Assembly (NCBI GenBank): GCA_030490835.1
Contig: CM059972.1
Span: forward strand, 94,659,137-94,723,136
DNA length: 64,000 bases
Source of the DNA: Annona cherimola
Taxonomy: Eukaryota > Streptophyta > Magnoliopsida > Magnoliales > Annonaceae
Direction of reading: 5' to 3'
Positions 1 to 64,000 of this stretch are shown piece after piece. Under the pieces are notes generated by a model. The model did not search any database and had not been told where the DNA came from. It saw nothing but the letters and a program-made list of their open reading frames with translations. Position 1 is the first letter of the stretch. Each line of letters starts with the position of its first letter. A program made the translations under genes and the position numbers.

Positions 1-555
1 CCTTAATTTTTTTAAACCCACAATCTATTCTTGTGATGGCTTCTTTCTTAGTTTTTTATTATTATTGAGAAAAAACACTACCCATGGGGTTCAAATTCTA
101 ATCTCTAGAATATAAACCAGGATGGAGAACCTGCTATATGCCTAGGTCCATGTTGCTTTCTTAATTAAATATACATCTTTTAGAATATGATGAAAACTAT
201 ATATATAGATAGGCACTATCATAATTTTTTGTAGTTTTCTTCATCGTTATATATAACATGTATTCGACTATATTAGATATACTTTAACTATAATTGATTA
301 ACTAACTTTAAATAATTTGTTGCTTTGGATTAGTGACATTTAGTTAAAAGTAATAATTTTTTAAATCCAAATGAAACAAAAAGTAATGTTTAATATGACT
401 TTTAAAATTCGCCCTCAAAAAATTATAATAATACTAAATGCAACCAACTAGACCTTCTATTTTTTTACGTGGGTATCCTCACCATGATTTACAACTATTT
501 AAATTATAAGCTACAAATTTTGCTGTGTGATGAGTGCACTAGTTTCTATTTCTTA
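1..555. other. AT-rich intergenic DNA, no gene seen
   Basis: No open frame or RNA gene is evident. It adjoins the decayed 3' end of a minus-strand LINE. That LINE's poly(A) tail would appear here as a T-run, but no convincing tail or target duplication was found. Confidence 0.5.
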
Positions 556-559
556 AAAC

Positions 560-2976
560 ATGGAGAAACTAATAGATAAGAAAGCTAATTACATAGCCTT
601 GATTTCTAATATAAGGATGCCCTCCATAGCCAATTTTGAACATCCTTCATATAACATGATCATTAATACAAGATATTCGAATTCAACCCTAAATTCTAGA
701 TGTTCATCACCCTCCCTCAGATTATTCGAAATTGAATGCCCTCACTTCCATATTAAGAGCATCTAATCTCGCTTCAATTGTCTAGCTATGTGCTGCTAGA
801 AAATTGCCTTCTGCATCTCTAAGAACATCACCAATACCCATACAATTTTTCCTAAGAACCCTTCTTCCATCAATATTGATTTTGAGGTGCCCTGCTACTG
901 GTTCTTCCCATCGTAATCTCGACTTTCTCTCCACTAATTTCGGACTCCAAAAAGGTTGGTTGTCTTATAATTGTTCCAAAAATTTTACACCATTCTTGCA
1001 GCTTCCTAGTCTCTCTCATTTAGTTTCTTAGGAACCACATTCTCCAACATAGTAGAATAAATCTTTCCAAACTCCCCTCACCTGTTCAACTAGAAATAGA
1101 TACATCTCAATGCATCTTTAGATGTCCAAATATTTTTATCTGCTGCAAAATTCCTTCTAGCAGGTGCTATCAGGTCATAGAACATGAACAAATTTGGAAC
1201 ATCTTCCCTCTTCTTCTTGCAAAATAAGCACAACATGTCCACAAAAACTCCTCTCTTGTTGAGGACTGATAAAATTAGGAATGCATCTCTCATTCTCCAT
1301 CCAAAGATATTTATTTTGTTGGGAAGCTTTGATCTCCAAATCTGCCCTCAAATCATTCTCTCTTCATAGGCCATCTAATTATGTCTTGCTTGATTCCAAC
1401 CTACAAAAAGAACTGAGTTAGCGGTTATCAACCTATAAGCTGATTCCACCTTAAAGTTGTCATTTGCTTCAAGAATCTAAAACCATCTATTAGTGGCACC
1501 GGTTGGAAGCATTGGAATTAGACTGATCTTTCTCCAACTACTTTCCCCACTATTGCTACTATCCTCTCTTTCTTCCATGTTCTAGTAGCATCTTCGATGA
1601 ACTCTCAAACTCTGCCCTTACCTAAAATATAACTGGAAAGTGTACCTACCTTTGTGAGCTCTCCATCTACCAATTTATGGTTAAAGAAACTGATATCTCT
1701 CCCATCTTCTACTCTCTACTTCCCTTGTTCCTTAATAACTGAGCCAGCTTTGAGAAGACATCTCCACATGTAAGTGTCTTTATTCCTTCTCTTGCACTCC
1801 TAAATATTCCTATTCTAAAAATACTTGGCACTTAGAACTTCATAATAAAAGGAACTTAGTTTTGTTATTAGATGCCAAACTTGTTTCACCAGCATAGCCA
1901 AGTTGAAAGTCGAAAACTTATTGAAATCCATCCCACAACTGCCTTTAGCTTGAACATGTCTCTTCATTCCAACCAACTAATTCCTTCTCCTTTTCTTCTC
2001 TCCCTATCAAAACCTACTTATTAAGGTATTTATTTCTCTACAAAAACTCTTTGAAAGTAGAAACATGCCCATTATACTACACGGGATAGCCCATGTAATT
2101 GCCTTGATTAGAACTTCCTTTCTCCCAGACAATAGCAGTTTCTTTTTTCACCCTTGAATCTTCCCCTAAATGCACTCCTTCAAACCTTTGAAAACTACTT
2201 TTATATCTTCCCGACCATGTTAGGAAGTCTAGGTAACTATCCATCTATCTATCAATCTCTTTTCCTTCTAGCTCTAACATTGTCTGGACCTTCCTCCTTT
2301 GGATTGCCCTTATATTTGAGCTAAAGAAGAGCGCCATCTTATCAATATTAACCATCTATCTTGTGCACCACCATAGACTCTTAAGATTTTAAACAATTTT
2401 GAAATTTCTTAGTGATTTGCACTCATTAAAAGCATGACATCATCTGCAAAAAAAAAACAGTTGTGTTATGGCTCGCCCTCTTAGTGAGATATTCAACCCA
2501 AACATCCACTTTCTTTGATTTACTTCTCTTATGAATGATAATAAACTGTCAACGCATAATAAAAATAAGTAGGGAAAAAGGAATCTCCCAATCTTAGGCC
2601 CTTACTTGGAAGACTCCATTCTATAACCATTTATCATCACTCTATAATTGATTGAACTCATGCATGCTTTAATCCATCCAATCTATACCTCACTAAAATT
2701 CATGCTTCTCAGGACCTTATACAGATACTTGTCAATCACTTCTTTGAACCTATCCATTTGAATTTTTGGCCAACTTTTGTGGCTTCTCACCTTTGACAAT
2801 TTTGTGACTTCGTTAAAGTCTCCCATTATTACCCATGAATTCAGATATTGATTTTTCAGTGGTCTCATAATATCCCACAAAGCTTCCCTTCTAGCCACTT
2901 CAAGTTTCCATAAATCTATGAACAACCACTGTTTTGTTCCAATTTGGTTTGACACCTCCAAGTAAATATGGTTCAA
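560..2976 (-). pseudogene. LINE ORF2 remnant: endonuclease, reverse transcriptase, RNase H
   Basis: The endonuclease segment at 2683-2976 carries the WVIMGDFNEV motif typical of plant L1 endonucleases. The RT catalytic motif reads FADDVMLL at about 2425-2448 on the minus strand. Upstream of it are decayed 'WIGWIKACMSS' and 'PYLFLLCVDSLLSF' blocks. A zinc-binding block with CLFCKKKREDVPNLF lies near 1200-1240. The RNase H-like start (WEEPVAGHLKINIDG, then GIGDVLRDAEGNFLAA) lies at about 790-910. The endonuclease runs into the middle of the RT within one short ORF, so the endonuclease C-terminus and the RT N-terminus are missing. Many stops elsewhere make it a pseudogene. Confidence 0.8.
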
Positions 2977-3299
2977 AGAGTAATTATTTAGCTTGACTTC
3001 CCACTCATCTCTTCACAGTAGCACCATCCCACCCCTTCTTCCGACATTGTCCACTCCAAAATAATTGTTAAGACCCATATTTCTTCTGTGATATCTATCT
3101 CTTAGCTACTTCTCTTGGCTCACAAAAAAAGATTATAGTGGGATTTTTTTCTTGACCATGTTAAGCGGATTCTGAATTAATCATGGATTCTTAAGCACAT
3201 GGTAATTCCAGGCTATTATCTCATTTGTGTCCAATGAAGCTGAGGGAATGCCCATCCTCCACCATATTAGCCTAATGTATCTTACACTGCCTCCTTTTA

Positions 3300-4830
3300 T
3301 TCTCTGCCTTTTTCTCCACTAGAATTCCCCTTTCCCTCCAACTCATTTTTCCTTTTTGGGTCCTCCACTCCATCTCTGTTCACTATCCTCCATTTTGCCC
3401 CACTCATCGATCTGTTATATGCTCTTCCCTATTCCTTGTCAATCCTAGACCATCTCCTAGTTGTTCTTCTTTTTCTTACAACCCCTTCCTCAATCACTAT
3501 TTATAAGTCATTCCCCTTGAGAAATCCTAACTGCATTGCCCTCAAGGCTATCTTCTTTGCTACACCATCTGTCCATTAGTACTCTCCTCTACTAGCTATT
3601 AATTTTCGTCTCCCGAAAAGAACCTTAATGTCAAATATTGTTCCCTCTTTACCTTCCTATGCACCAAAATACCATTCTAATCCCTCTTCACCTCTTTTAT
3701 CTTTTTTCCCTACTATCTAATCCCCATCCATCCAACCCATCTTCATTTTCACCATGATCCCCTTGCTCGTTTTGTCATCCCGCCTCAGTCATTCCATCCT
3801 CTTTTCCATCCCTCTCCATCTTAGCCGCCTTTCGAATCCTCCTTCTTCCTAAGATCTCCCTCCCCCTTAAACCTAGCCCTTCCTTCCACACTACCTATCT
3901 ACTTTCTTTCCCCCTCATTCATGTACTATGCTTCTCCTTGGAATGATTTGTGCCAACGCTCTTCCTTCCTGCCCCTTCCCTTCCTTTGCCTATCAAATTT
4001 TCAAACCTCTCCCCACTATCCTCTTCTTCTCCTTCTTCTAGAAACAAACTAGTGTCTCCCCCCACTATCCTCTTCATTCAAAGCATTTTCCTTCTCCTCC
4101 AGTGTAGGTAGCCTGTTCCCTTTCCTTACCCTTATTAATCTCTATCGGCGTTTGCTACCTCTCTATTCAAACTTCTCCTTATTCTCTCCCCTATTCTGTC
4201 CCCCTATCGTACCTCATTTGTTTCCTATTTGAACTTCATTTCTCTAATTCTTAGTCAGCACCTCTATTTGCCTTCATACTAAGGCTGCCTTCCAATCCCC
4301 TTTCTTTGTCTCCTTGAGCCTCTACTTTCCCTTCATCAGCCTCCATCTCAATCAAATAGTCCTCTTTCCTCCTTTCATATATCATATTGGTCAAATAAAC
4401 CTTTGGTAACACTCTATTCCCATTCCCCTTCTCCCCTCTTAGGTTCATTAGTTTGAAACTTCATCCTCAAATTACATTCATATGGAAAACTTGCTTTTGA
4501 TTGTTCTCTGCCTCCTTTATACGCTTCAAATTCCTTGAACACATGGCCGATTCTCCCACATAAGTAGCAGAAGATGGGCAAGGCACCCACCTCCCAATTG
4601 ATGTCCCGCACTTAATAAAAATACCTCTCCTGCCTTAATGCATACTCCCAATTCCACTAGAACTACTTCATGGCAGGATTCAAAGGATTTGCCAATTATG
4701 GACCTTAGAATTGCTCGATTGGTAAGAAACAAGATCTCCATTATCACCAACCAAATAACAGTAGTATTTAGGTTCACCTCCTCTCGAGTTATCATAATAT
4801 TTAGTTTAGCCGTGTGTATGAGTTTCTAGT
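3300..4830 (-). pseudogene. LINE ORF1 (gag-like) remnant with zinc knuckle
   Basis: On the minus strand at 4414-4611 the reading LPIFCYLCGRIGHVFKEF matches the CCHC knuckle at the end of the DUF4283/ORF1 protein of plant L1 elements. The last cysteine of the knuckle is lost (E in its place). Downstream, the sequence is rich in Arg, Lys and Glu codons and low in complexity (the plus strand is C/T-rich between about 3350 and 4450), as in ORF1 C-terminal linkers. It is shifted and stopped in all frames. It would have encoded the RNA-binding protein of the LINE. Confidence 0.65.
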
Positions 4831-4852
4831 CATATAACCAGGATCATGATGC

Positions 4853-5215
4853 AGTGCAACCGAGTGCACTTAGCTTCGGTGCACCCAGGTGCAAAAAATT
4901 CTTTTTTATTTTTTGAAAATATTTTATACAATTGTTAATCTATGTATATTTAACATGTGTATCAATTTTTACCATTTTTAGATACTTTCATATATTTGTT
5001 TTTTATTTTTAAAATTAGTGGCATTTTCGTAATTTATGAATTATAAAAATGCCACTGATTTTAAAAAATCTAAAATATCTAAAAATGGTAAAAATTAATA
5101 GACATGTTAAATACGCTAGATTACCAATTGTATTAAAAAAATTTAAAAATAAAAAATAGGTGAAATGCACTAGGTTCACTAAGGTTGAATTTATGTATAA
5201 CTAGGGTCGCCCTTT
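4853..5215. repeat. MITE family A, copy 1 (fold-back element)
   Basis: An almost fully palindromic element. The left arm contains TATTTAACATGTGTATC, then TTTTTACCATTTTTAGATA. The right arm contains the reverse complements (ATCTAAAAATGGTAAAAATT, then ATGTTAAATA). The centre is a second inverted pair around AGTGGCATTTT / AAAATGCCACT. The ends carry short palindromic GTGCACC/GGTGCA motifs. Six more copies occur in this window (13.8, 15.1, 24.4, 53.7, 60.5 and 61.1 kb). It has no coding capacity and is inserted in the LINE remnant. Confidence 0.75.
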
Positions 5216-5985
5216 TAGGATTAGTTGGCAGTCTTTGTCCACATAGAGCAAAGCATTTACGTTGTTCCACCCGGGGTTGATTTTTCGGAAGGGCCTAACC
5301 TTTTATAGTTAGGGTTTCAATTTCTCGGGCGAGTAAATCCTCTTCATAACGCCATGTCCCTTTACTCTTCCCTCAGGTTACCACTATACTCCAAATTTTG
5401 TTCCCAATCTATTCGATATCTCATAGAGAGAATCAACCTGGAGAGTTGGGAAAGAAGACACCGCCTCTAGGGATTTCCACCTAGAGCCATGTGGAAAATC
5501 AAAATTGCCTTATGAGACCACTGGAAAAAGAACTTTACATATTCCCCAACCATACCTTCCATTGTCATCGTATCATTCTCGTCATGCGGAAACCAAGTCT
5601 TTAAGTATTTATTTGGAATTTAAGAAAGTTTAGCCAACTATTTTAAATATTTATTGTTAGATCCTGGCATGAAAGCTTTATCTCTCATTTTCAAGAGCAG
5701 CGTTGAGTAAGGATGGAAAAAATATGTTCTTGGGATCATTCGAGTTGTAAAATATAAATAAAAAAGAAATTCAATCTAATTATTTCAAATATCTATTTAA
5801 TTTGCATCAATTGAGCTAAATCAAAGTCATGATTGCTCAAAGAAAGATTTTAGCCCATGATCCACGATGGTCAACCTATATTAAGAAGAGAACAAGATTT
5901 CCTTCATTTAATTGGCAGGCATCGAAGACCGCAGTGAAAAGGTGTGGGAACTAAAGTTACAATTGGTACTTAATAATTTGTTTAG
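5216..5985. other. LINE-flanking sequence, no intact gene
   Basis: The first half shows weak minus-strand similarity to LINE ORF1 (a decayed stretch near 5390-5620). The rest is AT-rich and may include the 5' leader of the plus-strand LINE that follows. No usable ORF was found. Confidence 0.35.
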
Positions 5986-6189
5986 TTGGTATATATTTAT
6001 ACACTGTGATAACTAATATTATAATTAGGCATTTTCATAGTCCTCATACCATAGAGAGATTTTTCCATAAATACCCTACTCTCAAAAGTAACACCTATTA
6101 TGGAACAACGACTTCCCAACCAATATCCAAAGCTACTATGCCCACCACATCGATGCGGTTATCCAGGAGTGGAGACTCACAGGTTTTTA

Positions 6190-6871
6190 CGGCCATCCTG
6201 AGACCCACTGTCGATACCAAAAGCTGGACATTCTCAATCAATTGAGCGAGTGGGATAACCGGCCCTGGATTGTTATGGGGGATTTCAACGAGGTTATGGG
6301 CCCCACGGAAGTTATCAGTCGGAGGATTCGCTCCCAGGCACAGATGGACAAATTTTGCGACACCATGGACAAATGCAATTTTATGGACCTCGGCTTTGTG
6401 GGGGCAGCTATGACCTAGAGAAATAATAGAAGGGGAACTCAAAGGGTTGAAGCCATACTGGATAGGGGACTATCCACGCCTTGTTGGGTGGCCCTCTTTC
6501 CTTTTGCAAAGGTATTCCACCTATCTGCTGCCACCTCCGACCACTGCCCGATATTGGTGGTTTTGGACTCTAAGAAATGCAAGCGGAGACCCCCAAGGGA
6601 GTTCAGATATGAAATGTTCTGGGCAAGAGACAAAGAAGCACACCGAATCATTTATAATGTTTGGTCGTCGCCACAACATTTGGACATTCAACCAAGCGAC
6701 TTTCTGGGTCGGAAGCTCAAGTCCTGCAGTAATGCACTATCTAGATGGAATCGGCAGAGGAGAGGAAACCTCAGGAAAACTTTTGATACGAAACAGAGGG
6801 AGCTCGCATCTTTAATGAATCATAGCCCTACTGATCAAAGGGATGATGCCATGAAGAGAATAAAACTCTAA
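6190..6871 (+). pseudogene. LINE endonuclease domain remnant
   Basis: AP-endonuclease-like domain that nicks target DNA in L1 retrotransposition. The reading YGHPETHCRYQKLDIL, then RPWIVMGDFNEVMGP and later the catalytic-type SDHCPI (TSDHCPILVV, about 6533-6562), are family signatures. There is an in-frame stop after GAAMT (near 6417) and a frame change near 6480. The 6488-6871 stretch continues into the linker before RT. Confidence 0.8.
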
Positions 6872-6903
6872 ATAAACCTCCTATTGGAGGATGAAGAGCA
6901 ACT

Positions 6904-8829
6904 GTGGAGACAACGATAATACACTGGCTCCATGAGGGGGACAAAAACACAGGTTTTTTCCAACGCATGGCATCAAACAAAAGAAGGACCAACTTTACTG
7001 AGGCACTACAACATCATAACGGACAGTGGATCAGGGATCAGGAAAAACTTCAAGACTTGACAGTGGCACATTTCTCCGGGGTGTATTCCTCCTCGGGCCC
7101 AAGGGAGGCGGCTTGGGTTAAAGACCTCATCACCATGAAAATCTCGGATCACCAAAGGAAATCTCTGATCAAAGTGCTGGAATTTGAGGAGGTCGTGAAG
7201 GCAATGAAAGCTAGGAGCACCACAAAAGCCCCGGGTCCGGATGGGATGTCTGCGGGGTTTTTTCAGGCACACTGGAGGATGGTGGGGCGAGATGTGTTTC
7301 ATTGGTGCAAATGGTTCATGGAGGATCAAGATGTGGATACACAAGGTAGCAATATTCGGGACTTAAAACTCCACCACCATCATTTTGGTCCCGAAAAAGG
7401 TTGGTGCTCAATGTTTATCCTAATTTAGACCCATTAGTTTAGGCAATGTGGCCTATAAGATTTTGGCAAAAGTCCTGGAAAACCGTCTAAAGACATCTCT
7501 CTAGGATGTTATTAGCGAGCAACAAAGTGCATTTGTCCTGGGAAGACTGATCACTAATAATATGCTCGTTGCTTACGAAGCGATCCATGCCTTGCGGAGA
7601 CAGAAAAAGGGAAAAAAGCAGGAAATGGCTATAAAGCTGGACATGTCAAAAGCCTATGACAGAGTGGAATGGAGTTTCCTATAACAGATCATGGAAGCGA
7701 TGAACTTCAGTCCCACATGGATAAACTGGATCATGAAGTGTGTAACAACAGTACAGTACCGGGTGAATATCAATGGCTTCAAATCAGGATATTTTCAACC
7801 CTCTAGGGGCCTTCGGCAGGGCGACCCACTATCCCCATACTTGTTTATTATGTGTGCCGAGGGCTTATCTGCTCTCATCTCTAATGCGGTCGCACAGAGG
7901 AGTATTCATGGTATAAGGCTCAATCCATAGGGGTCAACCCTCTCTCACCTTTTATTTTTGGATGACGCTCTCATTTTCCTTCGGGCCACATGTCAGGACA
8001 TCAGGAACTTCATGACCATTCTAAAACACTACTCGGAGGCATCGGGACAGATGATCAACGTTGATAAAACCTCGGTTTTCTTCAGCCTAAATGTGGAAAG
8101 CAATTCAAGGGGAGCGATCACCCAACTGCTTGGTTCCTTGGGGCAGGAGTTTCATCAATATCTTGGCCTACCTGCATGGCTGGGAAGGTCCAAGAAGGGG
8201 ATGTTCAAGGGACTAAAGGAGCGTATATGGTAAAGAATACAGGGATGGAAAGGAAGACTACTCTCATGGGGAGGAAAAGAGTGTTGATTAAGGCGGTTGC
8301 TCAAGCTATCCCGACATACACAATGAGCATTTTCTTGATGCCTAAATCATTTTATAGTGAGATTAATGGGTTGGTAAGCAGATTTTGGTGGGGTAAAAAC
8401 GGAATCAAACGCAAGATGAGTTGGGTAGCCTGGAAAGACATGTGCATTTCTAAGCTGGCAGGAGGTCTTGGCTTCAGAGACATACATAACTTTAATTATG
8501 CCCTCCTCGCCAAACAAGTTTGGAGGTTAACAACCTCAACCAATTCGCTGTGTTTCAAGGTTTTAAAAGCCCGTTACTTCCCGAATGCTGATGGATGGGA
8601 TTGTAAGGTGAGCCCATCAGACTCATTCACCTGGAGGAGCATATTGAAAGCAAGAGAGGTAATACAAAATGGATGCAAATGGCGGATTGGCAACGGGGAA
8701 CGGGTAAGGTTCTTCACAGATAGATGGACAGACACCAAATTACTCAAGGTCGGGCCCCTCCCGCTCTCCATCCCAGAAAACGTGACAGTTAGCCACTTCA
8801 TAAACAAGGAATATGGAACAGGAAGCTAA
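6904..8829 (+). pseudogene. LINE reverse transcriptase remnant
   Basis: Non-LTR RT (RVT_1). Motifs in order: HWLHEGDKNTGFFQ (about 6921-6962), KAPGPDGMSAGFF (about 7225-7263), QQSAFVLGR, IKLDMSKAYDRVEWSFL (about 7630-7680), GLRQGDPLSPYLF (about 7810-7848) and the catalytic FLDDALIF (about 7957-7980; the usual family form is F/L-ADD, here L-D-D-A). The 8176-8829 stretch matches the thumb and post-RT region (VLIKAVAQAIPTYTMSIF; FWWGKNGIKRKMSWVAWK). Stops and frameshifts at about 7426, 7502, 7682, 7928 and 8230 break the protein. Confidence 0.88.
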
Positions 8830-9986
8830 TTGTGGCGGCTGTGGGAGACTATGGCTGGCACGATATAAACATTATTCCCCTCTCCCCATATGTTGAGGAT
8901 GACCGCCTATTTTGGATGCATGAACCAACTGGAGTGTTTTCTGTCAAATTCGCATAAAGAGTTTATGCTCTGGGGATGCGGCCTCCCGTGATGCAACCAT
9001 ATATCAAGCCATTTGGCGAACAAAGTTACCAAGCAAAGTGCTAATCTTCGGGTGGCGACTATTTAGGAATGCTTTACCCACATTGCAGAATTTGTATGAC
9101 AGGGGTATTGTTGTGGATCATTTATGTTTTGTAGGTCCGAGGTCGAGGATGCCAATCATCTGTTCCTGAGATGCGACTATACAGGGAGGACGTGCTGGAG
9201 AGCGGCATGGGTTGCCACATGTGGGTTGACGGTTCAGGAAATTTTGAGAGTGTTAACCTAAGGCCTTATGATGTAGCAATCTTCATCCTGTGTTGTTAGC
9301 GGGTATGGTATCTTCGTAATTCCTTTAGGGAGAATGGTACACGGACGGGGTTGGCAGATACACTTGAATGGTGTGTGGAGTTCCTTGAGGATCACAGAAG
9401 AGCTAAGCCCCTTATGCCGAGTGGTTGCTTGGATCGACCGTTGGTACCTAGGTAGACCAAACCGCCATCGGAGGCTTTCAAAATCAATGTTGATGCAAGG
9501 AAATGCAAGGCTAGAGTTTCCATGGGCTTTGCTGCTGTCATTAGGGATTCTGGGGGCTTCTTTATTGCTGTTCAGGGATGGAGGAGGTGGGGAAACATGG
9601 AGCCCCTGCTCATGGAAGCCCATGCATTCCTGTTGGGGGTCAAGTGGGCTGTCCAGCTCGCGTTCAGGAACATACTGATTGAGACTGACTCTTTCCTTTT
9701 GTGTAACTCTTTAGCAAATGAGGGACCGATTTGTGCTCCGGCTGGGGTTCTCATTGAGGAGATTAAGGTTTTGCTATCCATGACTCCCCATATATCAGTT
9801 CATCATGTATTAAGGCAGGGAAATGCTGTTGCCCATGCCTTAGCAGATTTGATGTCTTTTTCTGTGTTGGATCACCAAACTTGGTGGGGTAACCCCCCCA
9901 AGCCATTTTGGAAAAAATTTGTACAGATAATTTTTTTGGTAATGAAATCATGGATCTCTCAATCCCGGTTCCCTTCCACATTGTAA
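8830..9986 (+). pseudogene. LINE zinc-binding and RNase H domain remnant
   Basis: At about 9000-9150 a frame reads FGEQSYQAKC / LPSKVLIFGWRLFRNALPTL, typical of the zf-RVT region after plant L1 RT. From about 9480 a frame reads FKINVDARKCKARVSMGFAA, VIRDSGGFF, EAHAFLLGVKWA, then IETDSFLLCNSL and RQGNAVAHALADL. This is the RNase H fold with its D-E-D residues and the terminal H-x4-D block. It ends at 9986, about 30 bp before the A-rich tail. Confidence 0.8.
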
Positions 9987-10039
9987 GGGGATCGGGATAG
10001 GGTCATTTCCGTTCATCGAAAAAATAATAATAATAAATA

Positions 10040-10152
10040 ACCCCCACTATTAGATGGAATAAATACATTTATTAGCCGCAGGAATTGAACCCAGCACCTC
10101 TTCCATATGTGGCAAACGGTGCTACCACCAGAGGACCATCCCTGGTGGTGGT
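10040..10152 (-). repeat. tRNA-derived SINE head
   Basis: On the minus strand the sequence starts near GGGATGGTCCTCTGGTGG and reaches GGTTCAATTCC about 32 nt later. These match internal Pol III box A and box B with normal tRNA-like spacing. It lacks a cloverleaf with a credible anticodon arm, so it is a SINE head rather than a tRNA gene. Its 3' side runs into the A-rich tail of the LINE, which sits in the opposite orientation. Confidence 0.55.
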
Positions 10153-10290
10153 CCTTAATAATTTTTGTGGCCAATTAAAAATGTCTATCATATATTACTT
10201 GAAAAGTAAATTATGAAGATGCATTAATTATATACCTCGGCCATCTTATACAGTCAGCCCTAAATTAGGTGATAGTTTACATGCCAACAG

Positions 10291-10554
10291 GACTACAAGA
10301 AAATATAGTTTCTGCCATTCTTGTTAGCAATGAAAAAGTTTTTATCAACCGCAAACTTCCGTAGGCAAGAAAATTTTTTCTCGCTTCAAATAATAATTTT
10401 GCAATCAAATTAAAAATAAACACAAAAGTTATCAACTATTTGCAACCAAATTTCTTCTTAATAGTTGTTATATGCAATATGCCATATATTATTTACAACC
10501 AAGTTTTTTTAACAACTAAATTTTAACTTTTTGCAAGAAAATTTTCGTGTTGTG
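10291..10554. mobile_element. CACTA-like miniature element
   Basis: The left end is GACTACAAGAAAAT and the right end reads ATTTTCGTGTTGTG, the inverse of CACAACACGAAAAT. Both resemble the CACTACAAGAAA ends of En/Spm (CACTA) transposons. Short subterminal GCAACCAA/GCAAGAAAA repeats lie inside. No ORF is present. The expected 3-bp target duplication was not found, so the borders are tentative. Confidence 0.45.
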
Positions 10555-11035
10555 GATTATTTTTACAATTTTTTAATGCATATGAGCGCCCCACTCAAAT
10601 CTTCTGGCATGTGAAGTTCGTCAATTTTTCAAATTTATTTTGTATTTTATTTTAATTTTTAAAACAAAATAAAGTAATAAATAAATTTAAACATTCGTCA
10701 AATATTACCAGATGACATCACATATATATGTATAAAAGAAATTTTTAAAAATATTTCTGGTCACCCCTAAGTCGATGGATTTACCGGCCACCGTATCAGA
10801 CTGCAAAACTTATATGTCAATATCATATGAAATTTTATTATTAGAAAAGATAAGAAAAATTCTACACAAACCCGCAACATTTTCGCATAATTTCTTTTAT
10901 ATTCATAATATTTGAATAATTATTTCAATACGCATGATATTTGGTCCCTAATTCCTCGGCAACTCATGCCGCTGGAGACCGCAAAAACAGCCGTCAGCTA
11001 TGTGTTGAATTTGACGATTTTTCCTTACATCTTTA
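10555..11035. other. Intergenic, no feature seen
   Basis: AT-rich with no credible ORF or repeat structure. Confidence 0.5.
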
Positions 11036-11038
11036 GAT

Positions 11039-11690
11039 TCAAACCACCCGCGAAATCACGCCGATGAAACCTAGCAGATCATCCATTAAACTCGATCGCA
11101 CCAACAGAGCATGCTTGTCACCTTCATCCGCTTCTGTCATCATCACCAGTGAGGTTGCCCTCTTTGAATCTGACAATTCTGCATCAAATTTGAATAACCT
11201 ACCAAGCCACTGCAGCCATCTATTTTCACTGGTACCCAGACCGCAAGCTTCCCCATCAATTTCCATGGCTGTCTTCCATAAAAAAAATAAAAAAATAAAA
11301 AAAAAAATTTCCATGGGTGTCATGCTTGTCTCATCTCTTTATGATGGATTTTCTGGAAACATTTTTCTAGTTTGTTTGAGGAGATCGATACTGAAGCAGA
11401 GAACGAGGCAGACGCTTCATTTGGGGTAGCAATGACATGCACTAACCGAAAGTTTTGCTGAGTTTTTTATCTTGCCGGTATGGGTTTTTGCTGGCGTCAG
11501 AGTTCAAGGCAGCTGGAGACACAAAAAGAGAATATTGCGGTTTTATTGCCCCATCATTTTCTCAAAAGGCATTTCTTCCTTCAAACTATCGGCGATAATT
11601 GCAGCAGCGCCTACCTCTCCCACATCCTTAGCATATCCAAGCGCCATTTGCATTTTCACTCCATCATCTGTCGCCGTCCAAATCTAGTAT
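11039..11690 (-). pseudogene. Possible gene remnant, two coding-like stretches
   Basis: Two minus-strand stretches look more codon-like than their AT-rich surroundings. At about 11545-11684, after possible acceptors, a frame reads IWTATDDGVKMQMALGYAK and ends in EKMMGQ and a stop. At 11039-11265 a frame starting ATG reads MEIDGEACGLGTSENRWLQW and ends at a TGA (about 76 residues). An A-rich stretch near 11280-11308 separates them. I do not recognise either family. They may be parts of one decayed gene, separate fragments or chance ORFs. Confidence 0.25.
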
Positions 11691-12294
11691 CCTGCAAAAC
11701 ACAGTAGCGATCGGCAACATAAAAAAATGGCAGCCCATCCCAGAGATGAGCAATACCCCTGCTCAGATTTGAAAATTAATTAAACCAAGGAAAAGAAGAG
11801 ACGATGGAGAGATTCAAAAGCCGGCAACTCAAAATCGGACGTTTGGGAATTTTGGTATTTAAAAAAATAACGCATGCATCGGTTAGATTTAACTGACTTA
11901 TTAGGAAAGATTATTGAAATGTTATGGGTACGAAAGTAATTAGAGTCAAATGTTACACCTACATAAAATTTTCCGGAGAAAATATCATGTGAAATTTGGT
12001 CGCAGCATTGAATCTTGAAAGGAAAGAAGATGGACATTTTGGAAGCTGTTGGCCAGAGCGACTTTGAATTCGTCAAACGTCAATTTAACTCGCGCTGGAC
12101 TGCCGTTCAACTTGAAATTCTCTTCTCCCTTTCCTTTTAGATTTTACATATTATTATTTTTGTAAAAAAGATGAGTTCATTAACTTGTGAATTTAATTTG
12201 ATTTAGAAAACACCTCTCATCAACTTGAGGCACGATCGCCACAAGGACGTCGTGGTAAGTCCGAGCGTCCGCAAATGGGACGTATGGGCTTTAA

Positions 12295-12575
12295 GGGTGT
12301 GTTTGGCAATTGATAGAAAATATTAATATCAAATTTTTCAATCGAAAACTTTTCACTCTCCACAACTATCATATTTTTTAATCATTTTTTACACTTTTCT
12401 CTACAACTACTCTACTTTTCAATCATTTTCTACACAACTATCTATACAACTAACCTATCTATTTTAACTTTATCCTCTTTACTTCTTATCATTACCCTTA
12501 TTGTGTCACATTATTTGACAATTTTTATTCTTTAAAACTTTTCATCAAAAGTTTTATCTATTCCTAAACACACCC
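12295..12575. repeat. MITE family B (Tourist-like), copy 1
   Basis: A 281-bp element with terminal inverted repeat GGGTGTGTTTGG (right end CCTAAACACACCC), flanked on both sides by TAA (12292-12294 and 12576-12578). A 3-bp TAA/TTA target site and this terminus fit PIF/Harbinger-type Tourist MITEs. The interior is AT-rich without ORFs. Confidence 0.8.
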
Positions 12576-12578
12576 TAA

Positions 12579-13780
12579 ATCTTCCCGCTTGAGTGCGGAT
12601 GTATTAGTTGTTGATGTTATTTTTTCTCCCCGTCAGTATTTACTATTTCCTTCCTAATACCAATTAAAAAAAACTTGAAGCATGATCATTTATTTTAGGC
12701 TTGTCTAAAAACCTATTCTTTTATTTTTAAATTTTTTTTATAAAACTACTTTCCAAAGTATATTTAATTAATATATAACGTTTTAACTCAAAATTATATT
12801 TAATTTATATATAAATTTTACCTTTTTAGATTCGGAAGTAGTCAGGGGTATTTTAGCCATTTCACATTGCCATCGACAGAAAACGTATCACCAGTGTCAG
12901 TGAAATGTGCTGCAAGTTATTTATACTCTACCGTATGTAGATAGATACAGCCATTCAGACTCGTATTAGCCTCAACACTCCTATATATAATTACCAATTA
13001 ATTTATCACAAATAAATTTAATATTTGAGATTAAGTACGGATAATTTTTCTCTTGACAATTACAGTATATAAACATAAATAATTACGTTGCTAAAAATGA
13101 TATACAAATTGTAAGGCAAGTATTTCTATGATGCTAATTAATACCATCAAAAATTTTTATGTTGTCATTCCTTTTTGGGCACACCTTAAAAGGTTATACC
13201 AAAACAATCTATCCCTTGCATCATAATTATCTGTTTAACTAGAATTTGTGAACCCCCATTTTAATACCCATAAAGCGAAGAATCAATATAAAAAATGACT
13301 CACTCTCAAAAAATATAAAAAATTATTTAATTTATATCTAATTATTAATTTTTAATTCAAAATTTATACCATCTAAAATATTCTTTCTATATAGATAAAT
13401 AATATTATGGATTATCATAACATTCCAATAAATTTGTGAATGAAGTTAACTTTTATACTTTACTTATGATTATAAATATTTTTAAGTAGGAATGGCCCTC
13501 CAAATTTTCGTTTGAAATGATTTTTGTTACCATAATTAAGAAAATAATTGTACATAAATGAAGTGGATTGAATTTTAACTCAACAATCGAACTCAATAAA
13601 AATGAGGAAGCAAGTTGTGTTGGAAACTATGAAGTACTTGCCAAACGCCGATATTTACCATTATCTTTATTAGGATATGCTAGCGTGCAGGTGGCTGCAA
13701 ATGTAGCACATATTAATGATGATATTAAAACTCAACAACATCATTTGGCTCACTAATACCATGGCATCAAAACTGAGCTA
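12579..13780. other. AT-rich intergenic, no gene seen
   Basis: Contains a 62-codon plus-strand ORF (13568-13756) with no recognised similarity, upstream signals or conserved motif. I do not call it a gene. Confidence 0.45.
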
Positions 13781-13787
13781 TTATTTA

Positions 13788-14095
13788 GTACACCAGGTGC
13801 CTAAGCTTAGTACACTTGGGTTCAAAAACTCATTTTTTATTTTTTAAATTTTTTTATAAAACTAGTAGTCTACGTATATTTAACATATGTATTAAGTTTT
13901 ACTTTTTTAGTTATTTAAATATTTTTTATTTTTTAAAAATTAAGGGTATTTTAGTCTTTTAAAATGTCCAAAATACCACCATTTTTTAAAAAATATGTAC
14001 AAATATTCAAAAATGGTAAAACTTAATACATAAATTAAATATAATTAAGTTACCGGTTTTATAAAAAACAGATTTTTTCGCAGGGTGCATTGAAT
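13788..14095. repeat. MITE family A, copy 2
   Basis: Same fold-back plan as the copy at 4853: TATTTAACATATGTATTAAG and TTTTACTTTTTTAGT in the left arm, AAAAATGGTAAAACTTAATA in the right arm, a central AAGGGTATTTTAG / CAAAATACCACC inverted pair, and terminal ACACCAGGTGC / GGGTGCAT motifs. Confidence 0.7.
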
Positions 14096-14099
14096 AAAA

Positions 14100-15060
14100 A
14101 ACCATCAAAACTCTTCTATAAGATCCAAATCCTCTGGTGTAATAATTTAAAAATATTTATAATACATTTAAATTAAGAAAAATACCTGGATTTATTTATG
14201 AATGCATTAAATATAATAATCTTTCGCAAAATTATTTATCTTATAAAAATACTATTTTAGATGGTTCAAATGTTAAATATACAACTTCTAAATTAACATG
14301 TAGTTAATCAAATAATTTTATTATATATATTTTATCCATTTTTAAGATTGGGCATAAGTAGAAGGTTCTAAACAGATGGGTGAGTTTGTAAACTCAGGCT
14401 TAGCCTCATGATCACACATGGTAGCTTACATGCCACAAGTTAAGATTTGGCTTTTGGCCCCTATATAATAAATGTAATAAAAGAAATTAGATGGGTGAGT
14501 TAGATTTTGATTCTGCCCACTTGATAGCACGCTAGCGTATCCCATCTTTATTGTGCGTTTGGTAATGGACGACAAAAAGAGGCCATAATATATTTTTTTT
14601 CCATTTGGACTTTTTAAAAAATTGTATGTTCATGTCCAAATGAAATAAATTGCGTGGTTCCCTAAGTCAGATTTTAACAAAGATAAACTTTTAAGATGTT
14701 AATCAACAGATTTTGTTCATTAACATGGGTTACACTTCCAGTCTTGGCCAGAGAAGTTTATTTTTCATTCTCAAAGTAATGTTTTCATCGTCATACTATT
14801 GGCAATATTCTTAGGTTTAAACCCCTAGAATTCAAAAGATTGAAAAATATGTACTTAAGTCGAATTAGAAAAATATCCTAATAAAAAAAGTATTACACTT
14901 CAGTGAACTTAGATACATTTTGTAGATTAAGTAATTTATAATGTTTATTAATATTTATTTGGTTAAAATATGGAAAATCACATTAATAGGAGACTTAGGC
15001 AGGCCACAATAAATTTTAGAGCGATATGATGAATTTATATTTATTGCTGAATGATCTTTT
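14100..15060. other. AT-rich intergenic
   Basis: No gene. A short fold-back (TCCATTTGGAC near 14601 with GTCCAAATGAAAT near 14635) is visible. The block near 14260-14345 (TTTTAGATGGTTCAAATGTT) resembles 30690-30770, pointing to an older shared repeat. Confidence 0.35.
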
Positions 15061-15067
15061 CCGACAG

Positions 15068-15365
15068 GTCTAACAACCTAATTTTTTGTTTTTTTTTGAA
15101 TTTTTTTTATAAACATGTTAATGTAGTTTTACTTAATCTATAACCAAGTTTTACCATTTTTTAATATTTATATATATTTATTTTGGATTTCTAAAAATAG
15201 AGGTATTTAAGTCATTTCAAATAATTTAAAATGACTTAAATGCTCCCATTTTTAAAAATCCAAAATAGATATATATAAATATCCAAAAATGCTAAAACTT
15301 AATTTATAGATTAAGTACAACTAAATTAACATATTTATAAAAAAAAATTAAAAAAAAAAGGTTTT
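15068..15365. repeat. MITE family A, copy 3
   Basis: Inverted arms: CCAAGTTTTACCATTTTTTA and TTATATATATTTATTTTGGA on the left; their inverses (CCAAAATAGATATATATAAA, then AAAAATGCTAAAACTTAATT) on the right. The centre is GAGGTATTTAAGTCATTT / AAATGACTTAAATGCTCC. It lies about 460 bp upstream of the NAC promoter. Confidence 0.7.
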
Positions 15366-15825
15366 TGGATCGGTCTGAACTCACCAAATCTCAGACCATT
15401 CTAAGAAGATATAAGAAGATGGGTACTCATATTTATTAGGGTCTGCGGAACTATCCATTTAACCAAACGAATATTAATAAATAGATATATGTGTGTGTAT
15501 ATATATAATGGGTAGCTTGGATGGCAAAAAATAGGAGAATTTACATTTGGAACCGGTTCCATTGAAGTGTGACCCGGTAAAAACATGATGGGAGTGGTGG
15601 TGTAAGTCGTTATAAACGGAAAAACCGCGTCATGCTCATGGATTTTGTGACTCTCGAATGTCCACAAAGACTTTCTGTCTCTTTCAAGGAGAGAAGGAAT
15701 GGATGGTGGGCCAACTTCCAACCGCGTGGAGCCCACCATCATGATCACAGCCCCTACCCCGATCATTTTCCATATCCGACAATACCCTTCCTCTAAATTT
15801 CCCTGCTTCCCTTCAATGCCATTGC

Positions 15826-15834
15826 TATATATAA
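15826..15834 (+). promoter_or_regulatory. TATA box of the NAC gene
   Basis: TATATATAA lies about 130 bp before the NAC start codon in an otherwise C-rich leader (CTCCCCAGCC, CACTCCCC). The spacing gives a 5' UTR of roughly 100 nt, usual for plant genes. No other TATA-like site is as well placed. Confidence 0.6.
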
Positions 15835-15958
15835 GGCTCCCCAGCCACCATATCATTCATCCCACACACTCCCCAACTCCCGCCCCACTACTCTCTCAAT
15901 ATATTACAACCCTCATATCGATTCTATCAAATCTACTCCCCTTCTGAATTAAATTAAC

Positions 15959-17634
15959 ATGGATAAACAACCAGCAGCTTCATCACCAGACTTTGATCTT
16001 CCCGGATTCAGATTCCACCCAACCGAAGAAGAGCTCCTTGATTTCTATCTCAAAGGCATTCTCTACGGAAAGAAGCTCACCTTCAACGTCATCGGCACCC
16101 TCAACTTGTATCGCCATGACCCTTGGGAATTGCCAGGTACGTGAGTGCCCTTCGAGTTTTATTGATTTGGGTGTATAGCTGCTGTGCATGCATGTATGTG
16201 CTTTAGTGTTTCGACTTTGGATTGAATTCCATATATGAACCCATTAATCACAGGTCTCGCTAAGATTGGTGAGAGAGAATGGTATTTCTTCGTGCCCAGA
16301 GATCGACGCCATGCAAATGGTGGCCGCCCCAATCGGACCACCGAGAATGGGTTTTGGAAGGCCACTGGTTCCGACCGGCCCATCCGGAGAATCAAAGATC
16401 CCAAGCACGTTATTGGGTTGAGGAAGACCCTGGTTTTCTACCAAGGGAGAGCTCCCCGGGGTCGCAAGACCGACTGGGTCATGAACGAATATAGGCTGCC
16501 TGACGCATCTCCCTCCCCCAAGGTATAAAACCATATATGTATACTTAACAAATTTAATTTCTATCAAAAAAAGAATTAATTAGCATAAAATATATATTCC
16601 AAAATTATATATTAATCCACATCCACCTCCCCAAATCCTCCAATTAAAGTCTCATTCTATTATCTGTGTTCTTTCTTTTTTGTTATTAAAAGCAACTATT
16701 TTTTGGTTGCATATAATGCTTACTTGGCTGCATATACATCAATTTCGCTAGGATGATGAGATTCAAATGCAGCCAGCTTTTGCCTTAAATGTAATGGAAA
16801 TTTGACGAAAAATAATATAGTAATTTTAGCTACAGAACATGATAACTAGCAGTATCAAATACTAGAAGTAGCCAAATCTGTAGTTAACTACAAAATTAAC
16901 CACGTATATAAACTTTTGGTGTCGTGAATGTTTTGAATCCCAATTAACACTCCTAATACTTAATTAGTCATTGCTATAAGCTCGCCCGTATAATTACCAC
17001 TTTTGAGTCATACAGAAAATAAATCAACCGTCAAAATTACCTCCGTGTAAGCAACATAGTCCGTATTAGAAGATGAGTTTGGTGGAATTTTGGGTTCGTT
17101 GACTTGGAAATTAACCACAAGAAAACAAAGTCTTAAAGTCATGTTTGTGGCTTTGTACCCAACAAAAGATGGCCAGTGCCACATTTCTATGTGAATTTCA
17201 AACCAGATTTGTCTGTAGCTTGACTAGAAGCTTCTTATTTGGTGCAGGAAGATATCGTGCTGTGCAAGATCTACAGGAAGGCCACGTCTCTTAAGGTGCT
17301 GGAGCAAAGAGCAGCCATGGAAGAAGACATGAGGACATCTCAGGTTTCCATCTCCGAGGCTGACATGGTTTTGTCGCCTGATCAAGAGAGCTTGCCGACG
17401 ACCACGACGACGATGCTGCTGCACAAGGAGGATGTTTGGGAAGTAGAGGAGCTGAAAAAGAAGAGGAATGAGAAAGAGGTTGAGGTGAGCTCGAAGCAAA
17501 CAAGCAGCTGGGCCAAAGAAAACCTTCCAGAGCTTCAACTGCCCAAATTCAGTGATTGGATGCAGGATCCTTTCACCTTGCGAAGCCCATGGATGGATAA
17601 CTGGACTTCCTATGCAAATGTGATGAACTTCTAG
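15959..17634 (+). CDS. NAC-domain transcription factor, three exons
   Basis: DNA-binding NAC transcription factor, nuclear. Exons: 15959-16136, 16254-16522 and 17248-17634, all with GT-AG introns (117 and 725 nt) and a continuous frame of 277 residues. NAC subdomain A is [18 protein letters not shown] (residues 14-31), then DPWELPG at the exon 1/2 junction, [15 protein letters not shown] at residues 94-98, [18 protein letters not shown] in subdomain D, and [10 protein letters not shown] opening exon 3. The three-exon layout, with the NAC domain split over exons 1-3, is the family norm. The C-terminal part (from about residue 165) is acidic with a Thr run, then a K/E-rich stretch. It ends in a W-rich acidic tail ([16 protein letters not shown]), a likely activation region. 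The start codon is the first ATG after the TATA box. It resembles the ANAC094/ANAC035 branch by recollection only. Stress, ageing or developmental roles cannot be chosen from sequence. Confidence 0.95.
16690..16925. repeat. Dispersed repeat C in NAC intron 2
   Basis: The block GCATATAATGCTTACTTGGC, then TGCATATACATCAATTT, and the end TATATAAACTTTTGGTGTCG recur in diverged form at 17965-18345, just after the gene. The right end resembles an inverted CACTA-type terminus (CACGACACCAAAAG). It may be a miniature element that entered twice around this gene. Confidence 0.45.
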
Positions 17635-17964
17635 CTGGAACAGCCAGCTTTCGAGGAATATGCATGTAGATACTTCTGTTTTCCCCTTGACTTGCGGATT
17701 TCAGGTTGAGTAGAGGATATGAAGGGATTTGAGGGTGAATTAAGTGGTGACTCTTTTATTTCTTTTCTTTTCGTAGGTGCTGAAAATAAGAGTTGTACTT
17801 TAAAATTCCATCAATTCCTGCTCCTCCAAAGGTGGATCGATGTTTCCTATGTTTTGTTAATTTAGAACCAAAGGTATTATAAAAAATCAATGGATCTTGC
17901 AAAATCATGTGTTTAATTTAGATGAGTAGAACCCTTTTGGGTAGTAAATGGAGAGTTTTCATTC

Positions 17965-18345
17965 TTGTCACTGCAACGAAGTTCATTCGGAATTGCTGGT
18001 TTTTGTCCTACATATAACGTTTACTTGGCTATGTATACATCAGTTTGATTGCATATAATATATTTGGCTGCATATATAGATAATTACCTTTTTTATGAAG
18101 ATATATAGTTAAATACTTAAGAGTAGTAACATTTGCTCAGATGTAGTCAGTTTTCTCTTTATATATAACAAATATTAATATTTAATGCTCACATTTAGAT
18201 TTAACTGTAAATAATAATAATAATAATAATAATGACATTTTTAACTACAAAAGATGATAGTTTGTAGCATTTGATGCTAGATTTAGCGAAATCTAAATTT
18301 GGTTGCAAAAAATTTGCTACATATATAAATTTTTGGTGTTGTATT
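17965..18345. repeat. Dispersed repeat C downstream of NAC, with (AAT)n
   Basis: Second copy of the repeat in NAC intron 2: ACATATAACGTTTACTTGGC, then GTATACATCAGTTT, to TATATAAATTTTTGGTGTTG. The left end CACTGCAACGAA and right end TTTTGGTGTTGTA could be degenerate terminal inverted repeats. An (AAT)8-like microsatellite lies inside at about 18208-18236. Confidence 0.45.
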
Positions 18346-19695
18346 TCAATTTATATTAATAAATAAGCTAATTTCAATATTAGAGATAGGAATCCATAAA
18401 CTGGAAATGGTAAGTGATTCCCTACCACTAACCTACTTCCTGAACTGTTTGGTCATCAATGGAAATTCTACTTCAAGAAATCAAAGCACAAGCAACTACA
18501 ATAAGTTCATTGTGATTTACTCATGTTATTCGATTTGGCAACTAAGTAGCTCATACCATGGTTGATTTGTAGCATCCAAATCAGATGATCATATATCTTG
18601 GTGAGGATGCCCACCCAATTTTAGTGTAAATCAACGTTTCTTGGACCTGTTGTCCTCCTTTTGAATATATACATGATTTTATATCAAAAAATCTTATTTG
18701 GGTAATGTGGGTTAATTTAACTTATTATAGTTTAGTAGAAGAAGAGACTAGAGTAATAGGGAGGGAGTTTATGAGAAAGGTGAAATCGTGGTTCTTGTTG
18801 AATAATACAAGCTTCAAACTTCATTAACAATTAAATATACAAATAAAGGACAGGATATAAACTTTTTTAATCCAATCAAAATCAGTTGCCGCCTATTACT
18901 AGCTCAGATGGTCATAGGCAATGTCTCAGTTAGCCTTTGTCCTGGTAACAAATTTGGATTTAAATGTTTTGGGAGTTTTTTGTCTCTTGATTGATATTTG
19001 AGAGCTTGTAATCTCCTTGTGAAAAATTATAAAAATTGTTTTAGAGTTTAATTGTAATATGAGTTGAGATATAATATAAATATACATCAATCAAAAATCC
19101 AAATTATTTATTATATTTAAAATTTTCATTTTAGCTAAGATTGTAATTATTAAATTGATAACATTTTTAGCAGGCAACACAATGGACAGCACAAAAGCCG
19201 ACATTGAAGTCATTTTTAAAGACAAATAATTTTTTCAACTAGCTAAGCTAAGTTGTTACTTTACCTTGTTTTTAAAAGCTACTACCTTATCCTGTCTTAG
19301 GCCAGGTTGTTCTAAAGTCTATCTGATATTATTTTTTCAAAATCAAATAGGTTTCAATTTTGAATCCAAATCATTTATTTAAAATAGTTTTTGTATTATA
19401 TTTTAAAATAATAAATTATTCCACTAATCTTACTTAAGAACCTATCATTAACATAATAACAACATAATTTTAAAATGTTTTTTAAATGAATTAAGTAATA
19501 TATGGATTAAAAATTTTATTTTAAAAGATATATTTTATATCCTTAAATTACAATATATTCATAAAATATATTAATATATATATATATTAGCAATTCAGGT
19601 TGGTTTCTTCGGTACCCAAATCTTAAACCTATTCTACCCTAATTGCTCCAATTTTTTTATTTAGAAACTCCTGCCTTATAAGTAAGAAAATGAGA
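18346..19695. other. Intergenic, no gene seen
   Basis: AT-rich. No ORF, RNA gene or clear repeat border recognised. Confidence 0.5.
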
Positions 19696-19699
19696 ATTT

Positions 19700-19978
19700 A
19701 CAACGTGTTTAGTAAATTTTAAAACTTTTCTATCTAAATTTTTTTTTCATTTAAACTTTTATCTCTCAGTAAATACCTTACTTTCTATTTATTTCTTCAC
19801 ATCTTTCATACAACTATTTTATTTTTAAATCATTTTTCATTGACTTTTCGTACAACTACCCTATTTATTTTAAATTTATTATATTCAATTTTCATTATAC
19901 CCCTGGCATATCACATCACTTGTCCTGTTTTAAAAACTTTTCACTTAAAAATTTTGCCAATTACAAAACACACACTTA
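19700..19978. repeat. MITE family B, degenerate copy
   Basis: The interior matches the copy at 12295 (TTTTTCATTGACTTTTCGTA, ACAACTACCCTATTTATTTT, ATTATACCCCTGGCATATCA). The ends are decayed (AACGTGTTTAG on the left, ACAAAACACACA on the right) and no clean target duplication remains. Confidence 0.6.
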
Positions 19979-19979
19979 C

Positions 19980-20840
19980 TATATATTTTAGTCGCCCAAT
20001 GTGTTGACTCATAGATATTATATCCAAGTTGCGCACTTAACTGTAATTGGTTTTATTTGAGGAAAGCTCTTATAAAACACCTGATAGAATATTTATATAT
20101 TGATGTACAAATTTGTGGAAAATAAATATATAAATATGTAGTACAATAAAAGACAAAGTTTAGTTTCTTAGAGATAAATTGAATTAGTGAGTGTTATGTC
20201 TTTTTAAAATTTTACGAACTTAAATCCGATTGTTCTTAAATCGGTTAGTAATATTTGAAACATGAATATTGTCCTAAGGCCTATCAGTTACTATATATAG
20301 TTCAATTATTCCAGTACTCCCACAAAAAGTTAGAAATATTAGTTTACCGATTGATTTAAATTTTTTGTTAGGAACTTAGTTGAAGCAATAAATAATTAGT
20401 TTTGAACATAATTAATTTTAAATTATATTAAATTTTATAAGAATAATATATATTGTTCACAGGTAGTTAAAATTTTATTTAAATGTACTTTTAAAAATCT
20501 TTTTAAAGATATTTATTCAATATTTTAAACACAATGGTAATTTATTTTTAAAAGTACATAATTATATTTTTAAGGTCTTTGATTTTTTGGGGTTGGACAG
20601 AAAAGTAAAATGTAATCTGAAATTAAAATAATAACATCAAGTTTAGATTTTAGAAATAAATTTAAGATCGGGGAATAATTAATTTCTTAAAAGTAACAGG
20701 AGGGTACGACAATTTTTTTTTTGGCGATTAATGTTTTGCCAGTTTGCTTTACACATGTAACCAGGTTATATGGGCTGGAATTTGGGATATCAAAAAAGCC
20801 ATTGACAACTGCATTGTAGCGAATTTCCTTATAAAAATAA
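19980..20840. other. Intergenic, no gene seen
   Basis: AT-rich. A 65-codon minus-strand ORF at its end (20687-20884) overlaps the MITE arm that follows and has no recognised motif. Confidence 0.45.
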
Positions 20841-20845
20841 GGGTA

Positions 20846-21275
20846 AATGCCACGTACAACTACGAATTTTACTTTTAATTCCACCTATATTTATGATTTT
20901 TTAAACATTTCTAATATACCCATAAAATTAGAAATTTGCTAAAGAGGCCGTTAGCACCTCTATAAAATGACGAATATACCCCCAAATCTTAATATAATTT
21001 GATGTTAGTTTCCTCAAAACTAAAAATTTACATTTAAATAATATATGATTTTATAGTTGTAAAAGTGCTAAAAAAATTCATTTGAATGTAAATTTTTAGC
21101 TATAAAATTATAACTAGTGGAGAACATTTTCATCATTTTACAAGGGTAATAACGACCCATTTAACGGATTCTTGGCGGCGTAGGTAATTTTAAGTAAAGT
21201 ACGTGCATATATTAGAAATTTTTAAAAAATCATTAATATTAGTGAAATTAAAGGTAAAATTCATAAATATATCTA
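20846..21275. repeat. MITE-like element with long inverted arms (family D)
   Basis: The left arm at about 20860-20925 (GAATTTTACTTTTAATTCCA, then ATTTATGATTTTTTAAACAT, TTCTAATATA) is the inverse of the right arm at about 21205-21268 (TATATTAGAAATTTTTAAAA, then TCATTAATATTAGTGAAATT, AAAGGTAAAATTC). The arms are about 65 bp with roughly 280 bp between them. No ORF; no other copy recognised in the window. Confidence 0.55.
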
Positions 21276-21279
21276 GAAT

Positions 21280-22190
21280 TTTCCTTGAAAATAAAGTTTG
21301 TTGCAACATGAGGGAGGAGATCCAAATTAAGCAAGGGCATCAAGCAAAGTTTTCAGCAAACATGAATAGAGCCCGCCAACGTCCCATATTCCACATTCTT
21401 TTTGTGGGAAGGCTAAAGAGACAGGAATAGGCACAGCAGAAGAGGCCTGCAAGCTATAATTAATTTTCATCTCTCCTACAGGAATTCAAGTTGCTAGAGA
21501 TTATTAATTAAACTTTTGTGGAAAGTGGACAATAGGAAGAAGGCAGATTCGGTCACGTCTATCATCTTTGTATGGATATGCATACTTCTTTTATTGACTT
21601 GACTCGACTTGACTTGACTTTGCTTTTGCTTGCGTTCAATTCCACATAAGAATTTACAGGGTGGGTACCGTGTACGGTTGCAACTAAAGCCACTTTGAAT
21701 TTTTTTTTTTTTTTTACATATATCCAAACTATGCATTATATTTAAAAATAGTTTTGTTTAGTTGTGAAAAATTAACATAAATTAAAGATTTTTATAATTT
21801 ACAATATTAAAAATATAATTTTAAGAAGCCGCATGCATTTACATTTACTATGGTTGTACGCAATCCAATTAAAATGAATTTTTGTTTTCTAAAATTATTT
21901 TTGGAGAATAATATAATGTATGGCTTGGATTTAAACAAAAATAAGAAATGAAAAATACATGGAGTGCAAGTGTTGAATTATGGGTTGTTTTGGTATAAGA
22001 ATAATGGAATGTATATTATAAGATAAAGTAAGAATAAAAAAAAAAATAAGATAGCTGTATAGAAATATATGAAAAAATTATTGAAAAGGTACGAGAAAGT
22101 TATCGAAACATGGGGTTAAATAGGGAAAAAATATGGTAATTGTGTATTAACTTTTCATTCTGTATTCCCGGCTTAAATTCCAATCCTAAA
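21280..22190. other. Intergenic, no gene seen
   Basis: Contains a poly(T) run near 21700 and a CTTGACTTGACT-type microsatellite near 21597-21620. The last 200 bp (TGGGTTGTTTTGGTATAAGA to AAATTCCAATCCTAAAT) may be a MITE cut by the LTR that follows. Confidence 0.4.
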
Positions 22191-22193
22191 TGG

Positions 22194-23947
22194 TGTTGGT
22201 CCCGAGTTAATGGCTAAACCCAAGAGGGGAGGGGTGAATTGGGTTCTTTAAAAAAATTCTTTGATAAATTAAAATCCTAACCCCTTGAAAGATTAATCCC
22301 CTTTTTGAAAGCAAATAGAGAGTAATAAGATAAAGCAGTAAAAGAAAGCAACAGACAAGATTTATAGTGGTTCGGGCAATCCTTCCCTACTCCACTCTTC
22401 CAAGCTCACACTCCGTTGTGACTTGGGTTCCACTATGTATTCCTCGAATACACTTAGAGTCTCCGCTCTCTTCTAGATTCAAGCTCTAGGGGGCATATAC
22501 AACTTAGAGCCTATGCTCTCTTCTAGATTCCAGCTCTAGGGGGCATAAACAACACACTGCACAAGTAGGTGATGAGTCACACTCCAATCACGCTACTTTG
22601 CATACACTTGATCTTAGCTACCCAAGCTAAATCAAGGTTAATACAACAAGACTTTGAAATAAGAAAAACTACACTTTACAGAGATGTGTAGGCAGGTTGA
22701 GCTCGAGGAAGAAATTAGAAGCAGCTTGGATGAGTATCGATGAAGCAGCTTGCAACTTGAAGCTCTTTCTTCCTTTGAATGTATATGGACCACTCAAAAA
22801 TGGAGAAAAGGAAATGGAAACACTTTCTTGCACTTCTTTTCTCTCTTTGGACTTTGTGATGTGTATATGAGTGTCTTGTATATTCTTTCACGTTCATTTG
22901 AGTGTCCTTTTATAGAGTGAGGAAGATTTGAACGTTGTAGAGGTGGTTGGCGCGCAATAAATGATCTCCAACGTTCAAAAATTCGAACGTTATTTTCCAA
23001 GTCGAAGATGGAGTCGACTTGGCCTGCGACTTGGCTTCCAAGTCGCACCTGGAGTCGACCTCGTGTGCGACTCCAGTTCTTCAGATTCCCAAGTCTGAGT
23101 CTTGGGTCGACATGGCCTCAGACTTCAACTCAAGTCGATCCTGGAGTCGACTTGGGTTGCGACTTGGTTCGGCCTTTGCTAAAAATGCTTTGATCTTCAT
23201 TTAATTTGCTTCTATCTTGCTTGGCTTTCTTCCTTTAGTCCTTTTGATTCTTGAATGATTGATTCATGCACCTTGCTTTGCGTCTGACTCATTTGATCTT
23301 TAAGACTTGAATATTTGAAACATACTTGTATCTTTGCCTTGGGCTTGATAGACTTGATTTGATCTTGAACTTGAATCCTTGCTTTGAACTTGAGATAAAT
23401 CAAGTTGTTCTTTGAAAATGTATTTGCATCTTGATTTGGATTATTCAAGTGGATTCTTGGAATGACCTTGAATCTGCATCTTTGAAGCTTGAAAGTCTCA
23501 AGTCGAGGATGGAGTCGACCTTGTCTGCGACTTCACCCAAGTCGCACCTGGAGTCGACTTGGCTTGCGACTTGGGCAACTTTGTGCCCCAAAATCAGGTC
23601 TGGACAGTTTTCTTCGACTGAAGTCGATAGTGAGGTCGACTTCGTGTTCGACTTGGCTTACCAAGTCGCAAGTGGAGTCGACTTAGCCTGCGACTTCACC
23701 TGCTACTCTTCCATTTCTGATTTTGCCTTTGAGGTTCAAAGTCAAGTCGATAGTGGAGTCGACTTTGGAATCGACTTCACCCTAAGTCGAAGTCCTAGTC
23801 GACTTGGGGATCGACTTGGCTATCTCAATTCCTTAAATCATTGAGCAAACTCATTAGTTCTCTTTAATATACTCAAATTAGCCTTTGTTAATCATCAAAA
23901 CTTAAGCTTTGGTCAATTTTGTTTTGTTTTAAACATTATTTCTAACA
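22194..23947 (-). mobile_element. Solo LTR of the Sirevirus family (middle age)
   Basis: Starts TGTTGGTCCCGAG and ends TCTAACA. It aligns along its length with the LTRs at 33984 and 43138 in the same orientation. The flanks are AATGG (22189-22193) and AATGA (23948-23952), a target duplication with one change. It keeps the TATA box (inverse of CCTTTTATAG, 22906-22915) and both GTCGAC palindrome clusters (about 23000-23170 and 23500-23820). It has two copies, not four, of the ~50-bp CTAGATTC repeat (22473, 22523). No internal element follows, so it arose by recombination between LTRs. Confidence 0.92.
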
Positions 23948-23952
23948 AATGA

Positions 23953-24345
23953 GTCCCTCATGCATTCGCTGCCCTGAGCTATCGGAATTCATAGGCAATA
24001 TTATGGACATTGAATTGTGAGGGCAAGAAAAATGAAGTTTCCAGACTTCTTGGATTTATAAAAAAATAATAAATAAATAAATCTTATAGTATTTGGCATA
24101 CAAATTCGGTCTGTCTCTTCTTAAATTGCAACGCCCTGAATCACCATGCCCTGTTGCCCCCTCCCCCTTTGTGACGATCCCACGCAATTTGCTGCTTTTT
24201 CCCTCTTCCTATCTTAGCTTCATTGATAGGAACATATAAATATTTCAGATGATGAATAGTTAACATATCTGGACAACGAAATTTATAATCAAGAACATCT
24301 TTTAGATTTTAAGCATGTCATCTGAAGATAAGGATAGAAGTTGTC
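23953..24345. other. Intergenic, no gene seen
   Basis: No feature recognised. Confidence 0.45.
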
Positions 24346-24349
24346 ATAA

Positions 24350-24515
24350 CCATGAAAAAAAAATCAAAAAATAAATATCTAAAATGCTTCAAAAATGGTA
24401 AAAATTTATACTCATGTTAAATACACTTAGATTAACAGTTTTATAAAAAACTTTGAAAAAAAATGAAAAAAAATGGGTGTATGCACCCCGAGAGCATACA
24501 GCGCTACATGCTCCC
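24350..24515. repeat. MITE family A, half copy (copy 4)
   Basis: Only one arm is present: TATCTAAAATGCTTCAAAAA, TGGTAAAAATTTATACTCAT, GTTAAATACACTTAGATTAA, ending in GGGTGTATGCACCCC. The other arm is missing, so the element was truncated. Confidence 0.65.
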
Positions 24516-24712
24516 AGGCGCATGCAATTGGGGTCCAAGTTGGAATCCCTCATCTTCTTCATAAAAAAATTGCAGGTCTATATCTTCTTCCTTTTTTAAC
24601 GATGAAAATTGCTGGTCTATACCTTTGACATTCAAAATATTTCAATAATGTTAAGTTCAAAGTTTAATATGACATACTCCAGAATTCACCAAACATTACT
24701 AATTCACTCTTG

Positions 24713-24994
24713 GGGTGTGTTTGGGAATGGATAAAACTTTTGATGAAAAGTTGTAGAGATGAGAAGTTGTCAAATGATGTAATATGATAGAGGTAATGAT
24801 GATGAATAAATAGGATAAAGTTGAAATATATAGGTTAGTTGTGTTGGTAGTTGTGTAAAAATGATTGAAAAGTAGGGTAGTTGTATAAAAAAAATGTGAA
24901 GAAATGATTGAAAAATAGGGTAATTGTGAAGAGTGAAAAGTTTTAGATTAAAAGGTTTTAACTTTACAACTTTTTGTTGTTACCAAACACACCC
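24713..24994. repeat. MITE family B (Tourist-like), copy with intact ends
   Basis: Perfect terminal GGGTGTGTTTGG and CCAAACACACCC, 282 bp, flanked by TTG on both sides (24710-24712, 24995-24997). The interior is in the opposite orientation to the copy at 12295 (AAGTAGGGTAGTTGTATAAA, GATGAATAAATAGGATAAAG). Intact ends suggest a fairly recent insertion. Confidence 0.82.
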
Positions 24995-24997
24995 TTG

Positions 24998-27398
24998 ATA
25001 TACTGTTCCCCTCTACCCGACGGACTCTCCTTGATTCTTGGTTTGCTTCCTTACGTACCTCCGGTTCATCAAAAACTTGGGAAACAACTAACTCGATAAA
25101 ATCAACTAACACGATAAATGTTCGAAACATCTATAATGCTTGAAATCATGTGATACGCTTTAGAAACTCAAACATGACATTGCACTTCAATATTTCACTT
25201 TGAATCATAGAATAAGCTTCACACGGTATCTACATATGCATTTCAGTAGGGAACTGACAATTCAAGAACGAACTAAATATCACGTTATAAGTCATCAACA
25301 GAACGGTGATCAACAAAAACTAAAGTTCGGCAGCATCAAACCTACATACTATAAAGCAGATTCTGCAGATTCAATGCCATGAGCATGTTATCCAATTACA
25401 ACTTATTCATAGAGAACATGAATGCACAATTTAATGATTTCAAATTGCTATCTCAAGATTTTCAAGATTCCTAGAAAAAATCCTCTGATATATACGAACA
25501 TAAGTAAAGACCAAAATAGAAACCAACTCCACAACACAAGATATTATATCAAAGTGCACATCATAATCCAATTCCAAAATTTATCATTCTACATCGTCAA
25601 GTCATTAGTCGAAGCTAAATTCGGATTAATTCACTTTCTTCACCATTCGGCGAAAGAACCCCCTAACCATAGCCATTCAACATACCCAGAATGAAGAAAC
25701 ACCAATCTAAGTTTTAGATATCCTGACAGCAAATGAGAAGCCAGATATGATAATGGGCTTTAATACAAAATTTTGGATCACAGAATCTATTCCTATATGG
25801 TATTTAAACATGCAACTCAGCCACCATTTTCATATTAAAATCAGCAAACAGTCTCTCCACGTATTTAGCAAAGCATTATTAAGTTTCGAGAGCCAGCACA
25901 GAAAAGACCACCAATGACAGCTATTCACAAATTTAGTTATGTACAAAAAAAAAATTTCAACCAACCAATTCAAATTTCAAATTCAGCATTTCAACGGCTT
26001 AATAATCCAGTAGATGCATGACATTCTTTTTGGCAACATCATAACCATTCCAAGAACAACAGAGTTTTCCAAAAACGAGTGCAAACGAATTACTGGAACA
26101 TCATCAAGGAGAAATGCAAATGCGCAATAGAACCTTAATACCAATTGTTAATTTCCAGTTAAAATGTATTACAACTTGTAATTTACGAATCAAATCAGGA
26201 ACTAAAAATTGAAAAACGATACTTCAAGAGGTTCTACCTCTCAACTTTTTTTTATGCACTCTCAGCCACAATTTCCTTTCCAAATAGATTTTCAAGAAGG
26301 AAATAAATCAATTTAGCATAATTAATGTGCAAATTGTTCCATCTGAATAAAGGAAGCTCTTTGGGCATAAAAATATTGAATTAGATAATCTTAAGCATCA
26401 ACAAATATTGATTTAACCAGACATTAGATATTGAGAAACTAATTGATTTTGGTAAGTAACATGAGCATGAAACTGATGTGAGCAGAAGTTCAAAAACTAG
26501 TTATGTCTAGCTTCATCTTTTCTGAAATTGAAGTGTTCAATGTTAGAAATCATTTCTTACTTCTAGAAATATTAAATAGAAGCCGTGAGAAGCAAAAAAT
26601 GGTAAGAATTAGTTGATTTGTAAACATCAATTCTTAATAGCCCTTAGAACAAGTCAAGAGTTGAAAACTAAGCTTAAGTTTGGAAATTTATGAAAATAGT
26701 ACTATGGGACAATTTTTATTTGTTGGTTATAATATGTGAACTGTGCTAGAAATTGAAATTGGTAAGAATTGAGTGAAATGAAAAAAAAATGAAACAGTTA
26801 ATTAAAACTACAGATAGCAGTCTTCAATTAGCTCGCAATAAATTGATAAATAATATAGCAAAGCATAATGATGTGACATGACACTGCAGAATTACAGCTC
26901 GGTTATCCAAAAACAGTTTCTAATCAATAGTTTTTCAATTATCATGCAAAAATAATTCAAAATTGGGGCTAAAGTTAATGAAAAATAAATAGACGAGTTT
27001 ATAGCGCGGCTGAGCATTTTTATCCTCTCGGATACATAAAATGCTCCACAAAAACTAAAAACCCACTGGTACCTAGTTTATCATATGTATTTAATTAATC
27101 AGCCATTATTTATGTAAATCTGGGTGAAGAAAATTTGAGGAAATGCAGGTGACAGTCACGATAATCTGATATTTTCAGTTTCGAATAGTTATATTCATGC
27201 CTTCAGTTGAAGGGGTAAATGAAACCCATGCTCTAATAAAATTGAGGGATTAGAATTTGGATATGAGTATGTAAAATTGGTTCATCTAAATCCATGTTGG
27301 ATCGGAGACAAATTTAGTTGAAACAGGGCCGCTTGAAAAAGAATTTCAGAAACACATTTATTCATGCATTTTTGGAAGGCAATTTGATCTAATAAACA
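24998..27398. other. 2.4 kb without a recognised gene
   Basis: Moderately AT-rich unique-looking sequence. Short ORFs (for example 25200-25382, 25422-25694) lack recognised motifs, start context or splice structure. It could be low-copy intergenic DNA or decayed non-coding sequence. Confidence 0.45.
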
Positions 27399-27399
27399 A

Positions 27400-27662
27400 G
27401 GGTGTGTTTGGGAAGTGATAAAACTTTTAATGAAAATCTTTTAGTGTAATTTGAAAAAATGATGTAATATGAGAGTAATACTGATGAGAGGTAAAGAGAA
27501 TAAGTTAAAATAGATAAGTCAGATGTATGAGTAGTTATATAGAAATGATTAAAAAGTAGGATAGTTGTATAGGAAGAAGTGAAGAAATAATTAAAAAATA
27601 TGGTAGTTATAGGAAGTAAAAAAATTTAGTTTGAAGAGTTTTAGGTGTTACCAAATACCTCC
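27400..27662. repeat. MITE family B, copy 4
   Basis: GGGTGTGTTTGG at the left end and CCAAATACCTCC at the right, 263 bp. The interior matches the 24713 copy (ATGATGTAATATGA, AAGTAGGATAGTTGTATAGG). The right flank is TAA and the left CAA, so the target site is blurred by mutation. Confidence 0.75.
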
Positions 27663-28655
27663 TAAATGAAAATTTGCAATTTTAAAGTCATATATAGGAT
27701 CAAAGGATTCCCCAAATCTCAGGGTTATCCAATTTTGCCATATCCCCTGAGCACCGGCACATGCAAAGTGGCTCAAGAACCAGAAATTTCAAGGGTTAAA
27801 ACTGGATTCCTGGTTATGTTCACAATGTGCGGGCTGTGTCCATATTGTACACATGCTTAATATCATTTAATGGATGATTGTACAAATTTTCATGTGATTT
27901 GGAAGTCCTTTGTGGTAAATGAGGATTTATGTTGAGAAAATTGGGAAATGAATTGATAACCTAAGGTCAAACCTAGAAATCATGAAAACCTCGTAGGTGA
28001 CTATTTGCACATATTATTTATATTAAATATGACGTGAAAGAAGTAATATCTTGGTAAAAAACAGTGAAATGTCAATGTTGAAGGGTTAAGGTCGAGGTTG
28101 AAGTGGAAAATGAGAACTGACTTGACCTACAGCATTGATAGGGAAAAGCTTCTCCCAAAATTATGAAACTTGATAGGTTTAAAGACCTATATAGGAGTAA
28201 GAAATGCTCAGGACTTTCCAATTTGAACAATTTGAAGAACTCATTTAAACAGGCATGCGAGTTCAACCAAAATGGTTATAAAGGAACACGTGTGAATAGA
28301 ATTTTGGGTTTTGACAATTATCCCTTATCATGTCAAATAGTTAATCTCCTTTTCTCCAACCTATTTATATTCTATTTTTTGCTCCTACTCTTAGTTTTTT
28401 CAATTTTCAAATAAATTCTTAAATTCTTAGGTGACATTTCTATAATGAGACACAACAGCCTTTTCTCATTTTTCAAATGGGTCGCAGGGATTATTTATAT
28501 ATCATTAATGAAAAAGCTATATAATTATATAGCTTCATTTAGTTAGAAACACTAAGTATAAAAATAGGAAAATATATAGATTCAATATGGGATTGGGGGA
28601 AATGGGGCCTACAAACGAAACAAAAAAATTGAGCAAATAGCAGACAACATAAATT
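27663..28655. other. Intergenic, no gene seen
   Basis: Several 60-80 codon ORFs without motifs. Nothing supported. Confidence 0.4.
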
Positions 28656-28662
28656 TTTTATG

Positions 28663-28765
28663 GAGAGGACTTCTCAAACAACATGCCTATGCTGAGTTTA
28701 TTGTAGAGCACACCTTCATGCAAGAATTCTTTTAAGGGAAGTCCCCGTCTATCTCCCCACTCTGC
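28663..28765 (-). pseudogene. Possible terminal exon of an unrecognised gene
   Basis: On the minus strand a pyrimidine-rich tract ends in TCTTATTGCAG, a good acceptor. It is followed by a frame reading WGDRRGLPLKEFLHEGVLY, then NKLSIGMLFEKSSP and a TAA. The peptide has ordinary protein composition, unlike the AT-biased ORFs around it. I do not recognise the family, and no partner exon was found upstream (above 28800). It is more likely a stranded fragment than a working gene. Confidence 0.35.
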
Positions 28766-28769
28766 AATA

Positions 28770-31130
28770 AGATTGATCTTAATGTCAAAATCAAATAGAA
28801 AAAAAAATAATAGCCATTCATGTAAAATTATAAATAAACTCTCAGTACCATTTAAATAAAGCCAAAAATGGATAACATAACTCATATTCCACACACAAAC
28901 AATTGGTTCTGAGTTTCCAACGTGGTTAGAACTTAGAAGGTAATCCCTTCATGCAGATGAGCAGTTGGTTAGACTGTTAGTTTTCCTTTGTGTACACAAG
29001 TTATTCAATTTATTTAAGTGCATGTAAAGATTACTGGAATGTATGTGAACTGTAAGAATTTCATTTCCGCATTTAAATACACAAACGAGTCCCAAGAGAG
29101 GCTCATTTCAGCAATAAATGCATAGTTTCAGCAATCCTTTTCACGACAACCTGAACAGGATACCAACTATACAGATTTTCGATGTTTTAGATTACAAAAT
29201 GAGGATCATTCATATTACAATGAATACTCTAAAAATTTTTGAACAGCGGTGACTTCATTCATTCAAACATTTCATTCCAAATTTTGAAAAGATTATAACA
29301 CTTTCTATTCACAGATGCTTGGAGAATAGACAAGATGGATGTATAGCAAGGGAACAAGAATCCATAGCACTCAACAAAACAAAGCTATCCAACTGAAACA
29401 GATCCTCTAAACACGAATCTCTCCAAAGTAAACTGATATTTGTTGCTTGCATTTATACATTATTTTTAGGGATAGCATTGGGGCTCAATTATTCCATTAG
29501 ATCTATATTCTATCTCTAGATTAAACTAATCAGTACATGAACACTAAAATAGACACCAACACCCAAAACAATAATTAAAATGAAACCAAGTAAAAATTCA
29601 AAAAATAGATGATTAACGAATCTAACAACAACTAAACTAATCCAAACAGCTCATTGATGATATAAATGTAGTCAACTCTTATTCCATGCTAGGATTCAAA
29701 CCATATAGAAGGATCACACTGAACTATCAAAATCAGAAGAGCCCAACAGAATAATAAATATGATCTATATGCTTTAATCAGAAAGATTAAATATGGGAAG
29801 AAAACATTCAACAACTTATGTGAATTTAAAATGAGAAAATGATGTCACTTCCCATAGACAACATCAAATGCAAGATGGTGAATCCCATAAAGGGTTTGTC
29901 AGAGAGTTGAGACAGGCATAAAGGGTGCTAATAGAGGGTTTAGATAGATTTCCAATGAGACAAGATACATTTTAGAAGGTTTGGAACAAGTCCTAGAGGG
30001 CTGAGAAATCAAAGAGGGATGTCAGACAAGCCCCCCGAGGGTCTTGTCGAAAGGGTTAGAGTATCATGGAAGATTAGACAGAAAGGTAAAAGATGTAAAA
30101 GAGTAGGAGTTTAGTCCAAATGGAGTCTTTATCTCAGTAGGAGAAATGATCTCCTTTTGTAGTAACACTCATGTCCAACATGAGCGGGAGAATGTCCATG
30201 TATGTCGCCCATATTCCTTGATTTTAGAAGATATCACAAGGCTTAGCGGCGGTAAGCTAGGGAGCATGGCTCCTTTTGTGGAAAGTAGTTTTGAATTGGT
30301 CTTTAACCAACATATTATTTCATATGTCAATTTGTGATTGGTTGATTTAATATTTTGAATATTTTAGTAGAGGTGTATACCTACAATATATATATATATA
30401 AGGGCACGCTTCTATGTAACCCGATTATTTAGAAGTGTACATATAAACTCCTTTATTTTTTAAATGTCGATGATTAATACAAAATTCAATCCATTCATTA
30501 TATTTAACGTTATTTATTTAGCTAGGAGACTAAGTTTCATCCAAATCAAATATGTGTATATGCCACATTTACTCAAAAATAGGCACATTCATATGTAAAT
30601 TAAGAAAAATGTTTAAATTCATTCCCGCATGTTTTAGAATATAATAATATTTTTATAGGATCATTTATCCACTCAGTTGTGATATTTTAAATGGTTCAAA
30701 TGCTGAAAATACTACTTTAAAATTGATATTTAGTATTAAATTATTTTATTATGTTGATTTTGCACATTTATAGTTGGGGCCCATATATAATGATACTAAG
30801 TAAATAAAAGGTTTTTCATAATAATAGTAATGATGCTAAATATAATAAACGGAGTGAATTTTTCATCAATTATCAAAAAATTAAAAATAGAGGGGGTTGA
30901 TAGAAGAAGAGTTTTGTAGAAGCGGCCCTGATATATATTATAAAAAAAAGCCAAAAAAAAAGTTTTTGACATCTTATGCACTTTTTGATATAAGATTACT
31001 TTAATTACCACTAATATTATATTCTAATCTTTTCACATTTTTGATACAGTTATCAATGTATTTTATATTTTTTTCCTTATTAGTACTATAATAGCTTAAA
31101 ACCAAATTTTATATTAAAAAAGAGTTTATA
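28770..31130. other. Intergenic, no gene seen
   Basis: Contains a loosely repeated purine stretch (AGAGGGTTTAG, AGAGGGCTGAG, CGAGGGTCTTG; about 29890-30060), a (TA)n run at about 30383-30400, and a block at 30690-30770 similar to 14260-14345. No gene is supported. Confidence 0.4.
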
Positions 31131-31153
31131 AGTGGTTCTCAAGTTAAATGTAG

Positions 31154-31583
31154 TGTGACGTGTTTCAAAACTGTGGTAGAGCTGCAAGACTAGAGCAAAC
31201 AGTATCACATTATGAGACCTATAACTCAGAAGTCTATAACTCAAAAGTCTAAGATCATTTTTTTAGGTCTGTGTATTACAAATGGTATCAAAGCCGACCT
31301 TCTCCAATAAATGTGGTTCTCAGAAAGTTGGGCAGTGAAGATCAAAGTTGAGTTGTGCATCAGGAACAAACCAGGCGAAAGTCGATGAACCTATAGTTGC
31401 CTAGAAATGAATCTCACATCAAAAAGGGTAGAGAGTTCCTAGGATTTATAAGCAGATCCCATATTAACTAATTGTGGTTCATTTTAAAACCATATAGCTG
31501 AGTTGTCGAACTAGAGTCGACAATATCATACTATGAGACCCATAACTATAGGCCTATGATCATCTTTTGAGTTGTGCTTTACA
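31154..31583 (+). mobile_element. TRIM-like miniature LTR retroelement
   Basis: Two diverged direct repeats frame a short interior. The first, 31154-31280, runs TGTGACGTG to GTATTACA. The second, 31473-31583, runs TGTGGTTC to GCTTTACA. Shared blocks include CAGTATCACATTATGAGACC versus CAATATCATACTATGAGACC, both followed by CATAACT-type sequence. Two bases after the first repeat is TGGTATCAAAGCCGACC (31283-31299), a primer-binding site matching the 3' end of initiator methionine tRNA with one mismatch. No ORF lies inside. No target duplication was seen, so the borders are tentative. Confidence 0.5.
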
Positions 31584-33983
31584 ATTAACGTTATTGTGCA
31601 ACATTACACTTACCACTTGTAACACCCCACCCCACTTGTAACACCTCACCCTTGAGGTGTTACGAATAAGGTCTACTATGTTCAATCTAAGAATAAAATC
31701 TCCCAAGATGGAAATAGATACCAAGATGCAAAATTATATAAATTTTATCTATTACATCTCAAGTTTGCTCATCATGGAGTTATTATACATATTCAGTGTT
31801 AATAATTAAAACAAGTAAGCATTATAAGATAATTTCAATAAAATCTAAACTTCTTTGTCTTTTTGCTATGCTAGATTCGCCTTTTTCCCATGTTGATAGA
31901 GGATCTAATTTAGCCTTGTATTCCTGTGTTTCCACTGAAAACAAAACCATGTGAGCTGAAAACTTCGTAAGTAAAAATATATTTTTCTAAATTCATTTTT
32001 TGCAATCATTTTGATTTTTCGACAACGAACAACATTTATATAATTTTTTTATGCACAACAAACTCTAATTAATGAAAAATTAAAACATCTTGATACATGT
32101 GCACACATATGTCAATTTTAAATCATGCATTCACACTGTAAGTGTTGTCATCTACTTGTGCTCATGTGTAGCCGTGCTACACATTCGTTAGCTAATTCAT
32201 CTTCTTTGATAGTCCTGAGGTCGCTACCCAAATACTACCATACTACTTTACTCCTTAGCAGCAAACCCAATATGCAATTATGCATCATACTGATGCATTG
32301 TGATTAATGCACTACTTAAATTCACTACTTAATATGATTTCGAAATAATAATGCTCATATTTGAATAAACCAACTTGAAAGAAAATTTCAAATTAAATAA
32401 ATAATTACCCTTCATAGAAAATCACAATATTCACATAATATTTTCAAAGTCATGCTTTGGTAAAAGTTTACTTACCTCTAAGCAGACTTCTAAAACTCCT
32501 ATTTTCCAATTTCTTGTAGTAGCCTCAAGTCTCTTTCGCTAATTTTCATCACGATATGTTCATTATTTCACTTTGATTTTCATAAATATTATTTAAATTT
32601 CATTTATGACTATTTCCAAAATTTCTCATAATTTTAATCGGTCAAAATTCTATTTTCTCCTATTTATTCTTATACTATTCCACTTTTAAATAAATTTATT
32701 TCTTATTTTTTTATCTAAGAAAAAAAATCTAGACTCCTTTATATTTCGAAATACTCGATTCAATTTTTCAAATTTTTTCATAATTTTTCTGTATTTTTTT
32801 TTCGCCGGCCAACCGGCCAGTTACCGGCACTGGTAATTGGCCGACGGTGGGCCAGACCTGTGCTGGGCCAGACCTGTGCTGGGCCAGCACAGGTGGGCTA
32901 GATCCTTGCTTGGAAGTTGGGCTAGCTTGCTTACGTGGGCTAGGCTTTGTTTCTGTGGGCTTAGGATTTGTTTATGTGGGCTTAGGCTTTATTTTTATGG
33001 GCTTAGACTTGAGCTTGAGCTTCTTGGTTCACTGGGCTCGTCCAGATTAGCTTAGCCCACCAGTCTAGAAGCTTTTGTTATTTATTTGTTTATTTTCAGC
33101 GGTTCGTATTCTCCGACTAAAATAGTTTTTCTCTCAATATATATGTCTATTTGATTTGAAATTTTTGGGATAAGCTTAAAAAATTATATTTTATAATCTG
33201 GAAGGTCCGTTTTTCAAAATAACACCTCTATCATCAGATTTAACATAAGGGATTTAATAAAGGATTAAAATTAAATATCACCTCAAATAGTTATCTAAAT
33301 CAATTTTTAACAGAATTAATTCATCATATATACTGTAAAATATCTCAATTAATGTTTATAATGAGTCAGATTATTATTTTTACATCTATATTTTCCTATA
33401 ATTATTTTTTTTGTGTTTTATCCTTAAAATACATATTCACCACTCCAAATCTTCATAAAAATTACTATATCTAAAAATCCATAAGTCTGATCAAGTTGAA
33501 ATTTTGTAGAAAAGCTAAATATATAATTATCTTATTATTGTACGGTCACAATTCTTTAATTATGCCCAAAAGTATGTTTATTTCATCATATAGCATTTTC
33601 TACCCTTTATTTGCTACTTTTCATTGAAATAAGTGAAATTTCAACATCAATTATTTCAATAATGCTCCTGTGACTAATTAGCCATGTTAGGAATATTATG
33701 AATGGATTAGATCTAAGAAATGACTTGCGTATAATATAAAATAAACGAGATTAACAGACAAATTGTTCTACAAAACTTACTTTCAAAAACTCTTTCTTCT
33801 TCCTTTGTCTCTGTTGTTGTCTCCTGTGCGACCTCTCTTGTTCTAAACAATGGCAAACCGACCTCATGTATCACCTATTTTATACTAATGGCTTGCTAAA
33901 CGGCTAAGATTAATGTCATTAATCTCCACCGTTTTCCTTTTTTATTTTAAAAAAAACGGCTCTCCTGCATGACCCATAAATCC

Positions 33984-35782
33984 TGTTGGTCCCGAGTAGA
34001 TGGCTAAACCCAAGAGGGGAGGGGTGAATTGGGTTCTTTAAAATTTCTTTGATAATTTCAAAGATCTTAACCCCTTGAAAAAGTTAATCCCCTTTTTAAG
34101 CGAATGGAGAGCAAATAAGATAAAGCAGTAAAAATAAGTAGAACACAAGATTTATAGTGGTTCGGGCAAACCTTCCCTACTCCACTCTTCCAAGCTCACA
34201 CTCCGTTGTGACTTGGGTTCCACTATGTATTCCAAGAATACACTTAGAGTCACCGCTCTCTTCTAGATTCAAAGCTCTAGGGGGCATACACAACTAGAGC
34301 CACTTGCTCTCTTCTAGATTCAAAGCTCTAGGGGGCATATACAACTAGAGCCTCTTGCTCTCTTCTAGATTCAAAGCTCTAGGGGGCATATACAACTAGA
34401 GTCTCTTGCTCTCTTCTAGATTCAAAGCTCTAGGGGGCATATACAATCACTTGCACAAGTAGGTGATGAGTCTTACTCCAATCACACCCTACTTTGCATA
34501 CACTTGATCTTAGCTACCCAAGCTAAATCAAGATTTATACAACCAAATAAAGAAATGAATAAAAACTACACTTTACAGATTTGTGTAGGCAGTTTTGAGC
34601 TCGAGGAAGAAATCAAAAGTAGCTTGGATGATGATTGTTGAAGCAACTTGCAGTTTGAAGCTCTTTCTTCCTTTGAAACACTCAAATATGGAGAAAAAGT
34701 ATTTGAAAGTCTTTCTTGCACTTCTTTTCTCTCTTTGATCTTTTGAGTAGTGTCTCTTATCTTTCTCACGTTCATTTGAATGTCCTTTTATAGATTGAGG
34801 AAAATATGAACGTTGTAGAAGTGGTTGGTGTGCAATAAATGAACTCCAACGTTCAAAAATTTGACCGTTATTCTTCAAGTCTGAGATGAAGTCGACTTGG
34901 CCTGCGACTTGGCTTCCAAGTCGCACATGGAGTCGACTTGGCCTGCGACTTGGGTTTTTCAGAAACTCAAGTCTGAGACTTGGGTCGACTTGGCTTTCAG
35001 ACTTCAACTCAAGTCGATCCTGAAGTCGACTTGGGTTGCGACTTGGCTTGGTCTATTGCAGAAACGCCTTGATCTTCTTGACATGTCTTGAATCTTGCAA
35101 ACCATTTGAAAGCTTTGAGTTCTTGCACAATATATGTATGTTCCTTGCTTTGCTTTGGACTCACTTGGTCTTCATGACTTGGATTTTACTCCATTTGGAA
35201 GCTAGCTTGAAGATTTGCTTTGAGCTTGATAGACTTGATTTGAATGTAGAACATGATTCTTAACTTTGAAATTGACTCATTTGTTTTTCATCTTGATTCC
35301 TTGGACTTGAGTGATAATTCCTCTTGAATATCTTGAAAACAGCATCTTTGAAAGTTTGAACTTCTCAAGTCGTGGATGGAGTCGACCTGTTCTGCGACTT
35401 CACCCAAGTCGCATCTGGAGTCGACTTCGTTTGCGACTTCGTTATGTTCATTCCCACTTTTCAGCTCTGGATACTCCAAGTCGATGCTGGAGTCGACTTC
35501 GTCTGCGACTTGACTTCCCAAGTCGCAAGTGGAGTCGACTTGACCTGCGACTTCACCTGTTGCCTTTTGGGATTCATTCTCAAGTCGATATTTGAGTCGA
35601 CTTTGGGATCGACTTCACCCAAGTCGAAGTCCAAGTCGACTTGGAGATCGACTTGACCTCTTTGATTTCCTTAAACATTTGTCAAACATGTTAGTACTCT
35701 TTATATATTCAAATAAGTTCTTGTTAATCATCAAAACTTAGTCTTTGGTCAATTTAAATAATTTTGTACATTGTTTCCAACA
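33984..35782 (-). repeat. 3' LTR of the Sirevirus
   Basis: Same length and layout as the 5' LTR. It has ten GTCGAC sites at 34891, 34932, 34984, 35025, 35381, 35420, 35492, 35534, 35596 and 35635. Pairs are 39-42 bp apart. Flanking half sites read AAGTCGC before and GCGACTT after each centre. The 51-bp repeats have CTAGATTC at 34263, 34314, 34365 and 34416. It provides polyadenylation for the element's transcript in the usual retrotransposon model. Confidence 0.95.
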
Positions 35783-35799
35783 ATCTCCCTCTTTTTGAT
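35783..35799 (-). promoter_or_regulatory. Polypurine tract at the 3' LTR
   Basis: Reads ATCAAAAAGAGGGAGAT on the minus strand, ending exactly at the LTR start TGTTGG. It is the expected site of plus-strand priming. Confidence 0.88.
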
Positions 35800-36140
35800 G
35801 ATTGACAAAACTTCATTTGAGTTGATACCTTTCAAGCATTAATCATGTTCATATGCCTTTTGAAAAACAGAGCTTTTTGAATACCTTTCAAGTAAATCAT
35901 GTTGGATACTTTATTAATCATTAAGAGTACTTTGTATTGTAATCATTAATCAAATATATCATTCATTCAAACTCTATATCAAACATATATCAATCATAAA
36001 CCAGTTATCATATCAAATAAACCAAACATCATTTCATATATATGAAGTTTCATTACAGAATACAATGAAGCATAAATGAAACTATCCTAGATACAAACTA
36101 CCCAATCCAAAAACACTCAAATCTAACCTAAATCTAACCT

Positions 36141-36160
36141 ATCTTCCTCCCCCTTTTTGT
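36141..36160 (-). promoter_or_regulatory. Upstream polypurine tract
   Basis: Reads ACAAAAAGGGGGAGGAAGAT on the minus strand, directly after the ORF3 stop. It duplicates the tract next to the 3' LTR. Multiple polypurine tracts are a known Sirevirus trait; they prime plus-strand DNA synthesis. Confidence 0.7.
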
Positions 36161-36163
36161 CAA

Positions 36164-37741
36164 TCATTCAAAAAGTACCAAAGACTTGGTAAATTGAAAT
36201 TGAGAGATGGGATATGGAATAGGTTTGATGGGACAATGATGGGCCGAGGAGTAAACAAGAGAAGCGTGATCGGGAGTTGCCTCTCTATGAACTGAACCCG
36301 ACTCGTAGGGATCGAGTTCAGGCATGGGTCTCTTCTTATGATGGCCTGATGCAAGATGATATCGGATTTTTCGCATTTCCCGCTCGATTCTATCTTGTCG
36401 GGAATGCATATCTTCAATCGCATTAAGGACACCGGTGACAAGACTTGTCATCCGGTTTTCTTGATAGCCCATTTCTGCCCTCATGGCAATGATTTCATCT
36501 TTGAGATCCTTTAGGGTGACTTCCTCAGAAGAGGTTGGAGGCACCCGTTCTCTTGCAGCGGATCCTTGTGGGGAGTAGGAGCCATGGGATTGAGGTGATG
36601 GTGGCTCTTCTGGAGCAGCCGGTGCTTCGGGAGGTTGCTCCCCCTCAGCTTGTGCTTGGTCCTCCTGATGCTCTTCTTCTGAAGCGTCTTGCCTTAGTTC
36701 AAGCAAATTGATCTTCATTCTTTGTATGAGAGCTTTATTTATGGCATTTGTGGATTTGAGCACTTCGAAAGGCTCGCCTTCAATATCCACTTTGAAGAAT
36801 TCCAAAATCTTTGTAATCCATGTGCCATAGGGAAGAACTCCTCGTGGGTTGTCTTTTCTATTTCCCAAGGCTTCTAGAAATAATTTCGGTATGCTTACTT
36901 TGACCCTGTTGGCCACTTTCCATAATATCCCAGCTTCCTGTGGATTCAATTGATTTCTTCCACCGCCCTTTGGGTAGATGCAGTGGGCAATAAGAAGCCT
37001 TAGTACCCGTAGCCTAGGTGACAAATCCATGTACCGAAGGAATTTGATTCCCGGATGGTACTTGTTGCTCCGGGTGAGCTGATTATACATTTGATCTATA
37101 GTGAGATCTTCTGGAATAGGCTCATCCTCATACGGGACTCCAAGTATGTGTCCTAAATGACTCATTACTTCAGTTGGTCCTGCAACTATTCCGATTCCAA
37201 GATCCATTTCGACTCCTTTGACGAATGTTCCAAAGTATTCTTCATCCCAAAGATAATAAAACATTCGAGTAAGATCTGGATAGACCCTTTCATCTTCCTT
37301 TAGCAAATTAGTCCATCCTTGAAAATCCAATAGATCTTCTATGTCGGATCCATATTCTTTCAGGAAATTAAAATCTATAATCTTGGGTATGAATACCTTC
37401 CGTTCGTAGAACTTTTTGTAGAATCGGCTATGTTGGAGCTCGGTTTTGAAGTAGGTAGTGGGCATCTTCAAAACTTGGGCTTTCCCAGCTGCAGTGCCCC
37501 TTCTGCTTGTCCCGGATTGTGTGCTCTGTGAGGTTTGTTGATTTTCCGACCTGGGTGCTTGATCAGATGATTGAGTGGAAGTTTGGAACCGAACCCTTTT
37601 ACCCGTAGAAGTTGAAGGTTCTTCTCGAACCCGTTTTGCAGGTGTCCTAGCTCTCCTAGGGACTTCTTTCTCAGTGTGAGATGTGGGAGGTCTAGGCGCA
37701 GGCTTTTTTGATGGTTTGGAGACGGCTTTCTTCGGGGCCAT
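36164..37741 (-). CDS. Sirevirus third ORF (525 aa, downstream of pol)
   Basis: Intact ORF in the position of the 'env-like' gene of Sireviruses. Residues 1-95 are basic and Lys/Pro/Ser/Thr-rich (KKAVSKPSKKPAPRPP), a probable nuclear-targeting or nucleic-acid-binding tail. Residues about 100-345 form a globular domain resembling the plant transposon protein domain PF20167 (SPRLRVLRLLIAHCIYPKGG, NQLNPQEAGILWKVANR). A Glu/Gln/Pro-rich linker follows, then a likely coiled coil (about 405-460: LKDLKDEIIAMRAEMGYQEN). No signal peptide or membrane helix is visible, so it does not look like an envelope protein. Its function is unknown. The ATG is the first after a C/T-rich leader and the palindrome cluster. 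Confidence 0.85.
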   Translation of the reverse strand: MAPKKAVSKPSKKPAPRPPTSHTEKEVPRRARTPAKRVREEPSTSTGKRVRFQTSTQSSDQAPRSENQQTSQSTQSGTSRRGTAAGKAQVLKMPTTYFKTELQHSRFYKKFYERKVFIPKIIDFNFLKEYGSDIEDLLDFQGWTNLLKEDERVYPDLTRMFYYLWDEEYFGTFVKGVEMDLGIGIVAGPTEVMSHLGHILGVPYEDEPIPEDLTIDQMYNQLTRSNKYHPGIKFLRYMDLSPRLRVLRLLIAHCIYPKGGGRNQLNPQEAGILWKVANRVKVSIPKLFLEALGNRKDNPRGVLPYGTWITKILEFFKVDIEGEPFEVLKSTNAINKALIQRMKINLLELRQDASEEEHQEDQAQAEGEQPPEAPAAPEEPPSPQSHGSYSPQGSAARERVPPTSSEEVTLKDLKDEIIAMRAEMGYQENRMTSLVTGVLNAIEDMHSRQDRIEREMRKIRYHLASGHHKKRPMPELDPYESGSVHREATPDHASLVYSSAHHCPIKPIPYPISQFQFTKSLVLFE

Positions 37742-38010
37742 TGAGATGGGAATTTTGGATTTTGGAATTTATGGAATCTGAGAGGGAATGCTTGTGAAAG
37801 AGAGAAAGTTTGAGAAAAAGAGGAGAGTTGAGAGAGAGATATTAAGGAGAGAGGCAGTGAGAGAGTAGAAGTTACCGGAGAGGGAGAGGATTCCCGGGGA
37901 GGAAAGGGAAATCGCCGGAGGAAAAGAGGAAAACAGAGAGGCCGAAAAAAAATGAGGAAGAAAGAAGAGAGGAGAGAAGAAAAAGACTCGGAAGTCGGAC
38001 GGTCGCGCGC

Positions 38011-38155
38011 GCGGAGTCGACTTGCCCTAGGCGAAGTCGACTTCGGTCCTTCTGGAGTCGACTTCGCCTGGGGGCGGAGTCGACTTCGACCCTAGCGGAG
38101 TCGACTTCGCTTCTGGAGGCGGAGTCGACTTGGCGTCCTTGGAGTCGACTTGACT
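38011..38155 (-). promoter_or_regulatory. Phased GTCGAC palindromes upstream of ORF3
   Basis: Seven GTCGAC sites, each within an AGTCGACTT core, at 38016, 38036, 38057, 38079, 38100, 38124 and 38144 (spacing 20, 21, 22, 21, 24, 20 bp). They lie between the end of pol and ORF3, 270-405 bp before the ORF3 start. Below them is a long C/T-rich (minus strand) leader from about 37995 to 37745, which resembles a pyrimidine patch of plant core promoters. The same palindrome clusters upstream of the LTR TATA box. A role as an internal promoter or enhancer for ORF3 is inferred. Confidence 0.5.
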
Positions 38156-38201
38156 CATCGACTTGACATTTTCCAATTTTAATTTTCTTATGTATTTTTC
38201 C

Positions 38202-39635
38202 TTAGTTAAGCTCTATCATCCCCATATCATTCCTAATCTTACAAAATGAATCTTTGGCTAGAGGTTTGGTAAAGATATCAGCAATTTGGTCTTCTGTTTT
38301 CACATATTCTAAGCATACATCATGATTTTCAACATGTTCTCTAATAAAATGATGTCTCACATCAATATGTTTGGTTCTAGAATGTAATACAGGATTTTTA
38401 GTCAAACAAATTGCACTTGTATTATCACATCTAATAGGAATATCAATATAATCAATACCATAATCCTTTAATTGCTGTTTCATCCAAAGTAATTGGGCAC
38501 AACAACTACCGGCGGCTATGTATTCGGCTTCCGCAGTAGATAGTGCAACACTTGTTTGTTTTCTTGAATGCCATGAAACTAGCATATGTCCAAGAAATTG
38601 ACAAGTTCCACTGGTACTTTTTCTATCTACTTTATATCCGGCAAAGTCTGCATCCGAATAGCCGATTAGATCAAAGGTTGACCCCTTTGGATACCATAGT
38701 CCAAGGTTTGTAGTTTTTATCAAATATTTAAAAATTCTTTTTACAGCAAGTAGGTGTGATTCTTTGGGACATGCTTGAAATCTAGAGCACATACAAACAC
38801 TAAATAAGATATCGGGTCTAGAAGCAGTTAAATATAACAAGGATCCAATCATGCTTCTATAGAGCTTTTGATCGATACTTTTACCGTTTTCGTCCGTGTC
38901 GATCTTGATTGTAGAGCTCATTGGAGTGTTTGCCCCTTTGCTATTCTGCATTCCGAATCTCTTGAGCATTTCTTTGACATACTTGGACTGGTTCAAAAAT
39001 ATTCCTTCACTTTGTTGCTTGATTTGCAGTCCAAGGAAGAAGTTTAATTCTCCCATCATGCTCATTTCGAATTCGCTCTGCATTATCTTAGAAAACTCTT
39101 GACAAAGTTTTTCGTCAGTAGCACCAAATATTATGTCATCCACATAAATTTGTACAATCAAAATATTTTTATTTTTGTATTTAATGAACAAAGTAGTGTC
39201 TACTTTCCCTCTTTGAAACTCATGATCAATCAAGAAACTATTTAACCTTTCGTACCAAGCTCTTGGTGCTTGTTTTAGTCCATATAACGCTTTGGTTAAT
39301 TTATAAACATACTTTGATTGATCCTTTTCTTCAAAACCAGGGGGTTGTTCAACATATACTTCTTCATTCAAATAACCATTCAAAAATGCGCTTTTTACAT
39401 CCATTTGAAACAATTTGAAGTTCATATGAGAAGCAAATGCTAGTAGGATGCGTATGGCTTCTAATCTAGCCACAAGTGCATATGATTCTTCAAAATCAAT
39501 TCCTTCTTCTTGGGAATACCCTTTGGCTACTAATCTTGCCTTGTTTCTAATTACAAGACCGCTTTCGTCTAATTTGTTCCTAAATACCCATTTTGTACCA
39601 ATGACTGTATGATTGTTTGGTCTAGGAACTAAATG
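38202..39635 (-). CDS. pol: Sirevirus pol, part 2: reverse transcriptase and RNase H
   Basis: Same frame as part 1, open from just after the TGA to 38202. RVT_2 domain: KTKWVF-like entry, then [59 protein letters not shown] and the catalytic YVDDIIFG. RNase H follows: [20 protein letters not shown], then [20 protein letters not shown], and the closing [15 protein letters not shown]. All key acidic residues are present, so the enzyme part itself looks undamaged. There is no own start ATG; it is expressed only if the TGA is bypassed or supplied in trans. Confidence 0.92.
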
Positions 39636-41228
39636 TCATACATTGTTTCTTTCGAATTGATTTAGCTCTTCTTGCATTGAAGTAACCCAATTTTCATCAT
39701 TAAGAGCTTGTTCAATGGTATTTGGTTCAATTTTCGATACAAACGCATATTGGCCATAAACGTTTTGTTTTGATCTTCTAGTTTTTACTCCTTCATATAT
39801 GTTTCCAATAACTTGTTCAATTGGATGGGCATTTTTAAACTTTAAATCAGTTGGAGGTTTGTAAGATTCATTACCTTCACTTACCTCTTCCTCCTCTGGA
39901 TTTTCTGGCTTGAGCTCGAGTTCCTTTGGTTGTTCTTTGCCTTTCGTCTCATCTGCATCACTTAGTTCATCCTCCTTTCTCGGAGTTTGGTTAAATTCAT
40001 CAAATACAACATGTATGGATTCTTCTACAACTTGATTTCGTTTATTGAATACTCTATATGCTTTGCTATTTGATGAATAACCAAGGAATATAGCCTCATC
40101 ACTTTTGGCATCTAATTTTCCCAAGTTAACTTTTCCATTGTTTAAAACATAACATGTACATCCAAAAACATGAAAATAAGATATATTTGGTTTCCTTCCT
40201 TTCCAAAGTTCATATGGAGTCTTTTTCAAGATTGCTCGAATGGTAACACGATTCAAAACATGACAAGCTGTACTCACAGCTTCACCCCAAAATTTCTTGG
40301 ATAGATTGCTCTCATTTAGCATAGTTCTAGCCATCTCTTGTATAGTTCTATTTTTCCTTTCAACTACTCCATTTTGTTGTGGAGTTCTTGGTGCAGAAAA
40401 TGTGTGGTGAATTCCTTTTTCATTACAAAATTCCATGAATCGTTTGTTTTCAAATTCGCCACCATGATCGCTTCTTATGGTCACAATAGTACTCTGTTTT
40501 TCATTTTGCACCAAATTCACAAAAGTTGCAAACATAGAGAAGGCTTCATCTTTACTAGCTAAGAGAATTATCCAAGTGAATCTTGAAAAATCATCAACTA
40601 TGACAAATACATATTTCTTTCCACCAATGGTTAAAATGTCGGATGGCCCGTATAGATCCATATGTAGTAATTCAAGTGGCTTTGTGGTGGAAATTTCCTT
40701 TTTGGTAGAGAAAGGCATCTTGGGTTGTTTTGATAATTGACATGCCTTGCAAATTTTGTCTTTGTCATATTTCAACTTTGGTAATCCTTCTACCAAATTC
40801 TTTTTCCAAAGGGTCTTTATATTTCCCATGTTTACATGTCCAAGCCTTTTATGCCAAACCCATGGATCATTATCAATGGCCATAAGACATTGACCATTCA
40901 ATTCATCAAGTGAAACCAAATAAACATTTCCATGTCGTTTACCACTAAACATGATATGTTCTCCATCAAATACATTACATATAGATGATTCAAACACAAC
41001 TTTATATCCTTTATCACATAATTGGCTAATACTCATTAAATTGTGTTTGAGTCCTTCAACAAACAAAACATCTTCCATGCATGCATTTGAGGTACTAAGT
41101 ATATTTCCTTTACCTTTAATTTTACCTTTTTCATTATTTCCAAAAGCAACCATTCCATCGTTGCAAGGCTTAAGTTTATGAAACAAACTTCTTTCACCGG
41201 TCATATGCCTTGAACAACCGCTATCCAT
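39636..41228 (-). CDS. pol: Sirevirus pol, part 1: protease end and integrase
   Basis: 530 codons, opening at [11 protein letters not shown], whose DSG is the Copia aspartic-protease active site. The frame is open about 60 nt further upstream with no ATG, so the true start is by frameshift or fusion to Gag. The pre-integrase HHCC finger uses H126, H131, C160 and C163 (WHKRLGH...CKACQ). The integrase core has D191 (MDLYGP), D254 (RSDHGGEF) and E290 (VVERKNR). It makes the 3'-end processing and strand-transfer enzyme. It ends at an in-frame TGA (39636-39638) in the linker before RT, where related elements read through. The frame continues beyond, so this looks like a point mutation. Confidence 0.92.
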
Positions 41229-41286
41229 GAACCATTCATTGTTTGCCTTTGCCTTAAAACATGTCTGAAAAATAAGGAAATAAATC

Positions 41287-43089
41287 TTATCTTTTTGGTA
41301 CCCATTTTATGGGTCCATTTGGGTTAGTAATAGAATCTAATCTAAGTTGATCTAACTTTGAGAGCCCAAATCTTGTGTTTCTTGGAACCCAAACTAATTT
41401 AACACCATGGTCATATAGTTTCTTAAAATTACATTTGTAAGTTTTATGACCCATCTTATTGCAGAAATTACAAGCCAAAGGTAATCTTGGAGTAGGTCTC
41501 CAAGCATGCAAAGGTTCAATCATTGGTCTTCTAGTCCACTTAAAATTTTTCTTTTGTGGCTTGTATATAGATGCATTTTTAGTTTGATTTTTCTCAAGTA
41601 TTTGTTCATTTGATTTGCTACTTTCTCCTTGCTCAAATGTATGATACCCAAGACCTCTTTTATGTGTTTGGGAGGTCATATTCAGAAACATTTTAACACT
41701 TTCTCCTAGATTAGAGAACTTAGCTAATGATTCATTTAATGATTTGTTCTCCATTTTCAGCAATTCAGTTTCATCTTTCAATTTGACTAATCTTTCTGCA
41801 AGTTTACCATTTACAATTATTGTTGCATCACATTGTCTCTTCTTAATTGTAAACTTGCTTCCTAATTTCTTCATTTCTTCATATAATGAATCATATGCAG
41901 TTTGTAGTTCATCTAATTCAGTACATTTGAGGCATTCAAGAGAGGAAGAATAACTTGAATTAGAAAGGGAGAGTTTGGAACTTACCTCTTCATTGCTTGT
42001 GTCTTTTGTTGAGGTAATTTGTTCTCCTTGCTCGATTTGTGCCATGCAGCAAATTCTTGCACATTCTTCCGCCTCTATATCATCGGTTGAGAAGCTACTC
42101 GTCGTAGATTCTTCATCATTTACGTACATGCCTCTTCCTTTGTATTTCTGGAATCTTCTATTGTTCCCTCGATCCTTTCTTTGTTCTTTTGCCTTGTTTT
42201 CTTCGGGAGTTGAACATTGAGCCTGCATATGTCCCGAACCGCCGCATCGGTAGCACTTGGTTGATTCTTTCTTCTTCTCTTGGGGAGTTCTTTCTTTGAA
42301 GCTTCTGAAATTTTTGCCTTTCCTCACAAATTTTCTGAATCGTTTTGTGAGTAGAGCAATCTCGTCGTCATTTTGAGAAGAAGATGTGTCATCGGTGTCT
42401 TGTGCGGCTTTTAAGGCAATTGCTCTTTTGCCCCTGTGTTGATCTTCATTCCTTTTCTTAATTAGCTCATGTGACATAAGTGAGCTAATTAAGTTTTCAA
42501 GCTTCAGCGTGTTGAGGTCTTTGGCTTCTTCAATTGCAGTGATCTTTGGAGTCCATGATTCGGGTAGAGCTCTTAAAATCTTCATGACCTGCTCAGATTC
42601 AGATATTGCTTTTCCAAGACCTTTTAAAGCATTAGTAATCTTAGAGAATCTAGCAAACATTTCAGAAATATTTTCTGTTTCTAGCATTCTAAAGTTCTCT
42701 AGTTCTCCAATCAAAATATTCCTTCTCGTCCCTTGGACTTGAGAAGTTCCTTCGTAGATAGAGATTAGTGTATCCCATATCTCTTTGGCGGTTAAGCAAG
42801 AGGATACTCTATCATACTCGGAAGCAGTGAGAGCACAGAATAAGGAGTTCATAGCTTTGGCATTGCTCTTCACTATTCTTACTTCCTCATCGGTCCATTT
42901 GGAAGCCCGTTCATCGGTAGGCAGTATTACTCCATCTTGGATAGCAATCCAAGAGTCCATATCGGTAGCCATGATGAGTTGCTTCATACGAAGCTTCCAA
43001 TATCCAAAATTGTTCCCATCAAACAACGGTGGCCTTGTAAAGGATTGGCCTTCAGCAAATGCGGGAACGGAAGTAGATTGGGATGCCAT
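41287..43089 (-). CDS. gag: Sirevirus Gag polyprotein
   Basis: 600 residues; capsid/nucleocapsid protein that packages element RNA. The N-terminal PPLFDGNNFGYWKLRMK opens the UBN2 (Copia-type Gag) domain, roughly residues 20-220. A CCHC knuckle CYRCGGSGHMQAQC lies at residues 279-292. A second one, CNFCNKMGHKTYKC, lies at about 540-553, and between them is a Ser/acidic stretch followed by a likely coiled coil (LDELQTAYDSLYEEMKKLG). Two knuckles and a long Gag are normal for Sireviruses. The start is the first ATG after the primer-binding site. The frame stops at 41287 after KWVPKR, and pol continues in another frame. Confidence 0.92.
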   Translation of the reverse strand: MASQSTSVPAFAEGQSFTRPPLFDGNNFGYWKLRMKQLIMATDMDSWIAIQDGVILPTDERASKWTDEEVRIVKSNAKAMNSLFCALTASEYDRVSSCLTAKEIWDTLISIYEGTSQVQGTRRNILIGELENFRMLETENISEMFARFSKITNALKGLGKAISESEQVMKILRALPESWTPKITAIEEAKDLNTLKLENLISSLMSHELIKKRNEDQHRGKRAIALKAAQDTDDTSSSQNDDEIALLTKRFRKFVRKGKNFRSFKERTPQEKKKESTKCYRCGGSGHMQAQCSTPEENKAKEQRKDRGNNRRFQKYKGRGMYVNDEESTTSSFSTDDIEAEECARICCMAQIEQGEQITSTKDTSNEEVSSKLSLSNSSYSSSLECLKCTELDELQTAYDSLYEEMKKLGSKFTIKKRQCDATIIVNGKLAERLVKLKDETELLKMENKSLNESLAKFSNLGESVKMFLNMTSQTHKRGLGYHTFEQGESSKSNEQILEKNQTKNASIYKPQKKNFKWTRRPMIEPLHAWRPTPRLPLACNFCNKMGHKTYKCNFKKLYDHGVKLVWVPRNTRFGLSKLDQLRLDSITNPNGPIKWVPKR

Positions 43090-43119
43090 TTCAATAAGAT
43101 CTCTTTGATAAACTCAAAG

Positions 43120-43135
43120 ACCTGCTCTGATACCA
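43120..43135 (-). promoter_or_regulatory. Primer-binding site (initiator Met tRNA)
   Basis: Two bases inside the 5' LTR the minus strand reads TGGTATCAGAGCAGG. This is complementary to the 3' end of initiator methionine tRNA and primes minus-strand DNA synthesis. Gag starts only about 30 bp further on. Confidence 0.92.
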
Positions 43136-43137
43136 CT

Positions 43138-44936
43138 TGTTGGTCCCGAGTTGATGGCTAAACCCAAGAGGGGAGGGGTGAATTGGGTTCTTTAAAATTT
43201 CTTTGATAATTTCAAAGATCTTAACCCCTTGAAAAAGTTAATCCCCTTTTTAAGCGAATGGAGAGCAAATAAGATAAAGCAGTAAAAATAAGTAGAACAC
43301 AAGATTTATAGTGGTTCGGGCAAACCTTCCCTACTCCACTCTTCCAAGCTCACACTCCGTTGTGACTTGGGTTCCACTATGTATTCCAAGAATACACTTA
43401 GAGTCACCGCTCTCTTCTAGATTCAAAGCTCTAGGGGGCATACACAACTAGAGCCACTTGCTCTCTTCTAGATTCAAAGCTCTAGGGGGCATATACAACT
43501 AGAGCCTCTTGCTCTCTTCTAGATTCAAAGCTCTAGGGGGCATATACAACTAGAGTCTCTTGCTCTCTTCTAGATTCAAAGCTCTAGGGGGCATATACAA
43601 TCACTTGCACAAGTAGGTGATGAGTCTTACTCCAATCACACCCTACTTTGCATACACTTGATCTTAGCTACCCAAGCTAAATCAAGATTTATACAACCAA
43701 ATAAAGAAATGAATAAAAACTACACTTTACAGATTTGTGTAGGCAGTTTTGAGCTCGAGGAAGAAATCAAAAGTAGCTTGGATGATGATTGTTGAAGCAA
43801 CTTGCAGTTTGAAGCTCTTTCTTCCTTTGAAACACTCAAATATGGAGAAAAAGTATTTGAAAGTCTTTCTTGCACTTCTTTTCTCTCTTTGATCTTTTGA
43901 GTAGTGTCTCTTATCTTTCTCACGTTCATTTGAATGTCCTTTTATAGATTGAGGAAAATATGAACGTTGTAGAAGTGGTTGGTGTGCAATAAATGAACTC
44001 CAACGTTCAAAAATTTGACCGTTATTCTTCAAGTCTGAGATGAAGTCGACTTGGCCTGCGACTTGGCTTCCAAGTCGCACATGGAGTCGACTTGGCCTGC
44101 GACTTGGGTTTTTCAGAAACTCAAGTCTGAGACTTGGGTCGACTTGGCTTTCAGACTTCAACTCAAGTCGATCCTGAAGTCGACTTGGGTTGCGACTTGG
44201 CTTGGTCTATTGCAGAAACGCCTTGATCTTCTTGACATGTCTTGAATCTTGCAAACCATTTGAAAGCTTTGAGTTCTTGCACAATATATGTATGTTCCTT
44301 GCTTTGCTTTGGACTCACTTGGTCTTCATGACTTGGATTTTACTCCATTTGGAAGCTAGCTTGAAGATTTGCTTTGAGCTTGATAGACTTGATTTGAATG
44401 TAGAACATGATTCTTAACTTTGAAATTGACTCATTTGTTTTTCATCTTGATTCCTTGGACTTGAGTGATAATTCCTCTTGAATATCTTGAAAACAGCATC
44501 TTTGAAAGTTTGAACTTCTCAAGTCGTGGATGGAGTCGACCTGTTCTGCGACTTCACCCAAGTCGCATCTGGATTCGACTTCGTTTGCGACTTCGTTATG
44601 TTCATTCCCACTTTTCAGCTCTGGATACTCCAAGTCGATGCTGGAGTCGACTTCGTCTGCGACTTGACTTCCCAAGTCGCAAGTGGAGTCGACTTGACCT
44701 GCGACTTCACCTGTTGCCTTTTGGGATTCATTCTCAAGTCGATATTTGAGTCGACTTTGGGATCGACTTCACCCAAGTCGAAGTCCAAGTCGACTTGGAG
44801 ATCGACTTGACCTCTTTGCTTTCCTTAAACATTTGTCAAACATGTTAGTACTCTTTATATATTCAAATAAGTTCTTGTTAATCATCAAAACTTAGTCTTT
44901 GGTCAATTTAAATAATTTTGTACATTGTTTCCAACA
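43138..44936 (-). repeat. 5' LTR of the Sirevirus
   Basis: Drives transcription on the minus strand. From the U3 side it carries palindrome cluster 2 (about 44520-44810), cluster 1 (about 44040-44185), then a TATA box. The motif GTCGAC stands at 44045, 44086, 44138, 44179, 44535, 44646, 44688, 44750 and 44789. A tenth site at 44574 is lost by one G-to-T change relative to the other LTR. Four 51-bp tandem repeats lie at about 43405-43600, downstream of the transcription start. Differences from the 3' LTR seen by eye are at 43152, 44574 and 44819. Confidence 0.95.
43938..43947 (-). promoter_or_regulatory. TATA box in the 5' LTR
   Basis: Reads CTATAAAAGG on the minus strand, a near-consensus plant TATA box. 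It sits about 90 bp downstream of palindrome cluster 1. Conserved at 34784-34793 in the 3' LTR and 22906-22915 in the solo LTR. Confidence 0.75.
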
Positions 44937-45025
44937 AAATCCCACCCGTTTCTTAAAAATGGATGGCTATTACAACTTTTTCACAATTTTCTCCACTTTT
45001 TTACCACTTATTTAGGAGTGTTATA

Positions 45026-46235
45026 GATAGTCTAAAATTGGTATGATATATTCTTAATTTTCTTTCTACCCATAGAGTGTAGTAGGTATTAGATAAAAAT
45101 ATTATATTTCATTAAGGTGGGGTAGGTTATTAATAAAAAATACTATGTTCAATTAGGATAAGATAGCTTCTAAAGTTCGAGTATTCGACACTGATCCAAA
45201 GTATTAATGCATAGTCAATAATATTTGTGTAAAGATATAAAATAAATATTTTAAAATATAGAAAATTATTTAATTTCTTTTATTATTGACTATATTTAAT
45301 AAATATATTTTAAAATTATATTATTATCAGAATTATAATTTTCAATTATAATATGAAGACTATTTTAAACAATTAATTTAAGATGAAAATCAAAATTGAC
45401 ATATCTCAATAATATATAATAAAATAGTTCTCAAACAGTTCTGGCTTAAAATAGAATATGATAGAAGTTTTTAAAAATAAAATAAAAATTAGGTCAATCT
45501 TAAACCAAACTTATTCCACTCAGATTGCACCTTTGCTCAGCAAAGACAACCAACATTGGTCAAAAACCCGAAAAATTTTCTAAGGTGAGTGCATGGTGGG
45601 ATATTTAACAGACTTCGTAGTCATTATCATCGATTCGTTTAATTTCAATACATCAATAGTGGAATGGCTAGTATGAAAAGGAAATAAACTTGGGGATTGA
45701 CAAATGGAATTAGAAGCGATAAAATAAGAAGGTTCCACCATTTATCCCCAGGGGATATGTGTAAATTAAAGCAATTAAACTTCATAACTTTACACATAAG
45801 CCATTGGAGTTTGTATTTACTGAATAGTGTAGGTACCCTTGTTTAAAATTTTTGGAAAAACTTTGATTTAGCATTGGTATCAAAGAAAGTTTGATTTTGC
45901 AACACTAAATTGAAGCTTCAATCTTGATCTTCTTTTTTTTTGTTGGTGTACATTTACATCTATTTCAATTTCTATTACAATAAAGATCTTATACATTTTT
46001 ATCATTTACAAAGGAACACTATAAGCTCTGCCTATTAACGGAAAAGAACAAATTTCACTAAATAAATGGGAAGCCTACTGCTCCAATCAACAATACTCGT
46101 GAGACTCAACCGCACACCAGCAAGATGGCAGGCAATGTCATTGTTAATCGGACAACAGCTTAGTTAACTCTGATCTTCTTTAAACTTTTAAGTTAATGTG
46201 ATTCCCTTATCATGTTGCATGGTACCTTCCCTAAT
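45026..46235. other. AT-rich intergenic, no gene seen
   Basis: No gene or clear element border found. Confidence 0.45.
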
Positions 46236-46239
46236 TGTA

Positions 46240-46750
46240 GTTTGCCTATTTATGAGTTCTTTCTAAATTATGCGTTCAGCTTTTTAGTTAGTAGAACAAC
46301 ATGTAACAAGCTACCTAGAATATACATGATGCCTGTTGCTATAAATAAAATTTATTTGGGAGGGATTTGCATGAGTTCCTGCATGGTTTCAACATTATTC
46401 CAAGTATATTGATGTGATCCAGGATTAAAAAGGATTAGATTAAAAGGATTTCTTGTTTTAGAAATGATGAACTCGAGTTTTCATATTAATGGTATCAAAG
46501 ACTGGGAATGGATCTAGAGGTCATGAGTTCGACTTTCTAAGTACCGGTAGGTGAGCAGAGTCATCCCAAGTAAGGAAAAGGGCTACCATTGTGCCAATGC
46601 CACTAGATGGGATACTAGAGTAAGTCGCCGCGGACATCGGCCCTCAAAGGACTCGAGCTTTTTGTAGTAATATCTCTCAGGTGGTGCTTATGTTTTGGAC
46701 GGGATGAGAATTTGGAACTGAAGTATATTGAAAATGGAAAAATATATCTT
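46240..46750. repeat. Dispersed repeat shared with 59.2-59.4 kb
   Basis: 46290-46410 (AGAATATACATGATGCC, GGGAGGGATTTGCATGA, TGCATGGTTT) matches 59200-59320. 46695-46740 (GGGATGAGAATTTGGAACTG, TATATTGAAAATGGAAAA) matches 59345-59390. In this copy about 260 bp separate the two blocks, including TTAATGGTATCAAAGACTGG and GGTCATGAGTTCGACTTTC. These resemble a primer-binding or Pol III box sequence of an inserted retroelement. Confidence 0.5.
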
Positions 46751-47100
46751 AAGATTGAAAATTGTAGGTTGCTATTTTTTTTAGGGAAAGGTTCAAGTGC
46801 AAACGTTTTTACTTTTGCATAAAATGCAAATGAGGGTAAAAAGGTAATTTCATAGCATGAGAGTAGAATTGTGGATAAAGTGTGAGTATGGGTAGGTGAA
46901 ATAAATTACAGTACTTTAAGGTGCATGTATTTTTATGGTTATTCATATGATTTTAATAAATTACTATAAATGATGAGTAATCCATAACGTTAAATTGAAT
47001 TATATTCATTCCAAATTATAATCTGTAATGTAAGATTGAAATTATAAAATTAAGAATAGTTTTATTTAAAGAAATAAATTTGAACGACTGATATAATTTA
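46751..47100. other. Intergenic, no gene seen
   Basis: AT-rich, featureless. Confidence 0.4.
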
Positions 47101-47104
47101 GCTT

Positions 47105-47560
47105 GTTTGACCGTTGTTACAGATTTTACAGATTTTACGGATTTTACAGTTTTTATGAAATTCATGGAAATGATGTGTTCCACTGGTAATCTTATATTCA
47201 TTTTTCTAATGAAATAAATTTTACAGGTTATTCGAGTATCACGGATACAGCGCATATGCAATTGATAAATTTTATACATTTTACAAGTTTTATAGATTAT
47301 ATGATTTTGATACATATTCGTTTGATAAGATAAACCAGTTATACGGTTTTAACAGCTAAAATAAGATTGATGACATTTCATGTTCACCAATTAGATAGAC
47401 AATACAGATTTTACAAGAATTATGCAAAATCGTAAATTAATATATACATGATTTATGAATTTTATAGAGTAATCAATTTGTAATGTACTGATATAATGGA
47501 TTTGATGAATTTTATAGATTGTTCATAAAATTTATATGAAATATATTATCCATAAATGTA
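47105..47560. repeat. Decayed short tandem repeat (ATTTTACAG type)
   Basis: Starts with adjacent units AGATTTTAC / AGATTTTAC / GGATTTTAC / AGTTTTTATG near 47120-47155. It continues as scattered TTTTACAAG, TTTTATAGATT and TTTATGAATTTTATAGA units to about 47560. It gives a spurious KSVKSVKSV peptide on the minus strand. Likely an old minisatellite losing its register. Confidence 0.5.
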
Positions 47561-49640
47561 ATACGAAAGATACTAATAATATTAAATAATAAAATATAGA
47601 TTCTTATTAAATTTTAAATAAATCCAATAATTGAATCCTTTATCTAATTAATATATTTAATAAATCAATAATAATTATTTACACTTTTATTTACTGGAAA
47701 GGTAGAAATTTGTATATGTTATAAATTTTTATAATAGGCACGTATATTAATTATAGTTAGCATAAAACCCGTCCCCGTGCTTATTATGCACCTATTTTTT
47801 TAACACCATATTGTGACTAAAAATGAACAAATACTATAATACTTGTGTGATTATTTATAAGTATCATTGATTTTTATTATTTCTCATAAGAGGAATTTAA
47901 TTTGTAATAGGTGGTCTTAAAAAGTAAATTAATGAACGTTGTTACCTTTTTTGTGTCTCCTATGATTTACAATAATTTGTCATCTCGTACTATTAAACTT
48001 AGAATAAAATTGCACAAATTTTAAACAATTTACTTTGGTTGACTAGAAAAATTGTAAATTTTGAGACCATTATTTACTTTTTCATTCATTTACGATTTAC
48101 TTTTATTGAAAATGATTTACTTTGATTTATTTACTTTTTTGTTTAAATCATATAAAATTTACAATGACATAAAAGTGAATAAATGAACATAAAGTAAAGA
48201 ATAAATTAACGTCACAAATTTACAACAGAATAAAAGTAAATAAATGAAATAAATCAAAAAATAAATTAACGGCATAAATTTTATTTGTCACCTCGTACCA
48301 TTACCTCAAAAAGTAAAGAATTTGTATAAAAGTTAGGTGAGAATTTTATGTAATGTTGAATTTAAATTATTTATCACAAAAATAGTTATAATTTGCGATG
48401 ATAAATTTATTGTAATAATTCAGAAACTTTTTATAGCATCATTCTCCACATAATTAGTTTGAGATTTATATATTTAAATACATTATATAAATGTTCTTAT
48501 TGTATTTAATGTAAAATTTACGGTTTTAATTTTGCTATAGAAATGTTCTTCTTCAAATTAATTTAATATTTAGACTTAGAAATTTTGTAGAATAATTTTT
48601 CATCTAAAAATTTTAAAATTTAAATTCTAAATATATTATACAAGCGTTCTCCATATAATGATTTTAAAAATCATATCTTTAAATGAATAGTGTGAACTTT
48701 TCTATGTACTTATTTCAAATATTAAGTTTTTAAATTTCTTTTATAGTTGTGCTTCATTGTCCACAAGTTTGTTCTCTACATTTTCGCTATCAAGTTTATA
48801 ATTTAGGCCATGCTTGACAAGAAGATATATCTTCCTGTTTATTCTCTTTAATGCTGCTCTTGCATTTCTAAATGATGACTGTCTTTGCAACAAAATTCAG
48901 ATACGAAATATGTTGTTTGACTATATAGCTCTAATGTTTATAAATGTCTGCAGCAAATAAGACAAGCCAAGCAGTTCTACTAGAAAGGACTTTGATTTAA
49001 AAGCACGGCAACAGAACTGGAGAAAAAGAAGATATATCTGAGTTTTCATTTAGAAGAAAAGACTCTATGTAGCATTCAAAATTTATCGAGCGTTTATCTT
49101 AATCATCTGAATTTATTTGTTGCAATTTACTATCGCCCATCAAATTTCTGTTTTTATAATCATGTTTTTATAAAGTTGTAAAATATTTACTTTATTGTAT
49201 TTATTAAATCTGTTCATGTTGTTTAGTTGCTAAAGTTGCAGAAAGACAAAATCATTTATAAATAAAGATTAGTAAATTTGCATCCTAGGCTTACTTTGCT
49301 AGTAACACATGACAGCTATATGCCCCCTCCCTCCCCTGCTTACTGCAATTGTACGTGTAGAATAGAAACATTTATTGTCAACTAGAGGAAGTGAACACAA
49401 ATTGCTGACTGAATCTCAATGTTGATACAAAACAGCCGCTATATCCAAAACAATAATAAAGATAATGATTAAGTAGGTTAACTTCTGTTTTCTCATAAAA
49501 ATTTACAAAGTAAGGGGGAAGGCATCCAATTGAAAAAAGGGGAAATATAGCTCTTCACTAGCAAAAACAGAATTTTCTTTTCGATCAAATCATTCTATCA
49601 ACATATGCCTAAAACAGAGATCGATGTTATACATATAACC
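47561..49640. other. AT-rich intergenic with a loose inverted repeat
   Basis: Between about 47900 and 48310, ATTTATTTACTTTTT-type and AAAAGTAAATAAATG-type blocks face each other (for example near 48135 and 48232), and CGTACTATTA / GTACCATTACC recur. This could be a decayed fold-back element. The rest to 49640 shows no gene. Confidence 0.35.
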
Positions 49641-49649
49641 AAACAATAA

Positions 49650-49889
49650 TTACATCCTCTCGTTGTTTCTCCGTCCCCACCACTTTTTCTGTGCTTTCTC
49701 AGCGCTCCCATCCTCACTTCCAAGTTTCTGTCGAATCATTTTTGTCTCTCGTAAGCGCAGATTGTAATCCTTCTTCCATGCCTCAAACAATTGCTTTAAT
49801 CTCCTCAATTCTTGATCAGGATTCCAGCTTGCCTCTGCTTGCCCTGATTTCACCTCTACCAAGAACTTGGTATCTCCAGAGCACCTCCT
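49650..49889 (-). pseudogene. Probable terminal exon of a plant gene
   Basis: After the acceptor CTTGTTAG the minus-strand frame reads GDTKFLVEVKSGQ, then NPDQELRRLKQLFEAWKKDY, RLRETKMIRQKLG, and ends KKWWGRRNNERM with a TAA. The charged helical stretch with a basic WWGRR tail looks like a conserved protein C-terminus. I cannot name the family with confidence. No adjoining in-phase exon was found, so I treat it as a fragment, although a working gene with long introns is possible. Confidence 0.5.
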
Positions 49890-50289
49890 AACAAGCTAGC
49901 CATGAATAACTATAACGGGTACAGAGCATCAGTTACTTCTATGACAATAATCAGTTTAAAACTATTTCTAGAATACATCAATCTGCGCATGCATCCTACC
50001 AGGGGCAAATTCCAAGCCAATGTTGATGGCATTGCAACATTTTTAACCTTAAATCTTACCAAATTGTATCACTATGGAGGCCCCACGAGCATTTACAAAA
50101 TCTTTTCTAGCCACCTTGCTTTTCATATGCTTTTGTATAATCACGACAACACGATATCTCTATACAAGAACTTCAAATTCCCTCCTTATTTTTTCATCCC
50201 GAACAACTGCAAGAACACAATAAAGAAGCACTGTTTAAAAACACGTAGGAACTTGTTATCAAAGAAACAAAGATTTGACAGAGGTAATA

Positions 50290-50430
50290 CATGACTGCAA
50301 TGCCGCAATTCCTTTCTCAAGCTCCCTAAGATAAGATCGAGCCTTGTGCCCCCTGAAACAACTTTGGACCCGTAAAATGCAATGGAGTGTATGGTTTCTG
50401 GTATCCTCAAGCACTCCAATCTACACATCA
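50290..50430 (-). pseudogene. Possible internal exon near the 49.65-kb fragment
   Basis: After TTTGATGTGTAG the minus strand reads LECLRIPETIHSIAFYGSKV, then VSGGTRLDLILGSLRKELRH, protein-like in composition. Its end does not meet the 49.65-kb exon in a compatible phase with any good donor. It is therefore either separated from that exon by a lost exon or from another gene. Confidence 0.35.
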
Positions 50431-50974
50431 AAACACCTTCAGAAAGGTTAACTTCATAGCAACCGAAAAGGATGCTTTTCTTACTTGTCACTAGAAGCAT
50501 TAGGACTAATCACACAAATTATCCCAGAAAACATAAGTAAACACAATTATTATATTAAAGAAAACATGATAATGCCATTTGTTTGGATCCCTGGATTGTT
50601 ACAGGACTTCATTTTTTCAATTAGTTTCTGCCATTTCACTCTCCTAAAGATTGTTTCCTTGAACGTATCACAACTCAGAGCACACCAAGATGGGCAGTTG
50701 TGCAAGATATTTTTAGTTTTCTGGATTGTGCATGTAAAGCAATCCATACGCTGTCTACATGATTCCACCTGACGTGGTTTTTTAATTCACAAAGCTATCA
50801 GTGTTGAGTATTTTCTCAGCTTCTACAAGATTCTAGTAGTCTTCTTTCATTACAGGAAGGTCTGCCCATATCATGACATTCGAAGTTGGTGTAGCACTTG
50901 AGGATGCAAAATGGCAAGCTCCTGTTAATTATTATTGTTATTTTGAAAGGAAGAAGAGGAAAATAATCAAGTGG

Positions 50975-51305
50975 ACCAGTTTGTAATTACTGATGGATTT
51001 CAATTTTCCGGAGACCAGGAGACCCTTGGACAGAAATATTGCTTTGAGAACCTTGTTTGCTTTCAGAAATGTAGTTGAATTGCGCTTTCATGAGACCCTT
51101 GAACATAAGATTTGCTTTTAGAACCATGTTTGCTTTTGAAATGTAAATGTATTATCTTGCATTCAAGAGGACCAGTTTGTAAGTACTGATGCTTTGAGGA
51201 AACCCTTCAACAGAAGATTACTTTGAGAACCTTGTTTGCTTCCAAAATGTATATGCATTTTTGTGCTTATGAGCCCTTAAACAAAAGATTGCTTCGAGAA
51301 CCATC
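50975..51305. repeat. Irregular tandem repeat, about 75-100 bp units
   Basis: The block (G)ACCCTTGAACAGAAGATT-GCTTTGAGAACC, TTGTTTGCTT, AAATGTA recurs starting near 51020, 51090, 51200 and 51270. GGACCAGTTTGTAA(T/G)TACTGATG precedes the first and third units. The units are 80-90% alike by eye. Confidence 0.65.
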
Positions 51306-51739
51306 TGTCAGTCCTTTAAAAGGACCCATTGCCAACTGAATCTCACACATACGCAGTGCTGTGAAGGTCGGTGCTCAACCTCAGTTTTCAAAATTCAGCA
51401 AGTTAGTATTGTTTTGTTTCCACCCAATTTGAAGCTATGTATCACCTATGTTTTACTAAGAGTATTATGATGAAACATGAAAGTTACTTGGCTTTACACG
51501 TAAAACATGCTTCAATCAATGTGTAGACTAGATAATTCAAAGAAAACAAGTTTTGGACCTAAACAGAGAGATTGAAAAATACATTAAACTATAAAAATTT
51601 CACTGAACAAAAACTAATTAGCATCAAATAGTTAGGTCCGTGATAGGTGAAAATCAGTTTTTGTACTCAACTGTAGGTAGGTGTTAATTTGAGTGACCAA
51701 ATGTATGTTTAAAATTCTGTAAACTCAGGGCATGTATGA

Positions 51740-51972
51740 AGACATGTAAAAACCTTTCAAACAAAATTTTTCAATTTAAAACTTTTCGCTCTCTATAATT
51801 ATCTTATTTTTTAGTTATTTCTTTGCATCTTCTTATTTAACTACCATATTTTTCAATTATTTTTACACAACTATTTATATAACTAACTTATCTATGTTAA
51901 CTTTATTCTCTTTACTTTTCATCATTACCCTTATCACAGCACATTATTTTACTAATTCTCAAGTATACCCTT
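51740..51972. repeat. MITE family B, decayed copy
   Basis: The interior matches the copy at 12295 (AAAACTTTTCGCTCTCTATA, ACACAACTATTTATATAACT, CATTACCCTTATCACAGCAC). Both terminal repeats are lost. Confidence 0.55.
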
Positions 51973-53645
51973 AGCCAATTGATATTTTCTTATCAATGTT
52001 GACTTACGAATGAAAAAAAAGAACTATAGTTATATAATTTATACTTATATATATATATATGCATATATTTAAATAGATGTGGCCTATGCACATCTTCGCA
52101 TTCGATGAAACTTGTCATTTTAACTAAATAAATAATGCTAAATATAATAGGAGGTGTGAATTTTTTTTCATCATGCAAATATTAAAAATGAAAGGAATTA
52201 TATAAAACCGCTATAAGCAAGACTGGAAACAATATTTTTTATATTTATATAATTTATATTATTTATGCTTGTATTCGAACACTTGTTCGGCATGTTGAAA
52301 GCCGAAAAATCATATACTGTCGACCAAACAACGCAGCAACTACATCTAACTAAAAAAAGTATTTTTATTTTAAATTTTTTTATATATAAAGAACCTACCT
52401 GTATTTTCTTTTTTAAAAAATTTGAAAATTTTTGAAATTTATTTAGAAATTTAAGCTTTTTTGGAATTGGATGTTTGAGGGTTACGTTTTTGAAATTTGG
52501 CAATTTTGTAATTTGATTAATATCCACTCCTCATGCGTCTATTTTCAAAAATCCAAATAAAATACCACATAAACTCTAAAAATTATCAAATTTTACGGGA
52601 AGAAAATATAGATAGGGCCCACGTATATAAAAGAATATATTTTTTGGATGGATGCGGCTGCTATTTTTTCATCTAATCGCATAGGATCGCACGCCATGTT
52701 GAAATTATATTATAGATAGATTATATTATTTTCACTTATACCTATGTTTATATTTATATTGTTCACCTTTATATTTATTTGTTTTCTTCTTTATTTTATA
52801 CTAAAGGATTAAACTTTTTTGAATTATTGTTTTCACTTGCTTGATTTGTTGTTATTTTATATAAAATTTAGACTTAGTTACTTTTAATTCAAAAACTTAT
52901 TAACTTCAATTTCAACTTGAACCCAATTTACGAAAATAAGCTACAGTGTTTTACAAATATAGGGTTTAATTAGAGTTCTGACTAACCAAATTAAGTTTCA
53001 TAAACCAAATTAATGGTGGGATGGGATTTCTTTCTAGTATGGTGGGGTTTATTTGAAAAAATCAAAAGTCTTAGATCTAGCTTCTTTTGGCCTGGATGTC
53101 AAACTTCAGCCCGTTACTGTAATAGAACATTAATAAAAAGTAATTGACGCAAACTCTTGGAAGGTATTTGACTACAATATTATAAAGTGCATTCATGTAT
53201 GTATGTATGTATATAAATATATATGAGAAATATTCTTATGCAGGGAACTGCACCGTAAGTTACAGCGCGGTTGCCTCAAAATGAGCCCCATATGATCATA
53301 AAATTATAATATACTCCACCAATTATATTTAAAATTATCTATTCCATTACGATACCAATTTTCAACTCAATTGGATGTGTATGAACCCTATCCTAAAATA
53401 GTACAAATTCTATATAATAAAATAATTTAATATAAATAACAATTTTAAAGTTTTTTTTCAACATGTAAACTATTTTCTATATAATTTATATATGGATAAA
53501 TGATTGTATAAAGTATCAATATATTTAAATATATGTAATGCCCATTTTGGGCCAAGTGCACCGTAAAGGCAAATGCACAAGAACACACACATATATATAA
53601 ATGATCCTATTAACTCGGGCTAAGTAATGACTTACATAGCTCACA
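51973..53645. other. AT-rich intergenic
   Basis: No gene. A GTAT microsatellite lies at about 53195-53215. The stretch 53250-53590 has GCACCGTAA near both ends (AACTGCACCGTAAGTTACAG; AAGTGCACCGTAAAGGC), in the same orientation, which may mark another small element. Confidence 0.35.
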
Positions 53646-53649
53646 TAAA

Positions 53650-53945
53650 ATTTCTCATTAAATTTTTTTTTTTTGCTTTTTTCCTATAAACTTATTAATA
53701 TTGATGTTTTAACATATAAACTAAGTTTTACCATTTTTGGATATGTATATATTTTTTTTAGATTTTTAAAGATAAGGGTATATTAGCTATTTTCAACAAT
53801 TGAAAATGGTTAAAATACCCATGTATTTGAAAATTTCAAAACAGTACGTACACACCCAAAAATAGTAAAAATTAATTTATATATTAAATACGCTAAAGAT
53901 AAACAAGTGTATAAAAAAGCAAAAAAACTTTTTAAAACGAGTTTT
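53650..53945. repeat. MITE family A, copy 5
   Basis: Left arm AACTAAGTTTTACCATTTTT and GGATATGTATATATTTTTTT; right arm CCCAAAAATAGTAAAAATTA. The centre is AAGGGTATATTAGC / TTAAAATACCC. Confidence 0.65.
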
Positions 53946-53979
53946 TTGAGGTGGGCTAATCTTAGCCTGGACTAGGATT

Positions 53980-53986
53980 ATTTTTC

Positions 53987-54021
<35 letters not shown>

Positions 54022-54025
54022 TTGA
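53980..54025. repeat. (AT)n microsatellite
   Basis: Alternating AT for about 40 bp. Confidence 0.85.
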
Positions 54026-54300
54026 CTATAGTACAGTGAAAGTACTTTTGATTACATAAATTACAAAAGGGACAAAAGAATTAGACTATTAAATTTATCA
54101 TTAGTTATCTTTCAAATGTTTCAACAGCCAAATATATTTTGGAATGGAAACAAAGATGGAAAATTTATAGTTAAATCAGCTTAAAGATTGCTTCATAATC
54201 ATGGTCAACAGATAAATTCAAAAAACACTTTATTCCTCTATTGCCTGATCCAGAAGAGGTACACATGGACACAAAATAGTCAAAAGGAACAGAGTGCTAC

Positions 54301-55669
54301 CTTGCACCTTCATTTTGCCAATTGTCTTCTTGGGTTTTGGTGCAGCCGCTTCACTAATGAGCTCTGAAGATCTTTTCGCTAGAAGCTCTTCCTCTGACAG
54401 CGACAACACCCGCTGCAGACTATAGAGCCAAAAAATGGAATGGGAAGGGGAGGGAAAAAATACCAGGGATGAGAATCAGAGATATCATGTCTAAAAAAAG
54501 TATCAAAAGTAAGTTGACAGAGCTTCAAGGCATTCATACGACATGCAACCTATGGGAAAATTCACTAAGATTACATGCATGCTGAAACATTTAATCTAAT
54601 ACTGTGAAACACACCAGATCTGTACTAATGTGCTGTTTTTACAGCATTATTTTTATATCCTACTTCTCAGATGATAATATTTCAAGTTAACAAACTCTTT
54701 CCAGGACCATCCCCAAAGTCTTGTTCTTGTTCAGCAACAGTGGTCTAAGTAGACCCACCCAATGACTGATACAAGTCCACGAGGAAAAGGTAGCATGTAC
54801 TTTCTTGGTTGTCCCTCACTATATTACTTCCTACGATTTATTTATTTTTTGATAAGTTCCTTCCTACACTTAATAGAATAGTGATTACACAATCAAAGAA
54901 TCAGGACAAGATAAATGACCCACCCAAATGCATCTCTCAGAAGAGCACATTCATTCTTCAGAAAAAAAGGAGCCTCCACGCAACCTTTGGCCCATGAGTG
55001 AAGGCAAAGTCGAACACAAGCATCATAAGCAATCACAGCATGCCAAGGCCCGTGTCCACTGAATGAGACACGACACAAGACAGTTTAATAAACAAAAAGA
55101 AATGAAGGTCATAAAATTGAAGTATTTATTATTAGTTCCAAGAATGGAAGTTTTAGCACAAAACAAATGTCAACCAAAAAAAAATAAAAATTTACATATG
55201 CAAATATAAAACTCTAAATCAGAGCATACCATGCATGAAAAGTGGGAACCCAAACAGGCAGTGAACTAGAGGGTGCTGCACCATCAACACCAGCAGCAGT
55301 CCTGTTGAACATCATGAAGGTTACCTATCATGATGAGTTCAAAACATTGTAGTCCATGATGTCTGCATGTCTCACAACATACTTTAATCTTTTTTACGCC
55401 AAATCTTTAGTCATTCATTTTGACAAGGCTAATAAATGAGTAAAGAGTCAAGAATTAGAAAAATATGCACCTAACAGACTGGTGAGGTGGCCTGCTTGCC
55501 ATATTGTCATGCGGACCAGCCCTAGAAGGCATTCCTCTCAAGTCACGTGACTCATTTTGGGTAGAAGAATCACGTGTTTCTGCAGTCCATGGCCTAGCAG
55601 TATGGTGATTCAGAACGGGAACATGAAACCCTACGAATGACTTCAAGAAGGGAGAAGCCAATTCCACTA
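54301..55669 (-). pseudogene. Four-exon fragment of a conserved plant gene
   Basis: Four minus-strand exons, 55669-55471, 55301-55230, 55058-54924 and 54419-54301, all have GT-AG borders and compatible phases and give 175 codons without a stop. The peptide reads ELASPFLKSFVGFHVP, SRAGPHDNMASRPPHQSVR, LPVWVPTFHAW, HGPWHAVIAYDACVRLCLHS, ECALLRDAFG, then EEELLAKRSSEL and KPKKTIGKMKVQ. By recollection this matches the N-terminal half of a large plant-specific family of unknown function (Arabidopsis At4g24610/At5g65440 type). That family is far longer, and no later exon follows below 54301. Introns are kept, so it is a DNA-level copy or the stump of a disrupted gene. Confidence 0.7.
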
Positions 55670-55835
55670 CTGTATAAATTCAATAGCCAAATCAGTTACA
55701 AAATTCTCAACAACATCTAAGGATACAGGGACTCTTTTATACTATGTTCGATCACTGACCCAGCGCACATGTAACGGGCAGCTAGTCTCCTGCCTAGAGT
55801 TAGGGAGAGATGACGAGAAAGATAGTGTGAGATCA

Positions 55836-56285
55836 ACGGAGAGAGAGAGAGAGAGAGAGAGAGACGTAAAGGGGAGAAGAAGATGACTCCTACCTGGACT
55901 GCGGCCGGATCTCAGGCACGGTGGACGATCGCCGACGCGGGCGGAAGCGGCATCAGTAGGGACCGAAGATCGCCGACAATGAGATGCAAGAGAGAGAAAA
56001 GAGAGAGGGAGAGGAAAGGGAGGGATGAGGCTCGAAGGACAGGAGGGAGAGAACAGAGGGAGAGGGAAGAGGGAAAAACAGGAGGGAGAGGAGAGCGAGA
56101 GGGAAGAAGGAAAAATCGGAGGAAAACGGGAGGGAGAGAAGAGCGAGAGGGAGAGAAGACAGAGGGAAAAATGGGAGGGAAAACGGGAGGGAGAGAAGAA
56201 AGGGAGAGGGAAGATGGAAAAACGGGAGGGAAAACAGGAGGGAGAGAAGAGAGGGAGAGGGAAGGAGGGAGGGGGACTTCTCTAC
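55836..56285. repeat. Purine-rich minisatellite and GC-rich leader
   Basis: (GA)n at about 55836-55864. A GC-rich 90-bp stretch follows at 55894-55985, ending on the minus strand in a donor-like CCAG/GTAGGAG that could splice to the exon at 55669. Then come purine repeats such as GAGGGAAAAACGGGAGGGA with 30-45 bp units to 56280. The plus-strand ORFs here (Arg/Glu/Gly-rich) are repeat artefacts. The minus strand is C/T-rich, as in some plant 5' leaders. Confidence 0.6.
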
Positions 56286-56616
56286 ACGCGGGTAAAAAAA
56301 TTTCTATTCCACTTATGCCCTTCTAAATCTCAACCGCATATATCAAATGGACGACGGATTGACCATTTTCACGGTAAACAAATGTGCAAACATTTTCACC
56401 GAAACCGGACTCCTTTTTTTAAATAAGAAAAGTATTTTTGAGAAAATGGAAGAGTCTATCCCAGTATAATCTCGTCCTTGTTATGAACAACCCCATCGAG
56501 GGTATCCGTCTTCACATCAGTGATGGTGTTAGCACTAGCTATGGCCTTAGAATCTGCGCTGAGGGCGACTGGTGACGTCATCGACGTGGCTGAAACTGCG
56601 ATGAGAAGGAAGTCGA
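56286..56616. other. Spacer before the hAT-like element
   Basis: No gene. 56420-56495 (AGTATTTTTGAGAAAATGGA, then CTCGTCCTTGTTATGAACAA) resembles 59425-59495 in the same orientation. Confidence 0.4.
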
Positions 56617-56644
56617 GCGATGAGTAGGGGTGCAACTCGGGCTC

Positions 56645-56755
56645 ATGAAACTCGGGTTCACCTCGACCCTAACCCTAACCCTATTTGTAAATCTTCAACC
56701 CTAACCCTAACCCTAACCCTATTTGTAAAACCTCAACCCTAACCCTATTTTTGAA
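56645..56755. repeat. Telomere-like CCCTAA repeats in hAT subterminal zone
   Basis: Three short runs of AACCCTAACCCTAACCCT separated by ATTTGTAAATCTTC-type spacers. They are part of the subterminal repeat array, with matching GGGTTCGGGTT sequences at the other end, and are not a telomere. Confidence 0.7.
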
Positions 56756-57138
56756 ATTCGGGCTCGGGTTGAGTTTCGGGTTGAGTTTCGGATTGACATG
56801 TTACTATAAATATATATCCTACACTCATTTAATCACAAATCTATTGCTAAAAAAAATCTAAAATAACAATTTATTAGAAGAAAGCAAAAAAAATTTAAAT
56901 ACCATTTAAGAGTATTAAGAAGAAAAACCTGTTTTGGGCATTCTCTTCGCATTAAGTTGAATAGCAACCATATTTTGATGAATGTAGAAGTACAACCTTT
57001 GTCCGTCAGTTTTTAACATGCCCGATGTCAAGTATCACTGCATGTCAAGGATATCCCATTTATTCTCCCATGATGTCACTCTACCTAGACGATCACAAAA
57101 ATATTATAGTATTCATGTGTATCGCTACTTCGCATTAC

Positions 57139-57986
57139 CCTTTCATAGTCATCCAGCCAATTCTCTTCCTCGGAAGCAAACATCCATTTCTCCACCTTAT
57201 CCAAAACGTCCTTTCTGCTTAGAGCCTGCTCTTTAGCCTTTTTAATCTGATCATCCATACCAGCAAGAAGTTCAGACAGATCTATAGTTCCTGCAAATAA
57301 ACATGAAAAAAAAATTATGAGTTGAATATAGTCTTCAAGAGAAATGTTAAAGATCACCATCAGAGAAAGTAATGAAACATAACCACAGGCTTTTCTCAAG
57401 GGATTCGATACTCATACATGAAAGAAATTTTAAACATAAAAACTGGTTTCAGGAAGCAAAGCATTCTGTACACTTTAGTACAAATGGTAGTCCCCATTGT
57501 TCTATAGAAAATAAACGAAATTTATTTTTAAAAAATTTAAATAGACAGACAGACACACAGAAAGAGAGCATACAAACCAGAATCAATAAGGCTGAGAAGA
57601 ATCTGCCTTGCAGCCTCACTATCAACATCCATGTGGACTCCCCTGTAGATTTCTTCTACCTCTTTTTGCTTCTTGAAAACTAGTTCCTTCATCTTGCTAA
57701 CTTTCAGAACATTCAACCTCTGGACTTCAGCTTCAGTCTACTAGTAAAAAAGGAAAGGGAGAAAACGAGTCAAGCTACAATCAGAAGCAAAATTGTAAGC
57801 GTCAAGTTTTCAAAGAGGAGATAAGTTCACCTGCTCAATGACATCCATTGCAAGGAGGCCTTGCCCTGATATATCATCAGCTTTGACACACATTAAGCAT
57901 GCAACATGGTTGAAACGTTTTTGCTCTTCCACGGGGATATCCATCAGGTTCCATAATTCCACAAGTGTACCGCCTAGATCTTGAAG
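57139..57986 (-). pseudogene. Captured MAP65 gene fragment, three intact exons
   Basis: Exons 57986-57831 (156 bp), 57737-57578 (160 bp) and 57290-57139 (152 bp) have GT-AG borders and join in frame to 156 codons without a stop. The peptide reads LQDLGGTLVELWNLMDIPVE, TEAEVQRLNVLKVSKMKEL, FKKQKEVEEIYRG, then IDLSELLAGMDDQIKKAKEQ, LSRKDVLDKVEKWM and EEENWLDDYER. This is the central part of the plant MAP65/PRC1/Ase1 family, which bundles antiparallel microtubules. The N-terminal dimerisation region and most of the C-terminal microtubule-binding part are absent. Introns are retained, so capture was at DNA level. A chimeric transcript could encode a partial coiled-coil protein; whether it does is unknown. 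Confidence 0.88.
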
Positions 57987-58389
57987 CTACAGTGGAAAAT
58001 AAAGTGCATCAGTAGTGAACGAGTATGTAAACCTGATGCAGAGAATCCAATTTGCATTATCATTACTGGAAAATTCAGAAACATCAGATAGCCATTGAAA
58101 CAGACTAATAGAGCATATAAGACTTCAAACTTGAGCAACAGGGACCTAGAGATGAGAAAGGGCATGTAGGACTCCAGTTTCAACTCAGAGGAAGCGGTTC
58201 TTTACTAGATAAAGGATCACGCACTGCATCCGAAAGTGGTCCTCTATTAATGACTAAACCATCTACGAGATCCAGATATGAAGTTTGAAGCATGCAATGA
58301 TTTCTTTCCTGAAAGAATGTTATGCATTGAACATACCCTCATCCAAAATGTAGGCTTTATGCACATGGCACAAGGCGTGTTAAAAACTG

Positions 58390-58705
58390 AAGGAGGGAGG
58401 GGCAGCCAGGCAGGACGAGAGAAGCCACTCTCCGGGATGCAGCTGCTGTGGGCGACTAGCCGGCTGTTTCTGCGGCTGCCATGCTGGCTGCTAGATGCTG
58501 CCGTGGCCGGGACGAGCTCGCCGACGTCGGAGGTGAAGAAGGATCTGGATTCTGGACGACAGAGGAATTCTCGAGGACGAATCGCAGTCGCAGGAGAGCT
58601 GGAGAGGGCTGTGGGAAGATCAGATTTGGCGGAACACAGGAAAATTTTGGGGGGGAAAATCCGAAATCAGGGCACCCATCGCCATCGCACGAAAAATCAC
58701 TTTTA
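58390..58705 (-). other. GC-rich, exon-like segment inside the hAT-like element
   Basis: GC content is visibly far above the rest of the element. It lies upstream, on the minus strand, of the MAP65 exons. A minus-strand frame is open for about 100 codons (PDFGFSPPKFSCVPP, then SSPPTSASSSRPRQHL). It may be a first exon or promoter captured from another gene; no family is recognised. The plus-strand ORF over the same place (58278-58931) runs into the terminal repeats and is not credible. Confidence 0.4.
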
Positions 58706-58910
58706 TACAGTAAGCTATCAATTTGGGTTCGGGTTGCGCGGGTTAGGATTCTTATCAACCCGAAACCGAACCGATTTCAAATCGGTCTCGGGTTCAACCC
58801 GAGAAATCGGGTTCGGGCTGGAGAATAGGCAGTTTCAACACTGCCAAAATGCGGGTTCGGCGGGCCGGGTTCGGGCTGAACCCGGCCCAAGTTGCACCCC
58901 TAGCGATGAG

Positions 58911-59190
58911 TGGGAAAATGCGGAGAGATAAGGACTCGTGAGAGAGAGGGGATGCTACGATTTCAAATGAGAGAAAGCAACGTGGCTGGCTACTGTGGCT
59001 GGCAAGTCTGACAAGGACTTACCAACAAAAATCTCCGGAGTTAATTGCTGCAAATGCTGCTGCTTTTGGTTTTTTTTATCCATCGGTCGAAATTACGCCC
59101 ACAACATTGAACGGGATCCGATGGTCGTGAGTAGCGGTCGAAAATGGCTCCTGTTAATGATCGGACGCGAATGATCACGATTCTCGTTCT
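58911..59190. other. Intergenic flank, moderate GC
   Basis: No gene seen. GA-rich start continues the pre-insertion sequence. Confidence 0.4.
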
Positions 59191-59194
59191 TTTG

Positions 59195-59495
59195 AGTTGG
59201 TAGCATAACATGCAATGAGCTAGGCAGGCAGAATATACATGATGCCCGTCTCTATAAATAAAATTCTTTTGGGGGGATTTGCATGAATACTGGCATGGTT
59301 TTAGCAATATTTTAAGTATACTCCTTAGCGGCTTTTCAGAGCTTGGATAGGATAAGAATTTAGGATGGAAATATATTAGAAATGGAAAAAAAAAAAAAAA
59401 AGCATACGGTTATTTCTTTGAATTGGAAAAAGTGTTTTTAGTATTAAGAAGATTCTATTTAAGATCATCTTGTCCTAGCTATGAACAATCCCTAA
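59195..59495. repeat. Dispersed repeat shared with 46.3 and 56.4 kb
   Basis: 59200-59320 matches 46290-46410; 59345-59390 matches 46695-46740; 59425-59495 resembles 56420-56495. The element type is unknown. It includes a 17-A run near 59386-59402. Confidence 0.5.
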
Positions 59496-60525
59496 TTTCA
59501 TAATTGTAAAGGACTTTTCAATATTTTCAAAAAATAAAGCTTATTCTTTCCATTAAGATTTTGTTAAAAAAAATTTGAAATGATTATTCTTATCAACTTT
59601 TTTAATTGACTAGTGCTATTATTATTTTATTATTTACAACAATTTTATCATAATTGTAATGAAAATAGTTGTTGCAAATAATATTAATTTGTTTATAATG
59701 TTATTAAGGATGTTACTGGAGGTATTTTGATCATTTCAAAAAAAAATTAACTAATGCAAACCAATGGGGATTTTGCAATGGGGTGAATTTGATCTTTCTG
59801 CCGGCCGGTTTTGATGCCGACGAAAATCAATGGGGATTTAGCAGAGGTTGTTGGGTCTAATGGAGATTAATCTCCTTTTGTCCTGCTCGCCGAAATTGCA
59901 GGAGGCGGCTGGTGTTGTGGGTTGCAGCGACTTGGGATTTTCCAACGGCAACAGGGTCTTCGATCGGCTGAATCGCTGAGAATAATAGGGATTGCTGCCA
60001 ATCTTGGGGTAGCTGAGATTTAGAAAAATATATTTTTGCAGCAAATGATGTGATGTAATTGGGGTATTGATCCAGGTGCAGACAGAATGAGGTATAAGTA
60101 CGGAGAGCTAAAAAATTTAGCCTGACATTTTTTTTTTTTTTGGTTGCCAAACACACTCAAAATCTATGTAGATGCAATCCAGCACAGCTTCTCTGTTCTC
60201 TGTTCTCCATCCTCTCCATCAAGATGCAGCGGTCAAGATCAGCACCAGAACCATCAGCGTGGTCCAGCGTCATCTCGATCCAAGATGTCAGCCACCATTG
60301 AATTTTGATCATGATCAAAGACCATCACAGCCATTGAATTTTAGCAGCTTCCGGTCATGGCGAAATCCAAGCTAATAATACAGCAGCAGGCGTTAGCTGC
60401 TTAATTAAATCAAGCCGTCTGATTTGAAGGGCAGATTCAACAACCATCTCAACCGTCCATTTCCATCGCCATTATGGCGAAGAAAATTATCCGTAAGGCA
60501 GCATGCAGACCCAATCCTATGCACC
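59496..60525. other. Intergenic, no gene seen
   Basis: A mid-GC stretch at 59760-60160 and a repeated AGCCACCATTGAATTTTGAT / CAGCCATTGAATTTTAGC pair near 60290 and 60330 are visible. Short ORFs lack motifs. Confidence 0.4.
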
Positions 60526-60527
60526 AT

Positions 60528-60830
60528 GGTGCACTGAGGCTCAATGCAACCGGGTGTACTTCACCACTTTTTCATTTTTAAAATTTTTTTTTATACATCT
60601 GTTAATATATGTGTATTTAACATAAGTATCAATTTTTATCATTTTTGGAGATTTTAAAATTACTAAAAATGTTATTAATTTTTAAAAATTCAAAAAATAT
60701 CTAAAAATATCCAAAATTAATACACATATTAAATACAGTTAGATTAACAGTTTTGTAAAAATATTTTCAAAAAATAAAAAAATAAATGTATGTGCTAGCT
60801 CAATGCACCCGAGTACATACAATTGCATCC
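60528..60830. repeat. MITE family A, copy 6
   Basis: Left end ACCATGGTGCACTGAGGCTC and CAACCGGGTGTAC; arms GTGTATTTAACATAAGTATC / ATTAATACACATATTAAATA; right end AATGCACCCGAGTACAT. Ends are best preserved here and in copies 1 and 7. Confidence 0.75.
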
Positions 60831-61089
60831 CGACACCGTGGGCCACAAGCATGGTGACGTGGCCAATTTGAACCCAGTAAGCCAAAATCCCGGACAGACT
60901 TATAGGAAAGAAACCACCTGCATATGCGCCCACTTCATGAAATGGCCATCCATCTGTAGCATGGACGAGTGGGTTCAAGGTGAAACTCAAGTTAATAATT
61001 TTTACTTTAACCTTATATCTTATATCTTATAAGATCAATTCTAATTTGGGTCACTCATTATGATTACATAATACATAATTATTTATTGA

Positions 61090-61335
61090 AAAGTAATTCA
61101 ATACACCTGGGTGCATTGAAACTTTAGTGCACTAGGCGCAAAACCCATATTTCAAAATTTTTGAATTGTTTATAAAATTGTTAATTTAATTTATATTATT
61201 TGATATATGTATTAATTTTTACTATTTGTGGAAATGTATATATTTTTTTTTAAAAAAAAGAGATTTTTAGTTATTTTTATTAACAATTTTATAAAAAATT
61301 AAAAAATAAACTATGCACCCGGGTGCATCAAATCA
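61090..61335. repeat. MITE family A, copy 7
   Basis: Left end AATACACCTGGGTGCATTG; right end ATGCACCCGGGTGCATC. Arms GTTAATTTAATTTATATTAT and TTTTTACTATTTGTGGAAAT. One arm is shortened. Confidence 0.7.
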
Positions 61336-61364
61336 CTTCCCTTATCTATATACATATATGTCCA

Positions 61365-61620
61365 AAATTCAACTAGTTGGACTTGATTAGATTAGTTAGA
61401 CTTGGTTAAATCCTAAAATTGATATCCAAACTACATTTTTTATGTACATAACCTTCTAAAGAAATAAAATGCATGTTATAGGTGCTAAATGATATTTATC
61501 ATGCTAAAATTAACAAGTTAGAGTTGATAAGACATGGTTAGACTTGATTAGACTTAATTAACTTCATTAGACTAAGTTAGACTTGGTTAAATCTTAAAAC
61601 TAACATCTAAATTACATATT
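61365..61620. repeat. TTAGACTTG-type repeats
   Basis: GTTAGACTTGGTTAAATCCT with AACT/AAATTGATATCCAAACT-like sequence occurs at about 61397-61437 and again at 61570-61616, with several TTAGACTTGATTAGA units between. Confidence 0.55.
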
Positions 61621-61624
61621 ATGA

Positions 61625-62065
61625 GAAGTTTGTGTTTTAAATCCTCTAACTTTGTGCATTTACATTTTAAATCCCAAAGATTATGTATTAGCATTTTAAA
61701 TCTTATGAAATTTGATTCTTTATATTTTAGACCCTTAATCCTCACGATGTTAAAAACACAAGTAAAATTCTATAAAATCCCTAAAATACCATTTGCAATT
61801 TAAAATTTTTAACTTTACATATTTGCATTTTTAACTCTAAAGTTCATGTTTACATGTGAATCATATTATTGTCTGTGTCTCTTCGCAAGTGAGTGAGTTG
61901 TAGACTATAATATTTAATAAGATCGATTCTACAGGAAATTGAGGACTCAAGATATTGATTTTAAATATTTTATAACGAATAACGATGAAATAAAGTAGAG
62001 TGAGAAGAAAACAGTGAAAGATGAATCTTAAGAAGGTAGAACAAGTAGTTAAATGATCAAGAGAT
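61625..62065. other. Intergenic, no gene seen
   Basis: AT-rich with repeated ATTTTAAATCC-type words; no gene. Confidence 0.4.
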
Positions 62066-62070
62066 AAGAG

Positions 62071-63754
62071 TGTTGGCCCTGAGTTTATGGTAAAACCCAA
62101 GAGGGAAAGGGTGAATTAAGGTATTTTCAATTTTTTCAGTATATTAAGCTTAATCCCTTGTGAATTAAGTCCCCTTGAATGAAAATGTGAAAAATAGAAG
62201 AGCAAGCAAAGTACTAATCACAGACATGAGAAATTATAGTGGTTCGCGACAATTCTTTCTACTTCACTCTTTCAAAAGTACACCCTTGTTCTTAAGTTCC
62301 ACTATATCAACGATATTACAATTAGAGCTCTTATTATCTTCTAGATTCTAGCTCTAGAGGCCTTTATAATCACACTACAAATAGATTCTAGCTCTAGAGG
62401 CCTTTATAATCACACTACAAATAGACGGTGAGTCACACTCCAACTATGCACTACTTGTCTTTGCTTAGCCTTGGTCTCTAATACCAAGCTAAGTAGAACA
62501 ATAAGAGAAAGAATTTAAGAGAAAATTCTAAACTTTACAAATTGCGTAGATACAGTTTCAGTGTGGGGGAGAACTTATAAAGTTTAAGATTGATGAGGAA
62601 CTTTAGTGTTTGTAGTAAGTGTTGCAGTTCTTCCCTTTGAGCACTTAATAATCTCTTAATAGCTTGTGAGTAGGAAGGTGAGAGCTCGATAAATGTTCTA
62701 ACTAACCTCCTTCACTTCATTTGTCATGCTTTATATAATAGAAGAGTAATTTCAAACGTTTGAAGGTAGATGGCGCACATTAAATGTGTCAACATTCAAA
62801 TTTTTCTAACCGTACCGATCTAAGTTGCACTCCGAGTCGACTTCGGGTACGACTTCACCCAAGTCGTGGGCTGGAGTTAGCTTAGGTTGCAACATCAGTT
62901 GCCAGCACTTCCTTCTCGAGAGCTTCTACCTTGCTTCCAGCTTCAAGTTTCATTTTGGGGTTAACTAGGTTGAGACTTGACCCAAGTCGTAAGTGAAGTC
63001 AACTTGGGTTGCAACTTCACTGCTCAATATGCTATCTGGAATTTCAATACCTCACAAATAGAATTCTTTGACATATATGTGCTCCTTAACTCTAAGTTTT
63101 CCTGTATTTATCTTAACACTCATCAAACTTTTTAGAATGTGCTCTTTCTCATCTTGAGTTATTTACTTGGTCATCTTGCTCAATCAATATGTACCATTTG
63201 TCTTTGATCTAATCATCATGTGAGTTTCTTAAACTTTTCTAGTTGGTCTTTTATCTTGATACTCCTTGTTTTGAGTCCTCATATGTTCAAATCGGATGTC
63301 GGGGTTGACTTGAGTTGCAACTTAACCCAAGTCGCATAATCGAGTTGACTTCATTTGTGATTTCACCTAAGTTGCACGTCGGAGTCGTCTTGGAATACGA
63401 CTTAACTTCTTCAGATTCAGCATCAGAGTCCTGAGATCCATCCAAGTCGCTTATGGAGTCGACTTGGGTTCAAGTCGCATGCAAAGTCGACTTCGCCTGC
63501 ACATGCATCCATAATTTCAGCGTTGTCCAAAAATTATCGATTAAAGTCAATTCGAGAGTCGACTTGGGTATCGAATTAACCTAAGTCAATGTCTGAGTCA
63601 ACTTGACTCTGTGACTTGATTTGTCATAACTTGTATTTGAAAATCTTTAACTTGAAATAACTCAACACACTTGTTAGTTTCTTAAATTTCTCAAATTTGG
63701 ATTGTTAATCATCAAAACATGAATAGTGTTTGATTTACTATTGATTTCATAACA
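62071..63754 (-). mobile_element. Solo LTR of the Sirevirus family (oldest copy)
   Basis: Begins TGTTGGCCCTGAG and ends CATAACA, with AAGAG on both flanks (62066-62070 and 63755-63759). It aligns with the other LTRs but with many substitutions. GTCGAC palindromes are decayed, often to TTCGAC, GTTGAC or GTCAAC (62820-63010, 63300-63610). The tandem repeat has two exact 40-bp units (62341-62420). The TATA region is now TTATATAA near 62731. Confidence 0.9.
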
Positions 63755-63759
63755 AAGAG

Positions 63760-64000
63760 TATCTAAAATTTAGGATTTCATATATGGCTTTTACAATAGA
63801 TACATGTTATACTTACTTAATTCGAATATTATATATTAAAAAAAAACAAACCTTAATTTAAACAAGCACCATCTCTCGAGTCATGCAAGACATACCCGAA
63901 TCTCTAAAACCATATATTTTTATGGAATTAAGTCAATTAGAATCTATTAAGTTCTATAGTAGTTTATGAAATTCCTCAAGGTCATCACGCTTATTCTCTA
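63760..64000. other. Window end, no feature
   Basis: AT-rich; nothing recognised. Confidence 0.4.

Follow-up and report, generated by a model that had tools for sequence, protein, structure and literature searches.

A non-autonomous hAT element carrying part of a MAP65 gene in Annona cherimola

The window considered here is a stretch of 64,000 nucleotides of Annona cherimola DNA (C2:94,659,137-94,723,136), analysed together with a search of the whole assembly (791.8 Mb in 1,370 contigs). It contains a 2,278-bp element at 56625-58902, flanked by an exact 8-bp target-site duplication, GCGATGAG, at 56617-56624 and again at 58903-58910. The left terminal inverted repeat (TIR; 56625-56637, plus strand) reads TAGGGGTGCAACT and pairs perfectly over 13 bp, or at 17 of 18 positions over 18 bp, with the right TIR at 58890-58902 (minus strand); these limits, repeats and flanks are those given by a first-pass annotation of the sequence. 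The left arm (56625-57005, plus strand), which carries CCCTAA- and CGGGTT-type repeats, belongs to a hAT family, has a match in each of the 20 relative regions fetched from the genome, and corresponds to the transposase gene's 3' side in the relatives L021 and L024. The right arm (58374-58902, minus strand) belongs to the same family, is GC-rich, and corresponds to the 5' side of that gene in L024. GA-type purine-rich tandem repeats (55826-56290) lie immediately to the left of the element.

No other pair of perfect 13-bp TIRs in the window, at spans between 100 and 15,000 bp, is flanked by an exact 8-bp repeat; at a TIR length of 10 bp there are two such pairs, whereas 20 dinucleotide shuffles gave 0.05 on average. 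The motif CGGGTT, counted on either strand, occurs 12 times in the terminal 206 and 192 bp of the element, not at all in its middle 1,880 bp, and six times in the remaining 61.7 kb. A six-frame Pfam search of the element at E values up to 0.1 returned MAP65 only and no transposase, and an Rfam search of the window gave no match. The element thus combines TIRs and target-site duplications with host coding DNA and no transposase, which places it among Pack-TYPE elements; the 8-bp duplication, the short TIRs, and the hAT transposase of relatives that share its ends identify it as a non-autonomous hAT type (Pack-hAT, or Ds2-like in maize terms).

The captured host DNA occupies 57027-58365 on the minus strand, is 96.7% identical to its parent, and comprises exons 5-7 of the parent, a MAP65 gene with a role in cell division, with introns 5 and 6 in full and introns 4 and 7 in part. 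Exon A (parent exon 5; 57986-57831, 156 nt), exon B (parent exon 6; 57737-57578, 160 nt), and exon C (parent exon 7; 57290-57139, 152 nt), all on the minus strand, add up to 468 nt in one stop-free frame, each with AG before it and GT after it. Together they match Pfam PF03999 with E = 2.3e-17 (positions 229-354 of the 477-position profile), and they may be like Arabidopsis MAP65-5. The first-pass annotation had described three MAP65 exons with splice sites and frame intact in an element without a transposase, and both points are borne out; the exons are as it named them, whereas the host DNA extends, with its introns, beyond the named exon span. Its reading of capture further depended on MAP65 sequence not continuing outside 56625-58902, and a six-frame Pfam search of the flanks at 53.9-56.6 and 58.9-64.0 kb found none, although a single small exon could escape such a search because exon C alone gives just E = 0.0058. 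Among collections of viral contigs and genome contigs, 4 and 21 pattern matches were obtained, none of which was confirmed as a MAP65 relative. The sole PDB match, to k-cTRP5 (E = 8.6e-05), was taken as a chance likeness.

At least five full-length copies of the element, including that in the window, are present in the genome, on C2, C5, C6, C1, and C4. Counts of copies and relatives given here are lower bounds, as scoring covered 40 of the 2,706 first-look candidates; the 40 consist of the five copies, one parent, and 34 other matches. Four of the five copies have distinct exact 8-bp duplications: the window copy, L002 (CATGCTAC), L003 (GTCGACTC), and L004 (CTGATAAG). At L005 the two sides, compared by eye, show a 1-nt difference (CAATGACT against CATGACT, one base fewer). 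Because the copies lie at different places with distinct duplications, transposition must have followed the capture, and the suggestion that the element moves pieces of host genes is upheld.

Differences between copies range from 0.3 to 2.1%, that is, from 7 of 2,278 sites (window and L002) up to 48 of 2,326 (L004 and L005); six sites join the window copy with L002, and two join L003 with L004. The window copy lacks 61 bp of the right arm that L002 holds (at about 58591), and this gap adjoins a repeated GCGACTGCGATTCGTCCT. Against the parent, the copies show 35-39 differences over 1,335-1,336 sites, 27 of which are common to all five, and the mean distance is 0.028 (about 2.8%). With background substitution rates of 1.3e-8 or 7e-9 per site per year, which transposon DNA may exceed, the copies and the parent would have separated 1.1-2.0 million years ago and the window copy and L002 0.12-0.22 million years ago. 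The element had been called young, and a difference of 0.3% from the nearest copy and about 2.8% from the parent agrees with this.

Exon lengths and splice borders are kept in all five copies, and the 156-codon frame is intact in four, L005 having two stops. In the exons, two replacement and six silent changes separate the parent from the copy consensus; from the consensus to single copies there are eight replacement and five silent changes (one silent change, found in two copies, is counted twice). Replacements make up 0.80 of the possible single changes, so the changes private to copies look near neutral. The shared changes are no proof of constraint within the element, as they include the parent's own branch; they fit a constrained source slightly unlike the present parent gene, and therefore the donor allele may differ from the assembly sequence.

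The parent piece lies at C2:3662464-3663800, on the same contig as the window and about 91 Mb from it, and aligns at 96.7% over 1,341 columns. This alignment to the parental locus, which had been proposed as a check, contains the introns, so the capture is of genomic DNA. Of the parent locus (L013; C2:3,658,400-3,668,300), just bases 4065-5401 match the element; since this is the single match in 9.9 kb, the parent piece has no element arm for about 4 kb around it, and the MAP65 element therefore has, as is expected of a Pack-TYPE element, a recognizable parent gene at another place that does not itself lie in an element. PF03999 matches at the parent locus, where a gene model built by eye has 11 exons and 582 codons in frame, with an uncertain first-intron border because that intron starts with GC; the captured part corresponds to codons 251-406. 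Beyond the parent and the copies, PF03999 is found at C4:1178008, C6:9017513, C2:16219450, and C5:137128, in a genome search that recovered four of the five copies and missed the one on C1.

Both junctions between the captured DNA and the arms contain short filler sequences. At the left junction, 57006-57026 is a 21-nt filler, TCAGTTTTTAACATGCCCGAT, which repeats a piece of the element's right arm in inverted form: of its 21 positions, 19 agree with the minus strand of that arm in L025-L029, 18 in L024, 17 in L018, and 15 in L015, whereas neither the opposite strand of these eight elements nor the parent locus gives a match better than 13. In L024 and most of the other native left arms shown, the sequence is CCTTTGTCCGTCCTGCAATTTAACATGAATATC or nearly so and diverges from the MAP65 copies after about 57005-57007, and the MAP65 copies shown (window and L002) have CCTTTGTCCG, then TCAGTTTTTAACATGCCCGAT, then parent sequence. 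The native left arm also contains TTTAACATG near the filler, so the filler could be partly native and the templated piece shorter; TTTAACATG may be the microhomology used for a template switch. At the right junction, parent sequence ending in TGCACA is followed by an 8-nt filler, TGGCACAA (58366-58373), which is absent from the parent and from native right arms at this place, and then by the native arm. A 32-nt inverted pair (57002-57033 and 58363-58394) was considered as the trace of a nested second element around MAP65 and rejected, as genome comparison resolves it into the inverted filler and the matching stretch of right arm.

The fetched relatives, 20 regions covering 21 of the 34 other scored matches, show the family to which these arms belong. 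In 15 of the 20 (L021 after extension) the element is complete and its 8-bp duplication exact, and together with the full-length copies elsewhere, at least four in number, this provides the relatives with common ends on which the first-pass reading of the element depended, a reading that is supported and largely holds. In L020, L022, L031, L032, and L033 a right end was not found within the 2.4-3.0 kb examined. The left-arm match reaches base 381-396 in 16 regions and base 291 in the other four (L025 and L027-L029); the right-arm match covers about 600 columns in several relatives, 183 in L014 and L019, and 97 in L016.

Two relatives contain transposase sequence, in each case on the minus strand and matching PF05699 and PF14372. 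L021 (4,176 bp, with TGTGGGAA on both sides) has an open 684-codon hAT transposase frame, of which a 435-codon part gives E = 9.2e-24 for PF05699 and 1.2e-19 for PF14372; in L024 (4,727 bp) the frame is interrupted by stops. Both have the same left arm as the MAP65 element, and L024 also has its right arm. The right ends of L021 and L024 are 74% alike over the last 185 columns, with the rest of the arm unmatched, so L021 need not be the active partner of the MAP65 subfamily.

Five other interior types, without transposase, sit between related ends: those of L014/L019 (2,141 bp), L015/L018/L030, L016 (about 560 bp of whose left side is common to L017/L023), L017/L023, and L025/L027/L028/L029; the interior of L026 is a mosaic of the last type and L024. 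Among 11 selected open reading frames (ORFs) from these five types and L026, none matched above the Pfam cut-off, with weak matches below it for RICTOR_M in L025 (E = 0.043) and SH3_2 in L016 (E = 0.1). One stretch, L017:3139-3414, present also in L023, weakly resembles a receptor-kinase activation loop (VGDFGLAKLLP; E = 0.029 for the best of four PDB matches) and gave no Pfam match; the L017/L023 interior is perhaps a second captured gene. L014 (on C4) and L019 (on C1) are alike over their whole 2,141 bp at a rounded 100% and have different duplications (CCTAAGAG and AGAATCAC), and the family may therefore have moved very recently.

The element very probably arose as a non-autonomous hAT (Pack-hAT) by capture during break repair with template switching and was then mobilized in trans. 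An element of the autonomous type would have suffered a break, or possibly an excision, and lost its interior; the gap would have been filled by copying, presumably beginning with a brief inverted copy taken from the right arm of the element itself, switching to 1.34 kb of the MAP65 gene elsewhere in the genome, and then returning into the right arm. As the product kept both ends, a transposase of the family could have cut and pasted it in trans, and it is now at no fewer than five places. The inverted 21-nt filler is the feature that suggests such template switching, and in maize, filler copied from near a break is described in the excerpts of PMC2686159.

A different route, put forward for Pack-TYPE elements including hAT in the available text of PMC8903248, is the fusion of neighbours: two hAT insertions would have flanked the MAP65 piece and been mobilized jointly. 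That both arms of the MAP65 element come from one family accords with fusion, yet the parent locus has no match to an element arm across the 9.9 kb of L013 (arms could have excised), the interior of the element has no TIR-like site at up to two mismatches beyond its own ends, and the left filler is an inverted right-arm copy, which fusion does not predict. With the junctions, the lack of arms around the parent piece, and the genomic nature of the capture favouring template switching, fusion is unlikely. Retroposition and Helitrons also transport gene pieces in plants, and either might have moved MAP65 exons; introns 5 and 6, the TIRs, and the 8-bp duplications refute retroposition of a MAP65 mRNA and Helitron capture alike, leaving them next to no credibility. 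An equally negligible chance attaches to the idea that unrelated inverted and direct repeats merely happen to surround a degenerate MAP65 pseudogene: the window does contain nine pairs of TIRs with duplications at 8 bp (shuffle mean 0.95), but the five copies, alike in their ends and different in their duplications, refute this idea, and the ends recur in other elements.

Whether the MAP65 element is expressed is a separate matter. The first-pass annotation raised the possibility of a chimeric or regulatory transcript, and a gene of this kind would use the transposase promoter, splice a leader to the MAP65 exons, and yield either a 183-codon middle-region protein that could interfere with the parent or a silencing RNA. 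A TATAAAA at 58701-58707 (minus strand), 196 bases from the right end, is presumed to be the core promoter of the transposase leader; it is present at 196 in all five MAP65 copies and in 9 of 13 other elements, being absent from L014, L016, L017, and L023, and the MAP65 exons have the same orientation as the transposase in L021 and L024. A possible splice donor, AGG/GTATGT (58335-58337, minus strand), where the parent has GTACAT, has the top score of 35 GT sites in 58000-58700 and occurs in all five copies; it would link the leader in frame to exon A, giving a 183-codon ORF in three of the five. L004 and L005 shorten this ORF, to 168 and 126 codons, the changes private to copies are mostly replacements at a near-neutral share, and of the 78 TATAAAA motifs across the window 15 are accompanied, under the same rules, by a donor and an ATG in frame, so an expressed chimeric gene is doubtful. 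The donor at 58337 was also rejected as the end of a transposon leader exon, as it sits, according to the parent, in captured intron 4, and the same 15 of 78 sites apply as control. The wider proposal, that one hAT family repeatedly refilled its arm-to-arm gap with varied pieces of the genome by template switching from the opposite arm and that the MAP65 version, which retains the presumed promoter of the transposase in the same orientation, gives rise to a chimeric transcript or protein with a MAP65 fragment that acts on cell division, is quite improbable as a whole.

Capture of genes by hAT elements had been regarded by the first-pass annotation as less well known than capture by other transposons; extracts of three papers describe it in plants and animals (PMC3260210, PMC8903248, PMC8277862), although one of them (PMC3260210) itself calls it rare. 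Since Pack-hATs are already published, the MAP65 element belongs to a known kind. In the available passages on maize, two Ds2 and nine Ds-l4 elements contain gene fragments, and multicopy Ds-l4 elements with transcribed sequences are also present (Du et al., 2011; PMC3260210). Among these, Ds2-22 is similar to the MAP65 element in having autonomous-type hAT ends, 8-bp duplications, and an interior swapped for a genomic gene fragment, in that case exons 5-6 and their intron copied from another chromosome; as far as these passages go, it differs in terminal sequence and donor gene, and the MAP65 element has in addition five copies of one capture and the inverted-arm filler (PMC3260210). The ends of the MAP65 element are TAGGGGTGCAACT with CGGGTT/CCCTAA-type repeats; in the maize Ac/Ds family, Ac has an 11-bp TIR and AAACGG subterminal repeats.

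Pack-hATs have been annotated in rice and maize and, according to the text available, are non-autonomous hAT elements with 8-bp duplications, host coding DNA, and multi-copy clusters, as is the MAP65 element; the junctions of the latter point to template switching rather than to the fusion of neighbouring insertions proposed there (PLoS Genet 2022; PMC8903248). In animals, hAT elements account for 208 of 370 Pack-TIRs, and excerpts of that study favour gap filling for single-copy cases, with microhomology in 190 of 281, and leave multicopy cases more open (Nat Commun 2021; PMC8277862). Those animal elements resemble the MAP65 element in often being of hAT type and in multicopy cases with distinct duplications; in the same excerpts they are mostly single-copy, with 160 of 281 less than 15 kb from the parent, whereas the MAP65 element is multicopy with a parent about 91 Mb away (PMC8277862). 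MAP65 was not mentioned among the literature matches listed for combinations of MAP65, hAT, transposon, and gene fragment. The element is a well-resolved example of a known transposon route for shuffling gene pieces and an unusually complete case, with five dated copies, both junctions, the parent gene, and a relative whose transposase frame is open; in the inverted-arm filler it offers a testable mark for gene uptake by hAT elements, on which published models disagree, some proposing neighbour fusion and others gap filling.

Elsewhere in the window, possible LINE-like remains lie at 6400-9990, where an ORF at 9456-9983 matches RVT_3 (E = 8e-17) and four neighbouring ORFs gave no Pfam match. 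A Copia-type LTR retrotransposon with gag and pol domains occupies 33984-44943 on the minus strand, and its LTRs of about 1.8 kb are 99.7% alike (5 mismatches in 1,806). Between its pol region and 3' LTR lies an additional ORF of 534 codons that resembles PF20167 (Transposase_32) at 36 bits, against a cut-off of 45. A more diverged LTR-like copy of this element (about 76%), possibly a solo LTR, lies at 22187-23948.
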